Positions 1 through 51,647 of a DNA stretch of 51,647 nucleotides are shown in pieces. The stretch is from the NCBI GenBank assembly GCA_030831315.1, contig JAURLI010000014.1, positions 1-51,647 of the forward strand, written 5' to 3'. The notes below the pieces were generated by a model. It did no database searches. It saw only the letters and a program-made list of their open reading frames with translations, and was not told where the DNA came from. Each line of letters starts with the position of its first letter. Within the stretch, counting starts at the first letter, position 1. The position numbers and the translations under genes are program-made. This DNA is from Alphaproteobacteria bacterium (GTDB lineage Bacteria > Pseudomonadota > Alphaproteobacteria > SMXQ01).

Positions 1-58
1 CAAGGCGCGTCGCCTGAAAGGCGAGCCCCTGCGCGGCGATGGTGCCGATGCTGCTCAT
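1..58 (-). CDS. Partial gene, possible flagellar rod-like protein (N-terminus only)
   Basis: Only the first 19 codons lie in the window; the gene runs off the left edge. The ATG is at 58 and the peptide begins MSSIGTIAAQGLAFQATRL. This resembles the start of short alphaproteobacterial proteins with a flagellar basal-body rod-type N-terminus, which typically begin with a similar 'SSI-x-x-x-A-x-x-G-L-x-A' helix. No strong Shine-Dalgarno is visible before the ATG. The assignment rests on a very short stretch and is tentative. The TPR/glycosyltransferase-like gene upstream is on the same strand, so the two may be cotranscribed. Confidence 0.4.
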   Translation of the reverse strand, partial: MSSIGTIAAQGLAFQATRL

Positions 59-115
59 CAGGCAAGGATCGCGCCGCGGATCCGAAGCCTCAACCGCTAT
101 CGCGGGGGATTTCGC

Positions 116-1900
116 TCAAATGCCGGAGAAGGCGCGCTTCACGTTTTCGCTCACGGGCGCCCAGCCAAGGCGGGGATCTTCGCGGTAGACCGGAAAGTCG
201 GGGAACCAGGGCGAGGTTTCGCCCGTGGCAAGCCAGCGGAATTCCGCCGGACAGGGGACGAGGACGTGGGCCTTCACGCGCGCGCCGGCCGCGCGCGCCG
301 CCGCGGCAAGATGAACATTGGTCTTGGAAACCGCGACGTATGCGTCGATCTCATGCATCAGCGCCAGCATCAATTCGAGATCATCGTTGAGATCGGTGAG
401 GTCCAGTACAGGGCGGCCCATGCGCTGCGATAGTTCGGCGATTTTGCTATCGAAGGGATTGCGCTGCAAGGCGATCAGGGTCCCGGGTGTGTCGCCGATG
501 GACTTTGTGATCAGGTCGACTGGGGCTTCCTTGTAAAGGGTGGCGCGTCCGGCGATGCCCGCGCGCCATGTCATTCCGATATAGGGCGCAGGTCCCGCTG
601 CGGCGAGGCGTGCGCGAATCCGGTCGCGCAGTTCTTCGCGGGCCGCTATAAGGGCAGGCGCGAAAACGTCTGCGCCGGACAGCCACGGCAGGTCGCCCAG
701 CGGAAATCTCAACACGACAATCTTCGCCGCAGGGCGCGCTGCGCTGCGTGCGCAGGCCTCGTCGATAAAGGGGATGCGCGACACCATGTCGACGAGGCGT
801 TCGTCCACGCAGGCGATGATCCGCGCGCCACGGTCTCTTAACGGTGCGGCGAAACGCAGGAAGAAGAGTTCCTCGCCCAATCCCTGTTCGCCGTCGAGCA
901 TGATCAATTGGCCATGCAGGTCGCCGTCGAGCTTCGACTGTGGCATGGGATAGCGCCTGCGATCGACGGTGCTGCGCGTACGATAGCCGTCCCAGCCCGC
1001 CGCGAAATCCCCGGCGGCAAGATCGATGAGCGCCCGTTCCCAGATGATGCGCCGTTCGCCCGGCGCGAGCGAGAGTGCCCGGTCGCAGGCGGCACGCGCC
1101 TTGGTCGTGTCACCCAGTGCAGCCAGCGGTTTGGCGGCGGCGCGCCATGTCTCCGCGTGGTCGGTGCGCAGGGCCAATGCAGCGTCGAATGCGGCAACGG
1201 CCTCGTCATAGCGGCGGAGGTCGGTCAGCGAGATTCCGAGATTGCTTTGTGCCTCGAAATAACCGGGCGCCAGTGCGACAGCCTTTTGCAGGTGTGCGAG
1301 CGATGCGGTCGCATCGCCGTCCTCGCGCGCAAGTACGCCCGCAGTGTTGTGGGCGACTGCGTAATTGGGGCGGCAGGCGATGGCCTGGTCAACGGCCCGG
1401 CGGGCTTCGTCGTAATCGCCGAGGCGGCCAAGGACGAGGGCCAGGTTGTTCAAAGCATCGGGCATCTGCGGGTTGAAGGCGACAGCCCGGCGCAGGGCAT
1501 GGGCGGCTTTGCGTTCCTCACCGCGGGCCGCACGTGCCATGCCGAGACCGGCCCAGGCTTCGGCCAGGTCGGGCTTGAGCTTGAGCGCACGCTCGAAAGC
1601 GCCGACGGCACGTTCATGCTGGCCGCTTTGCAGCAGTGCGCTACCGAGGTTGAGGCGGAACAGAGGGCTCGCTGGTTCCAGCTTGATGGCCTGGGTGATC
1701 CGCTCGACCGCCGCGGCCCCGTCTCCCTTCGTCAGGTAAACGAGGCCGGACAGGTTGAGGGCATCGGCATTGTTGGGGCCGCCGGCGAGGATGAATTCAT
1801 AGACCGCGAGCGCGTCGTCAAGCCGGCCGGCGCGGTGAAGTACCACCGCGCGGTCGAGTTCGGTCGCTTGCCGGAAGGGGGCGGGCGCAGGAGAAACCAT
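116..1900 (-). CDS. TPR protein with glycosyltransferase-like C-terminal domain
   Basis: The 594-residue protein has two parts. Residues of about 15 to 290 are a run of 34-residue tetratricopeptide repeats, with repeated signatures such as 'ADALNLSGLVYLTKGD' and 'AEAWAGLGMARAARGE'. The C-terminal part, from about residue 300, has a 'GLGEELFFLRFAAPLRDRG' segment and a terminal 'SPWFPDFPVYRED' segment, which resemble the GT41/GT9-like half of bacterial TPR-glycosyltransferases. Such proteins are often found beside flagellar or surface-polysaccharide genes, and a possible rod-like gene follows on the same strand. A role in protein or flagellin O-glycosylation is inference; acceptor and donor are unknown. 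No signal peptide is visible, so it is probably cytoplasmic. Confidence 0.75.
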   Translation of the reverse strand: MVSPAPAPFRQATELDRAVVLHRAGRLDDALAVYEFILAGGPNNADALNLSGLVYLTKGDGAAAVERITQAIKLEPASPLFRLNLGSALLQSGQHERAVGAFERALKLKPDLAEAWAGLGMARAARGEERKAAHALRRAVAFNPQMPDALNNLALVLGRLGDYDEARRAVDQAIACRPNYAVAHNTAGVLAREDGDATASLAHLQKAVALAPGYFEAQSNLGISLTDLRRYDEAVAAFDAALALRTDHAETWRAAAKPLAALGDTTKARAACDRALSLAPGERRIIWERALIDLAAGDFAAGWDGYRTRSTVDRRRYPMPQSKLDGDLHGQLIMLDGEQGLGEELFFLRFAAPLRDRGARIIACVDERLVDMVSRIPFIDEACARSAARPAAKIVVLRFPLGDLPWLSGADVFAPALIAAREELRDRIRARLAAAGPAPYIGMTWRAGIAGRATLYKEAPVDLITKSIGDTPGTLIALQRNPFDSKIAELSQRMGRPVLDLTDLNDDLELMLALMHEIDAYVAVSKTNVHLAAAARAAGARVKAHVLVPCPAEFRWLATGETSPWFPDFPVYREDPRLGWAPVSENVKRAFSGI

Positions 1901-1933
1901 GGCCCAGCTTCCGCCAACAGGGTTAGCAAAGGC

Positions 1934-2875
1934 TTAAACCCGGCGGCGCGCCACTTCGTACATGGCGATGGCGGCGGCGGCCGACACGTTGAGGCTCTCC
2001 ATGTCGCCGCTGATCGGCAGGCGGGCATGGAGATCGCAGGTATCGGAGACGAGACGCCGGAGCCCGGCGCCTTCTGACCCCAGCACGAGGGCGACGCGGC
2101 CACTCAAATCCACCTCGGCAAGCGCCTGCCGTGCCTGGGCATCGAGACCGACGCACCAGAACCCACCGGCCTTCAGGGCCTCCAGCGCACGGCTGACGTT
2201 GGTGACACGCACCAGGGCGACCGTTTCGAGCGCCCCCGACGCGGCCTTGGCCAGCGCTGCGGTGATGTCGGCGCCGTGGCGTTCGGGCAGGATGACCGCC
2301 AGCGCGCCGAAGGCAGCGGCAGAGCGCAGGATGGCGCCGACGTTGCGTGGATCCGTCACCTGATCGAGGACGACGACAAGGGCGGGCTGCCCCTCGGCCA
2401 GGGGGGCGAGGATTTCCTCTATGTTGCGCTCGGGCAGGGGCCGCGCCTTGAGGGCGAAGCCTTGGTGGACGGCGCCTTCGGGCAAAAGGGCAGTAATCTC
2501 GTGGGCAGAGCGGATTTCCGGCCGGATGACATCTCCGACCCCCGCATTGGCCAAGGTTTCCGCGGCTTCTGCCGTGACCACGAGGCGCTCGCAGCGGCGC
2601 TTGGGATTGGCCAGCGCCGCCTGAACCGCGTGGTGGCCGTAAATCCAGCCCTCGCCGCCGCGCGGGCGGGTATCGCCCTGGGCCGGGCGCTCGCGCCGGG
2701 GGGCGCGGCTTTGGGAGTCCTGCCGAGGGGCGCGATTTTGGGGGGCTTGCCGGGGCTGGCGGCCGGGCTCGCCGCCCTTGGAACCGCTGAATTTCGAGCC
2801 GCCGGAGTCCCGGCCCGGATGGCGCCCTGATCTGGGGGGTTTTCCGCCCGGGCGGCGGGGTGGTTTGGGGGGCAT
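1934..2875 (-). CDS. rlmB: 23S rRNA (guanosine-2'-O-)-methyltransferase RlmB
   Basis: This SpoU-family methyltransferase of 313 residues carries the three SpoU motifs: 'VLDQVTDPRNVGAILRSAAA' (motif 1), 'LVLGSEGAGLRRLV' (motif 2) and 'MESLNVSAAAAIAMYE' (motif 3). RlmB methylates the 2'-O of a conserved guanosine in the peptidyl-transferase region of 23S rRNA using S-adenosylmethionine. The catalytic part is preceded by about 75 residues rich in Pro, Arg, Gly and Gln, probably disordered and possibly RNA-binding; E. coli RlmB lacks this. The start at 2875 is the first ATG before the low-complexity tail. It lies divergently from tRNA-Tyr, in the alphaproteobacterial arrangement rlmB / tRNA-Tyr / tRNA-Gly / tuf. 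Confidence 0.92.
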   Translation of the reverse strand: MPPKPPRRPGGKPPRSGRHPGRDSGGSKFSGSKGGEPGRQPRQAPQNRAPRQDSQSRAPRRERPAQGDTRPRGGEGWIYGHHAVQAALANPKRRCERLVVTAEAAETLANAGVGDVIRPEIRSAHEITALLPEGAVHQGFALKARPLPERNIEEILAPLAEGQPALVVVLDQVTDPRNVGAILRSAAAFGALAVILPERHGADITAALAKAASGALETVALVRVTNVSRALEALKAGGFWCVGLDAQARQALAEVDLSGRVALVLGSEGAGLRRLVSDTCDLHARLPISGDMESLNVSAAAAIAMYEVARRRV

Positions 2876-3021
2876 CGCGTTCTCGTTTCGTTTGACCCCG
2901 GCAGGGTTGCGCGGGACTCCGATTGGTCCTATATTTTCGCTTCTATATCAACCATCAACCGGTTTCTGCGCCGTCCCTTGGCGGACGAGTGGGCGGACCG
3001 GTGCAGTGTTCCTTTTATTAA

Positions 3022-3049
3022 TTGACTTTAGGCGAGAAATTCACATAGT
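3022..3049 (+). promoter_or_regulatory. Promoter for tRNA-Tyr / tRNA-Gly / tuf
   Basis: TTGACT at 3022-3027 matches the -35 consensus at 5 of 6 positions. CATAGT at 3044-3049 matches the -10 consensus at 4 of 6, after a 16-bp spacer. The following GC-rich stretch (GCGCTCTCCGC) is the kind of discriminator found in stringently controlled stable-RNA promoters. The start point would fall near 3056, about 60 bp before tRNA-Tyr. This is seen by eye only. Confidence 0.6.
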
Positions 3050-3115
3050 GCGCTCTCCGCTTTTCTGGCCTTTCCCTTGGCCGCGCTCCGGCGAGGTTTT
3101 TTGGGGACGAGTCGG

Positions 3116-3201
3116 GGAGGGGTGGCCGAGCGGTCAATGGCAGCAGACTGTAAATCTGCCGACTTATGTCTACGTAGGTTCGAATCCTACCCCCTCCACC
3201 A
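3116..3201 (+). tRNA. tRNA-Tyr (GTA)
   Basis: The acceptor stem GGAGGGG (3116-3122) pairs with CCCCTCC (3191-3197), followed by discriminator A and an encoded CCA. The anticodon loop CTGTAAA gives anticodon GTA. The length of 86 nt, with a long variable arm between the anticodon and T arms, is right for a class II bacterial tRNA-Tyr. It is followed 61 bp later by tRNA-Gly and then tuf, a common alphaproteobacterial cluster. Confidence 0.97.
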
Positions 3202-3262
3202 CTCGCGCGCCGGGGGCAGGCTCTTGGTGACGAGGTTCGGGTAGCGGAAGAAATTGAATGCG

Positions 3263-3336
3263 GCGGGTGTAGCTCAATGGTAGAGCCCCAGCCTTCCAAG
3301 CTGGTTACGTGGGTTCGATTCCCATCACCCGCTCCA
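3263..3336 (+). tRNA. tRNA-Gly (TCC)
   Basis: GCGGGTG (3263-3269) pairs with CACCCGC (3326-3332), followed by discriminator T, usual for tRNA-Gly, and an encoded CCA. The anticodon stem CCAGC/GCTGG encloses the loop CTTCCAA, giving anticodon TCC. It lies between tRNA-Tyr and tuf, probably in one transcript from the promoter near 3022. Confidence 0.97.
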
Positions 3337-3401
3337 GATTGGCAAGTGGCCTAACGGCCGTGATCAGATGAACGCTTGAGGATTGGCAAGGAAAAAGAGA
3401 G

Positions 3402-4592
<1,191 letters not shown>

Positions 4593-4629
4593 GGAGCGCA
4601 TACGCGCTTAAAGGCACGGGATCAGGAAA

Positions 4630-4938
4630 ATGGATAGTCAGAACATCCGCATCAGGCTGAAGGCCTTCGATCATCGCTTGCTGGATCAGTCCACAAGCGA
4701 GATCGTGTCGACGGCCAAGCGCACCGGCGCCCGCGTTCGCGGCCCGATTCCGCTGCCCACCAGGATCGAGCGCTTCACGGTGCTTCGTTCCCCGCACGTG
4801 GACAAGAAGTCGCGCGAACAGTTCGAAATTCGTACCCACAAGCGCCTGCTCGACATCGTCGACCCGACGCCGCAGACCGTGGACGCGCTGATGAAGCTCG
4901 ACCTCGCCGCGGGTGTCGACGTCGAGATCCGGCTCTAG
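4630..4938 (+). CDS. rpsJ: 30S ribosomal protein S10
   Basis: At 102 residues this matches the usual S10 length. The N-terminus ([20 protein letters not shown]) and the '[22 protein letters not shown]'-type C-terminal segment are typical. S10 sits in the 30S head and also acts as NusE in antitermination. It is the first gene of the S10 operon. It begins 37 nt after tuf, with AGGAAA just before the ATG, and no promoter is obvious between them, so it may be read from the tuf promoter. Confidence 0.97.
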
Positions 4939-4963
4939 GGCAGGACAGAACGGGATAAACGCC

Positions 4964-5698
4964 ATGCGTACCGGAATGATCGCACAGAAGATGGGAATGA
5001 CCCGGATTTTCGCCGAAGACGGCCGGCATGTGCCGGTGACGGTCCTGCGGGTCCAGGGTCTCCAAGTTGTGGCCCAGAAGACGGCCGAACGCGACGGCTA
5101 CACTGCCGTGCAGCTTGGTCTCGGTGAAGCCAAGGCCAGCCGCGTGACCAAGGCGATGCGCGGCCACTTTGCCAAGGCAAAGGTGACGCCGAAGCAGAAG
5201 CTGGTCGAGTTCCGCGTCGCGGAAGATGCATTGCTGCCGGTTGGCGCGGAAATCAAGGCGAGCCATTTCATCGCCGGCCAGCGCGTCGACGTTGTCGGCA
5301 CGACCATTGGCAAGGGCTTCGCCGGCGCCATGAAACGCTGGAATTTCCGCGGCCTCGAGGCCAGCCACGGCGTGTCGGTTTCGCACCGTTCCCACGGCTC
5401 CACGGGTAACCGCCAGGACCCGGGCAAGGTGTTCAAGGGCAAGAAGATGGCCGGTCACCTCGGCGTCGAGCGCGTCACCCAGCAGTGCCTGGAAATCGTG
5501 CGCACCGACGATGATGCCGGCCTGATCCTGATCAAGGGCGCGGTTCCGGGTCCGGACGGCGGCTATGTGCTGGTTTCCGACGCGACCAAGGTCGCGCGCC
5601 CCAAGGATGCACCGTATCCGGCGGCGATGAATGCAGCCGCTGCAGCCGAGGCTCCGGCGGATGAGGCCCCCGCGCCCGAAGCCGAGAAGAAGGACTGA
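4964..5698 (+). CDS. rplC: 50S ribosomal protein L3
   Basis: L3 is an early-assembly protein near the peptidyl-transferase centre. The start chosen is the ATG at 4964 ([16 protein letters not shown]), the conserved bacterial L3 N-terminus; the frame stays open upstream into rpsJ but that part is not homologous. This gives 244 residues. The glycine-rich loop region '[20 protein letters not shown]' type is present around the middle. The last 25 residues form an Ala/Glu/Pro-rich tail ending in EKKD, longer than in E. coli and common in alphaproteobacteria. Confidence 0.97.
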
Positions 5699-5703
5699 GT
5701 ACC

Positions 5704-6324
5704 ATGAAGGTCGATATCCTCAATCTCGACGCCAAGAGCGTCGGCTCGATCGAACTCTCCGACGACGTCTTCGGCGCCAAGGTGCGCCCGGACATCATGC
5801 AGCGTTGCGTCGAATGGCAGCGTTCGAAGAAGCGCGCCGGCACCCACGCCACCAAGACCATCGAACAGATCAGCGGCACCACCCGCAAGCCCTATGCCCA
5901 GAAGGGCACGGGCCGCGCCCGTCAGGGCAGTCTGCGCTCGGTGCAGTTCCGCGGCGGCGCGCGCATTCACGGCCCGGTGGTTCGCAGCCACGCCTATGGC
6001 CTTCCCAAGAAGGTCCGCCAGCTCGCCCTGCGCTCCGCCCTGTCGGCGAAGCAGGCCGCGGGCCAGCTGATTGTTCTTGAAGAGGCGAGGCTCAACGACG
6101 CCAAGACCAAGGCGCTGATTGAACGTTTCGCCAAGCTTGGCATTTCCTCGGCGCTGATCGTCGATGGTGCCGCGGTCGACCAGGGCTTTGCCCGCGCCGC
6201 GCGCAACATTCCGAACATCGACGTGCTGCCCAGCATCGGCGCCAACGTCTATGACATTCTTCGTCGCCACACCCTGGTCCTGACCAAGGAAGCGGTGACC
6301 GCGCTGGAGGCGCGCCTGAAATGA
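5704..6324 (+). CDS. rplD: 50S ribosomal protein L4
   Basis: The 206-residue product matches L4, which binds 23S rRNA domain I and lines part of the exit tunnel. The conserved loop '[19 protein letters not shown]' around residues 58-76 is the extended tunnel segment. It begins 5 nt after rplC and overlaps rplW by four bases (ATGA), indicating translational coupling. In gammaproteobacteria L4 autoregulates this operon; nothing in this sequence shows whether that applies here. Confidence 0.97.
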
Positions 6325-6647
6325 CCAAGCGGCTGAATGCAAAGAATGTCCGTGTGGGCGAAGGCAGCAAGTTCGATGTCTTGCTCGCCCCCGTCATCAC
6401 GGAAAAGTCGACCCGCGGCTCCGAGCACAACCAGATCACCTTCAAGGTGCGCCTGGATGCGACCAAGCCCGAGATCAAGGTCGCGGTCGAAAAGCTGTTC
6501 AAGGTCAAGGTGACCGGCGTCAATACCGTGCGCCAGAACGGCAAGATCAAGCGTTTCCGGGGGCTCGTCGGCAAGCGCGACGATTTCAAAAAAGCGATTG
6601 TCACCCTGGCCGAAGGCCAGACGATCGATATCACCTCGGGGCTGTAA
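6321..6647 (+). CDS. rplW: 50S ribosomal protein L23
   Basis: L23 lies at the tunnel exit and is the docking site for trigger factor and SRP. The 108-residue product contains '[11 protein letters not shown]' and '[19 protein letters not shown]', both characteristic. It has about 15 residues more at the N-terminus than E. coli L23. Its ATG overlaps the rplD stop. Confidence 0.96.
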
Positions 6648-6668
6648 GCAAGCGGACAGGACCGGATC

Positions 6669-7502
6669 ATGGCACTCAAGACCTATAACCCGACGACACC
6701 GTCCCAGCGCGAACTTGTGCTGGTTGACCGTTCGCACCTGCACAAGGGCAAGCCCGTCAAGGCGCTGACCGAAGGCAAGAAGAAGAGCGGCGGCCGCAAC
6801 AACAACGGCCGGATCACGTCCTTCCAGCGTGGCGGCGGTCATAAGCAGCGCTACCGCGTCATCGACTTCAAGCGCACCAAGCGCGACGTCGAGGCGACGG
6901 TGGAGCGTCTGGAATACGACCCCAACCGTACCGCCTTCATCGCCCTCATCCGTTATGCGGATGGCGTGCAGGCCTACATCCTGGCGCCGCAGCGCCTCGC
7001 CCCGGGCGACAAGGTCATCGCCGGCGAGCGTGTCGACGTGCAGCCGGGCAATGCCATGCCGCTCAAGTCGATCCCGGTCGGCACCATCATCCACAACGTG
7101 GAAATGAAGCCGGGCCGTGGTGGGCAGATCGCCCGTTCGGCGGGGACCTTCGTCCAGCTGGTCGGCAAGGACTCGGGTTACGCGCAGATCCGCCTCGGTT
7201 CGGGCGAGTTGCGCATGGTGCCGGAAAGCTGCATGGCGACCATCGGTGCCGTGTCGAACCCGGACCAGCAGAACGTCAATTTCGGCAAGGCCGGGCGCAT
7301 GCGCTGGCTGGGCCGCCGACCGGTCGTTCGTGGCGTGGCCATGAACCCGATCGACCATCCGCACGGCGGCGGCGAAGGCAAGACCTCCGGCGGCCGTCAC
7401 CCGGTGACCCCGTGGGGCCGTCCGACCAAGGGCGCCAAGACCCGCGGCAAGAAGTCGTCGGACAAGTTCATCATTCGCTCGCGTCATCGCGGCAAGAAAT
7501 AG
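6669..7502 (+). CDS. rplB: 50S ribosomal protein L2
   Basis: The 277-residue product is full-length L2, which is needed for subunit association and supports peptidyl-transferase activity. Conserved features are '[20 protein letters not shown]' near the N-terminus and the C-terminal '[18 protein letters not shown]' segment with the functionally important histidine. The gene lies 21 nt after rplW within the S10 operon. Confidence 0.98.
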
Positions 7503-7518
7503 GAATAGGGGACCGCAT

Positions 7519-7812
7519 ATGGCTCGTTCCGTCTGGAAAGGTCCGTTTGTCGACGGGTATCTGCTGAAGAAGGCAGATGCAGCTCGCGCTTCCGGCTCCA
7601 AGCAGGTCATCAAGATCTGGTCGCGCCGCTCGACCATTCTGCCGCAGTTCGTTGGGCTCACCTTCGGTGTGCACAACGGTCAGAAGTTCATTCCCGTGCT
7701 GGTCACTGAAAACATGATCGGCCACAAGTTCGGCGAATTTGCTCCCACCCGCGTCTTCCACGGCCATTCCGCCGATAAGAAGACCGCCGTGGGTTCGTCG
7801 GCGAAGTCCTAA
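7519..7812 (+). CDS. rpsS: 30S ribosomal protein S19
   Basis: S19 forms a head complex with S13 near the A site. The N-terminus [19 protein letters not shown] and the core '[19 protein letters not shown]' are conserved. At 97 residues it is slightly longer than E. coli S19 because of a short Lys/Ser tail. It lies 16 nt after rplB. Confidence 0.97.
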
Positions 7813-7830
7813 GGTTCAGGAGACCGCGTT

Positions 7831-8213
7831 ATGGGTCAGAAAGCCAATTCCCGCCGCGAGGCGGACAACGAAGCCGCCGCCGTCGGCAAGATGATCCGGA
7901 CCAGCCCGCGCAAGCTGGGTCTGGTCGCCGGGCTTATCCGCGGCCTCGATGCGAATCAGGCGCTTGCCGAGCTGACGTTCAGCCGGCGCCGTATCGCACA
8001 GGATGTGAAGAAGGTCCTGCAGTCGGCAATCGCCAACGCGGAAAACAATCACCAGCTCGACGTCGACCGTCTCTATGTCGCCGAAGCGACCGTCGGCAAG
8101 GCGCTGGTCATGGGCCGCTGGCGCGCGCGGGCGCGCGGTCGCGTCGGTCGTATCCAGAAGCCGTTTTCGAACATTAAGGTTGTCGTGCGCGAGCGCGACC
8201 AAGAGAGGGCCTA

Positions 8214-8214
<1 letters not shown>
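7831..8214 (+). CDS. rplV: 50S ribosomal protein L22
   Basis: L22 contributes a long beta-hairpin to the nascent-peptide tunnel. The 127-residue product contains '[17 protein letters not shown]' near the start and the hairpin region '[19 protein letters not shown]' near the end. The N-terminal '[15 protein letters not shown]' extension is typical of alphaproteobacteria. Its TAA stop shares one base with the rpsC start (TAATG). Confidence 0.97.
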
Positions 8215-8927
<713 letters not shown>

Positions 8928-8944
8928 GAAAAGGCTTAAGCGTC

Positions 8945-9364
8945 ATGCTGCAACCGAAGAGAACCAAGTACCGCAAGGGCCACAAGGGCCGCATCCACGG
9001 CAACGCCAAGGGTGGCTACACGCTGTCGTTCGGCGCGTTCGGCCTGAAGGCTATGCAGCCCGAGCGCGTGACCGCGCGCCAGATCGAGGCCGCGCGCCGC
9101 GCGATTACTCGCGCAATGAAGCGTTCCGGCCGTGTCTGGGTGCTGATTTTCCCGGATGTCCCGGTCTCCAAGAAGCCCGCCGAAGTCCGTCAGGGCAAGG
9201 GCAAGGGCGCGCCCGAATTCTGGGCCTGCCGCGTGCACCCGGGCCGCATCATGTTTGAAATTGACGGCGTGCCGGCGTCTGTCGCGCGCGAGGCGTTTGC
9301 CCTTGCCGCGGCGAAGCTGCCGATCAAGACGAAGTTCGTCGCCCGCCTTGGCGAAGGAGCCTGA
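8945..9364 (+). CDS. rplP: 50S ribosomal protein L16
   Basis: L16 contacts the A-site tRNA elbow and organises 23S rRNA. The 139-residue product begins [16 protein letters not shown] and includes '[20 protein letters not shown]'-type and '[19 protein letters not shown]' segments. The Arg in the latter is the residue hydroxylated by RoxA in some bacteria, which is known biology and not shown here. It is full length. Confidence 0.97.
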
Positions 9365-9365
9365 C

Positions 9366-9560
9366 ATGAAGGCAACCGAACTCAGGACCAAGACCCCGGA
9401 CGAGCTCAAGACCGAACTGCTTGCGCTGAAGAAGGAGGCCTTCAACCTCCGCTTCCAGCAGGCGTCGGGCCAGCTCGAAAATACGGCGCGGGTTACCAAG
9501 GTGCGTCGCGACATCGCGCGTATCCAGACCGTGCTGAACGAGAAGTCGGCCAGCGCGTAA
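9366..9560 (+). CDS. rpmC: 50S ribosomal protein L29
   Basis: L29 is a small two-helix protein next to L23 at the tunnel exit. The correct start is the ATG at 9366 ([20 protein letters not shown]), one base after the rplP stop. A longer upstream reading in this frame would overlap rplP and has no homology. The product is 64 residues and contains the conserved '[20 protein letters not shown]' segment. Confidence 0.96.
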
Positions 9561-9584
9561 GCGGCAGGAAGACGAGGAAAGACG

Positions 9585-9821
9585 ATGCCGAAGCGTATTT
9601 TGCAGGGGACCGTGGTCTCCGATAAAGGGAACAAGACGGTGATTGTGCGCGTGGACCGTCAGGTGCTGCACCCACTGGTGAAGAAAGTGGTGCGCAGCTC
9701 CAAGAAGTACGCGGCGCATGATGCCGAGAATGGCCATAAGGTTGGGGACAGCGTCCGCATTCGCGAATGCCGCCCGATTTCGAAGACCAAGCGTTGGGAA
9801 GTGATTGCTGACGAAGCCTGA
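9585..9821 (+). CDS. rpsQ: 30S ribosomal protein S17
   Basis: S17 is an OB-fold primary 16S rRNA-binding protein in the 30S body. The 78-residue product begins [19 protein letters not shown] and contains '[19 protein letters not shown]' and '[12 protein letters not shown]', both conserved. The spacing to rpmC is 24 nt with GAGGAAAG as ribosome binding site. Confidence 0.97.
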
Positions 9822-9862
9822 GGGCCGTTGGCGAAGAACCCCATTTGTAGAGGAAGTGACCG

Positions 9863-10231
9863 ATGATCCAGATGCAGTCCAACCTGGAGGTTGCCGATAA
9901 CTCCGGCGCACGCCGTGTCCAGTGCATCAAGGTGCTGGGCGGTTCGCAGCGCAAGGTGGCCGCCGTCGGCGACGTCATCGTCGTCTCGGTCAAGGACGCC
10001 ATTCCGCGCGGCCGCGTGAAGAAGGGCGACGTGCAGAAGGCGGTGATTGTACGCACTGCCTCGCCGATCCGCCGTCCCGACGGCAGCCTGATCCGCTTCG
10101 ACCGCAATGCGGCCGTGCTGATCGATAACCAGGGCGAGCCGATCGGCACCCGTATTTTTGGCCCGGTGACGCGCGAACTGCGCTCGAAGGGCTACATGAA
10201 GATCATCTCGCTCGCGCCTGAAGTTCTCTAG
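9863..10231 (+). CDS. rplN: 50S ribosomal protein L14
   Basis: L14 lies at the subunit interface and forms an intersubunit bridge. The 122-residue product begins [19 protein letters not shown] and has the conserved '[20 protein letters not shown]' segment. It is full length. In E. coli this is the first gene of the spc operon; no clear promoter is visible in the 41-nt gap here, so it is probably read from upstream. Confidence 0.97.
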
Positions 10232-10257
10232 GGCGTGGCGAAACCGAGGACAGTTCG

Positions 10258-10572
10258 ATGAACAAGATCAGGAAAGGCGACAAGGTCGTCGTGCTCACCG
10301 GGAAGGACAAGGGCAAGGAAGGTTCCGTGCTCAAGGTCATGCCCGCCACGGGCCGCGTCCTCGTCCAGGGCGTCAACATGGTGAAGCGCCATTCGCGCGG
10401 CTCGCAGACCCAGCAGCCGGGCATCATCGACAAGGAAGCGCCGATCCATCATTCGAACGTCGCTGTTCTCGATCCCAAGGATGGCAAGCCGACCCGGGTG
10501 ACCTTCAAGGTGCTCGAGACCGGCAAAAAAGTGCGCGTTGCCAAGCGCTCCGGCGAAGTCATCGACGCCTGA
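10258..10572 (+). CDS. rplX: 50S ribosomal protein L24
   Basis: L24 initiates 50S assembly and lies near the tunnel exit. The 104-residue product has the N-terminal KOW motif '[20 protein letters not shown]', then '[19 protein letters not shown]'. A GAGGACAG sequence precedes the ATG. Confidence 0.97.
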
Positions 10573-10598
10573 TGCGCCGCGGTATGTGAGGAAAGATC

Positions 10599-11162
10599 AT
10601 GGCTGAAGCCACTGAAAAATACGTTCCCAGGCTCAAGTCCCACTACGATTCCGTGGTGCGCGGCCAGCTGCAGGAAAAGTTCGGGTACCCGAACCGCTTC
10701 CAGGTCCCGACGATCGAAAAGATCGTCATCAACATGGGCGTTGGCGAAGCGGTTGCGGATTCGAAGAAGATCAACAATGCGGTCGAGGACCTGAAGGCCA
10801 TTTCCGGCCAGAAGCCCGTCATCGCCCATTCCCGCAAGGCGATCGCAAACTTCAAGCTGCGCGAAAATCTCGCCATCGGCTGCAAGGTGACGTTGCGTCG
10901 CGAGCGGATGTGGGAATTCTTCGATCGCCTGGTCAACATCGCCCTGCCGCGCGTGCGCGACTTCCGGGGCGTTCCGGGCCGCAGCTTTGACGGCCGCGGC
11001 AACTATTCACTGGGTCTCAAGGAGCAGATCGTGTTCCTTGAGGTCGACTACGACAAGATCGATACCGTGCGTGGCATGGACATCACCATCGTCACCACGG
11101 CAAAGACCGACGCAGAGGCACGTGCGCTTCTCGAAGGTTTCGATTTCCCGTTCGCCAACTAG
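10599..11162 (+). CDS. rplE: 50S ribosomal protein L5
   Basis: L5 binds 5S rRNA and forms the bridge to S13. The 187-residue product contains '[20 protein letters not shown]', 'LREDLAIG'-like '[20 protein letters not shown]' and the glycine-rich '[17 protein letters not shown]' loop, all typical. The N-terminal [16 protein letters not shown] extension is normal for alphaproteobacteria. Confidence 0.97.
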
Positions 11163-11195
11163 CCGGCGAATTACGGATACGGAGGATCGAAGTAT

Positions 11196-11501
11196 ATGGC
11201 GAAGACCAGTTCCGTCGAAAAGAACAAGCGTCGTGAGCGTTTGGTTCGCAAGTTTGCCGCTCGTCGCGCCAAGCTGAAAGCTTTGGCGAAAGATGAATCG
11301 TTGCCGCCCGAAGAGCGGTTCGCTGCGCGGCTCAAGCTCGCGTCGCTGCCGCGTAATGGTGCGGCCGTGCGTGTCCGCAACCGGTGCGAACTGACCGGTC
11401 GGCCGCGCGGTGTTTATCGCAAGTTTAAGCTCGCCCGCCTGTCGTTGCGCGATCTTGCCTCTAATGGCCAGATCCCCGGCATGGTCAAGGCAAGCTGGTA
11501 G
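11196..11501 (+). CDS. rpsN: 30S ribosomal protein S14
   Basis: At 101 residues this is the long, zinc-free type of S14: it has no CXXC pairs, only a single Cys in '[20 protein letters not shown]'. S14 is a late-assembly head protein. The start is preceded by GGAGGATCG. It is located between rplE and rpsH as in E. coli. Confidence 0.97.
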
Positions 11502-11511
11502 GAGACGGCGT

Positions 11512-11910
11512 ATGTCGATGAGCGACCCCCTTGGGGATATGCTGACCCGGATCCGGAACGCGCAGGCGCGAAAGCTCGCCAGCGTGACCACTCCGGCGTC
11601 CAACCTGCGTGCCAATGTGCTCGAGGTTTTGTTGAAGGAAGGTTACATCCGCAGCTTCGAGCGCAAGGAAACGGCGCCGGGGATGTCGGAAATCCGTATC
11701 GAGCTCAAGTACCACGAAGGCGAGCCCGTTATCCGCACGATCCGGCGCGTATCGAAGCCGGGCCGTCGGGTCTATTCGAAGATCAAGGATCTGCCGCGTC
11801 CGTTCAACGGTCTCGGTATCGCCGTCCTGTCGACTCCCCGTGGCGTCATGTCGGATATCGACGCCCGTGAGGCCAATGTCGGCGGCGAAGTCCTGTGCCA
11901 GGTATTTTAA
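11512..11910 (+). CDS. rpsH: 30S ribosomal protein S8
   Basis: S8 is a primary 16S rRNA-binding protein and, in E. coli, the translational repressor of the spc operon. The start chosen is the ATG at 11512 ([18 protein letters not shown]), with GGAG about 8 nt upstream; a longer in-frame reading overlaps rpsN without homology. A second ATG at 11518 is also possible. The 132-residue product ends in the expected '[19 protein letters not shown]' segment. Confidence 0.96.
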
Positions 11911-11943
11911 CCGGTTCGGGCAGGAAGGTTTAAGGAGCGCAAT

Positions 11944-12477
11944 ATGTCGCGTGTCGGCAAATATCCGGTGGCTGTTCCGAGCGGCGTCACCATCAATGTC
12001 TCCGGCAAGCAGATCTTGGCCAAGGGCAAGCTGGGGGAACTCAGCCACGTTCTGGTCGATGAGGTGCTGGCCGAATTGAAAGACAATCAGATCGTGCTGA
12101 AGCCGCGCGACAACTCCAAGCGTGCGCGCATGATGTGGGGCATGAGCCGCGCGGTCGTCGCGAACCTCGTCAAGGGTGTGTCAGCGGGTTTCACCAAGAA
12201 CCTGGAAATCGAGGGCGTCGGTTATCGCGCCGCGGTTCAGGGCAAGGATCTTGTGCTGCAGCTCGGCTTCTCCCATGAGGTCCGCTACCCGATTCCGAAG
12301 GGCATCACGGTGGCTTGTGAAAAGCCGACGTCGATCAGCATTTCCGGCGCCGATATCCAGCAGGTCGGCCAGATGGCTGCTGAAATCCGCGAATACCGTC
12401 CGCCCGAGCCGTACAAGGGCAAGGGCGTCCGGTATGCCGGCGAATACGTTCGCCGCAAAGAAGGCAAGAAGAAGTAG
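11944..12477 (+). CDS. rplF: 50S ribosomal protein L6
   Basis: L6 has two similar domains and lies near the factor-binding site. The 177-residue product begins [15 protein letters not shown] and ends in the signature '[20 protein letters not shown]'. The AAGGAGCG ribosome binding site is placed 8 nt before the ATG. Confidence 0.97.
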
Positions 12478-12485
12478 GTCAAGCG

Positions 12486-12845
12486 ATGCTGAGCAACCGG
12501 GAACTATTCAAGCGCCGTCAGAGCCGTACGCGGACCGCGCTTCTGAGCAAAACCAAGCGGCCGCGCCTGACGGTGTTCCGCTCGTCCAAGCACATCTATG
12601 CCCAGGTCATAGACGACAGCAAGGGCGTGACCGTTGCCGCCGCTTCCTCGCTGGAGAAGGACCTCAAGGGCAAGCTTCGCACGGGCGCCGATCGGGCGGC
12701 CGCGATCGAAGTTGGCAAACTGATCGCCGAACGGGCCAAGGCCAGCGGCATCGAAGCTGTGGTGTTCGACCGCGGCGGGTACATGTATCACGGTCGGATC
12801 AAGGCGCTGGCGGATGCCGCGCGTGAATCCGGACTGAAATTCTAG
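12486..12845 (+). CDS. rplR: 50S ribosomal protein L18
   Basis: L18 is a 5S rRNA-binding protein. The 119-residue product contains '[20 protein letters not shown]' and ends '[20 protein letters not shown]', both conserved. It starts 8 nt after rplF, with no internal promoter seen. Confidence 0.97.
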
Positions 12846-12855
12846 AGAGGCCCCC

Positions 12856-13419
12856 ATGGCGCGTAGACCCAGACAACGTGAAGAAGGCCAGGACTCGGAA
12901 CTGGTCGATAAGCTGGTCAGCATCAACCGCGTGGCCAAGGTGGTGAAGGGCGGCCGGCGTTTCGGTTTCGCCGCCCTCGTCGTTGTCGGCGACACCAAGG
13001 GCCGCGTCGGCTACGGCGCAGGCAAGGCGCGCGAAGTGCCCGAAGCCATCCGCAAGGCGACCGAACAGGCCAAGCGCAAGATGATCCGCGTTCCCATCCG
13101 TGATGGCCGCACCCTGCACCACGACGTTGAAGGCCGCTTTGGCGCTGGCCGCGTGGTGCTGCGCGCGGCGCCCGCGGGTACCGGCATCATTGCCGGCGGC
13201 CCGATGCGCGCCGTGTTCGAAACGGTCGGCATCCACGACATCGTCACCAAGTCGGTCGGCAGTTCGAATCCCTACAACATGGTGAAGGCGACCTTCGCCG
13301 CGCTTCAGAACCTGTCCTCGCCGCGTGCCGTCGCCGCCCGCCGTTCCAAGAAGGTGGGCGAGCTGTTCGGCCGGGGTAAGGCGGATGCCCAGGCGCAGGC
13401 CGCGGGTCAGGAGGGCTGA
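12856..13419 (+). CDS. rpsE: 30S ribosomal protein S5
   Basis: S5 helps shape the decoding and mRNA-entry region. The 187-residue product has the N-terminal double-stranded-RNA-binding-like domain '[18 protein letters not shown]' and the C-terminal '[19 protein letters not shown]' domain. The Gly- and Ala-rich tail after about residue 165 is longer than in E. coli. Confidence 0.97.
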
Positions 13420-13421
13420 TC

Positions 13422-13610
13422 ATGGCATCCAAGACCATTCGTGTGACCCAGACCGGTTCGCCCCTGCGTCGCCCCGGCGACCAGCGTGCGACCCTGATCG
13501 GCCTCGGGCTCAACAAGATGAATCGTACCCGTGAACTCGCCGATACGCCGTCCATCCGCGGCATGATCGATAAGGTCAGGCACCTAGTTCGCGTGGAAGA
13601 AGGCAAGTAA
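13422..13610 (+). CDS. rpmD: 50S ribosomal protein L30
   Basis: L30 is a small 50S protein absent from some bacterial groups. The 62-residue product contains '[20 protein letters not shown]' and the central '[20 protein letters not shown]', both diagnostic. The gene begins 2 nt after the rpsE stop. Confidence 0.96.
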
Positions 13611-13636
13611 GCGGCGCCGCAGCAAGGATCAAGTCG

Positions 13637-14197
13637 ATGAAACTCAACGAAATGACGCCGAGCCCCGGCTCGCACCACAAGTTCAAGCGCGTGGGCCGCG
13701 GTATCGGTTCGGGCAAGGGCAAGACCGCCGGCCGTGGCGTGAAGGGCCAGAAGTCCCGCGAAGGCGTTGCGATCAAGGGGTTCGAAGGCGGCCAGATGCC
13801 GATTCACCGGCGCCTGCCGAAGCGCGGGTTCAACAACCCGTCGGCGAAGCGCTATTCGGAAATCGGCCTTGATGACCTGCAGGCGGCCGTCGACGCGAAG
13901 AAGATCGACGCGTCCAAGACGATCACCGGTGCTGTCCTCAAGGAAGCCGGCCTGATCACCCATCTGCGCGATGGCGTGCGCGTGCTCGGTAACGGCGCGC
14001 TGAAGGCCAAGCTGACCCTCGAGGTCAGCGGTGCGACCCGTGCCGCGATCGCGGGGATCGAAGGTGCCGGCGGATCGATCAAGGTCGATCGCCTGCCGGG
14101 CACCCGCGAAAAGCGTCCGCCGAAGGGCAGCCGTGGTCGCAAGCTCGCCCGCGTGGCCAAGGCCGCGTCCGGCGGCACCGCCGAACAGGCTCAGTAA
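13637..14197 (+). CDS. rplO: 50S ribosomal protein L15
   Basis: L15 is a late-assembly 50S protein. It has the N-terminal Gly-rich segment 'SPGSHHKFKRVGRGIGSGKG' and 'FEGGQMPIHRRLPKRGFNN'. At 186 residues it is clearly longer than E. coli L15 (144), because of a C-terminal extension from about residue 150 rich in Lys, Arg, Ala and Pro, ending SGGTAEQAQ. Extensions of this kind occur in other alphaproteobacteria. Confidence 0.96.
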   Translation: MKLNEMTPSPGSHHKFKRVGRGIGSGKGKTAGRGVKGQKSREGVAIKGFEGGQMPIHRRLPKRGFNNPSAKRYSEIGLDDLQAAVDAKKIDASKTITGAVLKEAGLITHLRDGVRVLGNGALKAKLTLEVSGATRAAIAGIEGAGGSIKVDRLPGTREKRPPKGSRGRKLARVAKAASGGTAEQAQ

Positions 14198-14248
14198 CCC
14201 CGGGGGCGCCGGACATTCTCCGGCGCCGCCTGTGACAGGAGAGGGCTC

Positions 14249-15592
14249 ATGGCCTCCGCTGCCGAACAGCTCGCTGCAAATATCAACTTCGCCGCCTTTG
14301 CCAAGGCGACGGAGCTGAAGAAGCGGATCTGGTTCACCCTCGGCATCCTGATCGTCTATCGCCTCGGCACCTATATTCCGCTGCCCGGCATCGACCCGCA
14401 GATTCTGGCTGATATCTTCCGCCAGCAGTCCTCGGGCATTCTTGGCATGTTCAACATGTTCGCGGGCGGCGCGCTTGAGCGCATGACCATTTTCGCGCTC
14501 TCGATCATGCCTTACATCTCCGCCGCCATCATCATGCAGCTGATGACCAGCGTCTCGCCCCGTCTTGAGGCCCTGAAGAAGGAAGGCGAGCAGGGGCAGA
14601 AAAAGATCAACCAGTACACCCGTTACGGCACGGTGTTTCTTGCTGCTCTTCAGGGCTGGGGTATCGCCGTCGGCATGGAAGGCATGTCGTCGTCCACGGG
14701 TCCCGCAGTGGCAGACCCGGGCCTGTTCTTCCGCGTGACCACGGTCATCACGCTGGTCGGCGGCACCATGTTCCTGATGTGGCTCGGCGAGCAGATCACC
14801 GCGCGCGGCGTCGGCAACGGCATTTCGCTGATCATCTTCGCGGGCATCATCGCTGAACTGCCGGGTGCCCTTACGGCAACCCTTGAGCTTGGCCGGACCG
14901 GCGCGCTGTCGAGCTTCGTCATCATCCTGATCCTCGTCATGGCGGTGGCGGTCATCACCTTTATCGTCTTCATCGAGCGTGCCCAGAGACGCATCGTCGT
15001 CCAGTATCCGAAGCGCCAGGTGGGCAACCGGATGTATGGCGGCGAAAGCTCGCATCTGCCGCTCAAGATCAATACGCCGGGCGTCATTCCGCCGATTTTC
15101 GCGTCTTCGCTGCTGCTGATGCCGGCGACGATGGCGGGTTTTTCGACCGGCCAGGGCCCGGAATGGCTGACCTTCATGACGACCATGCTCGGTCGTGGCC
15201 AGCCGTTGAACATGATCCTTTACGGGTCGCTGATCATCTTCTTCGCGTTCTTCTATACGGCGGTTGTTTTCAATCCGGTCGATACGTCAGAGAACCTGAA
15301 GAAATACGGCGGCTTCGTGCCCGGCATCCGTCCCGGCAAGAACACGGCTGATTATCTCGATTACGTTCTGACCCGCCTGACCGTTGTCGGCGCCAGCTAC
15401 CTGACCGCGATTTCGCTGCTGCCGGAATTCCTGATCTCGCGCCTGTCGGTGCCGTTCTATTTCGGCGGCACCAGCCTGCTGATCGTCGTCACGGTGACCA
15501 TGGATACGGTCGCCCAGGTGCAGTCGCATCTGCTGGCGCACCAGTATGAAGGGCTGATCAAGAAATCCCGCCTGAAGGGCAGGCGCGGATGA
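14249..15592 (+). CDS. secY: Preprotein translocase channel subunit SecY
   Basis: The 447-residue membrane protein is the protein-conducting channel, partnered by SecE and SecG. Hydrophobic stretches fit ten transmembrane helices. The plug region 'RLGTYIPLPGIDPQIL' and the fifth cytosolic loop with 'YGGFVPGIRPGKNTADYLD' are conserved. It overlaps adk by four bases (ATGA), the usual alphaproteobacterial secY-adk coupling. Confidence 0.98.
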   Translation: MASAAEQLAANINFAAFAKATELKKRIWFTLGILIVYRLGTYIPLPGIDPQILADIFRQQSSGILGMFNMFAGGALERMTIFALSIMPYISAAIIMQLMTSVSPRLEALKKEGEQGQKKINQYTRYGTVFLAALQGWGIAVGMEGMSSSTGPAVADPGLFFRVTTVITLVGGTMFLMWLGEQITARGVGNGISLIIFAGIIAELPGALTATLELGRTGALSSFVIILILVMAVAVITFIVFIERAQRRIVVQYPKRQVGNRMYGGESSHLPLKINTPGVIPPIFASSLLLMPATMAGFSTGQGPEWLTFMTTMLGRGQPLNMILYGSLIIFFAFFYTAVVFNPVDTSENLKKYGGFVPGIRPGKNTADYLDYVLTRLTVVGASYLTAISLLPEFLISRLSVPFYFGGTSLLIVVTVTMDTVAQVQSHLLAHQYEGLIKKSRLKGRRG

Positions 15593-16245
15593 ACCTGATC
15601 CTTCTTGGACCTCCAGGTGCCGGCAAGGGCACGCAGGCGGCGCGGCTTGAAAGCCTTTATGGCCTCAAGCAGCTGTCGACCGGCGACATGCTGCGCGCCG
15701 CCGTTGCCTCGGGTAGCGCGCTTGGCCAAGAAGTGAAGGGGATCATGGAACGGGGTGAACTCGTTTCCGACGCCATTATCGTGCGCATGATAGCCGACCG
15801 CATCACTGCGCCGGACTGCAAGGATGGCTTCATTCTTGATGGTTTCCCGCGCACCGTCGGCCAGGCCGAGGCGCTCGACCGGATGCTGGCCGAAAAGGGC
15901 CTCAAGCTCGATCATGTGATCGAGCTGAAGGTCGACGACAGCGCCCTTGTGGCCCGGATTTCGGGCCGTTTTTCCTGTGCCAAGTGCGGCGCGGGCTACC
16001 ATGATACGAACCGCCGGCCCCGCAAGGATGGGGTCTGCGATGCCTGCGGGGGGACGGAATTCGTCCGCCGCAAGGACGACAACGCCGAAACCGTGGCAAC
16101 CCGGCTCAAGGCCTACCATGCCCAGACGGCGCCTCTGCTGCCCTATTACCAGGGCCGGGGGGCGCTCAAGAGCGTGGATGGCATGGCCGCCATCGACGAT
16201 GTCGCCCAGGCGCTGGATAAAATCATCGGAAAGGGCGGAAAATAA
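15589..16245 (+). CDS. adk: Adenylate kinase with zinc-finger lid
   Basis: This enzyme interconverts 2 ADP with ATP and AMP in the cytoplasm. The P-loop GPPGAGKGT is at residues 7-15, and 'DGFPRT' follows around 84. The lid carries four cysteines, C130, C133, C150 and C153, in two CXXC pairs, as in zinc-binding long-lid forms; E. coli Adk lacks these. The 218-residue length is that of the long type. Its place between secY and rpsM is usual in this class. Confidence 0.97.
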   Translation: MNLILLGPPGAGKGTQAARLESLYGLKQLSTGDMLRAAVASGSALGQEVKGIMERGELVSDAIIVRMIADRITAPDCKDGFILDGFPRTVGQAEALDRMLAEKGLKLDHVIELKVDDSALVARISGRFSCAKCGAGYHDTNRRPRKDGVCDACGGTEFVRRKDDNAETVATRLKAYHAQTAPLLPYYQGRGALKSVDGMAAIDDVAQALDKIIGKGGK

Positions 16246-16258
16246 GGGGTTTCGGCGG

Positions 16259-16286
16259 TTGACTTGAGACCGGTTTTTCCTATAAT
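16259..16286 (+). promoter_or_regulatory. Strong sigma-70-type promoter for the alpha operon
   Basis: TTGACT at 16259-16264 (5 of 6 matches) and a perfect TATAAT at 16281-16286 are separated by 16 bp. The expected start is near 16293, which leaves a leader of about 59 nt before rpsM. This is the clearest promoter in the window, and it lies in the only substantial gap between adk and rpsM. Confidence 0.82.
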
Positions 16287-16291
16287 CGCTC

Positions 16292-16305
16292 GCCTTTTCG
16301 AAGGC
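16292..16305 (+). promoter_or_regulatory. UUCG-loop hairpin at the 5' end of the rpsM leader
   Basis: GCCTT (16292-16296), TTCG, then AAGGC (16301-16305) form a 5-bp stem with a TTCG tetraloop at the predicted start of the alpha-operon transcript. Such a 5' hairpin could stabilise the mRNA or take part in ribosomal-protein feedback. No pseudoknot like the E. coli S4 target was worked out, and rpsD is not in this operon. Function is inference. Confidence 0.4.
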
Positions 16306-16351
16306 CCCGGGCGATTCCGTTACAACCTATTTTTTATTGGGAGCGAGACAC

Positions 16352-16726
16352 TTGGCGCGCATTGCTGGCGTTAATATTCCGACCGAGAAGCGGGTGGAGA
16401 TTGGCCTCACCTATATTCACGGTATTGGCCGCAGGCTGGCCGTCGATATCTGCGAGAAGGCGGGCATTCCGCTTGGCCGCCGGGTGCAGCAGCTTACCGA
16501 CGACGAAGTCATTCGCATCCGCGAGCTGATCGACAGCGACTACACGGTCGAAGGCGATCTGCGTCGTAATACCGCGATGAACATCAAGCGTCTGATGGAC
16601 CTCGGTTGCTACCGCGGGCTGCGTCACCGCAAGGGTCTCCCGGTTCATGGACAGCGCACTCATACCAACGCGCGTACCCGCAAGGGCAAGGCGCGGCCGA
16701 TCGCCGGTAAAAAGAAAGCTGTCTGA
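16352..16726 (+). CDS. rpsM: 30S ribosomal protein S13 (TTG start)
   Basis: S13 lies in the 30S head and contacts the P-site tRNA and L5. The start assigned is TTG at 16352, giving [20 protein letters not shown], the invariant S13 N-terminus, with GGGAG about 8 nt upstream. Another TTG at 16337 would add five residues with no counterpart in the family. The 124-residue product ends in the basic tail '[20 protein letters not shown]'. A TTG start in a highly expressed gene is unusual. Confidence 0.95.
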
Positions 16727-16760
16727 AGTCAATTTGGGCGTCATTCGTTAGGAACAAACT

Positions 16761-17165
16761 ATGGCTACTTCTCCTGCTGCTTCGGGCGCGCCGCGCGCCC
16801 GCCGTCGCGATCGCAAGAACATCGCTTCGGGCGTTGCTCACGTGAACGCGAGCTTCAACAACACGATGATCACCATCACCGACGCGCAGGGCAACACCAT
16901 TGCCTGGTCATCGGCTGGCGCGCAGGGGTTCAAGGGGTCGCGCAAGTCCACTCCTTATGCCGCCCAGATCGCCGCCGAAGACGCCGGCCGCAAGGCGATG
17001 GAGCACGGCATGAAGACCCTCGAGGTCGAGGTGAAGGGGCCGGGCTCCGGCCGCGAATCGGCGCTGCGGGCGCTGCAGGCGGTGGGCTTCATCATCCTGT
17101 CGATCCGCGACGTGACGCCGATCCCGCACAACGGTTGCCGCCCTCCGAAGCGTCGCCGCGTCTGA
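16761..17165 (+). CDS. rpsK: 30S ribosomal protein S11
   Basis: S11 lies in the 30S platform near the mRNA exit. The 134-residue product contains '[20 protein letters not shown]' and ends '[18 protein letters not shown]', both diagnostic. It is followed by a 125-bp gap before rpoA in which I see no gene, promoter or T-rich terminator. Confidence 0.97.
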
Positions 17166-17290
17166 TCCGCGTACTGGCGCCGCCAGGTCGCGGTGTCGAA
17201 GTTGAATGTTTTCCCGCCGCAAGCGATCGCGGCATCGGGCCGAAGGCAAATTAGCAAGTCTGCCCGCCGCCAAGAAATGAGGTCACATCC

Positions 17291-18307
17291 GTGATTCAGA
17301 AGAACTGGACGGAACTGATAAAGCCGAACAAGCTCAACGTCGAGCCCGGCAAGGAGCCGAGCCGCTTCGCCACCGTCGTCGCTGAACCGCTGGAACGCGG
17401 CTTCGGCATGACGCTCGGCAACGCGCTGCGTCGCGTGCTGCTGTCGTCGCTCCAGGGCGCGGCCGTCACCTCCATCCATATCGATGGCATCCTGCACGAG
17501 TTCTCCTCGATCCCGGGCGTTCGCGAGGACGTGACGGACATCGTGCTGAACATCAAGGAACTGGCGATCCGCGCTCCGGGCGAAGGCCCGCACCGCCTGT
17601 CGCTGAAGGCGACCGGCCCCGGCGAAGTTACCGCCGCGCAGATTTCCTGCCCGGGCGGCGTCGATATCCTCAACCCCGGCCTCGTGCTGTGCACGCTGGA
17701 CAAGGGCGCCAATATCTCGATGGAACTGACGGTCAATTCGGGTAAGGGCTATGTGCCGGCGTCCCAGAACCGTCCCGAAGATGCGCCGATCGGCCTGATC
17801 CCGGTCGATGCCCTTTATTCGCCGGTGCGCAAGGTGGCCTACAAGGTCGAAAACTCGCGCGTTGGCCAGGTCACCGACTATGACCGCCTGTCCCTCGATC
17901 TCGAAACCGACGGCACCGTGACGCCGGAAGACGCCGTGGCCCTTGCCGCGCGCATCCTCCAGGACCAGCTCCAGCTCTTCATCAATTTCGAGGAGCCGAC
18001 CACGGTCGTGTCCGAGGCCCATGCCGAGGAACCCGCGTTCAACAAGAACCTGCTGCGCAAGGTCGAAGAGCTCGAGCTCTCCGTTCGTTCCGCAAATTGC
18101 CTCAAGAACGACAACATCATCTACATCGGCGATCTGGTCCAGAAGACCGAAGCCGAGATGCTGCGCACGCCGAACTTCGGCCGCAAGTCGCTCAACGAGA
18201 TCAAGGAAGTTCTGGCTCAGATGGGCCTTCATCTCGGCATGGAGATCCCCGACTGGCCGCCCGAAAATATCGAGGAGCTCGCCAAGCGCCTCGAAGAACC
18301 CTATTGA
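17291..18307 (+). CDS. rpoA: RNA polymerase alpha subunit (GTG start)
   Basis: The 338-residue alpha subunit dimerises to nucleate RNA polymerase assembly. The N-terminal domain begins [18 protein letters not shown] and contains '[20 protein letters not shown]'. The C-terminal domain from about residue 250 contains '[20 protein letters not shown]' and '[20 protein letters not shown]', the DNA- and activator-binding helices. Translation starts at GTG 17291, with GAGG upstream; this is the conserved family start. Confidence 0.98.
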
Positions 18308-18342
18308 TGAGCCGCTAAGGCCAGTAACCGGAGAAGAGTGTC

Positions 18343-18771
18343 ATGCGTCATGGAATGAGCGGTCGCAAGCTGAACCGCACCTCTGCCCATCGCAAGGCGA
18401 TGTTTGGCAACATGGCTGCGGCCCTGATCAAGCACGAGCAGATCAAGACCACCCTGCCGAAGGCGAAGGACCTGCGCCCGGTGGTGGAAAAGCTGATTAC
18501 GCTGGGCAAGCGGGGCAACCTGCATGCCCGCCGTCAGGCGATTGCGGTACTTGGCGATGCCAAGCTCGCGGCGAAGCTGTTCGATACGCTGGCCCCGCGC
18601 TATGCGGACCGCAAGGGCGGCTATACCCGTGTTCTCAAGGCGGGCATCCGCTATGGGGATAACGCGCCGATGGCCCTGATCGAGTTCGTGGACCGCGATC
18701 CCGAGGCGAAGGGCCAGGATTCGGGCCCCGTGCAGAATGCCGAGGCCGAGGAAGTCGCCGCCCAGGCCTGA
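18343..18771 (+). CDS. rplQ: 50S ribosomal protein L17
   Basis: L17 lies near the tunnel exit. The 142-residue product begins [20 protein letters not shown], the family signature, and includes '[20 protein letters not shown]'. The C-terminal 25 residues are Glu- and Ala-rich. It is the last gene of the ribosomal cluster and is followed by a strong terminator. Confidence 0.97.
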
Positions 18772-18792
18772 GGCCCGGTTTTACCGAATTGG

Positions 18793-18822
18793 AAAGGCAG
18801 CCCGCGGGCTGCCTTTCTTTTT
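18793..18822 (+). terminator. Rho-independent terminator after rplQ
   Basis: AAAGGCAGCCCG (18793-18804) is followed directly by its perfect complement CGGGCTGCCTTT (18805-18816), then C and five T (18818-18822). The stem can form with a minimal loop, and the T-run makes it a classic intrinsic terminator ending the S10-spc-alpha transcript. Confidence 0.92.
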
Positions 18823-18843
18823 GCCCGGATGCTAGATTGAGCC

Positions 18844-20307
18844 ATGCGCCCGTTTTTGAGCCTGCTCCTTAGCCTGTTCGTCGCTGCCGGTGCCGCGGAA
18901 GGCCCCGCATTTGCCCAGCAGTCTGCGCCCGCGATGCCGCCCGCCCAGACGGAAAAGGCCGTGCCCGCTTTTCGCGGGGAGATCCAGCTTTCCTTCGCCC
19001 CGGTGGTGCGCAAGTTGGCACCTGCGGTCGTCAACATCTACACGAAGAAGGTCGAGCTCAAGCGTCAGCGCAGCCCGCTTCTCGATGATCCCGTCTGGCG
19101 CCGGTTCTTTCCGGATGACTTCGCATCCGGCGGCCCGGTGCGCAAACAGGTGCGTGCCTCGCTCGGTTCCGGCGTCATCGTCAATGCTGACGGCCTGATC
19201 GTCACCAATGTCCATGTCGTACGCGGCGCGGAAGAAATCCGCGTGATCCTTGCCGACCGCCGCGAATTCGACGCCCGCATCGTGCTTGCTGATCCGCGCA
19301 CCGACCTCGCCGTCCTGCGTATCGACACCCATGGCGAAAAACTTTCCTTTATCGAGTTTTTCGATTCGGAAAAGCTGGAGGTTGGCGACCTCGTGCTGGC
19401 CATCGGAAATCCCTTCGGCGTCGGCCAGACGGTCACCAGCGGGATCGTTTCCGCGGTGGCCCGCACCACGATCGGCGTCGCCGATTACCGCTTTTTCATC
19501 CAGACCGACGCTGCCATCAATCCCGGCAATTCGGGCGGCGCGCTGGTGACGATGGATGGCCGTCTTGCCGGCGTCAATACGGCGATCTTTTCCAAGACCG
19601 GCGGGTCCGTTGGCATCGGCTTCGCCGTGCCTGCGGCGATGGTCAAGGCTGTGGTGGCGGGCGTGGCGGCGGGCGGGAAGCTGGTGCGGCCTTGGCTTGG
19701 CGCTTCCGGCCAGCGCGTGACATCGGCGATTGCGGCCAGCATCGGCATGGCGCGCCCGCGCGGCGTGATCATCGGCAAGGTTCACCCCGAAAGCCCCGCC
19801 GCAACGGCAGGGCTGCGGCTGGGCGACGTGGTGATCGCGGTCAATGGGCTCGACGTCGATGACGACCAGGCGCTTCGGTTCCGTTTCGCGACCCTGCCCG
19901 CCAGTGGCGAGGCGCGCCTGACGGTGATCCGTGGCGGGCGGGAAATCTCGTTTCCGATCAAGCTGGTTCGCCCGCCCGAGATTCCGCCTCGCGATTTGAG
20001 ACGCATCGACGGCCACAATCCGCTTTCCGGCGCCACCGTCGTCAACCTGTCGCCTGCCGTCGCCGATGCGCTCGGCCTGCCGGACGATACCAAGGGCGTC
20101 ATCGTCATTTCGGTCGCGGGCAACAGCACCGCGCGGCGCGTCGGATTCCTGCCGCGCGACGTCATTCGCGCGGTGAACACGGAAACCGTGACCAGCACCA
20201 GTGGGCTCGCCGACTATCTTGCACAGGCCGACGGGACGCCCCGCTGGCGCGTGAGTTTCGAGCGCAAGGGCCGGACGCTCACCGTGGTGACCGGCGGGGG
20301 CGGCTGA
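18844..20307 (+). CDS. Periplasmic serine protease of the DegP/HtrA family
   Basis: The 487-residue product has a signal peptide (residues 1-24, cleavage after AFA), a trypsin-like domain and two PDZ domains. The catalytic triad is visible: H124 in 'TNVHVVRG', D154 in 'RTDLAVLRI' and S230 in 'GNSGGAL'. The first PDZ is around residues 300-380 ('AATAGLRLGDVVIAVNGLDV') and the second covers the C-terminus. DegP proteins degrade or refold damaged envelope proteins. The stop overlaps the rarA start by one base (TGATG), as is common for this pair in alphaproteobacteria. DegP and DegQ cannot be told apart here. Confidence 0.92.
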   Translation: MRPFLSLLLSLFVAAGAAEGPAFAQQSAPAMPPAQTEKAVPAFRGEIQLSFAPVVRKLAPAVVNIYTKKVELKRQRSPLLDDPVWRRFFPDDFASGGPVRKQVRASLGSGVIVNADGLIVTNVHVVRGAEEIRVILADRREFDARIVLADPRTDLAVLRIDTHGEKLSFIEFFDSEKLEVGDLVLAIGNPFGVGQTVTSGIVSAVARTTIGVADYRFFIQTDAAINPGNSGGALVTMDGRLAGVNTAIFSKTGGSVGIGFAVPAAMVKAVVAGVAAGGKLVRPWLGASGQRVTSAIAASIGMARPRGVIIGKVHPESPAATAGLRLGDVVIAVNGLDVDDDQALRFRFATLPASGEARLTVIRGGREISFPIKLVRPPEIPPRDLRRIDGHNPLSGATVVNLSPAVADALGLPDDTKGVIVISVAGNSTARRVGFLPRDVIRAVNTETVTSTSGLADYLAQADGTPRWRVSFERKGRTLTVVTGGGG

Positions 20308-21611
20308 TGCCGAGCCTGTTCGAGGCCGAAGCGCCGCGGCCGCTGGCCGACCGCTTGCGGCCGCGCAGGCTTTCGGACGTGCTTGGGCAGGAACACCTGC
20401 TTGGTCCCGACGGGCCGATCGGCCGCATGCTTGCGGCCAGGCGTCTGGCCAGCATGGTTCTCTGGGGGCCGCCCGGCTGCGGCAAGACGACGATCGCCCG
20501 GCTCCTCGCCCAGGAAACAGACCTGCATTTCGAACCCTTGTCGGCGGTGTTTTCCGGTGTTGCCGATCTGAAAAAGGTCTTTGCCGAAGCCCGCAAGCGG
20601 CGCGAGATGGGCAAGGGCACGCTGCTGTTTGTCGATGAAATTCACCGCTTCAACCGCGCCCAGCAAGACAGCTTCCTGCCTTATGTCGAGGACGGCACCG
20701 TAGTCCTGATCGGTGCCACGACGGAAAACCCGTCGTTTGAAATCATCGGGGCGCTTCTGTCGCGTTGCCAGGTTTTCGTTCTCAACCGTCTAGGTTCCGA
20801 GACGCTCGAGGCGCTTCTTGCGCGCGCGGAGACCGAGGCTGGCCGCAAGCTGCCCCTCGATGCCCCCGCGCGCGAGGCGCTCAAGGCAATGGCCGATGGC
20901 GACGGGCGCTATTTCCTCAACCTGGTCGAGGAATTGCTGTCTGCGCGCATCGACAAGCCGCTGGATCCGGCGGGCCTTGCCGCTCTCCTGCAGAAGCGCG
21001 CGCCCCTTTACGACAAGGCCCAGGAAGGCCATTACAACCTGATTTCGGCCCTGCACAAGTCGCTGCGCGGCTCGGACGCCGATGCGGCGCTGTATTGGCT
21101 GGCGCGCATGCTGGAAGCCGGTGAGCCGCCCTTGTACATCGTCCGCCGGCTGGTGCGCTTTGCCTCGGAAGACATCGGGCTGGCCGATCCCGAAGCCCTT
21201 CATCAGGCGCTCGCCGCCAAGGATGCGTACGATTTCCTGGGTTCCCCCGAAGGCGAGCTTGCCATCGTACAGGCGGTGATCTATCTCGCCACCGCACCCA
21301 AATCGAACGCCGCCTACAAGGCCGAAGGCACGGCCCGCCGCGCCGCCCGCACGACCGGTTCGCTGATGCCGCCCAAGCACATTCTGAACGCGCCGACGCG
21401 CCTGATGGCCGATCTCGGCTATGGCGCGGGCTACGAATACGATCACGGGACCGAGGATACCTTTTCCGGGCAGAACTATTTCCCGGAGGGCATGGCCCGC
21501 GAATCGTTCTATAAACCATCCGAACGCGGCTTCGAACGCGAGGTGACGAAGCGCCTCGCCTGGTGGGCGAAGTTGCGCGCCGAACGCAGCGGCGGGGGAG
21601 GGGACGCATGA
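20307..21611 (+). CDS. rarA: Replication-associated recombination protein RarA (AAA+ ATPase)
   Basis: The 434-residue protein belongs to the RarA/MgsA/WRNIP1 family, which acts at stalled replication forks with SSB and RecA. The Walker A motif GPPGCGKT is at residues 54-61 and Walker B 'LLFVDEIHRF' has D110 and E111. Sensor 1 'LIGATTENPSF' follows, and the C-terminal tetramerisation region includes 'GTARRAARTTGSLMPPKHIL' type sequence. The start overlaps the protease stop, and the end overlaps crcB (ATGA). Confidence 0.95.
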   Translation: MPSLFEAEAPRPLADRLRPRRLSDVLGQEHLLGPDGPIGRMLAARRLASMVLWGPPGCGKTTIARLLAQETDLHFEPLSAVFSGVADLKKVFAEARKRREMGKGTLLFVDEIHRFNRAQQDSFLPYVEDGTVVLIGATTENPSFEIIGALLSRCQVFVLNRLGSETLEALLARAETEAGRKLPLDAPAREALKAMADGDGRYFLNLVEELLSARIDKPLDPAGLAALLQKRAPLYDKAQEGHYNLISALHKSLRGSDADAALYWLARMLEAGEPPLYIVRRLVRFASEDIGLADPEALHQALAAKDAYDFLGSPEGELAIVQAVIYLATAPKSNAAYKAEGTARRAARTTGSLMPPKHILNAPTRLMADLGYGAGYEYDHGTEDTFSGQNYFPEGMARESFYKPSERGFEREVTKRLAWWAKLRAERSGGGGDA

Positions 21612-21988
21612 GAATGATCGGGTGGATCGCCGCCGGCGGCGCGGTTGGCGCGGTCGCGCGCTATTTCGTCATGATTGCCGTTGCCCAGTTGATGGGCGCG
21701 GCTTTTCCGTGGGGCACCCTCGTGGTGAATATCATCGGGTCCTTCGTTCTCGGCATGTTGGTCGAGGCTTTCGCCCTCGTCTGGTCGGTGTCCGAAGGCG
21801 TTCGTGCTTTTCTGGTGGTGGGCATGCTTGGCGCCCTTACCACTTTTTCGACCTTTTCCCTCGATGTGGTGACCCTTTACGAGCGTGGGGCGCTGATGGC
21901 TGCCGCCCTCTATATCATTGCTTCCGTTGTTTTTTCCGTCGCCGCCCTGTTCCTGGGCTTGGCGCTGGCGCGCCTCGCGCTGTCCTGA
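21608..21988 (+). CDS. crcB: Fluoride channel CrcB/FluC
   Basis: This small membrane protein of 126 residues forms dual-topology dimers that export fluoride. Four hydrophobic helices are visible. Family motifs are 'GGAVGAVARYFVM' near the start, 'GTLVVNIIGSFVLGML' and 'GALTTFSTFSLDVV', which includes the pore Phe/Thr track. The start at 21608 (MRMIGWIAAGG) overlaps the rarA stop; the longer upstream frame is polar and lies within rarA. There is no room for a fluoride riboswitch directly upstream. Confidence 0.95.
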   Translation: MRMIGWIAAGGAVGAVARYFVMIAVAQLMGAAFPWGTLVVNIIGSFVLGMLVEAFALVWSVSEGVRAFLVVGMLGALTTFSTFSLDVVTLYERGALMAAALYIIASVVFSVAALFLGLALARLALS

Positions 21989-22993
21989 ATGGCGAGCTTC
22001 CACACCATCACCGTGACCAAGGGCGATGCGGGGCTCCGCCTCGACCGCTGGTTCCGCGCGCGCTTTCCGGCCGTTGGCTTCGGTGAGTTGCAGAAGCTTT
22101 TGCGCACCGGGCAGGTACGCCTCGACGGCAAGCGTGCCAAGGCCAGTGCACGGCTTGAGGCGGGCCAGCAGGTGCGCGTGCCGCCGCAGGTGCAATCGGG
22201 CGAGGACAAACCCGCCGCCCGGACCGAGGCGCCGGCGCCGCCGCGCCCCGCACGCATCAGCGCCGCCGATGCCCGCGCCCTGCAGGACCGTGTTCTTTAC
22301 CGCGACGACGACATGATCGTGATCGACAAGCCCGCCGGCCTTGCCGTGCAGGGCGGTACCGGCACGCACAAGCATCTCGACGCGATGCTCGATGTGTTGA
22401 CCTTCGATGCCGATGAGCGCCCGCGCCTCGTGCACCGGCTCGACCGCGACACCTCCGGGGTTCTCGTTCTGGCACGCAGCCGTGCCGCCGCACAGGCGCT
22501 GACGCGGGCCTTCCGCGCCCGCGAGACCCGCAAGATCTATCTTTGCGTGACCGTGCGCGTGCCGCGCCCGCGCCGGGGAAAGATCGATCTGGCGCTCGGC
22601 AAGACGGGTGGCCCCGGCCATGAAAAGATGACCGGCGACGCTGAAGAGGCGAGCCGCGCCGTCACCCTCTATGACGTCATGGACGCTGCCGGACAGCGCG
22701 CGGCGCTGGTGACCCTGATGCCGCTCACGGGGCGCACCCACCAGCTGCGCGCCCATATGGCGGCCATCGGCACGCCAATACTCGGTGACGGCAAATACGG
22801 CGGGCGCGAGGCCTTCATCAGCGGCCTTGGTCTCGAAAAGCAGCTGCATCTGCACGCATGGCGGCTCGAAATTCCGAAGCCTTCCGGCGGCGTGCTGGCG
22901 GTTGCGGCGCCGCTGTCTGCGCACATGAAGGCGGCGATCGAGGCCTTCGGCTTCGATGCCGGCGGCGAGGGCGACCCCTTCCCGCGCGACTGA
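21989..22993 (+). CDS. rluC: RluA-family 23S rRNA pseudouridine synthase (RluC-like)
   Basis: The 334-residue enzyme has an N-terminal S4 RNA-binding domain (about residues 10-75) and a catalytic domain with the signature 'HRLDRDTSGVLVLARS', whose catalytic Asp is D152. The 'HQLRAHMAAIGTPILGDGKYGG' segment is also typical. The N-terminal S4 domain and length point to RluC or RluD; RluC is usual in this neighbourhood. The ATG follows the crcB stop directly. A linker of about 25 residues rich in Pro and Ala separates the domains. Confidence 0.9.
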   Translation: MASFHTITVTKGDAGLRLDRWFRARFPAVGFGELQKLLRTGQVRLDGKRAKASARLEAGQQVRVPPQVQSGEDKPAARTEAPAPPRPARISAADARALQDRVLYRDDDMIVIDKPAGLAVQGGTGTHKHLDAMLDVLTFDADERPRLVHRLDRDTSGVLVLARSRAAAQALTRAFRARETRKIYLCVTVRVPRPRRGKIDLALGKTGGPGHEKMTGDAEEASRAVTLYDVMDAAGQRAALVTLMPLTGRTHQLRAHMAAIGTPILGDGKYGGREAFISGLGLEKQLHLHAWRLEIPKPSGGVLAVAAPLSAHMKAAIEAFGFDAGGEGDPFPRD

Positions 22994-22996
22994 GGC

Positions 22997-24490
22997 CTAG
23001 CGCCCCTGTGCCCAATCGGGAATGCGCCCGATTTCAAGGCCGAACACGAGCGGCAGCAGCGCATAAGCCAGCGCGGTGATGACCGCGACCCCGGCGAGAT
23101 TGAGCAGAAATCCCGCGCGCGCCATCTGCGGCACGGTCAGCCGGCCGGATCCGAAGACGATGGCATTGGGCGGCGTCGCCACAGGCAGCATGAAGGCGCA
23201 GCTTGCCGCAATCGCCGCGGGCACGGCGAGCAGCAGCGGGTTTTCGCCCATCGTCAGGGCAAGGGCAGCGAGCACCGGCAGGAAGGTCGCGGTCGTTGCG
23301 GTATTGGATGTCAGCTCGGTCAGGAAGATGACGATGGCGACGGCCGCCAGCACGATCAGGACGGCGGGCAGGCCGCCGAAGACCGCCAGCTTGCCGCCGA
23401 TCCAGCCGGCAAGTCCGGTTGCGCCGATTGCCTGCGCCAGTGCAAGGCCGCCGCCGAACAGCAGCAGGATACCCCAGGGCAGCTTGACCGCGTGATCCCA
23501 GTCCATCAGGAAGCGGCCGCGACCGGGCTCCACCGGGATCAGGAAGGCGGCCAGCGCCGCGGCGACAGCGATGACCGTATCGTCGAGCGCGGCGAGCCCG
23601 GTCAGCTTCACGATCAGCGGTCGCAGGACCCACAGGGCCGCGGTCGCGACGAAGAGGCAGGCGGCGAGCTTCTGGCCGCGGTCGAGCGGCGTGCCTTGTC
23701 CGGCGTGGCCGGCAATGGCTTCGTCTGCGCCCGCAATGACGCTGCCCTTCAGGTCGAAGAGCACACGGGTCAGCAGCCACCAGGCGATGACGAGCATCAC
23801 CGCGGCAAGCGGCAGGCCGATCGCCATCCATTCGGCAAAGCCGATGCGCAGGCCGTAGCGTTCCAGCATGAAGGCGGCCAGAAAGGCGTTGGGCGGCGTG
23901 CCGACCAGCGTCGCGATGCCGCCGATGGAAGCGGCATAGGCGACCGCCAGCAGCAGCGCCGGGGAGATGCGCTCGTTGATGCCGTCCCTGCCGCCCGCCA
24001 TCCGGACGACCGACAGGACGATGGGGATCATCATCAGCGTCGTCGCCGTGTTCGAAACCCACATGCTTAGAAAGGCGGTCACGCCCATGAAGGCGGCGGC
24101 CAGCCTGTCGGCGCGGTTGCCGGCCCGCGCCAGCACGGCAAGGGCGATGCGCGTATGCAGGTTCCACCGTTCCATCGTAAGGGCAACGACGAACCCGCCC
24201 AGAAAAAGAAAGATCAGGGGATTGGCGTAGGGCACCGCGGCCTTGGCGACGGGCGACACGCCGAGCAGCGGGAACAGGGCGATGGGAAACAATGCGGTCG
24301 CGGCGACGGGCAGTGCCTCGCTGATCCACAAGACGGCCATCAGCACGGCGACCGCGGCAACGCGCCAGCCTGCCGGTGAAAGGCCATCGGGCGGCGGTGC
24401 CAGCAGCATCCCGGCGAAGGCGAGCGCACCGATGGCCAGTCCCGCGAGCCGTCGCGGGGTGCTGCCGGTGGGCGTTTCGGAATCGGCCAA
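22997..24490 (-). CDS. SLC13/DASS-family anion:sodium symporter (TTG start)
   Basis: The protein has 11 or more hydrophobic segments and the two family signatures 'SNTATT': one in 'MWVSNTATTLMMIPIVL' and one in 'TELTSNTATTATFLPVLA'. These are the helix-hairpin tips that bind sodium and dicarboxylate in VcINDY-type carriers. The substrate may be a dicarboxylate or sulfate and cannot be told here. The start assigned is TTG at 24490 (MADSETPTGSTPRRLAG), because GGGAGG lies 6 nt upstream and the hydrophobic part begins soon after; the frame is open further but that part is polar. It gives 497 residues. The gene is convergent with rluC, only 3 bp apart. Confidence 0.85.
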   Translation of the reverse strand: MADSETPTGSTPRRLAGLAIGALAFAGMLLAPPPDGLSPAGWRVAAVAVLMAVLWISEALPVAATALFPIALFPLLGVSPVAKAAVPYANPLIFLFLGGFVVALTMERWNLHTRIALAVLARAGNRADRLAAAFMGVTAFLSMWVSNTATTLMMIPIVLSVVRMAGGRDGINERISPALLLAVAYAASIGGIATLVGTPPNAFLAAFMLERYGLRIGFAEWMAIGLPLAAVMLVIAWWLLTRVLFDLKGSVIAGADEAIAGHAGQGTPLDRGQKLAACLFVATAALWVLRPLIVKLTGLAALDDTVIAVAAALAAFLIPVEPGRGRFLMDWDHAVKLPWGILLLFGGGLALAQAIGATGLAGWIGGKLAVFGGLPAVLIVLAAVAIVIFLTELTSNTATTATFLPVLAALALTMGENPLLLAVPAAIAASCAFMLPVATPPNAIVFGSGRLTVPQMARAGFLLNLAGVAVITALAYALLPLVFGLEIGRIPDWAQGR

Positions 24491-24589
24491 ATCGTACCTC
24501 CCGCCTGCAGGATAACGGATAAGGCGCCATGCCGGAACCCGTGCAGCTTTGGTCTTTCCATTCGCGATCTTCCGCGCCAAATTGCACCC

Positions 24590-25327
24590 ATGAGCGAACA
24601 ACGCAAAACGCCCCCGAAGATCGAGGCCGCGGTGCGTCCGGAAGCGGGCGGTCATCTGGTGACGGTCAATGGGCGGCCGGCGAAGACGCCGCGCGGCAAT
24701 GCGCTGATCGTTCCCGCGCGGGCGCTCGCCGATGCGATCGCGGCCGAGATCAACGCCATGCCCGCAACCCTGATGGGGAAGGGGCTGGCCGACCCGGCGG
24801 CGGCGCCCAATTTCAGGATTTCAGCGGGTGCCATTGATGTCGTCTGCGAGGCCGACGGCCGCGCCGAGGTCGAGAAGGAACTGCTCGGCTACGCGGCAAC
24901 CGACCTCGTCTGCATCCGCGCCGATCGGCCGGACGAACTGGTGGCGCGCGAGGACGCCGTGTGGGGGCCGCTTTGCTCGTGGTTCAATGAACGCTTCGGT
25001 GTCGGGCTTGTTTGCGCGCGGGGGCTTTTCGCCGCACCGCAGCCGCCCGCCGTCGCTGCTGCCTTGGCGGCAGCACTTGCCGCGCTTGATCCCTTCCGCC
25101 TCGCCGTGCTGTCGCTGGCCACCCGCTCGGCCGGTTCCATCGTTGTCGGGTTTGCCTTGTGCGAAGGGCGCATTGATGCCGATGCCGCGTTCGCTGCGGC
25201 GACGCTGGAAGAGACTTTCCAGGAAGAAAAATGGGGCGCAGACCATGACGCGGCCAAGGCGCGGCAGGTAAAGCAACTCGATCTGGCGCAGGCCGCGCGG
25301 TTTCTCGAACTTCTGTCGGAGGCGTAA
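24590..25327 (+). CDS. ATP12-family F1-ATPase assembly chaperone
   Basis: The 245-residue protein matches the ATP12 family (PF07542), the bacterial relatives of the mitochondrial chaperone that holds the F1 alpha subunit before assembly. Recognisable parts are 'VNGRPAKTPRGNALIVPARA', 'YAATDLVCIRADRPDELVAR' and the C-terminal 'EETFQEEKWGADHDAAK'. It is cytoplasmic. Such genes are typical of Alphaproteobacteria. No Shine-Dalgarno is visible before the ATG. It is joined to the acylphosphatase gene without a gap. Confidence 0.88.
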   Translation: MSEQRKTPPKIEAAVRPEAGGHLVTVNGRPAKTPRGNALIVPARALADAIAAEINAMPATLMGKGLADPAAAPNFRISAGAIDVVCEADGRAEVEKELLGYAATDLVCIRADRPDELVAREDAVWGPLCSWFNERFGVGLVCARGLFAAPQPPAVAAALAAALAALDPFRLAVLSLATRSAGSIVVGFALCEGRIDADAAFAAATLEETFQEEKWGADHDAAKARQVKQLDLAQAARFLELLSEA

Positions 25328-25642
25328 ATGAGCAACATCGATGAACCGCAGATGATGGCGCTGCACGTGCGCATCCGGGGCGAAGTCCAGGGCGTCTTCT
25401 TCCGCCGCTGGATCCAGGAGGAGGCGACCAAGCGTGGCCTGCGCGGCTGGGTGCGCAATCGTGCCGACGGTTCTGTCGAAGCCGTGTTTTCCGGTGAAAT
25501 GTCGGTTGTCCGTGCCATGGCGAAGGCCTGTTACCAGGGCCCGCCCAAGGCTGCTGTCCGTCAGGTCATCCAGATCCCCGGCGAGTTCCGCCCGACCGAT
25601 GACGATTTCGGCGACGCGTTCAAGATATTGCCGAGCCTTTAG
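25328..25642 (+). CDS. acyP: Acylphosphatase
   Basis: This small cytoplasmic enzyme of 104 residues hydrolyses acyl phosphates. Both catalytic residues are present: Arg 26 in 'GEVQGVFFRRW' and Asn 44 in 'WVRNRADGSVEAVFSG'. About 10 extra N-terminal residues precede the ferredoxin-like fold. The ATG directly follows the ATP12 gene stop, so the two genes are almost certainly cotranscribed. The stop is 4 bp from the end of the convergent lipB. Confidence 0.93.
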   Translation: MSNIDEPQMMALHVRIRGEVQGVFFRRWIQEEATKRGLRGWVRNRADGSVEAVFSGEMSVVRAMAKACYQGPPKAAVRQVIQIPGEFRPTDDDFGDAFKILPSL

Positions 25643-25646
25643 CGCT

Positions 25647-26327
25647 TCAGGCGGCCACCGGGGCGAGCGCGCGGCCGAAGACCTTTTCAAACTCCTCGGC
25701 GAGCGCCGCATCGAAAGCATCCATGCCCGGGTCCTGTCCGAGTGCCGCGAGCGATGTCACGCCGTGCTCGGATATGCCACAGGGCACGATGCCGCCGAAA
25801 TGCGCGAGATCCGGGGCGACGTTGATGGCGATGCCGTGGTAGCTGACCCAGTGGCGCACGCGCACGCCGATGGCGGCGATCTTTTCTTCCCGTCCCGACG
25901 GGCGTACCACCCAGATGCCGACGCGCCCCGTCCGGCGTTCGCCCTTGACCCCGAAGCGCGCTAGGGTGGCGATGATCCAGCTTTCGAGGTCGCAGACAAA
26001 GGCCCGGACGTCGGATCCACGTGATTTCAGGTCCAGCATGACGTAGGCGACCCGCTGGCCGGGGCCGTGCCAGGTGTAGCGGCCGCCCCGGCCCGAGCGG
26101 TAGACCGGCAGGCCCCGGGGGTCGAGAAGCTCGTCGTCGGCGGCGGAGGTCCCCGCCGTATAAAGGGGCGGGTGCTCCAGCGTCCAGACCAGTTCCGGGG
26201 CCGTTTGGGCCCGGATGGCCGCGACCCGGGCCTCCATCGTGGCCACGGCGTCTTCATAGGGCACGAGGCCCTCGCTCCGGCGCCATTCAACCGGCCCAAT
26301 TCCGGGGTTTTTCACGCTTCCGACCAT
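25647..26327 (-). CDS. lipB: Octanoyl-[acyl carrier protein]:protein octanoyltransferase LipB
   Basis: LipB moves octanoate from ACP to the lipoyl domains of 2-oxoacid dehydrogenases and GcvH. Active-site residues are in place: K149 in '[11 protein letters not shown]' and C183 in 'GIVPCGI', with '[20 protein letters not shown]' and 'HGIAINV' also conserved. I use the ATG at 26327 ([11 protein letters not shown]), giving 226 residues; an upstream ATG at 26381 would add 18 residues and run into a hairpin. The start remains uncertain because no clear ribosome binding site is seen at either. Confidence 0.92.
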
Positions 26328-26367
26328 AGGCTTGCGAAGCCCCGCCCGATTTGCTATTTCCCATGCG

Positions 26368-26390
26368 GCCCGGACGTCCAACGTCCGGGC
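26368..26390. other. Perfect 10-bp inverted repeat between lipB and tRNA-Leu
   Basis: GCCCGGACGT (26368-26377) and ACGTCCGGGC (26381-26390) are perfect complements around a 3-nt loop. There is no T-run on either side, so it is not a classic terminator. It lies in the region where lipB and tRNA-Leu transcripts diverge, and may be an operator or an mRNA-stability hairpin. Function is unknown. Confidence 0.45.
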
Positions 26391-26416
26391 TTGAAGTTTA
26401 TTCTACCAGTCAATTT

Positions 26417-26503
26417 GCGGTCGTGGCGGAATTGGTAGACGCGCAGCGTTGAGGTCGCTGTGGGAGAGATCCCGTGGAAGTTCGAGTCTTCTCGACCGCA
26501 CCA
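26417..26503 (+). tRNA. tRNA-Leu (GAG)
   Basis: GCGGTCG (26417-26423) pairs with CGACCGC (26493-26499), followed by discriminator A and an encoded CCA. The anticodon stem CAGCG/CGCTG encloses TTGAGGT, giving anticodon GAG. The 87-nt length with a long variable arm fits a class II leucine tRNA. It stands alone between lipB and mgtE. Confidence 0.97.
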
Positions 26504-26521
26504 TTGACATGGTTCTTCAGA

Positions 26522-26552
26522 ATCGGGCCCGCAAAGAAGTGACGGGCCCGAT
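26522..26552 (+). promoter_or_regulatory. Hairpin between tRNA-Leu and mgtE
   Basis: ATCGGGCCCG (26522-26531) and CGGGCCCGAT (26543-26552) form a perfect 10-bp stem with an 11-nt loop. No T-run follows. A second, smaller stem, GGGGG/CCCCC with loop CCGT (26566-26579), comes just before the mgtE start. The first could end or process the tRNA transcript, or both could belong to an mgtE leader. The match to a known magnesium riboswitch was not established. Confidence 0.4.
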
Positions 26553-26596
26553 GGCGTAAGGCAGAGGGGGCCGTCCCCCCGTACGGGAGAACGGGC

Positions 26597-28003
26597 ATGA
26601 CGGACAACGCTCCGCGCCCTGAGGCGGAAGAACCGCAGCCCGACGAGCTCTACGGCGTCACCGGCAGCCAGGTTGCCGAGTTGCGCGCCGCGCTGGATGC
26701 CCATGACCTCGCCCGCGTCGAGGAAATCGTCCTTTCCCTCCATACGGCCGACCTTGCCGACCTGATCGAGAACCTGACTCCGGGCGAACGGCGCATCGTC
26801 ATCGAGCTGATCGGCCCACGCGTCGATCCCGAACTTCTGACCTTCCTTGCCGAACCGGTCCGCGAAGACATCGTCGGTATGCTCGGCCCCAAGGACGTGG
26901 CCGCTGCCGTCACCGAGATGGACACCGACGATGCGCTCGATGTCGTCGCCAGCCTCGATGAACCGGTGCAGGCGGAAGTGCTCGGGCGCCTGGAGGCCGG
27001 TGAGCGTGCCGTTCTCGAAGAAGCGCTGGCGCTGCCTGAAGATTCGGCGGGCCGCCTCATGCAGCGCGAGTTCGTCGCCGTGCCTGCCCGCTGGACGGTG
27101 GGCGAGACGATCGACTACCTGCGCGACGAAGCCGAACGGGGTGCGGAAAGCCTGCCCGAGGAATTCCTCGATCTTTTCGTCATCGACGACGACGGCAAGC
27201 CGCTCGGCATGGTGTCGTTGTCGGGAATCCTGCGCAGCCGGCGACCGATCCTCATCGGCGACCTGATGGATACCGATATCGACAAGATCCCCATGGCCAC
27301 CGACCAGGAAGAGGTGGCCAACCTGTTCCGCCAGTACGACCTTGCCTCGGCGCCCGTCGTCGATGATGCGGGCAAAATGGTTGGCGTCATCACCCATGAC
27401 GACGTGCTCGATGTCGTGCACGAAGAGGCAGAAGAGGACATCCTGGGCCTTGCCGGTGTGCGTCAGGACAGTGTCTATGATTCGGTCCTCAATACCTCGC
27501 GTTCCCGCTTGTCCTGGCTGATGCTGTCGTTGTTTGGGCTTCTGAGCGCCTCCTTCGTGATCTGGTATTTCGAGGCCGCCATCGAGAAGCTGGTGGCACT
27601 CGCGGTCCTTATGCCCATCGTCGCGGCTCTCGGCGGCAATGCCGGTATTCAGGCCATGACCGTATCGGTGCGGGCGCTGTCGATGAAGGAACTTCACGCG
27701 GGCAATGCTGCGCGTATCCTGGGCAAGGAAGTCATGGTCGCCTTCCTGAACGGTCTTCTGCTGGCCGCCATCGTCGGGGTGGTTGCGGCATTCTGGTTTT
27801 CATCGGTACAGCTCGGCACGGTCCTCGCGGGATCCATCCTTGTCACGCTGCTGGCGGCGGGGCTGGTCGGCGTCCTTATCCCGCTGACCCTCGACCGCCT
27901 GTCTTTCGATCCCGCCATCGCCTCCAGCCCCTTCCTGATCACGGTCACCGATACGGTGGGTTTTGCTTCCTTCCTCGGTTCGGCCAGCTTTTTCCTGCTA
28001 TAG
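26597..28003 (+). CDS. mgtE: Magnesium transporter MgtE
   Basis: The 468-residue protein has the full MgtE architecture. An N-terminal helical domain (about 20-140, with 'LHTADLADLIENLTPGERR') is followed by two CBS domains (about 150-270, with 'FVIDDDGKPLGMVSLSGIL' and 'VVDDAGKMVGVITHDDVL') and five transmembrane helices in the last 170 residues. MgtE is a Mg2+-gated channel in the inner membrane, closed by Mg2+ binding between the N and CBS domains. The C-terminal membrane region includes 'PIVAALGGNAGIQAMTVSVR', which corresponds to the pore. Confidence 0.96.
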   Translation: MTDNAPRPEAEEPQPDELYGVTGSQVAELRAALDAHDLARVEEIVLSLHTADLADLIENLTPGERRIVIELIGPRVDPELLTFLAEPVREDIVGMLGPKDVAAAVTEMDTDDALDVVASLDEPVQAEVLGRLEAGERAVLEEALALPEDSAGRLMQREFVAVPARWTVGETIDYLRDEAERGAESLPEEFLDLFVIDDDGKPLGMVSLSGILRSRRPILIGDLMDTDIDKIPMATDQEEVANLFRQYDLASAPVVDDAGKMVGVITHDDVLDVVHEEAEEDILGLAGVRQDSVYDSVLNTSRSRLSWLMLSLFGLLSASFVIWYFEAAIEKLVALAVLMPIVAALGGNAGIQAMTVSVRALSMKELHAGNAARILGKEVMVAFLNGLLLAAIVGVVAAFWFSSVQLGTVLAGSILVTLLAAGLVGVLIPLTLDRLSFDPAIASSPFLITVTDTVGFASFLGSASFFLL

Positions 28004-28010
28004 TCTCGCC

Positions 28011-28685
28011 ATGCCCGTTGTCGTCATCACCGGGGCGAACCGCGGCCTTGGCCTCGAATTCGCCCGCCAATATGCCGCCGAAGGCTGGCGCGTCCATGCC
28101 TGCTGCCGGAGGCCCACCGATGCGCTTTCCGGGATTGCCGGGGACGTTGTGCTTCATTCCCTGGATGTGACGGACGCCAAGGGCATAGCGGCCCTTGCGC
28201 GCGATCTCTTGGGTGAGGCGGTGGATCTCCTCATCAACAACGCCGGCGTCCTTGATTGCCGGCAATCCCTTGGGCAGATCGACTATGCCCGCTGGGAAGA
28301 CATGATGCGGATCAACACCCTTGCTCCCGTCGCGGTGACCGAAGCCCTGCTGCCCGCGCTCGCTCGGGCAGGGGACGCGAAAGTGGCGCTGATAACCTCG
28401 CGCATGGGATCGGTCACCGACAACACATCGGGCGGCTTCTATGCCTATCGTGCATCGAAGGCGGCGCTCAATGCGGTCGGGCGGTCGCTTGCCCTCGATC
28501 TCGCCGACAAGGGGATTACCGTGCTGCTGCTTCATCCGGGCTGGGTGCGCACCGACATGGGCGGCCCCAATGGCCTGATTGACGCGCCCCAGTCCGTGGC
28601 GGGCCTGCGAAGCGTGATCGCGGGCGCCAAACCCGCCGATTCGGGCCGGTTTTTCGCCTATGACGGGCGTGAGTTGCCGTGGTGA
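28011..28685 (+). CDS. Short-chain dehydrogenase/reductase
   Basis: The 224-residue protein has the classical SDR features: the nucleotide-binding motif TGANRGLG at residues 7-14, NNAG in 'LLINNAGVLD', a Ser in 'LITSRMGSV' and the catalytic YxxxK in 'YRASKAALN'. The ATG at 28011 (MPVVVITGANRG) is used; a longer reading overlaps mgtE. The substrate is unknown; the family includes carbonyl reductases and the C-factor-like group. It starts 7 nt after mgtE and may share its transcript. Confidence 0.85.
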   Translation: MPVVVITGANRGLGLEFARQYAAEGWRVHACCRRPTDALSGIAGDVVLHSLDVTDAKGIAALARDLLGEAVDLLINNAGVLDCRQSLGQIDYARWEDMMRINTLAPVAVTEALLPALARAGDAKVALITSRMGSVTDNTSGGFYAYRASKAALNAVGRSLALDLADKGITVLLLHPGWVRTDMGGPNGLIDAPQSVAGLRSVIAGAKPADSGRFFAYDGRELPW

Positions 28686-28778
28686 TCGCGGTCCCATTAT
28701 AGGGGTGGCGAGGCCCTGCCGCCTCGGCTACAAAACAGTCAAAATATCTCGGGCCTTCAGCCCAATCAGGGAGTTCCA

Positions 28779-30497
28779 ATGTCCACAAAGACCATCGCCT
28801 CGGGCTCCGTTGCGGAAGCCTATCTCCAGCTCCTTGCCGACCGCGGCATCGACTACCTGTTCGGCAATGCGGGCACCGACTTTGCCCCGCTGATCGAGGC
28901 CTATTCGAAACTGCGCGCCGGCGGCGTCAAGGTGCCCGAGCCGATCACCTGCCCGCACGAAAACGTGGCGATGGCGATGGCGCAGGGTTACTACGCCCGC
29001 ACCGGCCGCCCCCAGGCGGTGATGGTCCATGTCAACGTCGGCACGGCGAACGCCATGTGCATGCTGATCAACGCCTATCGCGGCAACGTGCCGATCCTGT
29101 TTTCGGCCGGCCGCACGCCGTTCTCCGAATCGGCGACGCTGACGGGCGCGCGCACCGGTGAAATTCACTGGCCGCAGGAAATGTTCGACCAGCGCGCCAT
29201 GGTCCGCGAAGTGGTCAAGTGGGACTATGAACTGCCCAATGCCGAGGTTCTGGAAACCACGGTGGATCGCGCGCTCAACTCGATGATGGGCTATCCGCGC
29301 GGGCCCGTTTACCTGACCCTGCCGCGCGAAGTACTGGCCGCGCCGGTCAGCAACTTCTCCTATGATTCGCCCTCGCGCCATGCCCATGCGTCGCCGCCGG
29401 CGCCCGATCCCGAGGCCGTTGCCCGTGCCGCCGCCATCATCGCCAAGGCAGAGAACCCGCTCATCATCACGGCAAGCGCCGGCGCTGACGACGAAGACGT
29501 GGCGGCGCTCGGCAGCCTCGCCAATCGTTTTGCCATCCCGGTGACCCAGCGCAAGCCGCGCTACATGTGCCTTGAATCGGATCATCCGATGAACGCGGGC
29601 CATAACCCCGACAACTTCGTGGCTGATGCCGACGTCATCATCGTCGCCGACTGCGACGTGCCGTGGATTCCGGCGAAGACGGCGCCGAAGGTCGATTGCA
29701 AGATCATCCATCTTGGCGCCGATCCGCTGTTCGCGTCCTACCCGATCCGCGGCTTCCGCTCCGACGTTGCCATCACGGGGCTTCTCAAGTGGACCCTGCG
29801 TGCGCTCGATTCCGCGCTCGAGGCCGAGCAGAAGGGTGCGGCGTCGCGAATCGATGCGCGGCGCAAGCGCATGGCCGAGCTTCAGGCCAAGCAGGCCGAG
29901 CAGAAGCGCGCCACCCTTGAAAAGGCACGCACCGACAGCCCGATCCATCCGGCCTGGGTGTCACACTGCATCGACCAGGTGAAAGGCCCTGATGACATCG
30001 TCATCAAGGAAAGCCAGATTTCGCCCGCCTACATGAACTTCAGCAAGCCCGGCACGTTCTACTCGCTGGGCTACGGTGGCGGCCTCGGCTGGAGTCTCGG
30101 CACCGCCTGCGGCATGAAGATCGCGTCGCGCGACCGGCAGATTTTCTGCACCACCGGCGACGGCGCCTACATGTTCGGCAACCCGGTGTCGGCCCATTAC
30201 GTCGCCAGCGCCGAAAAGCTGCCGATCCTGTTCATGGTGTTCAACAACTCCATGTGGAACGCCGTGCGCCGCAACACCCGCGAGGTCTATCCCGACGGAT
30301 TCTCCGCCAAGTCGAACTGGGAGCCGCTCACCTATTTCCAGCCGGGTACGGCCTACGAAAAGGTTGTGCAGGTGGCCGACGGCTACGGCGAGCGGGTGGA
30401 AGACCCGGCCGAACTGCCCAAGGCCATCGACCGCGCCATGAACGAGATTGCCAAGGGCCGCCAGGCACTTCTCAATATCATCTCCAAGAACGGCTGA
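28779..30497 (+). CDS. Thiamine-pyrophosphate-requiring enzyme of the acetolactate synthase superfamily
   Basis: The 572-residue protein has the three domains of this superfamily: PYR (about 1-170), central (about 195-330) and PP (about 380-560). The catalytic Glu is E61 in 'CPHENVAMAMAQGYY'. The cofactor motif is 'GDGAYMFGNP' at 460-469, closing with N489-N490. No small regulatory subunit gene (ilvN) is next to it, and the residues do not identify it as AHAS, benzoylformate decarboxylase or oxalyl-CoA decarboxylase. It is best described as an orphan TPP enzyme, presumably acting on 2-oxoacids. A DUF1489 gene follows in the same direction. Confidence 0.85.
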   Translation: MSTKTIASGSVAEAYLQLLADRGIDYLFGNAGTDFAPLIEAYSKLRAGGVKVPEPITCPHENVAMAMAQGYYARTGRPQAVMVHVNVGTANAMCMLINAYRGNVPILFSAGRTPFSESATLTGARTGEIHWPQEMFDQRAMVREVVKWDYELPNAEVLETTVDRALNSMMGYPRGPVYLTLPREVLAAPVSNFSYDSPSRHAHASPPAPDPEAVARAAAIIAKAENPLIITASAGADDEDVAALGSLANRFAIPVTQRKPRYMCLESDHPMNAGHNPDNFVADADVIIVADCDVPWIPAKTAPKVDCKIIHLGADPLFASYPIRGFRSDVAITGLLKWTLRALDSALEAEQKGAASRIDARRKRMAELQAKQAEQKRATLEKARTDSPIHPAWVSHCIDQVKGPDDIVIKESQISPAYMNFSKPGTFYSLGYGGGLGWSLGTACGMKIASRDRQIFCTTGDGAYMFGNPVSAHYVASAEKLPILFMVFNNSMWNAVRRNTREVYPDGFSAKSNWEPLTYFQPGTAYEKVVQVADGYGERVEDPAELPKAIDRAMNEIAKGRQALLNIISKNG

Positions 30498-30515
30498 TCG
30501 CCGGGGACGGGTCCC

Positions 30516-30971
30516 GTGGCGCTGCACCTGCTCAAGATGGCTGTCGGAATCGAATCCGTAGCCGACCTTGCGCGGGTGCAGAAGCAGCGTCGCGCCGAGC
30601 GCAAGGCCAACGGCGAGGGCGCGGGCACCTTTCACTTCACCCGCAATTTTCCCCGTCAGGCGGACGAGGTTGTCGATGGGGGATCCATGTACTGGATCAT
30701 CCGTGGCGAAATCGTCGCCCGTCAGCGCATCCTCGGCTTCGAGGAGCGCATCCGCCCGGGCAAACAGCGCAAGCGCTGCGCGATCCGTCTTGCCGCGGAA
30801 ATCATCCGCACCGTGCCGGTGGCCCACCGGGCAATGCAGGGCTGGCGTTATCTGAAGGCCGAAGATGCCCCGCCTGATCTCAAGGATGCCCCCGCCCACG
30901 GCAAGGCCAAGGGGGCCGACCGGCTGCCCGCCGAGATGGCGCGGGAGCTCAGGGAACTGGGCCTGCTCTAG
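30516..30971 (+). CDS. DUF1489 family protein (GTG start)
   Basis: The 151-residue product matches the DUF1489 family, which is found widely in Alphaproteobacteria and has no known function. Recognisable parts are 'ALHLLKMAVGIESVADL' near the start, 'HFTRNFPRQADEVVDGGSMY' and 'WIIRGEIVARQRILGFEE'. Translation probably starts at GTG 30516, preceded by a GGGGACGGG purine-rich stretch. It has no signal peptide or membrane segment. It lies 18 nt after the TPP enzyme gene. Confidence 0.8.
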   Translation: MALHLLKMAVGIESVADLARVQKQRRAERKANGEGAGTFHFTRNFPRQADEVVDGGSMYWIIRGEIVARQRILGFEERIRPGKQRKRCAIRLAAEIIRTVPVAHRAMQGWRYLKAEDAPPDLKDAPAHGKAKGADRLPAEMARELRELGLL

Positions 30972-30981
30972 GCAGGGTCAC

Positions 30982-31008
30982 TAAAATTTTAGACAAATGT
31001 TCCGCGAA
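30982..31008 (+). promoter_or_regulatory. Sigma-28-like promoter before the flagellin-like gene
   Basis: TAAAATTT (30982-30989) matches the sigma-28 -35 consensus TAAAGTTT at 7 of 8 positions. After exactly 11 bp, TCCGCGAA (31001-31008) matches the -10 consensus GCCGATAA at 5 of 8. This is the expected class of promoter for a flagellin gene. The -10 match is only moderate, and part of it lies in a small inverted repeat (CCGCGA/TCGCGG, 31002-31017). Confidence 0.4.
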
Positions 31009-31106
31009 AGATCGCGGGCGTTAAAAACTCTCGACGGTGAAGCGGTTATCTTTGCCCCGTGCCCGATCCGTGCTGCGGCTTGGGCTGAACCGATTTTGCC
31101 AGGGCC

Positions 31107-32018
31107 ATGATCGTCGAGCTCAATACCGGATACAGCGGCACCGCGACCCAATCGCCTGCCTTGGCACGTGCGCAATCGAGCGCCCGTGCCGCGGGCGCCT
31201 TCGTGCCGACGCAGAGTCTCAGTCGTGACTCGCAGGGGCTCGCCCCGGCCGGGCGCCTTGCCCTCGCCATGGGCGCGGCCAAGGGCGCCGCGGCCGGTAC
31301 GGCAACGGCACAAAGCCTGCTTTCCACCGCCGAGTCCGGGGTCGATGCCATCGCTGCCGTACTTGCCGACATGAAGGTGCTGTCCGAGGCCGCAGCCGAT
31401 ACCGACATGTCGGCCCGTGACCGTGCCATGCTGCAAGATGCCTTCGAAGCGTTACGAACCGAGATCGGGGCCATCGTCGATCGCACGACTTACGGCGGCG
31501 TCAAGATTCTGGACGGCGATGGCGGCGCATCGCGCAGTTTCACTTTCACCATCGGGTCATCCGATGGCGATGGCGCGAAGGCCACGGTTTCCATCGCCAA
31601 GGCAACGGCGGCGGGGCTGGCGTCCGGCCTGGAAAGCGCATCGCTGCTGACCGGGGCCGGCGCGACGGCAACCGATACCCTCGTCGATACGGCGATTGAT
31701 GCCGCCGCCGGAATTGCCGGGGCGCTGCGGGCTGCTGCTGGCCGTGCCGATGCGGCGGCCGACGTCGGAAGCCGCGTATCCGCGGAAAGCGGTTCGGTGC
31801 GTTCGAGCTACCTGGAATTGCGTGCCACGGCTGACCGTGCGCGCGGGATCAGCCAGGATATTGCGAGCGATGCGGGCTACAGCCTTGTGCCCGAGGCGGC
31901 GACCACCGCCAGGGCCATGCTCGAAAGCCTGCCCGCCTCGAAGGGCGGCGAGTCGACTTCAGACAGCGGCGGCGAGGCTGCTCCCCAGCCGCGTGAGAAG
32001 GTCGATATCCGCGCCTGA
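31107..32018 (+). CDS. Divergent flagellin-like protein
   Basis: The 303-residue protein has the plan of a flagellin. An N-terminal helical region (residues 20-140) contains 'AQSLLSTAESGVDAIAAVL', 'DRAMLQDAFEALRTEIGAIV' and 'TTYGGVKILDG', which align well with the flagellin D1 pattern. A short variable centre (140-190) is followed by a C-terminal helical region with 'RATADRARGISQDIASDAGY'. The usual first 20 residues and the 'RINSAKDDAAG' motif are poorly kept, and the C-terminal 25 residues are Ser, Glu and Pro rich. It has no signal peptide, as in flagellins. No other flagellar gene is near it. It could be a minor flagellin, a hook-associated protein or something else. Confidence 0.65.
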   Translation: MIVELNTGYSGTATQSPALARAQSSARAAGAFVPTQSLSRDSQGLAPAGRLALAMGAAKGAAAGTATAQSLLSTAESGVDAIAAVLADMKVLSEAAADTDMSARDRAMLQDAFEALRTEIGAIVDRTTYGGVKILDGDGGASRSFTFTIGSSDGDGAKATVSIAKATAAGLASGLESASLLTGAGATATDTLVDTAIDAAAGIAGALRAAAGRADAAADVGSRVSAESGSVRSSYLELRATADRARGISQDIASDAGYSLVPEAATTARAMLESLPASKGGESTSDSGGEAAPQPREKVDIRA

Positions 32019-32020
32019 TT

Positions 32021-32650
32021 TCAGTCCGTACCGAGGATCGTCAGCACACCGTCGATCACGTATTGAACGGCCAACGCGCCCAGGATCAATCCCAATACCC
32101 GCGTGATCACGTTGGTGCCGGTGACGCCGATGACGCGCACCAGCCTCACCGCCGCCAATAACCCGATCAGGACGAGAACCAGCACCAGCGCGAGGATGCC
32201 GATGGTCATTGCCTGGCGCAATGGCTCGCCCGCGGCCTGCTGCATCAGCAGGACAACGGTGGTCATGGCACCTGGTCCCGCGATCAGCGGAATGGCGAGG
32301 GGGAAGACCGAAATGTCCTGGCGCTGGATGGCTTCCTCTTCTTCGACTGCCGTGGTGCGCCGCAGCGGCGTTTCGTGGGCAAACAGCATGTCGACGGCGA
32401 CCATGAACAAGAGAAGCCCGCCCGCGATGCGAAAGGCTTCGATGGTCACGCCCAGCATGCGCAGGACCCATTCGCCGACGAAAGCGAAAGCGATCAGGAT
32501 CACGCCGGCGGTCACCGTGGCTCGCAACGCGAGCCGGCGCCGGGAGGCATCGGTTTCGTTCGCCGTGAGTCCGGCGAAGATCGGGGCCATGCCCGGCGGG
32601 TCAAGGACGACGAACAACGTCACAAAGGCCGAAAGTGCCAGTTCGATCAT
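32021..32650 (-). CDS. MarC-family integral membrane protein
   Basis: The 209-residue protein has six hydrophobic segments and the MarC family pattern: 'FVTLFVVLDPPGMAPIFAGL' near the start, 'FRIAGGLLLFMVAVDML' and 'SVFPLAIPLIAGPGAMTTVV'. The name comes from E. coli marC, which is not itself a resistance determinant, and the transport role is unproven; some archaeal relatives carry amino acids. It is the last gene of the minus-strand series that begins with the MFS array. Confidence 0.88.
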   Translation of the reverse strand: MIELALSAFVTLFVVLDPPGMAPIFAGLTANETDASRRRLALRATVTAGVILIAFAFVGEWVLRMLGVTIEAFRIAGGLLLFMVAVDMLFAHETPLRRTTAVEEEEAIQRQDISVFPLAIPLIAGPGAMTTVVLLMQQAAGEPLRQAMTIGILALVLVLVLIGLLAAVRLVRVIGVTGTNVITRVLGLILGALAVQYVIDGVLTILGTD

Positions 32651-32662
32651 CGGCAGGCCCCC

Positions 32663-33334
32663 TTACGGCGCCGGTGCGCGGAAGCGCCGGATGTTGAAGC
32701 GCCTGAGGCGCAGCGTCGCGGTCAGGGCGATGACGAGCCCCGCCGTTGCCAGCAGGTAATAGGCGAACTGCACGGCCGCGCCGTAGACGATGCCGGCAAG
32801 CACCGTGCCCATGACCGTGCCGGGGATGCCGCCGACATCGGCGTAAGCCGAACGCAGCCTCGATATCTCGGCAAAGAAGCGGGCGAACAGGCCGGGATCG
32901 CGCGCCAGGGCAAAGACCGTCGGCGCCATTTCGATGGCGACCTGAACGGCGAAGAGCGCCAGCAGGAACCCGGCGAGATAGGCGGAGCGCGTCACCTTGA
33001 CAAGGAAGCCTGCGATCAGGAAGGCGAAGCAGGTCGCCAGATACCAGCCTTCGGGCAGGCGCTGGGCAGCTTCGCCCAGCCACCGGCCGAAGCGCGCGCC
33101 AACGGGCAGGCCCGCCGAGAGAAAGTAGTAGAGGACGGCGAGCGCATTCAGCGCCGCGATGAAATAGGCGATGTTACCGCCGAGCCGCACGCGGAAGCGA
33201 AGACGGTCGACGGCATCGTTGAACCGCATGAAGAAGCGCTTGGCGATGGCGAGCGCGAGTGCCAACACCCCCAGAAGAGGGATCGCCGCCATCAAGATCA
33301 TCAGGCCGACGACGAGGTAGAGCATCTCCGCCAT
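32663..33334 (-). CDS. Unknown multi-pass membrane protein
   Basis: I do not recognise this 223-residue protein. It has about five hydrophobic segments: near 3-30, 52-75, 95-135 (two), and 165-205. A charged loop lies after the first segment ('RFFMRFNDAVDRLRFRVRLG'), and the C-terminus is basic ('RLRRFNIRRFRAPAP'). No catalytic motif is seen. It is 12 nt upstream of marC and 7 nt downstream of the FAD oxidoreductase gene, so it is part of that transcript. Confidence 0.7.
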   Translation of the reverse strand: MAEMLYLVVGLMILMAAIPLLGVLALALAIAKRFFMRFNDAVDRLRFRVRLGGNIAYFIAALNALAVLYYFLSAGLPVGARFGRWLGEAAQRLPEGWYLATCFAFLIAGFLVKVTRSAYLAGFLLALFAVQVAIEMAPTVFALARDPGLFARFFAEISRLRSAYADVGGIPGTVMGTVLAGIVYGAAVQFAYYLLATAGLVIALTATLRLRRFNIRRFRAPAP

Positions 33335-33341
33335 CGCCGCC

Positions 33342-34448
33342 TCACGCCGCGCCCAGTTGCCGGGTGACGTATTCGCCGATGGCGAGCGAGGACGTCAGTC
33401 CCGGGCTTTCGATCCCGTAGAGGGACACCAGCCCTTCGACGCCGTGTGTATCGGCGCCCTGTACGACGAAATCGTTGAGCGAGGCGCGCTCCTTGTTGAG
33501 CTTCGGGCGAATTCCGGCGTAGCCCGGCACCAGGTCGCCGTCCTGCAGCCCGGGCCAGAAGCTGCGCGCCGCCTCGTAGAAGAACGCGGCACGGCCCGGA
33601 TCGACGGTGTAATCGATGCGATCGACCGGTTCGGTATCCGGGCCGAAACGCGACTGCCCCGCAAGGTCGAGGCTGACATGAACCGCGGCATGGCCAAGCT
33701 CGGGCAGCGGGTAGATCAGGCGGGAAAACGGCGAGCGCCGGCGCAGCACGAAATAGCAGCCGCGTGTCAGCACCTGTCCGGGGACGCTTTCGGGGCGCAC
33801 GCCGTCGATGGCGCGGGCGACTTTCTGCGCGCCGAGACCTGCAGCATTGACGACCATGCTCGCGCGGATGGTGGTCGGGTCCTTGCCGCCCGTGGTGATC
33901 TCGATGCCGTCGCCGGTGGCGCGCCCGCCGACGACCGGCGCGTTGAGCGCCAGCACCGCGCCATGTGCTTCGGCATCGCCAAGGATTGCCTGCATCAGGT
34001 CATGCTGATCGACGATGCCCGATGACGGCGAATGGGCCGCGGCGGCAAAGCGCAGTTCCGGTTCCATCTCGCGCACCTCGGCCGGATCGAGCATGCGCAT
34101 GTCGAACAGGCCGTTGGCCTCGGCCTGTTTCATCATTGCGTGCAGGCCGGGAATTTGTTCGGGCTCGGTCGCAACGACCAGCTTGCCGCAGCGCCGGTGC
34201 GCGACGCCGTGTTCGCCGCAGAAGGCATACATCAGTTCCTTGCCGCGAAGTGCCAGGCGCGATTTCAGGCTGCCCGGCACATAGCCCATGCCGGCATGGA
34301 TGCATCCGGTATTGCGTGACGAAGTGTGCTGGCCGGGGGCGGCCTCGGCCTCGAGGATCACCACCTCGCGGCCCGTGCGCGCAAGCGCCCTCGCCGTGGC
34401 AAGTCCCACCACGCCTGCGCCAATGACGATGCAGTCGGTTCGTTCCAG
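33342..34448 (-). CDS. FAD-dependent oxidoreductase, L-2-hydroxyglutarate oxidase-like (probable CTG start)
   Basis: This DAO-fold flavoprotein is related to L-2-hydroxyglutarate oxidase/dehydrogenase; 'NTGCIHAGMGYVPGSLKSRL' is the matching signature, and 'VNAAGLGAQKVARAI' is the second FAD-fold motif. The usual first motif, G-x-G-x-x-G, is coded just upstream of the first GTG (34412). Going further, the only possible start before the in-frame stop at 34500-34502 is CTG at 34448, giving MERTDCIVIGAGVVGLATAR with the complete FAD motif. AGGGA sits 7 nt before it. I therefore assign CTG and 368 residues. Substrate is inferred only from family. Confidence 0.8.
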   Translation of the reverse strand: MERTDCIVIGAGVVGLATARALARTGREVVILEAEAAPGQHTSSRNTGCIHAGMGYVPGSLKSRLALRGKELMYAFCGEHGVAHRRCGKLVVATEPEQIPGLHAMMKQAEANGLFDMRMLDPAEVREMEPELRFAAAAHSPSSGIVDQHDLMQAILGDAEAHGAVLALNAPVVGGRATGDGIEITTGGKDPTTIRASMVVNAAGLGAQKVARAIDGVRPESVPGQVLTRGCYFVLRRRSPFSRLIYPLPELGHAAVHVSLDLAGQSRFGPDTEPVDRIDYTVDPGRAAFFYEAARSFWPGLQDGDLVPGYAGIRPKLNKERASLNDFVVQGADTHGVEGLVSLYGIESPGLTSSLAIGEYVTRQLGAA

Positions 34449-34514
34449 GGTCGGTCCCTCGTTCCTGCCCGAAAGTGTAGGGGCCGTCCGGGCCGAGGGT
34501 CAAGGAAGGGTGCC

Positions 34515-35777
34515 TCAGCCTTTGGGCAGACCGTTTCCGGGCATCCTGTCGGCGGGGCTCGTCACCAGCCGGGCGCCCAGCGCGACCAGGGCCAGCAAGG
34601 CAACGACGGCGCCGCCGGTGATATAGAAGCTCGCTTCCAGCCCAACGCCCTGCACCACGGCACCCATGATCACCGGCAGGAAGGTCGCCGCCAGCCGGTT
34701 GGCGGTGGTGCGCAGGCCGACGGCCTTGCCCTGCTCGCCGCGGCCGACGACCCGGGAGGTGATGGAGATCACCAGCGGCTGGCTGAGGCCGTAGCAGCCG
34801 CCATTGACGGCGGCGGCCAGCAGCAGAAGCCAGTAGCTGCCGAGCGCAGGCGTCAGCGCAATCGCCACCGCCGATCCGCCGATGACGAAGATCAGCAGCC
34901 ACAGCGGCGCGAAGCGGCGGGTTAGCGGGCCCACGGCGAGTGACAGTCCGCCGCCGAACAGCGAATAGGCCGCAAGCAGCACGCCGATGGCGGTGCCGTT
35001 GTAGCCGCGGCCTTCGAGGTAGACCGCGTAGAAAGACGACTGGATGCTGAATCCGGCGATGCGCAGCACCGAGACCGCCATCACCACGGCGACCAGCGGT
35101 ACGACGAGCATGCGGAAGGCGATCAGATAATCGGAAAGCCTCGGCATCAGGTCGGCGACGCGGGGGCGCGGGCGCGGGCCGGTATCGCCTTCCTGCTGAA
35201 CCGGGGGCAGGGCGAAGCAGCAGAGCAGCATGCCGAGCCCCCATGCCGAGAGCGTGCCGAAGGCCGCCCAGGGACCACCGAAATCCCACGCGGCGCCTGC
35301 GAGCGGCGGGCCGATCAGGGCGCCGATACGCACGACGAAGGCCATGCGTCCGGTGTGAACGGCGCTGCCGCGCATGACCTGTCCGATGATCGCCTGCGCG
35401 CCCATCCAGCCGGTCGCCGAGCAATAGCCGCCGATCATCTGCAGGATGATGATGGCCCAGATCCAAGGCGTGATCGGGAACAGGAGCGGCAGCAGGACGC
35501 CGAAGCCGGCGAAGGCGATCATCACCCGGCGCACGTCGAGGCGATCCATCATCGCCCCGCCGTGAATCGAATAGAGCAGCACCAGGGCATGGCGCGCACC
35601 AAGGATGATGCCGACCATCAGCGGCGATACACCGAGCGTCAGCGCCCACAGCGGCAGCACCACCATCATCATGTAGCCGAGCGAATTCGAGAACGTCGCC
35701 GCGCCATAGACCGCCATTTCAAGGCGGCGCGGCACCTCGGGCGCGGGGTCCTGATCGGCCGTCGTCGGCGCGCTCAT
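34515..35777 (-). CDS. MFS transporter, array member 5 (last in transcription order)
   Basis: This 420-residue protein has 12 hydrophobic segments and is a paralogue of the four genes upstream. Shared motifs are 'IHGGAMMDRL' at 71-80 (MFS motif A region), 'GWMGAQ', the central-loop 'MPRLSDYL', 'SSFYAVYLEGRGY' and 'LRTTANRLAATFLPVIMG'. The start at 35777 (MSAPTTADQDP) overlaps the stop of the previous array gene by four bases (ATGA); a longer frame upstream is a shadow of that gene. The DRLDVRR form of motif A has Asp where the others have Gly. The substrate is unknown. Confidence 0.9.
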   Translation of the reverse strand: MSAPTTADQDPAPEVPRRLEMAVYGAATFSNSLGYMMMVVLPLWALTLGVSPLMVGIILGARHALVLLYSIHGGAMMDRLDVRRVMIAFAGFGVLLPLLFPITPWIWAIIILQMIGGYCSATGWMGAQAIIGQVMRGSAVHTGRMAFVVRIGALIGPPLAGAAWDFGGPWAAFGTLSAWGLGMLLCCFALPPVQQEGDTGPRPRPRVADLMPRLSDYLIAFRMLVVPLVAVVMAVSVLRIAGFSIQSSFYAVYLEGRGYNGTAIGVLLAAYSLFGGGLSLAVGPLTRRFAPLWLLIFVIGGSAVAIALTPALGSYWLLLLAAAVNGGCYGLSQPLVISITSRVVGRGEQGKAVGLRTTANRLAATFLPVIMGAVVQGVGLEASFYITGGAVVALLALVALGARLVTSPADRMPGNGLPKG

Positions 35778-37003
35778 GATGCTGTCTCGTCGCGCTTCTG
35801 GCGAACGATGGCAATGGCGCTGCCGGCAAGGATCAGCAGCAGCAACCCGCCGGTGACGAAGAACGTCGCGGCCAGCCCCCATGTTTCCGCCACCGCGCCC
35901 ATCAGGATGGGCAAGGTAATGCCAGCGACACGGTTGCCGGTGGCGCGCAGCCCGATGGCGGTCGCCTGGGTTTCCCGCGATGCCGCGCGCGACAGGATGG
36001 TGTACATGACCGGCTGGCTCGCCCCTTGGGCGAAGCCGCGCACCGCGATGGCGATCGCCAGCACGAACAGGGCGGAACCGAACAGGGGCGTGGCGTAGAT
36101 CAGGATTACCGACAATGTCACGGTGCCGAGAAACACCCAGTGCGGGGGCACGAAGCGCGACATCCAAGCGCCCGAAAGCGTGCCCGCCGCCGCCATCATC
36201 TGCGACAAGGTGACAAACAGCCCGATGAAGGTCGCCTGCAGGCCGATTTCCTTCAGGTAGACGATATAGAAAGATTGCTGCATCAGCGCCGAGCCGATGC
36301 GCACCGACGACACCACGACGACGAAGGCGACGATGGGTACGGCCATCAACCCGATGGCACCGATATAATCGCTGAGCCGCGGCATGATGTCGCGCAGGCG
36401 AAAGGGCGGGCGGGGGGCGTCGGTCGCGCGGTCTTCGCCGACGGCCTTGGGTGGAATGGCGCGGATCGCCAGCCAGAAGGCGCCGCCCGCCGCGCCGATG
36501 ACGGCGAAGGAAATCCAGTGGGGCAGGAAGTCCCACATGACGCCTGCCAATGTCGGTGCGATCATCACGCCGACGCGGGCAAAAAAGGAAAAGCGGTCGA
36601 GCACGCGCGGATTGTCCTTGCCGACGACAACGGCCAGCGCCTGCGCGCCGATCCAGCCGAAGGACTGCGCCATGCCGAGCGCCATCTGCAGAAGCAGCAG
36701 GGTCGGAAACCAGCTGGCGACGATGAAGAGCGGCGGCATCACGGTGCAGGCGGCGCCCAGCATCAGCATGACCAGCCGCGTACCAAAGCGGTCCATCAGC
36801 ACGCCGCCGTGAATGGACAGGATCGAGGGCAGAATCGACTTGGCGCTGACCAGAATGCCAAGCTCCAGCGGCCCGAAGCCGAGCGCCACCGCGTACAGCG
36901 GAATGATGAAGCTGACGAGCTCCGTCTGGGCGTCGTTCAGCGTGCCTGTGGCATAGGTGAATATCTCGGCCCGCTTCATGGCGGGCTGACCCGAAGGGGA
37001 CAT
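35774..37003 (-). CDS. MFS transporter, array member 4
   Basis: A 409-residue, 12-helix major facilitator. Array motifs are 'SIHGGVLMDRFGTR' (IHGG at 64-67), 'GWIGAQ', 'MPRLSDYI', 'QSFYIVYLKEIGL', 'GASQPVM' and 'LRATGNRVAGITLPILMG'. Helix 1 carries acidic residues ('LNDAQTELVSFIIPLYAVAL') not shared by all members. The start at 37003 may be replaced by M9 (MKRAEIFTY). A hairpin and a 112-bp gap separate it from member 3. The substrate is unknown. Confidence 0.9.
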   Translation of the reverse strand: MSPSGQPAMKRAEIFTYATGTLNDAQTELVSFIIPLYAVALGFGPLELGILVSAKSILPSILSIHGGVLMDRFGTRLVMLMLGAACTVMPPLFIVASWFPTLLLLQMALGMAQSFGWIGAQALAVVVGKDNPRVLDRFSFFARVGVMIAPTLAGVMWDFLPHWISFAVIGAAGGAFWLAIRAIPPKAVGEDRATDAPRPPFRLRDIMPRLSDYIGAIGLMAVPIVAFVVVVSSVRIGSALMQQSFYIVYLKEIGLQATFIGLFVTLSQMMAAAGTLSGAWMSRFVPPHWVFLGTVTLSVILIYATPLFGSALFVLAIAIAVRGFAQGASQPVMYTILSRAASRETQATAIGLRATGNRVAGITLPILMGAVAETWGLAATFFVTGGLLLLILAGSAIAIVRQKRDETAS

Positions 37004-37080
37004 GGGCTTCCTCTTTTCCTGCGGGGCTGTCGACCGCCCGCGGTGCCGGTTGGCTCCGGCGCTGGGGTCAATCTAAAGCC

Positions 37081-37101
37081 CCTTTGCCGGTATGGCAAAG
37101 G
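37081..37101 (-). terminator. Hairpin between MFS array members 3 and 4
   Basis: CCTTTGCC (37081-37088) and GGCAAAGG (37094-37101) form a perfect 8-bp stem with a 5-nt loop. It is placed 15 bp after the stop of member 3 in the direction of transcription, in the only long gap of the array. The sequence after it (GGCTTTAGATT) has no clean T-run, so it may be a weak terminator, an attenuator or an mRNA-processing hairpin. Confidence 0.4.
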
Positions 37102-37115
37102 CAGCGGTGCGGGCA

Positions 37116-38372
37116 TCAGGAGACGCTGCGGAAGGCGGGATTGCGCGCGGACCACACGGCAATCACCACGACGATGCCGAGCAGGCCGGCGCCGATGATC
37201 AGGAAGCTCGCCTCGACACCCACCACCTCGGCGACGAAGCCCATGACGATGGGCAGAAGAAGCGCGCCCAGGCGGTTGCCAGTGGTCCTGAGCGCTACGC
37301 CGCGGGCCTGGGCATCGGCGGGCAGCGCCTTGGCAATGACCGAAAAGGCGGCCGGGTGCAGCAGCCCGTGGCCGAGGCCGCGCAGGATCTGGGCTGCGGC
37401 CAGGAAGGCAAAGACGCCGCCGAGCAGCGGCGTGATCGCCATCAGCGCGATGGTCAGCGCCGTCAGCCCGACCAGCAACCAATGGACCGGCACACGGCGC
37501 ATGGCGGGCGCGGCGAAAAGGGAGCCGAAGGCGCTTGGCACCTCGGCGCAGCCGATCAGCACGCCGATCAGGGTCGCGGTCAGGCCGATGTCCTTCAGGT
37601 AGGTGATGTAGAACGACGCCTGGATGGTGGAGGGCGTATGGCGCAGCAGCGCCACGGCGATGCCCAGCATGACCGCCGGGATGGCCAGCAGGTGCACGCA
37701 GGCGATGTAATCGCCGATACGCGGCAAGGCATCGCGCCAGCCGAAGGGGGGCGGCGGACTGGCGGTGCGCGCGCGGGCGAAGGCTTCGGCCTCGGCGGTG
37801 CTGCCGTGCTCGCCCCATCCAGGCACGGCAACGACGGTTGCCCACATGGCGAGCGATACGGCGAAGCAGGCGGCGAAGCCGCCCCATACGCCGGTGAAAT
37901 CCCAGATCAGGCCGATGACGACGGGCCCGCCGATGGACCCCACCCGCGAGATGAAGGCAAAAATCCCGAGATAATGGGCATCGCCCTTGCCCATGCGCGC
38001 GATCAGCGTCTGCGCGCCGACCCAGTGCATGTTGGAAAAAAGACCCGTCAGCATCTGGAGTGCGACGAGCATCGGGAACCACGTGGCAAATGGATAGAGC
38101 GGGATCAGCCCTGCCGTGAGGCCGGTAAACAGCAGCATCATGCGCCGCGTCCCCAGCCGGTCCATTAGTACGCCGCCGTGGATCGACAGCAGGAACGGCA
38201 GGATCGAGCGTGCCCCGATCATGATGCCGATCTGCGATGGCGTCGCGCCGAGCTTGAGCGCCCACAGCGGCACCACCACCAGCATGAAGTCGGCATAGAG
38301 GTTGGTGGCGAGCCCGGTGCCCAGAACCGGCCACAGGGCGCGGCGCGGGATCTGCGGGCGTGTGTCGCTCAT
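37116..38372 (-). CDS. MFS transporter, array member 3
   Basis: A 418-residue major facilitator with 12 hydrophobic segments. Array motifs are 'SIHGGVLMDRLGTRR' (IHGG at 64-67), 'HWVGAQ', 'LPRIGDYI', 'ASFYITYLKDIGL' and 'LRTTGNRLGALLLPIVMG'. It departs from the others in 'GLLHPAA' where they have 'QPVM'. The start at 38372 (MSDTRPQIPRRAL) overlaps the stop of member 2 by four bases. The frame is open for about 370 codons upstream, but that stretch is Arg- and His-rich and is a shadow of member 2. Confidence 0.9.
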   Translation of the reverse strand: MSDTRPQIPRRALWPVLGTGLATNLYADFMLVVVPLWALKLGATPSQIGIMIGARSILPFLLSIHGGVLMDRLGTRRMMLLFTGLTAGLIPLYPFATWFPMLVALQMLTGLFSNMHWVGAQTLIARMGKGDAHYLGIFAFISRVGSIGGPVVIGLIWDFTGVWGGFAACFAVSLAMWATVVAVPGWGEHGSTAEAEAFARARTASPPPPFGWRDALPRIGDYIACVHLLAIPAVMLGIAVALLRHTPSTIQASFYITYLKDIGLTATLIGVLIGCAEVPSAFGSLFAAPAMRRVPVHWLLVGLTALTIALMAITPLLGGVFAFLAAAQILRGLGHGLLHPAAFSVIAKALPADAQARGVALRTTGNRLGALLLPIVMGFVAEVVGVEASFLIIGAGLLGIVVVIAVWSARNPAFRSVS

Positions 38373-39601
38373 GTTGCCGCCGCCTCGGGCATGCGGCGGG
38401 CGTAGAGCCACAGTACGGCAGTACCCGCCAGCAGCACGCCGCCGAGGATCAGGAAGCTCGACCCGATGCCCGCGGCATCGGCGATGATGCCCATGACCGG
38501 AGGAATGATGATCGACGATACGCGATTGACCGTGACGCGGAGCGCAACCGTCGCCCCCTGGCGCTCGGGCGGCACCGCCTTCGCCTGGACCGAAAACATC
38601 ACCGGCTGGTTGATGCCCTGGATGACCCCGCGCAGGGCCTGGGCCACGAACAGAAGTACGACGATGCCGCCGAGCAGGGGGGTTATCGCGATCAGGGCGA
38701 TGGCTGCGGCGGTGGTGCCGATCAGCATGACGAAGGGCGGCAGCAGTTTCGAGGCCCGCCCGGCGACCAGCGAGCCGATGCTGCTTGCCCCTTCGATGGC
38801 TGCGAACAGCACGCCGATGACGGTGCCAGTGATGCCGATCTCGGTCAGGTAGACGACGTAGATAGAACTTTGAATGCTGGATGTGGAGTTGCGCAGGAAA
38901 CACGCGCCGATGGATATGGCGATGGCCGGGATGGCGCAGAGCGCGATGGTCTCCCGGTAGTCCGACCATTTCGGCATGACCGTGCGAATCATACCCGCGA
39001 TGGAGCGCGGGCCAACGGGCGCTTCGCTTGCCCGTCTGGGGCCGTCGCCGGAAATGGAAAGGGTGAGGCCCAGCATCAGCGCCGCCCACAGGGACACGCC
39101 CACGAAGCAGACGGTCGGATTGGTGAAGTCCCACAGCAGGCCGAAGATGATTGGTGCGACGAAAGTGCCGATACGGGTGGCGAAGGAGAAATAGCCGATG
39201 TAGCCGGTTTCGCCCTTCGACAGGTGGGCGATGGTGGTCTGTGCGCCGACCCATTGCATGGTCAGCGCCAGCCCGATGATCGTCTGCATGATCAGGAGCG
39301 GCACGAACCATGGCAGCAGCGGATAGAGCGGTGCCATGACGATGATCACGACGACGAAGACAATCATGATGCGCCGCGGCCCATAACGGTCGATCAGCGC
39401 GCCGCCGTGAATGGCAAGGAGGCCCGGCAGCAACGAGCGCGCGCCGACCAAGAGGCCCACTTCTGTCGCGTTGGCGCCGATCAGCACCGCCCACAATGGA
39501 ATGATGAACACGTAAGCATCCATCAGGCCAAGCGCGAGCAGGCCGGAACCGTAGCTCAGAAGAAGAGCGCGGCGGGGCGGACTGGCGGGCGCCTCGGCCA
39601 T
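38369..39601 (-). CDS. MFS transporter, array member 2
   Basis: A 410-residue major facilitator. Array motifs are 'AIHGGALIDRYGPRR' (IHGG at 64-67), 'QWVGAQ', 'MPKWSDYR', 'SSIYVVYLTEIGI', 'GINQPVM' and 'LRVTVNRVSSIIIPPVMG'. Its C-terminus is short, ending RRMPEAAAT. The start lies 2 nt after the stop of member 1, and its stop overlaps member 3, so translation of the three genes is probably coupled. Confidence 0.9.
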   Translation of the reverse strand: MAEAPASPPRRALLLSYGSGLLALGLMDAYVFIIPLWAVLIGANATEVGLLVGARSLLPGLLAIHGGALIDRYGPRRIMIVFVVVIIVMAPLYPLLPWFVPLLIMQTIIGLALTMQWVGAQTTIAHLSKGETGYIGYFSFATRIGTFVAPIIFGLLWDFTNPTVCFVGVSLWAALMLGLTLSISGDGPRRASEAPVGPRSIAGMIRTVMPKWSDYRETIALCAIPAIAISIGACFLRNSTSSIQSSIYVVYLTEIGITGTVIGVLFAAIEGASSIGSLVAGRASKLLPPFVMLIGTTAAAIALIAITPLLGGIVVLLFVAQALRGVIQGINQPVMFSVQAKAVPPERQGATVALRVTVNRVSSIIIPPVMGIIADAAGIGSSFLILGGVLLAGTAVLWLYARRMPEAAAT

Positions 39602-39603
39602 GA

Positions 39604-40842
39604 TCAGGACTTGAATCCCGGAATGCGTCGCACGAAGAGCGCGACGCAGAGCGTCATCGCGATCAGGCTACCGCCGATCCAGTAGAAGCTCTCCTCGACG
39701 CCGACGGCTTCGGCCACCAGCCCCATGACGCCCGGCACGATCATCGTTGCGAAACGGTTCGACGTCGTGCGCAGGCCGATGGAGGTGCCTTGTTCGTTGC
39801 GCCCGACCGCGCGCGAAAGGATGCCGAACATCACCGGCTGGCTCAGCCCCTGGCCGTAGCCGCGCAGGAAAGTGGCGATGGCGAGCAGGGCGAAAACACC
39901 GCCGAGCAGCGGCGTGATGGAGACGAAGAGCAGCGACATGCCGACGAAGGCAATGAATACCCAATGGGGCTTCAGGTATTTTTCCCAGAAGGCGGCCATC
40001 AGGGCGCCCAGAAGCCCTGCGCCTTCCGACAGGGCGACCAGCACGCCGACCAGCGTGCCGATCATGCCGATGTCGCGCAGGTAGACAACATAGAAGGATG
40101 TCTGCACGGCGGTCGAGGAAATGCGCAGCGCGCTCATCACCACGACGAAGGCAACCGTCGGTATGGCGATCAGGGAAAAGGCGCGGATGTAATCCGACAT
40201 TTTCGGAGTCAACTCGCGCACGACGTCGCGCGCCGTCGGGCGTGGCGTGGTATCGGGATCGGTCGGCGCGATCCACAGCGCCGCCACCACGACCCAGGAT
40301 GCCACCGTCACCAGGCCGAAGGCGCCCCACGGCCCGCCGATGTCCCAGGCGGCGCCGACGGCAATCGGGGCGATGAGGGTGCCGAGTTTTCCCGCCACCG
40401 AGAACTGGGCGATCAGGGCCGTGCGTCCCGAGGACAGGTTGCAGATCAGCGCCTGGGCGCCGACCCATCCCATGTTGGAGGTAAGCCCGGTGATGAGTTG
40501 CAGGACGATGATCGCCCAGAAGAAGGGCAGCACGGGATAGAGCGGTACCGCCAGCGCCGTGGTGATGACGTAGGCAAGCGTCACGCGCCGGATGCCGAGC
40601 CGGTCCATCAGCACGCCGCCGTGGATCGAGAGCAGGAATGGCAGCAGCGCCCCGGCCGAGGAGGCAAGGCCGAATTCGCTCGGTGACATGTGCAGATGCA
40701 CCGCCCAGAGCGCAAACACGACCTTAACCATCAGCGCCACGGAATTGGCGGTCAGCCCGACGCCAAAGGCGGTGTACAGCGCGATCCGCGAAGGGCCGGA
40801 TTCGGCCTGCCGCGGCGCCTCGTTGCGCTCGGTCTCGGACAA
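39604..40842 (-). CDS. MFS transporter, array member 1 (first in transcription order)
   Basis: A 412-residue major facilitator. Array motifs are 'SIHGGVLMDRLGIRR' (IHGG at 73-76), 'GWVGAQ', 'TPKMSDYI', 'TSFYVVYLRDIGM', 'GLSQPVM' and 'LRTTSNRFATMIVPGVMG'. The N-terminal 18 residues are polar and cytoplasmic. A GAGAGGGAA purine-rich stretch lies just before the ATG. The promoter should lie in the 154-bp divergent gap shared with the VWA gene, where I could not fix -35 and -10 boxes by eye. Confidence 0.9.
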   Translation of the reverse strand: MSETERNEAPRQAESGPSRIALYTAFGVGLTANSVALMVKVVFALWAVHLHMSPSEFGLASSAGALLPFLLSIHGGVLMDRLGIRRVTLAYVITTALAVPLYPVLPFFWAIIVLQLITGLTSNMGWVGAQALICNLSSGRTALIAQFSVAGKLGTLIAPIAVGAAWDIGGPWGAFGLVTVASWVVVAALWIAPTDPDTTPRPTARDVVRELTPKMSDYIRAFSLIAIPTVAFVVVMSALRISSTAVQTSFYVVYLRDIGMIGTLVGVLVALSEGAGLLGALMAAFWEKYLKPHWVFIAFVGMSLLFVSITPLLGGVFALLAIATFLRGYGQGLSQPVMFGILSRAVGRNEQGTSIGLRTTSNRFATMIVPGVMGLVAEAVGVEESFYWIGGSLIAMTLCVALFVRRIPGFKS

Positions 40843-40996
40843 GTTCCCTCTCCCGGTTTTGCTTGATTATGGGGCCTGACGGGCCGCCGGTACGGCCGGG
40901 GTCCAAACTAATCCAGCCCCGGAGGCATGGAAAGTCCCCAATGAATCTGGGATTTGGCGGCTACCTTGGACGGGCCGGATTGCGTATCATGACGTC

Positions 40997-41719
40997 ATGA
41001 GTGGCAAACGCGATATTCGCTCCTCCGGCGCGAAGGCGCCGGCAGAGCGCCGGTCGGCGGACGTAGAGCGCTTCCTCAATCAGGTCGCTGCCGCGCCGCC
41101 GCGCGCGGCCGGTACCCGTGGCCGACTGATGTTTGCCATGGATGCCACTGCCAGCAGGGAACCGACCTGGGACCGCGCCTGTGCAATCCAGGGCGACATG
41201 TTCACCGCCACCGATACGCTGGGCGGTCTGGAGGTCCAGCTCGTCTTCTATCGCGGCTACAACGAATGCAAGGCGAGCCCTTGGGTGAGCAATTCCGCCG
41301 ATCTCGTCCGCCGCATGACGGCGGTGCGCTGTCTCGGAGGGCATACCCAGATCGGCCGCGTGCTTAGCCACGCCGCGAGCGAGACCCGCAAGAAGAAGGT
41401 CAATGCGCTGGTCTTTGTCGGTGACGCGATGGAAGAGCCGGTCGATGACCTTTGTCATGCGGCGGGCGAACTGGGGCTTCTCGGCGTTCCGGCATTCATC
41501 TTCCACGAAGGCGGCGATCCCGTCGCCGAGCGTGGCTTTCGCCAGATCGCCAAGCTGACCAAGGGCGCCTATTGCCGTTTCGACGCGGGATCGGCGGAGC
41601 AGCTCAAGGACCTGCTTTCGGCGGTGGCCGTCTATGCCGCGGGTGGGCGCAAGGCGCTTCTCGATTATTCCGGCAACCGCAGCGGCGTCGTGCGCCTGCT
41701 GACCAACGAGATGAAGTAG
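40997..41719 (+). CDS. VWA-domain protein
   Basis: The 240-residue protein is a von Willebrand factor A domain without a signal peptide. The metal-ion-dependent adhesion site reads D49-x-T51-x-S53 ('FAMDATAS'), with Thr in place of the first Ser of DxSxS. Later MIDAS parts are 'GGHTQIGRVL' and 'FVGDAMEEP'. It has a Lys- and Arg-rich N-terminal stretch. It is followed 3 nt later by a membrane J-domain protein. The function is not known; VWA domains generally mediate protein assembly. Confidence 0.8.
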   Translation: MSGKRDIRSSGAKAPAERRSADVERFLNQVAAAPPRAAGTRGRLMFAMDATASREPTWDRACAIQGDMFTATDTLGGLEVQLVFYRGYNECKASPWVSNSADLVRRMTAVRCLGGHTQIGRVLSHAASETRKKKVNALVFVGDAMEEPVDDLCHAAGELGLLGVPAFIFHEGGDPVAERGFRQIAKLTKGAYCRFDAGSAEQLKDLLSAVAVYAAGGRKALLDYSGNRSGVVRLLTNEMK

Positions 41720-41722
41720 CTG

Positions 41723-42433
41723 ATGATCGCGTATTTCGTTCTTGGGATCGGACTCCTGATCGGCCTGTTGCTGCTGGCGCGCTGGATCGTCAATGCCGAT
41801 CCGCGCCTGCTGGTCTGGGCGGTAAAGGTCGTGGCCGTGATCGTCGCGCTCGGCTTCGGCGGGCTGATCATCGCCACCGACCGCGTGCAGTGGGCGCTCT
41901 ATGTCCTGCCGCTGGCCTTGCCGTTCTTTTTCCATTGGCGCTCAGCCCGGATTCGCCAGCGCAATGCGCGGGGTCCGGCGGCGGGCGGGCGGTCGACGAT
42001 CAATACAGGCTGGCTGAACATGGAGCTCGACCATGACAGCGGTGCCATGCGCGGCACGGTCCAGCGCGGCCGCTTCGCTGGGCGCGGCCTTGCCGGGATG
42101 TCGGTTGAGGAATTGCGGGAGTTGCTCGACGAGGTGGCCGACGATGCCGACTCGGCGGGTGTGCTCGAGGCCTACCTCGACCGCGTGCACGGGCCCGACT
42201 GGCGCCAGGGCGGGACGGGGGCGGAGCCTCCGCCCCGGCGGCCGGCACCACCTTCGGGCATGAGCGAGGAAGAGGCCCTCGACGTCCTCGGCCTCGCCCC
42301 GGGGGCCAAAACCGCCGAGATCAAGGAGGCCCACCGCCGCCTGATGGCCAAGCTCCACCCGGACCGGGGCGGGTCCACCTATCTGGCGGCAAAGCTCAAT
42401 CAGGCCAAGGACGTGCTCCTCAAGCGGGGCTGA
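41723..42433 (+). CDS. Membrane-anchored J-domain protein (Tim14/Pam18-like)
   Basis: The 236-residue protein has hydrophobic helices at about 3-20, 30-52 and 55-71, a linker rich in Gly, Ala and Pro (about 85-180) and a C-terminal J domain. The J-domain HPD motif is at 212-214 in 'AKLHPDRGGSTYLAAKLNQA'. This end-of-chain, shortened J domain resembles the mitochondrial import-motor protein Tim14/Pam18 and its alphaproteobacterial relatives. It would recruit DnaK to the inner membrane. The gene is coupled to the VWA gene. Confidence 0.82.
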   Translation: MIAYFVLGIGLLIGLLLLARWIVNADPRLLVWAVKVVAVIVALGFGGLIIATDRVQWALYVLPLALPFFFHWRSARIRQRNARGPAAGGRSTINTGWLNMELDHDSGAMRGTVQRGRFAGRGLAGMSVEELRELLDEVADDADSAGVLEAYLDRVHGPDWRQGGTGAEPPPRRPAPPSGMSEEEALDVLGLAPGAKTAEIKEAHRRLMAKLHPDRGGSTYLAAKLNQAKDVLLKRG

Positions 42434-42520
42434 CGGGGCGGTCTTGCCGGGGGGCGGGCGCTGTGGCACAAAGACCGCGCCCGGCGGGGACCCGGGGACG
42501 AATAAGGAACGCAGCACATC

Positions 42521-43396
42521 ATGGCGAAAGCCGTTCGCAAGGCGATATTTCCGGTGGCGGGGCTTGGCACCCGCTTCCTTCCGGCGACCAAGGCGGTGCC
42601 CAAGGAAATGCTGCCGGTCGTCGACCGGCCGCTGATAGACTATGCCGTGTCGGAAGCCCGTGCCGCCGGCATCGATACCTTCATTTTCATCACCGGTCCG
42701 CGCAACGAGCCGATGCTGCGGGCGCATTTCGAACTGGTTGCGTCGCTCGAGGCGGAACTCAACGCCAAGGACCCGAAGCTCGTCACCATGCTGCGCGAGA
42801 TGGAGCCGCCGCGCGGCTCCGTTCATTGCGTCCATCAGGACCGGCCGCTCGGCCTCGGCCATGCGGTCAATTGCGCGCGCGATCTCATCGGCGACGAGCC
42901 CTTCGCGGTGCTGCTGCCCGACGACCTGATGGACTGTAATCCGCCGGCGCTGGCGCAGATGGTGGCGCTGCACGGCAAGACCGGCGGCAACGTCGTTGCG
43001 GTCGAGGAAGTGCCGCGCGAACTGACCCGCCGCTACGGCGTGCTCGATGTCGGTGTCGATGACGGCCACATGGCGGAAGTGAAGGGGCTGGTCGAAAAGC
43101 CCGAGCCGGAAAAGGCGCCTTCCACCCTGACCGTGATCGGCCGCTATGTCCTGCTGCCCGAGGTATTCGAGCACCTTGCCCTGCGCCAGCGCGGCGCGGG
43201 CGGGGAAATCCAGCTGACCGACGCCATGGCCAAGATGATCGGCCATGCGCCCTTCCACGGCTTGCGCTGCGGCGGGCATCGCTACGATTGCGGTTCGCGC
43301 GTCGGTTTCGTCGAGGCACAACTTGCCTTCGCCATGAAGGACGACGCCATGCGCGATCGCCTTCGCGATTACATGCGCCGGACCAGCGCCGAATAG
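42521..43396 (+). CDS. galU: UTP-glucose-1-phosphate uridylyltransferase
   Basis: The enzyme makes UDP-glucose from UTP and glucose 1-phosphate. The 291-residue sequence has the nucleotidyltransferase signature 'FPVAGLGTRFLPATKAVPKE', followed by 'LPDDLMDC' and 'GLVEKPEPEKAPSTLTVIGR', typical of bacterial GalU. Its product is the substrate of the next gene, ugd, which begins 24 nt later. Together they supply UDP-glucuronate for surface polysaccharides. Confidence 0.95.
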   Translation: MAKAVRKAIFPVAGLGTRFLPATKAVPKEMLPVVDRPLIDYAVSEARAAGIDTFIFITGPRNEPMLRAHFELVASLEAELNAKDPKLVTMLREMEPPRGSVHCVHQDRPLGLGHAVNCARDLIGDEPFAVLLPDDLMDCNPPALAQMVALHGKTGGNVVAVEEVPRELTRRYGVLDVGVDDGHMAEVKGLVEKPEPEKAPSTLTVIGRYVLLPEVFEHLALRQRGAGGEIQLTDAMAKMIGHAPFHGLRCGGHRYDCGSRVGFVEAQLAFAMKDDAMRDRLRDYMRRTSAE

Positions 43397-43420
43397 GCCC
43401 GGCGTTACGGAGAAAAAACC

Positions 43421-44743
43421 ATGCGTATCGCTATGATCGGCAGCGGCTATGTTGGCCTCGTTTCCGGGGCGTGCTTCGCCGAATTCGGCTTCGACGTCAC
43501 CTGCGTCGACAAGGACGAAGCCAAGATCGCGCGCCTTGAACAGGGGCAGATCCCGATTTTCGAACCGGGCCTTGACGATCTCGTGACCGAGAACGTCAAG
43601 GCGGGGCGCCTGTCCTTCACCACCGACCTTGGCGCCGCGGTCAAGGCAGCCGATGTCGTGTTCATTGCCGTTGGCACGCCGAGCCGTCGCGGCGACGGTC
43701 ACGCGGACCTGAGCTACGTTTACGCTGCTGCCGAGGAGATCGCCCGGGCCATCGACGGCTATACGGTGGTGGTGACCAAGTCGACGGTGCCGGTCGGAAC
43801 GGGGCGCGAGGTTTCGCGGATCATCGCCAAGACCCGCCCTGACGCCGATTTCGACGTCGCGTCGAACCCCGAATTCCTGCGCGAGGGTTCGGCCATTGGC
43901 GATTTCATGCGCCCCGACCGCGTCGTGATCGGCGCCGATTCGGACCGCGCACGCGAGGTTCTGGGCCGTCTTTACCGGCCGCTCAACCTGCTGGAGACGC
44001 CGATCGTCTATACCAGCCGGGAAACCGCCGAGCTGATCAAGTACGCGACCAACGCCTTTCTCGCCACCAAGATCACCTTCATCAACCAGATGGCGGATCT
44101 GTGCGAAGCGGTGGGGGCCGACGTTACCGATGTCGCGCGCGGCATGGGCCTCGATGGCCGCATCGGTCGCAAGTTCCTGCACCCCGGGCCGGGCTACGGC
44201 GGGTCGTGCTTTCCCAAGGACACGCTGGCGCTGGTCAAGACGGCGCGCGACGCGGGGGCGCCGGTCTCGATCGTTGAAAATGTCGTGGTCTCCAACGATG
44301 CCCGCAAGCATGCCATGGCCCAGAAGATCATCCGCGCCGTCGGCGGCGATGCAAGGGGCAAGACCATCGCCGTGCTGGGCCTGACCTTCAAGCCCAATAC
44401 CGACGACATGCGGGAAAGCCCGGCGCTCGACATCGTGCCGGCACTGCTCGCGGCTGGAGCAAAGGTTCGCGCCTACGATCCGGAAGGCATGAACGAAGCG
44501 CGCAAGTTGCTGTCGGGTCTCGATTATGCCGACGGCATCGAGGCCGCGATGGCGAGGGCCGACTGTCTCGTGATCCTGACGGAATGGAACCAGTTCCGCG
44601 CCCTTGATACGGACGCGATCAAATCGGCACTTCGGGCGCCGGTGGTCGTCGATCTGCGCAACGTATTCCGCCCCGAGGACATGACCGCGGCGGGCATTCG
44701 CTATTTCAGCATCGGCCGGCCGACGCCGGGCCAAAAGGAGTAA
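43421..44743 (+). CDS. ugd: UDP-glucose 6-dehydrogenase
   Basis: The enzyme oxidises UDP-glucose to UDP-glucuronate in two NAD-dependent steps. The 440-residue sequence begins with the NAD-binding motif [10 protein letters not shown] (7-16). The catalytic Cys is C263 in '[17 protein letters not shown]'. '[11 protein letters not shown]' and '[19 protein letters not shown]' are conserved. The product feeds capsule, LPS or exopolysaccharide synthesis. It is 4 nt upstream of the phosphomannomutase/phosphoglucomutase gene. Confidence 0.96.
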
Positions 44744-44747
44744 TGCC

Positions 44748-46127
44748 ATGACGGGTCATAAATTGGATCCGACCATCCTGCGCGAATATGACGTTCGCGG
44801 CACTGTCGGCAAGGACCTGACCGAGGCCGACGCCCGCGCGCTCGGCCGGGCTTTCGCCACCTGGCTGGCGAAAAAGGGCGGCAAGACCGTTCATGCCGGG
44901 CGCGACGGGCGCAAGTCTTCGCCGGTGCTCGAAGCGGCGCTGGTCGAAGGCCTGACGGCAGGCGGCATGGACGTCGTGCGCGTCGGCGAAGGGCCGACGC
45001 CGATGCTCTATTACGCGACGGTGTCGGGCAAAAGCGACGGCGGCATCCAGGTCACCGGTTCGCACAATCCGCCGCGCTACAACGGCTTCAAGTTCATGGC
45101 CTTCGGCAAGGCCTTCTACGGCGCAGACATTCTGGCGCTGGGTGCCATCGCGGCTGCGGGCGACTACGCCTCGGGCAAGGGTTCAGTGCGCGACCAGGCG
45201 GTGTTCGATGCCTATGTCGCACGGCTCGCCCAGGACTACGACGGCAAGGTGCCGCTTGCCATCGGCTGGGACGCAGGCAACGGCGCCGCCGGTCCGGCGA
45301 TGAAGGCCCTGACGGAGAAGCTTCCCGGCCGTCACGTTCTGCTGTTTGAAACCGTCGATGGCGAATTTCCGAACCACCATCCCGACCCGACGGTGCCGAA
45401 GAACCTCGAGCACCTGATCGCCGCCGTGGCGAAGGAAAAGCTCGACCTCGGCATCGCTTTCGACGGCGACGGCGACCGCATCGGCGTGGTCGACGGCAAG
45501 GGTCGCATCCTGTGGGGCGACCAGATGATGGCGCTTCTCGCCCGTGACGTCGTGGCGGCCAAGCCCGGCGCCACGATCATCGCCGACGTCAAGGCGAGCC
45601 AGGTCCTGTTCGACGAAATCACCCGGATCGGCGGCACGCCGCTGATGTGGAAAACCGGCCATTCGCTGATCAAGTCGAAGATGGCCGAGACGGGCGCTCC
45701 CTTCGCCGGCGAAATGAGCGGGCATATCTTCTTCGCCGACCGCTACTACGGCTTCGACGATGCGCTATACGCTGCCGTGCGGCTGGTATCCTTCGTTGCG
45801 CGCTCCGGCAAGTCGCTGGCGGAACTGCGCGATGAACTGCCCGTCGTGATCAATACGCCGGAACTGCGCTTTCCCTGCGCCGAGGACCGCAAGTTCAAGG
45901 TGGCGGAAGAGGTCAAGGCGCGGTTGCTCGCACGCAAGGCAAATGTCAACGATTGCGACGGCGTGCGGGTGCTGACCGATGACGGCTGGTGGCTGCTGCG
46001 GGCGTCCAACACCCAGGATGTTCTGGTGGCGCGCTGCGAATCGAAGACCGCGGAGGGGCTCGAACGCCTCAAGGCGGCGCTGGTCGCCGAGCTCGATGCC
46101 AGCGGCGTTGCCCCTCCCCAGTTCTGA
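44748..46127 (+). CDS. Phosphomannomutase/phosphoglucomutase
   Basis: This 459-residue alpha-D-phosphohexomutase interconverts hexose 6- and 1-phosphates and so supplies glucose 1-phosphate to GalU or mannose 1-phosphate to GDP-mannose synthesis. The phosphoserine is S105 in '[14 protein letters not shown]', the metal loop is DGDGDR at 239-244, and the sugar-binding loop 'GEMSGHIFF' is present. It is of the AlgC/ManB type, with four domains. The dual activity is known for the family but not shown here. Confidence 0.93.
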
Positions 46128-46131
46128 TTCA

Positions 46132-46542
46132 ATGCGTCCCATGCGGCTCTTTTTTTACGGGACGCTGCGTGACGAAGATGTGCTCGCCTATGTTGCGGGG
46201 CAGGGTGGTGCGCGCCTTGCCCTTCGCTCGGCGCGGGCGCCGGGGTGGCAGGCCGTCTATGCCCGCGGCAAGCCCTATCCTGTTCTGGTGCGGGCGCCCG
46301 GCCGCGCGGCCCCGGGCATCGTCACCGAGGTTGCCGACACCAAAGTACTGCGCCGGCTCAAGGCATTCGAGGTGCGCTATCGCCTCGTCCAAATCGCAGT
46401 GCAGTCGGATGAATGGACGGATACGGCCTGGGTTTTCCTGCCCGGCCGCAGGCTGCGGGCTGGAATGCTTCCCTTTGCGCTCGATACCTGGCGGCGGCGG
46501 TTCAAGACGGCTTTTCTGAGACGGATCCGGCGGCGGTTCTGA
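46132..46542 (+). CDS. Gamma-glutamylcyclotransferase-like (AIG2-type) protein
   Basis: The 136-residue protein has the family's N-terminal loop 'FFYGTLRDEDVL' and a candidate catalytic Glu in 'LKAFEVRYRLV'. Family members convert gamma-glutamyl amino acids to 5-oxoproline, though many bacterial ones have no known substrate. The start used is the ATG at 46132; an in-frame ATG at 46141 (MRLFFYGTL) is equally possible. The C-terminal 30 residues are strongly basic (ending RRIRRRF), which is unusual for the family. It starts 4 nt after the mutase gene and is convergent with the carboxypeptidase gene. Confidence 0.72.
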   Translation: MRPMRLFFYGTLRDEDVLAYVAGQGGARLALRSARAPGWQAVYARGKPYPVLVRAPGRAAPGIVTEVADTKVLRRLKAFEVRYRLVQIAVQSDEWTDTAWVFLPGRRLRAGMLPFALDTWRRRFKTAFLRRIRRRF

Positions 46543-46549
46543 GGCCGCG

Positions 46550-47962
46550 TTATTGCCCGGCTGCGGGTGCTGCGGCGAAGCCCTCAGGCGGCACGGTCTT
46601 GCATTCCATGCTTTTGGCTTTCAGCAGTTCGCAGGCACGCTCTGCCCGGTCGCCGTCGAGGCCACCAAGACGCGCGCGGTAGATGGTCTTGCCGTCCTCG
46701 CGGGTGGTGACAACGTTGACCCGCGCGTGGGCCAGCAGGCTGGGCAACCGGCGCATGGCCCGGGAAGCGGTCAGGTGCGCGGGCGCGAGGCGCGAAAAGG
46801 CGCCGACCTGGATTTCCCAGTTGAGGGGTTTTGCTTCCGGCACCGCGGGGATTTCCGGCTGGTAGGCGGAGCCTTCGCCGGTGGCCCGCGCCAGTTCCTG
46901 TGGGCGCTTGGGCGGCGTCAGGCGGGCAAGCTGCGCGTTGCCGCGCGCGCCCTTGGCGCGTTCGACCTTTTTCTTGGCGCTGGCCGGATGCTTGGAGGGG
47001 TCGGCCTGGATGTTGCGGTCGTAGTCGTAGGCGATGTATCGGCCATCGGTGGCTTTTTCGAAGGCGCGTTCCAGCAGCCCCATCATGTGCAGGTCGCGCG
47101 CCTGGGGCGAAGAGGTGCCCATCACCACGCCGATCAGTCTGTGACCGGCGCGGCTGGCGGATGCTGCAAGGTTGAAGCCCGACGCCCGGATATAGCCCGT
47201 CTTGACACCATCGGCGCCTTCGTAGCGGTCGAGCAGTCTGTTGTGGTTGTCGTGCTTGCGCCCGTCCCAGGTGAAGGAGCGGGTCGAGAACAGCTTGTAG
47301 TGTTCAGGGTGCTGCACCTGCAGGGCACGCACCAGTTGGGCGAAGTCGCGGGCAGTCGTCAGCTGCTGGCGGTGGGGCAGGCCGGAGGCATTGCGGAAAT
47401 GGGTGTTTTCGAGGCCGAGAGCTTCGGCCTTCGCGTTCATCATCACAGCGAACTTGCGCTCGGTACCGCCGAGATGTTCGCCCATGGCGGTCGCGATATC
47501 GTTGGCCGACTTGACGATGAGCGCGGACACGGCATCACGGACGGTGATGGTTTCACCAGCTTCGAGGCCGAGGCGGGAGGCCGGCTGACGCGCGGCGCGC
47601 TGGGAGATGGTGATCTTGTCGTCCATGCGCAGCTTGCCGGCCTTGATCGCGTCGAAGGCGAGGAACAGCGTCATGACCTTGGTCAGCGAGGCCGGGTAGT
47701 GGCGAACGTCGGGGTTGGCGGCATGGAGCACCTTCCCGGTGCGGGCGTCCATGATGACCGCTGCGTATTTGGCCGCAGCCGGGGCGCTGAAAAAGGCCGC
47801 TGAAAGGACGAGAAGCACCAACACCGCGGCAGCGCGGCGGGCTTGGTGAAAGGCGCCGAAATCGGCGAAAAACCGGGCCTTTCGAGCGGCTAAATTACAG
47901 TCCGTGACCAATCGGTCCCCCACGTCGGTCTGATGCCGTCGCAAGGACGGCGTGTTAATCAT
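46550..47962 (-). CDS. D-alanyl-D-alanine carboxypeptidase with C-terminal SPOR domain
   Basis: The enzyme belongs to the S11 family (DacA/PBP5-like), which trims the terminal D-Ala of peptidoglycan stem peptides. The three active-site motifs are S92-x-x-K95 ('ASLTK'), S152-x-N154 ('KSAND') and K254-T-G256. A hydrophobic export signal spans 43-64, ending SAPAAA. The C-terminal 80 residues ('NWEIQVGAFSR...') are a SPOR domain that binds denuded septal glycan, suggesting a role in division. The ATG at 47962 has no clear ribosome binding site; TTG at 47911, preceded by GGGGGA, would give a shorter pre-signal segment and is a real alternative. Confidence 0.9.
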   Translation of the reverse strand: MINTPSLRRHQTDVGDRLVTDCNLAARKARFFADFGAFHQARRAAAVLVLLVLSAAFFSAPAAAKYAAVIMDARTGKVLHAANPDVRHYPASLTKVMTLFLAFDAIKAGKLRMDDKITISQRAARQPASRLGLEAGETITVRDAVSALIVKSANDIATAMGEHLGGTERKFAVMMNAKAEALGLENTHFRNASGLPHRQQLTTARDFAQLVRALQVQHPEHYKLFSTRSFTWDGRKHDNHNRLLDRYEGADGVKTGYIRASGFNLAASASRAGHRLIGVVMGTSSPQARDLHMMGLLERAFEKATDGRYIAYDYDRNIQADPSKHPASAKKKVERAKGARGNAQLARLTPPKRPQELARATGEGSAYQPEIPAVPEAKPLNWEIQVGAFSRLAPAHLTASRAMRRLPSLLAHARVNVVTTREDGKTIYRARLGGLDGDRAERACELLKAKSMECKTVPPEGFAAAPAAGQ

Positions 47963-48122
47963 TGTAAATAATGCAAGAATCGCTGTCCACAGGATAGCGG
48001 GCAGGGATTAATATTTTTCAAACCATGATCTCTCCGCCGACGTATCACCAAAAAATACGTTCAGTGCGCGTTCAGCCGGCCCGTGGCACTGTGTTCCCGA
48101 CGCCGATGAGGGGGAGCCCCGA

Positions 48123-48809
48123 ATGTTGATTTTCCGCCACTTTGCCCTTGCAGCGCTGGTTCTGCTGGTTGCCAGCTGTACTTACAGCGAAGAAAACAGG
48201 TCGAATCCGATCCTGCGCAACCTTGCCTGGTTCAGCTATTTGAACGGCGACGACATCAGGTCCTATTGCCGGGCCGGCGGCCCTGACCGCTATCGCCTCG
48301 TCTATAACGCCAACTGGAATGAGCAGGTGCGGACCTACGACCTGACCGCCACCGCGGATGGCGGCGCGGATCTCGTCATCCAGGTATCGGGCGATGCCAA
48401 CCTCATGGGCGGCGTTTCCCTGTCCGATCCGCTGGCGCCCTGGCGCGGGCGGATCGAGCGCGGCCGGGTCGGCCGGGGCGAGTTTCGTGCCATCCGCGAT
48501 GCCCTGCATGCAAGCGGCTTCGCCACCCCGCCGCCGCGGGGAACCCGCCTCAAATCCTGGGGGTTCTTCTGGCTGGCGGCGGGCTGCGAAGGGGGAAAAT
48601 TCCGCTACAACGGCTGGGCGCACCCGTCGCTCCGCTTCGAAGGCGTTAAACTGCGCGAGGCCCTGATGGCTGTGGATAAAACCGGCATCGCCTTCAACCC
48701 GCCGCGGGAGGTGGATTATCGCCTCGATAACGAGCAAAAGGATGCCCAGAGCCATTATCAGCTTGTGATTACGGCGGATGGCATCAAGGATAACTTCATC
48801 CCCTTTTAA
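48123..48809 (+). CDS. Unknown lipoprotein
   Basis: I do not recognise this 228-residue protein. It has a lipoprotein signal with lipobox 'LLVASC', with Cys at residue 19, so it should be lipidated and anchored in a membrane. The mature part has no transmembrane segment and is mixed alpha/beta in character. It has a central 'DPLAPWRGRIERGRVGRGEF' region and a 'FFWLAAGCEGGKFRYNGWAH' segment with a second Cys. AGGGGGAG precedes the ATG. It is divergent from the carboxypeptidase gene. Confidence 0.75.
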   Translation: MLIFRHFALAALVLLVASCTYSEENRSNPILRNLAWFSYLNGDDIRSYCRAGGPDRYRLVYNANWNEQVRTYDLTATADGGADLVIQVSGDANLMGGVSLSDPLAPWRGRIERGRVGRGEFRAIRDALHASGFATPPPRGTRLKSWGFFWLAAGCEGGKFRYNGWAHPSLRFEGVKLREALMAVDKTGIAFNPPREVDYRLDNEQKDAQSHYQLVITADGIKDNFIPF

Positions 48810-48875
48810 GAGATAAGGAGTACACTTCATCCTGTGGTTATTTGGCGTACAAGGCACCACCCGTGCCACTGTTGC

Positions 48876-48905
48876 GTGACAAGGGGCGAGGAATCGCCCT
48901 ATGAT
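48876..48905 (+). promoter_or_regulatory. Promoter for clpS-clpA with an inverted repeat in its spacer
   Basis: GTGACA (48876-48881) and TATGAT (48900-48905) each match the -35 and -10 consensus at 5 of 6 positions, with an 18-bp spacer. The spacer contains the perfect dyad GGGCGA-GGAA-TCGCCC (48884-48899), placed where a repressor or activator could bind. The start would be near 48912, before the clpS gene. This is read by eye only. Confidence 0.5.
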
Positions 48906-48980
48906 GCGTCAGTACAGTCTGGTTTTAGGCGCGTAGCTCTTCCGGTTCCCATGAACATGCGAGACGAGCTGATATGGAAC

Positions 48981-49358
48981 ATGGCGCCCATCCCCGCCAG
49001 GGTCATTCCCGCGACTTCGGGCGGCGGGGACGAGGACCCCGGCCAACCCGGCGGCGGCAGCGGCTCCGGGACGGGGGTTGTTACGGCCACCCGCCCGAAA
49101 ACCCAGAAGCCTTCCATGTACAAGGTTCTCATGCTCAACGACGACTACACGCCGATGGAGTTCGTCGTGCATGTCCTCGAGCGCTTTTTCAACAAGTCGC
49201 AGGAAGATGCGACGCAGATCATGTTGCACGTCCATCGTCGGGGCGTCGGCATCTGCGGGGTCTATCCTTACGAGATCGCCGAATCGAAGGTGACGCAGGT
49301 CGTCGATTTTGCGCGTAAACACCAGCATCCGTTGCAATGTATTCTTGAGAAGGATTAG
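48981..49358 (+). CDS. clpS: ATP-dependent Clp protease adaptor ClpS
   Basis: ClpS binds N-degron substrates and hands them to ClpA. The conserved core runs '[20 protein letters not shown]' to '[12 protein letters not shown]', including '[10 protein letters not shown]' and '[17 protein letters not shown]'. The start is not certain: I use ATG 48981 (MAPIPARV), giving 125 residues, but in-frame ATGs at 48951 and 48957 are possible and none has a strong ribosome binding site. The N-terminal part is a Gly-, Pro- and Ser-rich flexible arm, which in E. coli ClpS is needed for substrate delivery. clpA follows after 3 nt. Confidence 0.94.
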
Positions 49359-49361
49359 CCC

Positions 49362-51647
49362 ATGCTCTCGCGGAATCTAGAACAGACCCTGCACCGTGCT
49401 CTTGCCTTCGCCAACGAACGCCGACACGAATTCGCGACGCTGGAGCATCTCTTGCTCGCACTGGTCGAGGACCAGGACGCGGTGGCGGTGATGCGGGCCT
49501 GCGGGGTCGATCTCGACCGCCTGCGCAACGATCTCAAGACCTACCTCGATAACGAACTTGAAAGCCTCGTCCTCGACCGGCCGGAGGACGCGAAGCCCAC
49601 GGCGGGTTTCCAGCGTGTCCTGCAGCGCGCCGCCATCCATGTCCAGTCGTCCGGGCGCGAAGAGGTGACGGGGGCCAATGTCCTGGTTGCCCTGTTCTCG
49701 GAACGTGAAAGCCACGCGGTCTACTTCCTGCAGGAGCAGGAGATGACCCGCCTTGATGCGGTCAACTATATCTCCCACGGCATCGCCAAGGTCGGCCGGT
49801 CCGAAGACCGGCGTGTGCGCGGCGCCGCCTCGGAAGAGGAGACCGGTAAGCGGTCATCGTCCTCGTCTTCGTCGGGCCAGTCCCAGGGCGGGGGAAAGGA
49901 CAAGAAGGCGGGCGAGGCGCTCGAATCCTTCTGCGTCGATCTCAACAAGAAGGCGAAGGACGGCAAGATCGATCCGCTCATCGGCCGCGAGGCCGAGGTC
50001 GAGCGCACCATCCAGATTCTCTGCCGCCGCACAAAGAACAATCCGCTCTACGTCGGCGATCCCGGCGTCGGCAAGACGGCGATTGCCGAAGGGCTGGCGC
50101 GGCGCATCGTCAAAGGCGAGGTGCCCGACGTCCTCAAGAACGCGACCATCTATTCCCTCGACATGGGTTCCCTGCTGGCGGGCACGCGCTATCGCGGCGA
50201 TTTCGAGGAGCGCATCAAGGCGGTGCTGACCGATCTTGAAAAGCACGATGGGGCCATCCTGTTCATCGATGAAATCCACACGGTGATCGGCGCCGGCGCC
50301 ACTTCGGGCGGCTCGATGGACGCGTCGAACCTGCTCAAGCCGGCGCTCCAGTCGGGCGGACTGCGGTGCATCGGGTCGACCACCTATAAGGAATTCCGCA
50401 ACTATTTCGAAAAGGACCGCGCGCTGGTGCGCCGGTTCCAGAAGATCGACGTGAACGAGCCATCGGTGCCCGACGCGATCAAGATCCTCATGGGCCTCAA
50501 ACCCTATTACGAAAAGCACCACCGCGTGCGCTACACCAACGACGCTATCAAGACGGCGGTCGAACTGGCGGCGCGCTACATCAACGACCGCAAGCTTCCC
50601 GACAAGGCGATCGACGTCATCGACGAGGTCGGCGCGGCCCAGATGCTCGTGCCAGAAAGCCGGCGCAAGAAGGTCATCAACGTAAAGGATGTCGAGGGCG
50701 TGGTTGCCAAGATCGCCCGCATCCCGCCAAAGACCGTGTCGTCCGACGACAAGGAAAGCCTCGCCAACCTCGAGGGCGACCTCAAGTCGGTCGTATTCGG
50801 CCAGGACAAGGCGATCGAGGCGCTGGCCTCTTCCATCAAGCTTGCCCGCGCCGGCCTGCGCGAGCCGGAAAAGCCCATCGGCAGCTATCTGTTCTCGGGC
50901 CCGACGGGTGTCGGCAAGACCGAGGTTGCGCGCCAGCTTTCGCGCATCCTCGGCGTCGAACTGATCCGCTTCGACATGTCCGAATACATGGAACGGCACA
51001 CGGTATCGCGCCTTCTTGGCGCGCCTCCGGGCTATGTCGGTTTCGACCAGGGCGGCTTGCTGACTGATGCCATCGACCAGCATCCGCATGCGGTGCTGCT
51101 GCTCGATGAAATAGAAAAGGCCCATCCCGACCTGTTCAACGTGCTGTTGCAGGTCATGGATCACGGCAAGCTGACCGACCACAACGGTAAGAAGGTCGAT
51201 TTCCGCAACGTCGTCCTGATCATGACGACCAACGCGGGCGCGGCGGACATGGCGAAGCCGGCCATCGGCTTCGAGCGCGAGGCGCGCATCGGCGACGACG
51301 AAGATGCGATCAAGCGCATGTTCACGCCGGAATTCCGCAACCGCCTCGATGCGGTGATCCCGTTCTCGGGCCTGGCGCCAGAGATCGTCGCTCGCGTCGT
51401 CGACAAGTTCGTCATGGAGCTGGAAGCCCAGTTGGGCGATCGTGGCGTCGATATCGAATTGTCGGAAGAGGCACGCAACTGGCTCGCTACCCGCGGTTAC
51501 GACCAGGCCTTCGGCGCCAGGCCGCTGGCCCGCGTGATCCAGGAACACATCAAGCGCCCCCTTGCCGACGAGTTGCTGTTCGGCAAGCTTGCCAAGGGCG
51601 GCCATGTTCGCGTCGCGGTCAAGGACGACAAGCTCGTCTTCGATATC
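49362..51647 (+). CDS. clpA: ATP-dependent Clp protease ATP-binding subunit ClpA (3' end outside window)
   Basis: This is the AAA+ unfoldase that feeds substrates to ClpP. The reading frame is open from ATG 49362 to the right edge, 762 codons. It has the N-terminal Clp repeat domain (1-150, '[20 protein letters not shown]'), a Ser/Gly/Lys-rich linker at about 165-186 and two AAA+ domains. Walker A of D1 is GDPGVGKT (232-239) and of D2 is GPTGVGKT (513-520). ClpA proteins are about 750-780 residues, so only a few residues are missing. It is cotranscribed with clpS. Confidence 0.96.

Follow-up and report, generated by a model that had tools for sequence, protein, structure and literature searches.

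An ordered, position-specific array of diverged MFS carriers in a lineage-specific alphaproteobacterial subfamily

Five consecutive genes on the minus strand of the window (the whole stretch of 51,647 nucleotides that was analysed) encode diverged MFS carriers, which form part of an array that is real, old, ordered and position-specific, that keeps its order across several genera in one group of uncultured Alphaproteobacteria, and that in its fullest form holds seven genes in the order A-B-C-D-X-E-Y. The explanation that we favour, and consider probable, is that old tandem duplication produced this ordered array, each position now holding a distinct carrier for a particular substrate which is kept by purifying selection, whilst single members have been lost.

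Results

The carriers of the window

Gene A (39604..40842) encodes an MFS carrier of 412 aa in an open frame with a TTG start behind GGGAGAGG; the MFS carrier genes that follow, also on the minus strand, are B (38369..39601, 410 aa), 2 nt past A, C (37116..38372, 418 aa), which overlaps B by 4 nt, D (35774..37003, 409 aa), 112 nt past C, and E (34515..35777, 420 aa), which overlaps D by 4 nt. Each of the five frames in the span 34515-40842 is intact, with a single stop at its end. The sequence-only reading had described five tandem related carriers of 409-420 codons on this strand, and its coordinates, lengths and junctions proved exact; the motifs that it gave as shared (IHGG-x3-DR, W-x-GAQ, DY, S-x-Y-x2-YL and LR-x-T-x-NR) are present in all five window proteins and likewise in their orthologues from G001, a genome of the same genus. 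Pairwise identity between the five proteins is 34-42%. Against the G001 orthologues, NG86 estimates of dN/dS are ~0.11-0.30, and identity at third codon positions is far below that at first and second positions, which together indicate that A-E are functional and under purifying selection. All five match the Pfam model MFS_1 (PF07690) at E-values of 1e-29 to 6e-34, scoring 104-118 bits where the cut-off is 33.4. For A, structure prediction gives the 12-helix, two-bundle MFS fold (pLDDT 83.9), and the best structural matches of this model are MFS proteins, the nearest structures being VMAT, SPNS2, G6PT and NorA (Z 36-41).

The array in related genomes

The order A-B-C-D-X-E-Y was never broken in the window, G001, G004, G005, G008, G009 or G010, several of these arrays being split over MAG contigs (G001, G004, G009 and G010). 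All seven genes stand consecutively on a single contig in G008, and the window holds A-B-C-D-E, with neither X at the D/E position nor Y after E. The G001 array runs from A, B, C, D, X and E to the start of Y, where it reaches the contig end; a second G001 contig carries Y and then a FAD oxidoreductase gene, and as its start overlaps the end of the array contig with a few mismatches, we infer that G001 has the seven genes in the same order. G010 carries A, B, C, D, X and E as far as its contig end, with an extra ORF in the C/D gap, in G009 the pieces A-B, B-C and D-X-E-Y each lie on a contig of their own, G004 has A-B and C-D-X-Y without E, and G005 has A-C-D-E-Y, with B absent from the locus and X ~59 kb away. 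The locus in genus g2 consists of three genes (A, one B/C-side gene and one X/E/Y-side gene), and in genus g3 of A only. A is the first gene of the array wherever the locus is assembled, and its orthologues, 52-85% identical, occur in all ten other genomes of the same family. Of the two properties that the sequence-only reading had proposed comparing, order is kept across genera, but copy number is not, with 1-7 genes at the locus and single members missing. The extra ORF of G010 (L039, ~3320-4220, G010:C181) reads by eye like a 2-oxoglutarate/Fe(II) oxygenase, and a related ORF (group c88) adjoins C in G009.

A tree built from 57 proteins placed each of B, C, D, X, E and Y in a clade of its own, with bootstrap values of 98-100 (100/99 for B, 100/100 for each of C, D and E), whilst A grouped with a dispersed copy, A2, which was nested within A (bootstrap 100; 100/99 for A/A2). 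Two larger groups were recovered, one comprising A/B/C/D and one scattered group, the other comprising X/E/Y, one g2 gene and the array genes of a second alphaproteobacterial family, f105. Orthologous positions do group across species, the check that had been suggested for this locus, and the presence of position-specific clades across genera refutes a plain, recent local amplification. The f1 array may have grown from three genes to seven, or it may have shrunk in g2 and g3.

The second family, f105, has its own conserved three-gene array, again with position-specific clades. Arrays of this kind lie at 8134-11862 (L130), 7817-11547 (L143) and 4330-8057 (L160), and have upstream of them, on the opposite strand, a gene for a class II aldolase. 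At another locus (L141, G308:C1, ~1598400-1600980, in a one-contig genome) an MFS array of two genes begins with one that appears split between two frames, perhaps through a sequencing error or because the copy is broken.

Family distribution

The window genome, a 2.7 Mb draft of 89 contigs that is 99% complete, holds 11 members of the carrier family, namely A-E and six singles on other contigs. Every one of the 11 genomes in the window's family has between 3 and 16 members (E ≤ 1e-50), and f105 has 2-12 per genome (E ≤ 1e-40), some of its genomes being incomplete. A scan of 115 class genomes gave no match outside the two families at E ≤ 1e-20. Two larger scans, of 385 class and 398 phylum genomes, in which a few candidates per genome were scored, gave none outside them at E ≤ 1e-50. 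When A alone was compared by BLAST with 30 genomes that belong to other families in the class, 29 gave no match at 1e-3 and one gave a weak match, and a search of plasmids returned no named relative. In the genomes sampled, this MFS subfamily is lineage-specific and restricted to two alphaproteobacterial families.

Family-specific residues

Across 158 members, G76, D80, G119, W126, Q130, P159 and R358 are among the residues that vary hardly or not at all, whilst H74, Q115, W126, Q130, R358 and N362 are particular to the family. The G-x3-DR portion of IHGG-x3-DR we take to be the ordinary MFS motif A, and a motif-C-like GP-x3-G is retained in TM5. Among PDB entries, NorA is nearest in sequence, at ~16% identity. 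In a profile alignment to NorA (58 bits, with the TM7 register at position 248 less sure), R98 (motif B, TM4), E222 and D307, whose roles in NorA have been described (PMC11130294), correspond to Q115, position 248 and G332. Column 115 is Gln in 151 members, Asn in six and a gap in one, column 332 is Gly or Ala, and column 248 is mostly Thr, Ser, Gly, Ala or Asn. Since all three NorA residues are absent in nearly every member, membership in the NorA-type antiporters is not supported, the comparison of E222 and D307 being specific to NorA, as coupling may depend on different acids elsewhere in DHA1. Weak matches were obtained to NCBIfam H+ antiporter and tetracycline efflux models, the best for A reaching 38.9 bits against a cut-off of 319.6 (TIGR00900) and none for B-E passing its cut-off.

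Five helix positions, 37 (TM1), 65 (TM2), 241 (TM7), 273 (TM8) and 331 (TM10), are fixed or nearly so within an array position and differ between array positions; they are putative pocket positions, assigned by helix and not by measured pocket contacts. For example, position 37 is mostly Asp in genes B and C, Glu in D, Asn in X, Tyr in E and Gln in Y, and position 273 is Glu in A, B and C, Gln in D and Ser in X, E and Y. Core helices are in general better conserved. Such group-specific residues would be the trace expected from different substrates, although structural drift could also explain them, and the earlier proposal of different substrates thereby gains indirect support.

Genomic context

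A divergent block outside the array serves as synteny anchor (40997..46127, plus strand) and comprises VWA-like, DnaJ-domain, GalU-like, UDP-glucose/GDP-mannose dehydrogenase and phosphomannomutase genes; whole or mostly, it flanks A in G001, G002, G003, G005, G006, G007 and G010. The interval upstream of A and divergent from the VWA gene (40843..40996, minus strand) contains GGATTAGTTTGG (40914..40903), which by eye is -10-like and roughly conserved ahead of A in several relatives. The C/D gap (37004..37115, minus strand) holds a promoter-like TTGCCA-17-TAGATT at 37098..37070, recognised only as a consensus match, and the orthologous gaps in G004, G008 and G010 contain TTGGCA...TACAAT, a rough conservation judged by eye. 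After E lies a gene for a FAD-dependent oxidoreductase (DAO, L-2-hydroxyglutarate-oxidase-like; 33342..34412, minus strand), with a candidate promoter-like site at 34503..34474. From the gaps and promoter-like sites, the window array is probably transcribed as two units, one of A-B-C and one of D-E, the oxidoreductase standing apart from both.

No linked enzyme is conserved across genera at the array, nor was a regulator or a membrane-fusion or outer-membrane partner found next to it. The FAD oxidoreductase adjoins the array in the window genome (G000), G001 and G005, but was rejected as an array partner because its nearest relatives are on other contigs in G004, G008, G009 and G010; the DAO by the f105 three-gene array is a different paralogue, ~50% identical to the window oxidoreductase. 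DUF3179, class II aldolase and ABC (Gld-like) genes were likewise rejected, each being an array neighbour in one family but not in the other.

Some scattered paralogues lie near TauD, cupin, LigB-like, HPPD-like and FAA hydrolase genes, and these catabolic neighbours flank the scattered copies, not the array. TauD/TfdA-type 2-oxoglutarate dioxygenases are strongly expanded, numbering 18-33 per genome in G000, G001, G005, G008 and G010 and 51-57 in the f105 genomes G219, G308 and G385, and TctC-type extracytoplasmic receptors show a similarly marked expansion, with 17-63 matches per genome (G000, G001, G003, G005, G007, G008, G010 and G308). Because both are so numerous in these genomes, their proximity to paralogues means little; some are adjacent to scattered paralogues, but in the eight genomes compared neither shows a conserved link to the array, and neither was accepted as a partner. 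A few TctC genes directly adjoin members of this MFS family.

Discussion

We propose that a lineage-specific MFS subfamily expanded at one fixed locus by old tandem duplication to give A-B-C-D-X-E-Y, that each position would have given rise to a distinct carrier for a particular substrate, held under purifying selection since before the genera split, and that single members would be dropped when not needed. Each protein would work as a lone 12-helix alternating-access carrier, the fold being taken from the prediction for A and the mechanism from general knowledge of the MFS. The proteins most likely act separately and differ in the small organic solutes that they carry, and the substrates might be small organic acids or related metabolites that are taken up or exchanged. 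The catabolic neighbours of the scattered paralogues, with the richness of the genomes in TauD and TctC genes, fit organic-acid scavenging and tilt the balance slightly towards uptake or exchange over efflux. A more specific form of this proposal, a hitherto undescribed MFS subfamily with altered coupling residues that carries an ordered panel with one substrate per position, from which lineages drop members singly, we advance tentatively and with a little less than even confidence.

Drug:H+ antiporters of the DHA1 family (TC 2.A.1.2; for example NorA, MdfA and SotB) share the 12-TM MFS fold, motif A and a motif-C-like TM5 with the array carriers, and with NorA as the nearest solved relative by sequence and the weak NCBIfam efflux matches, the array could be read as a battery of exporters for different toxic compounds or metabolites. 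In nearly all members of the array family, however, the motif B Arg (Gln/Asn in 157 of 158) and both NorA coupling acids are absent, and none of the partners or regulators named above was seen beside the array, which leaves export unlikely, though with an appreciable chance of being right. Hetero-oligomers, also raised by the sequence-only reading, would make the locus a single multi-subunit transporter needing several array members, as the tight translational coupling and the conserved order of an array held together might suggest. MFS carriers are mostly monomers or homodimers, and the array loses its members singly in different genomes (X and Y in the window, B in G005, where X also lies apart, and E in G004), genus g3 having A alone at the locus and g2 three genes, whilst the scattered single copies of the family have no partners. 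These independent losses disfavour obligate hetero-oligomers, an idea which we therefore think very improbable. Tandem paralogues and translational coupling would also be expected from plain amplification for dosage, but functionally equivalent copies hardly accord with proteins of such low identity, deep position-specific clades common to several genera and distinct helix residues, and we give this reading almost no credence.

Tandem and lineage-expanded MFS paralogues are known as such. Francisella has nine fpt genes, of which FptB takes up isoleucine and FptE asparagine (PMC8308642). Like the array, Francisella Fpt and Legionella Pht are lineage-restricted MFS expansions, and Fpt members differ in nutrient; but they are described as a subfamily and not as an ordered array (PMC8308642), the likeness being an analogy of expansion, and the organisms that carry the array are known through environmental MAGs. 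NarK1/NarK2 and narK-narT are tandem or fused MFS pairs in nitrate respiration operons (PMC5217062, PMC6394727), and are, like the array genes, neighbouring divergent MFS paralogues, but with two members against five to seven. We found no described array of this shape in the open-licence literature, so the earlier statement that no such system had been described is uncontradicted there, although it needs to be read beside NarK1/NarK2 and Fpt.

What is new here is the unusual degree of order in which diverged paralogues of a little-known MFS subfamily stand. With up to seven such paralogues in an order that is fixed across genera, the locus is a natural series for mapping helix residues to specificity, and this mapping would be done in an MFS subfamily without the usual motif B arginine. 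For two poorly known alphaproteobacterial groups, it brings to light an uncharacterised transporter family present in 2-16 copies per genome.
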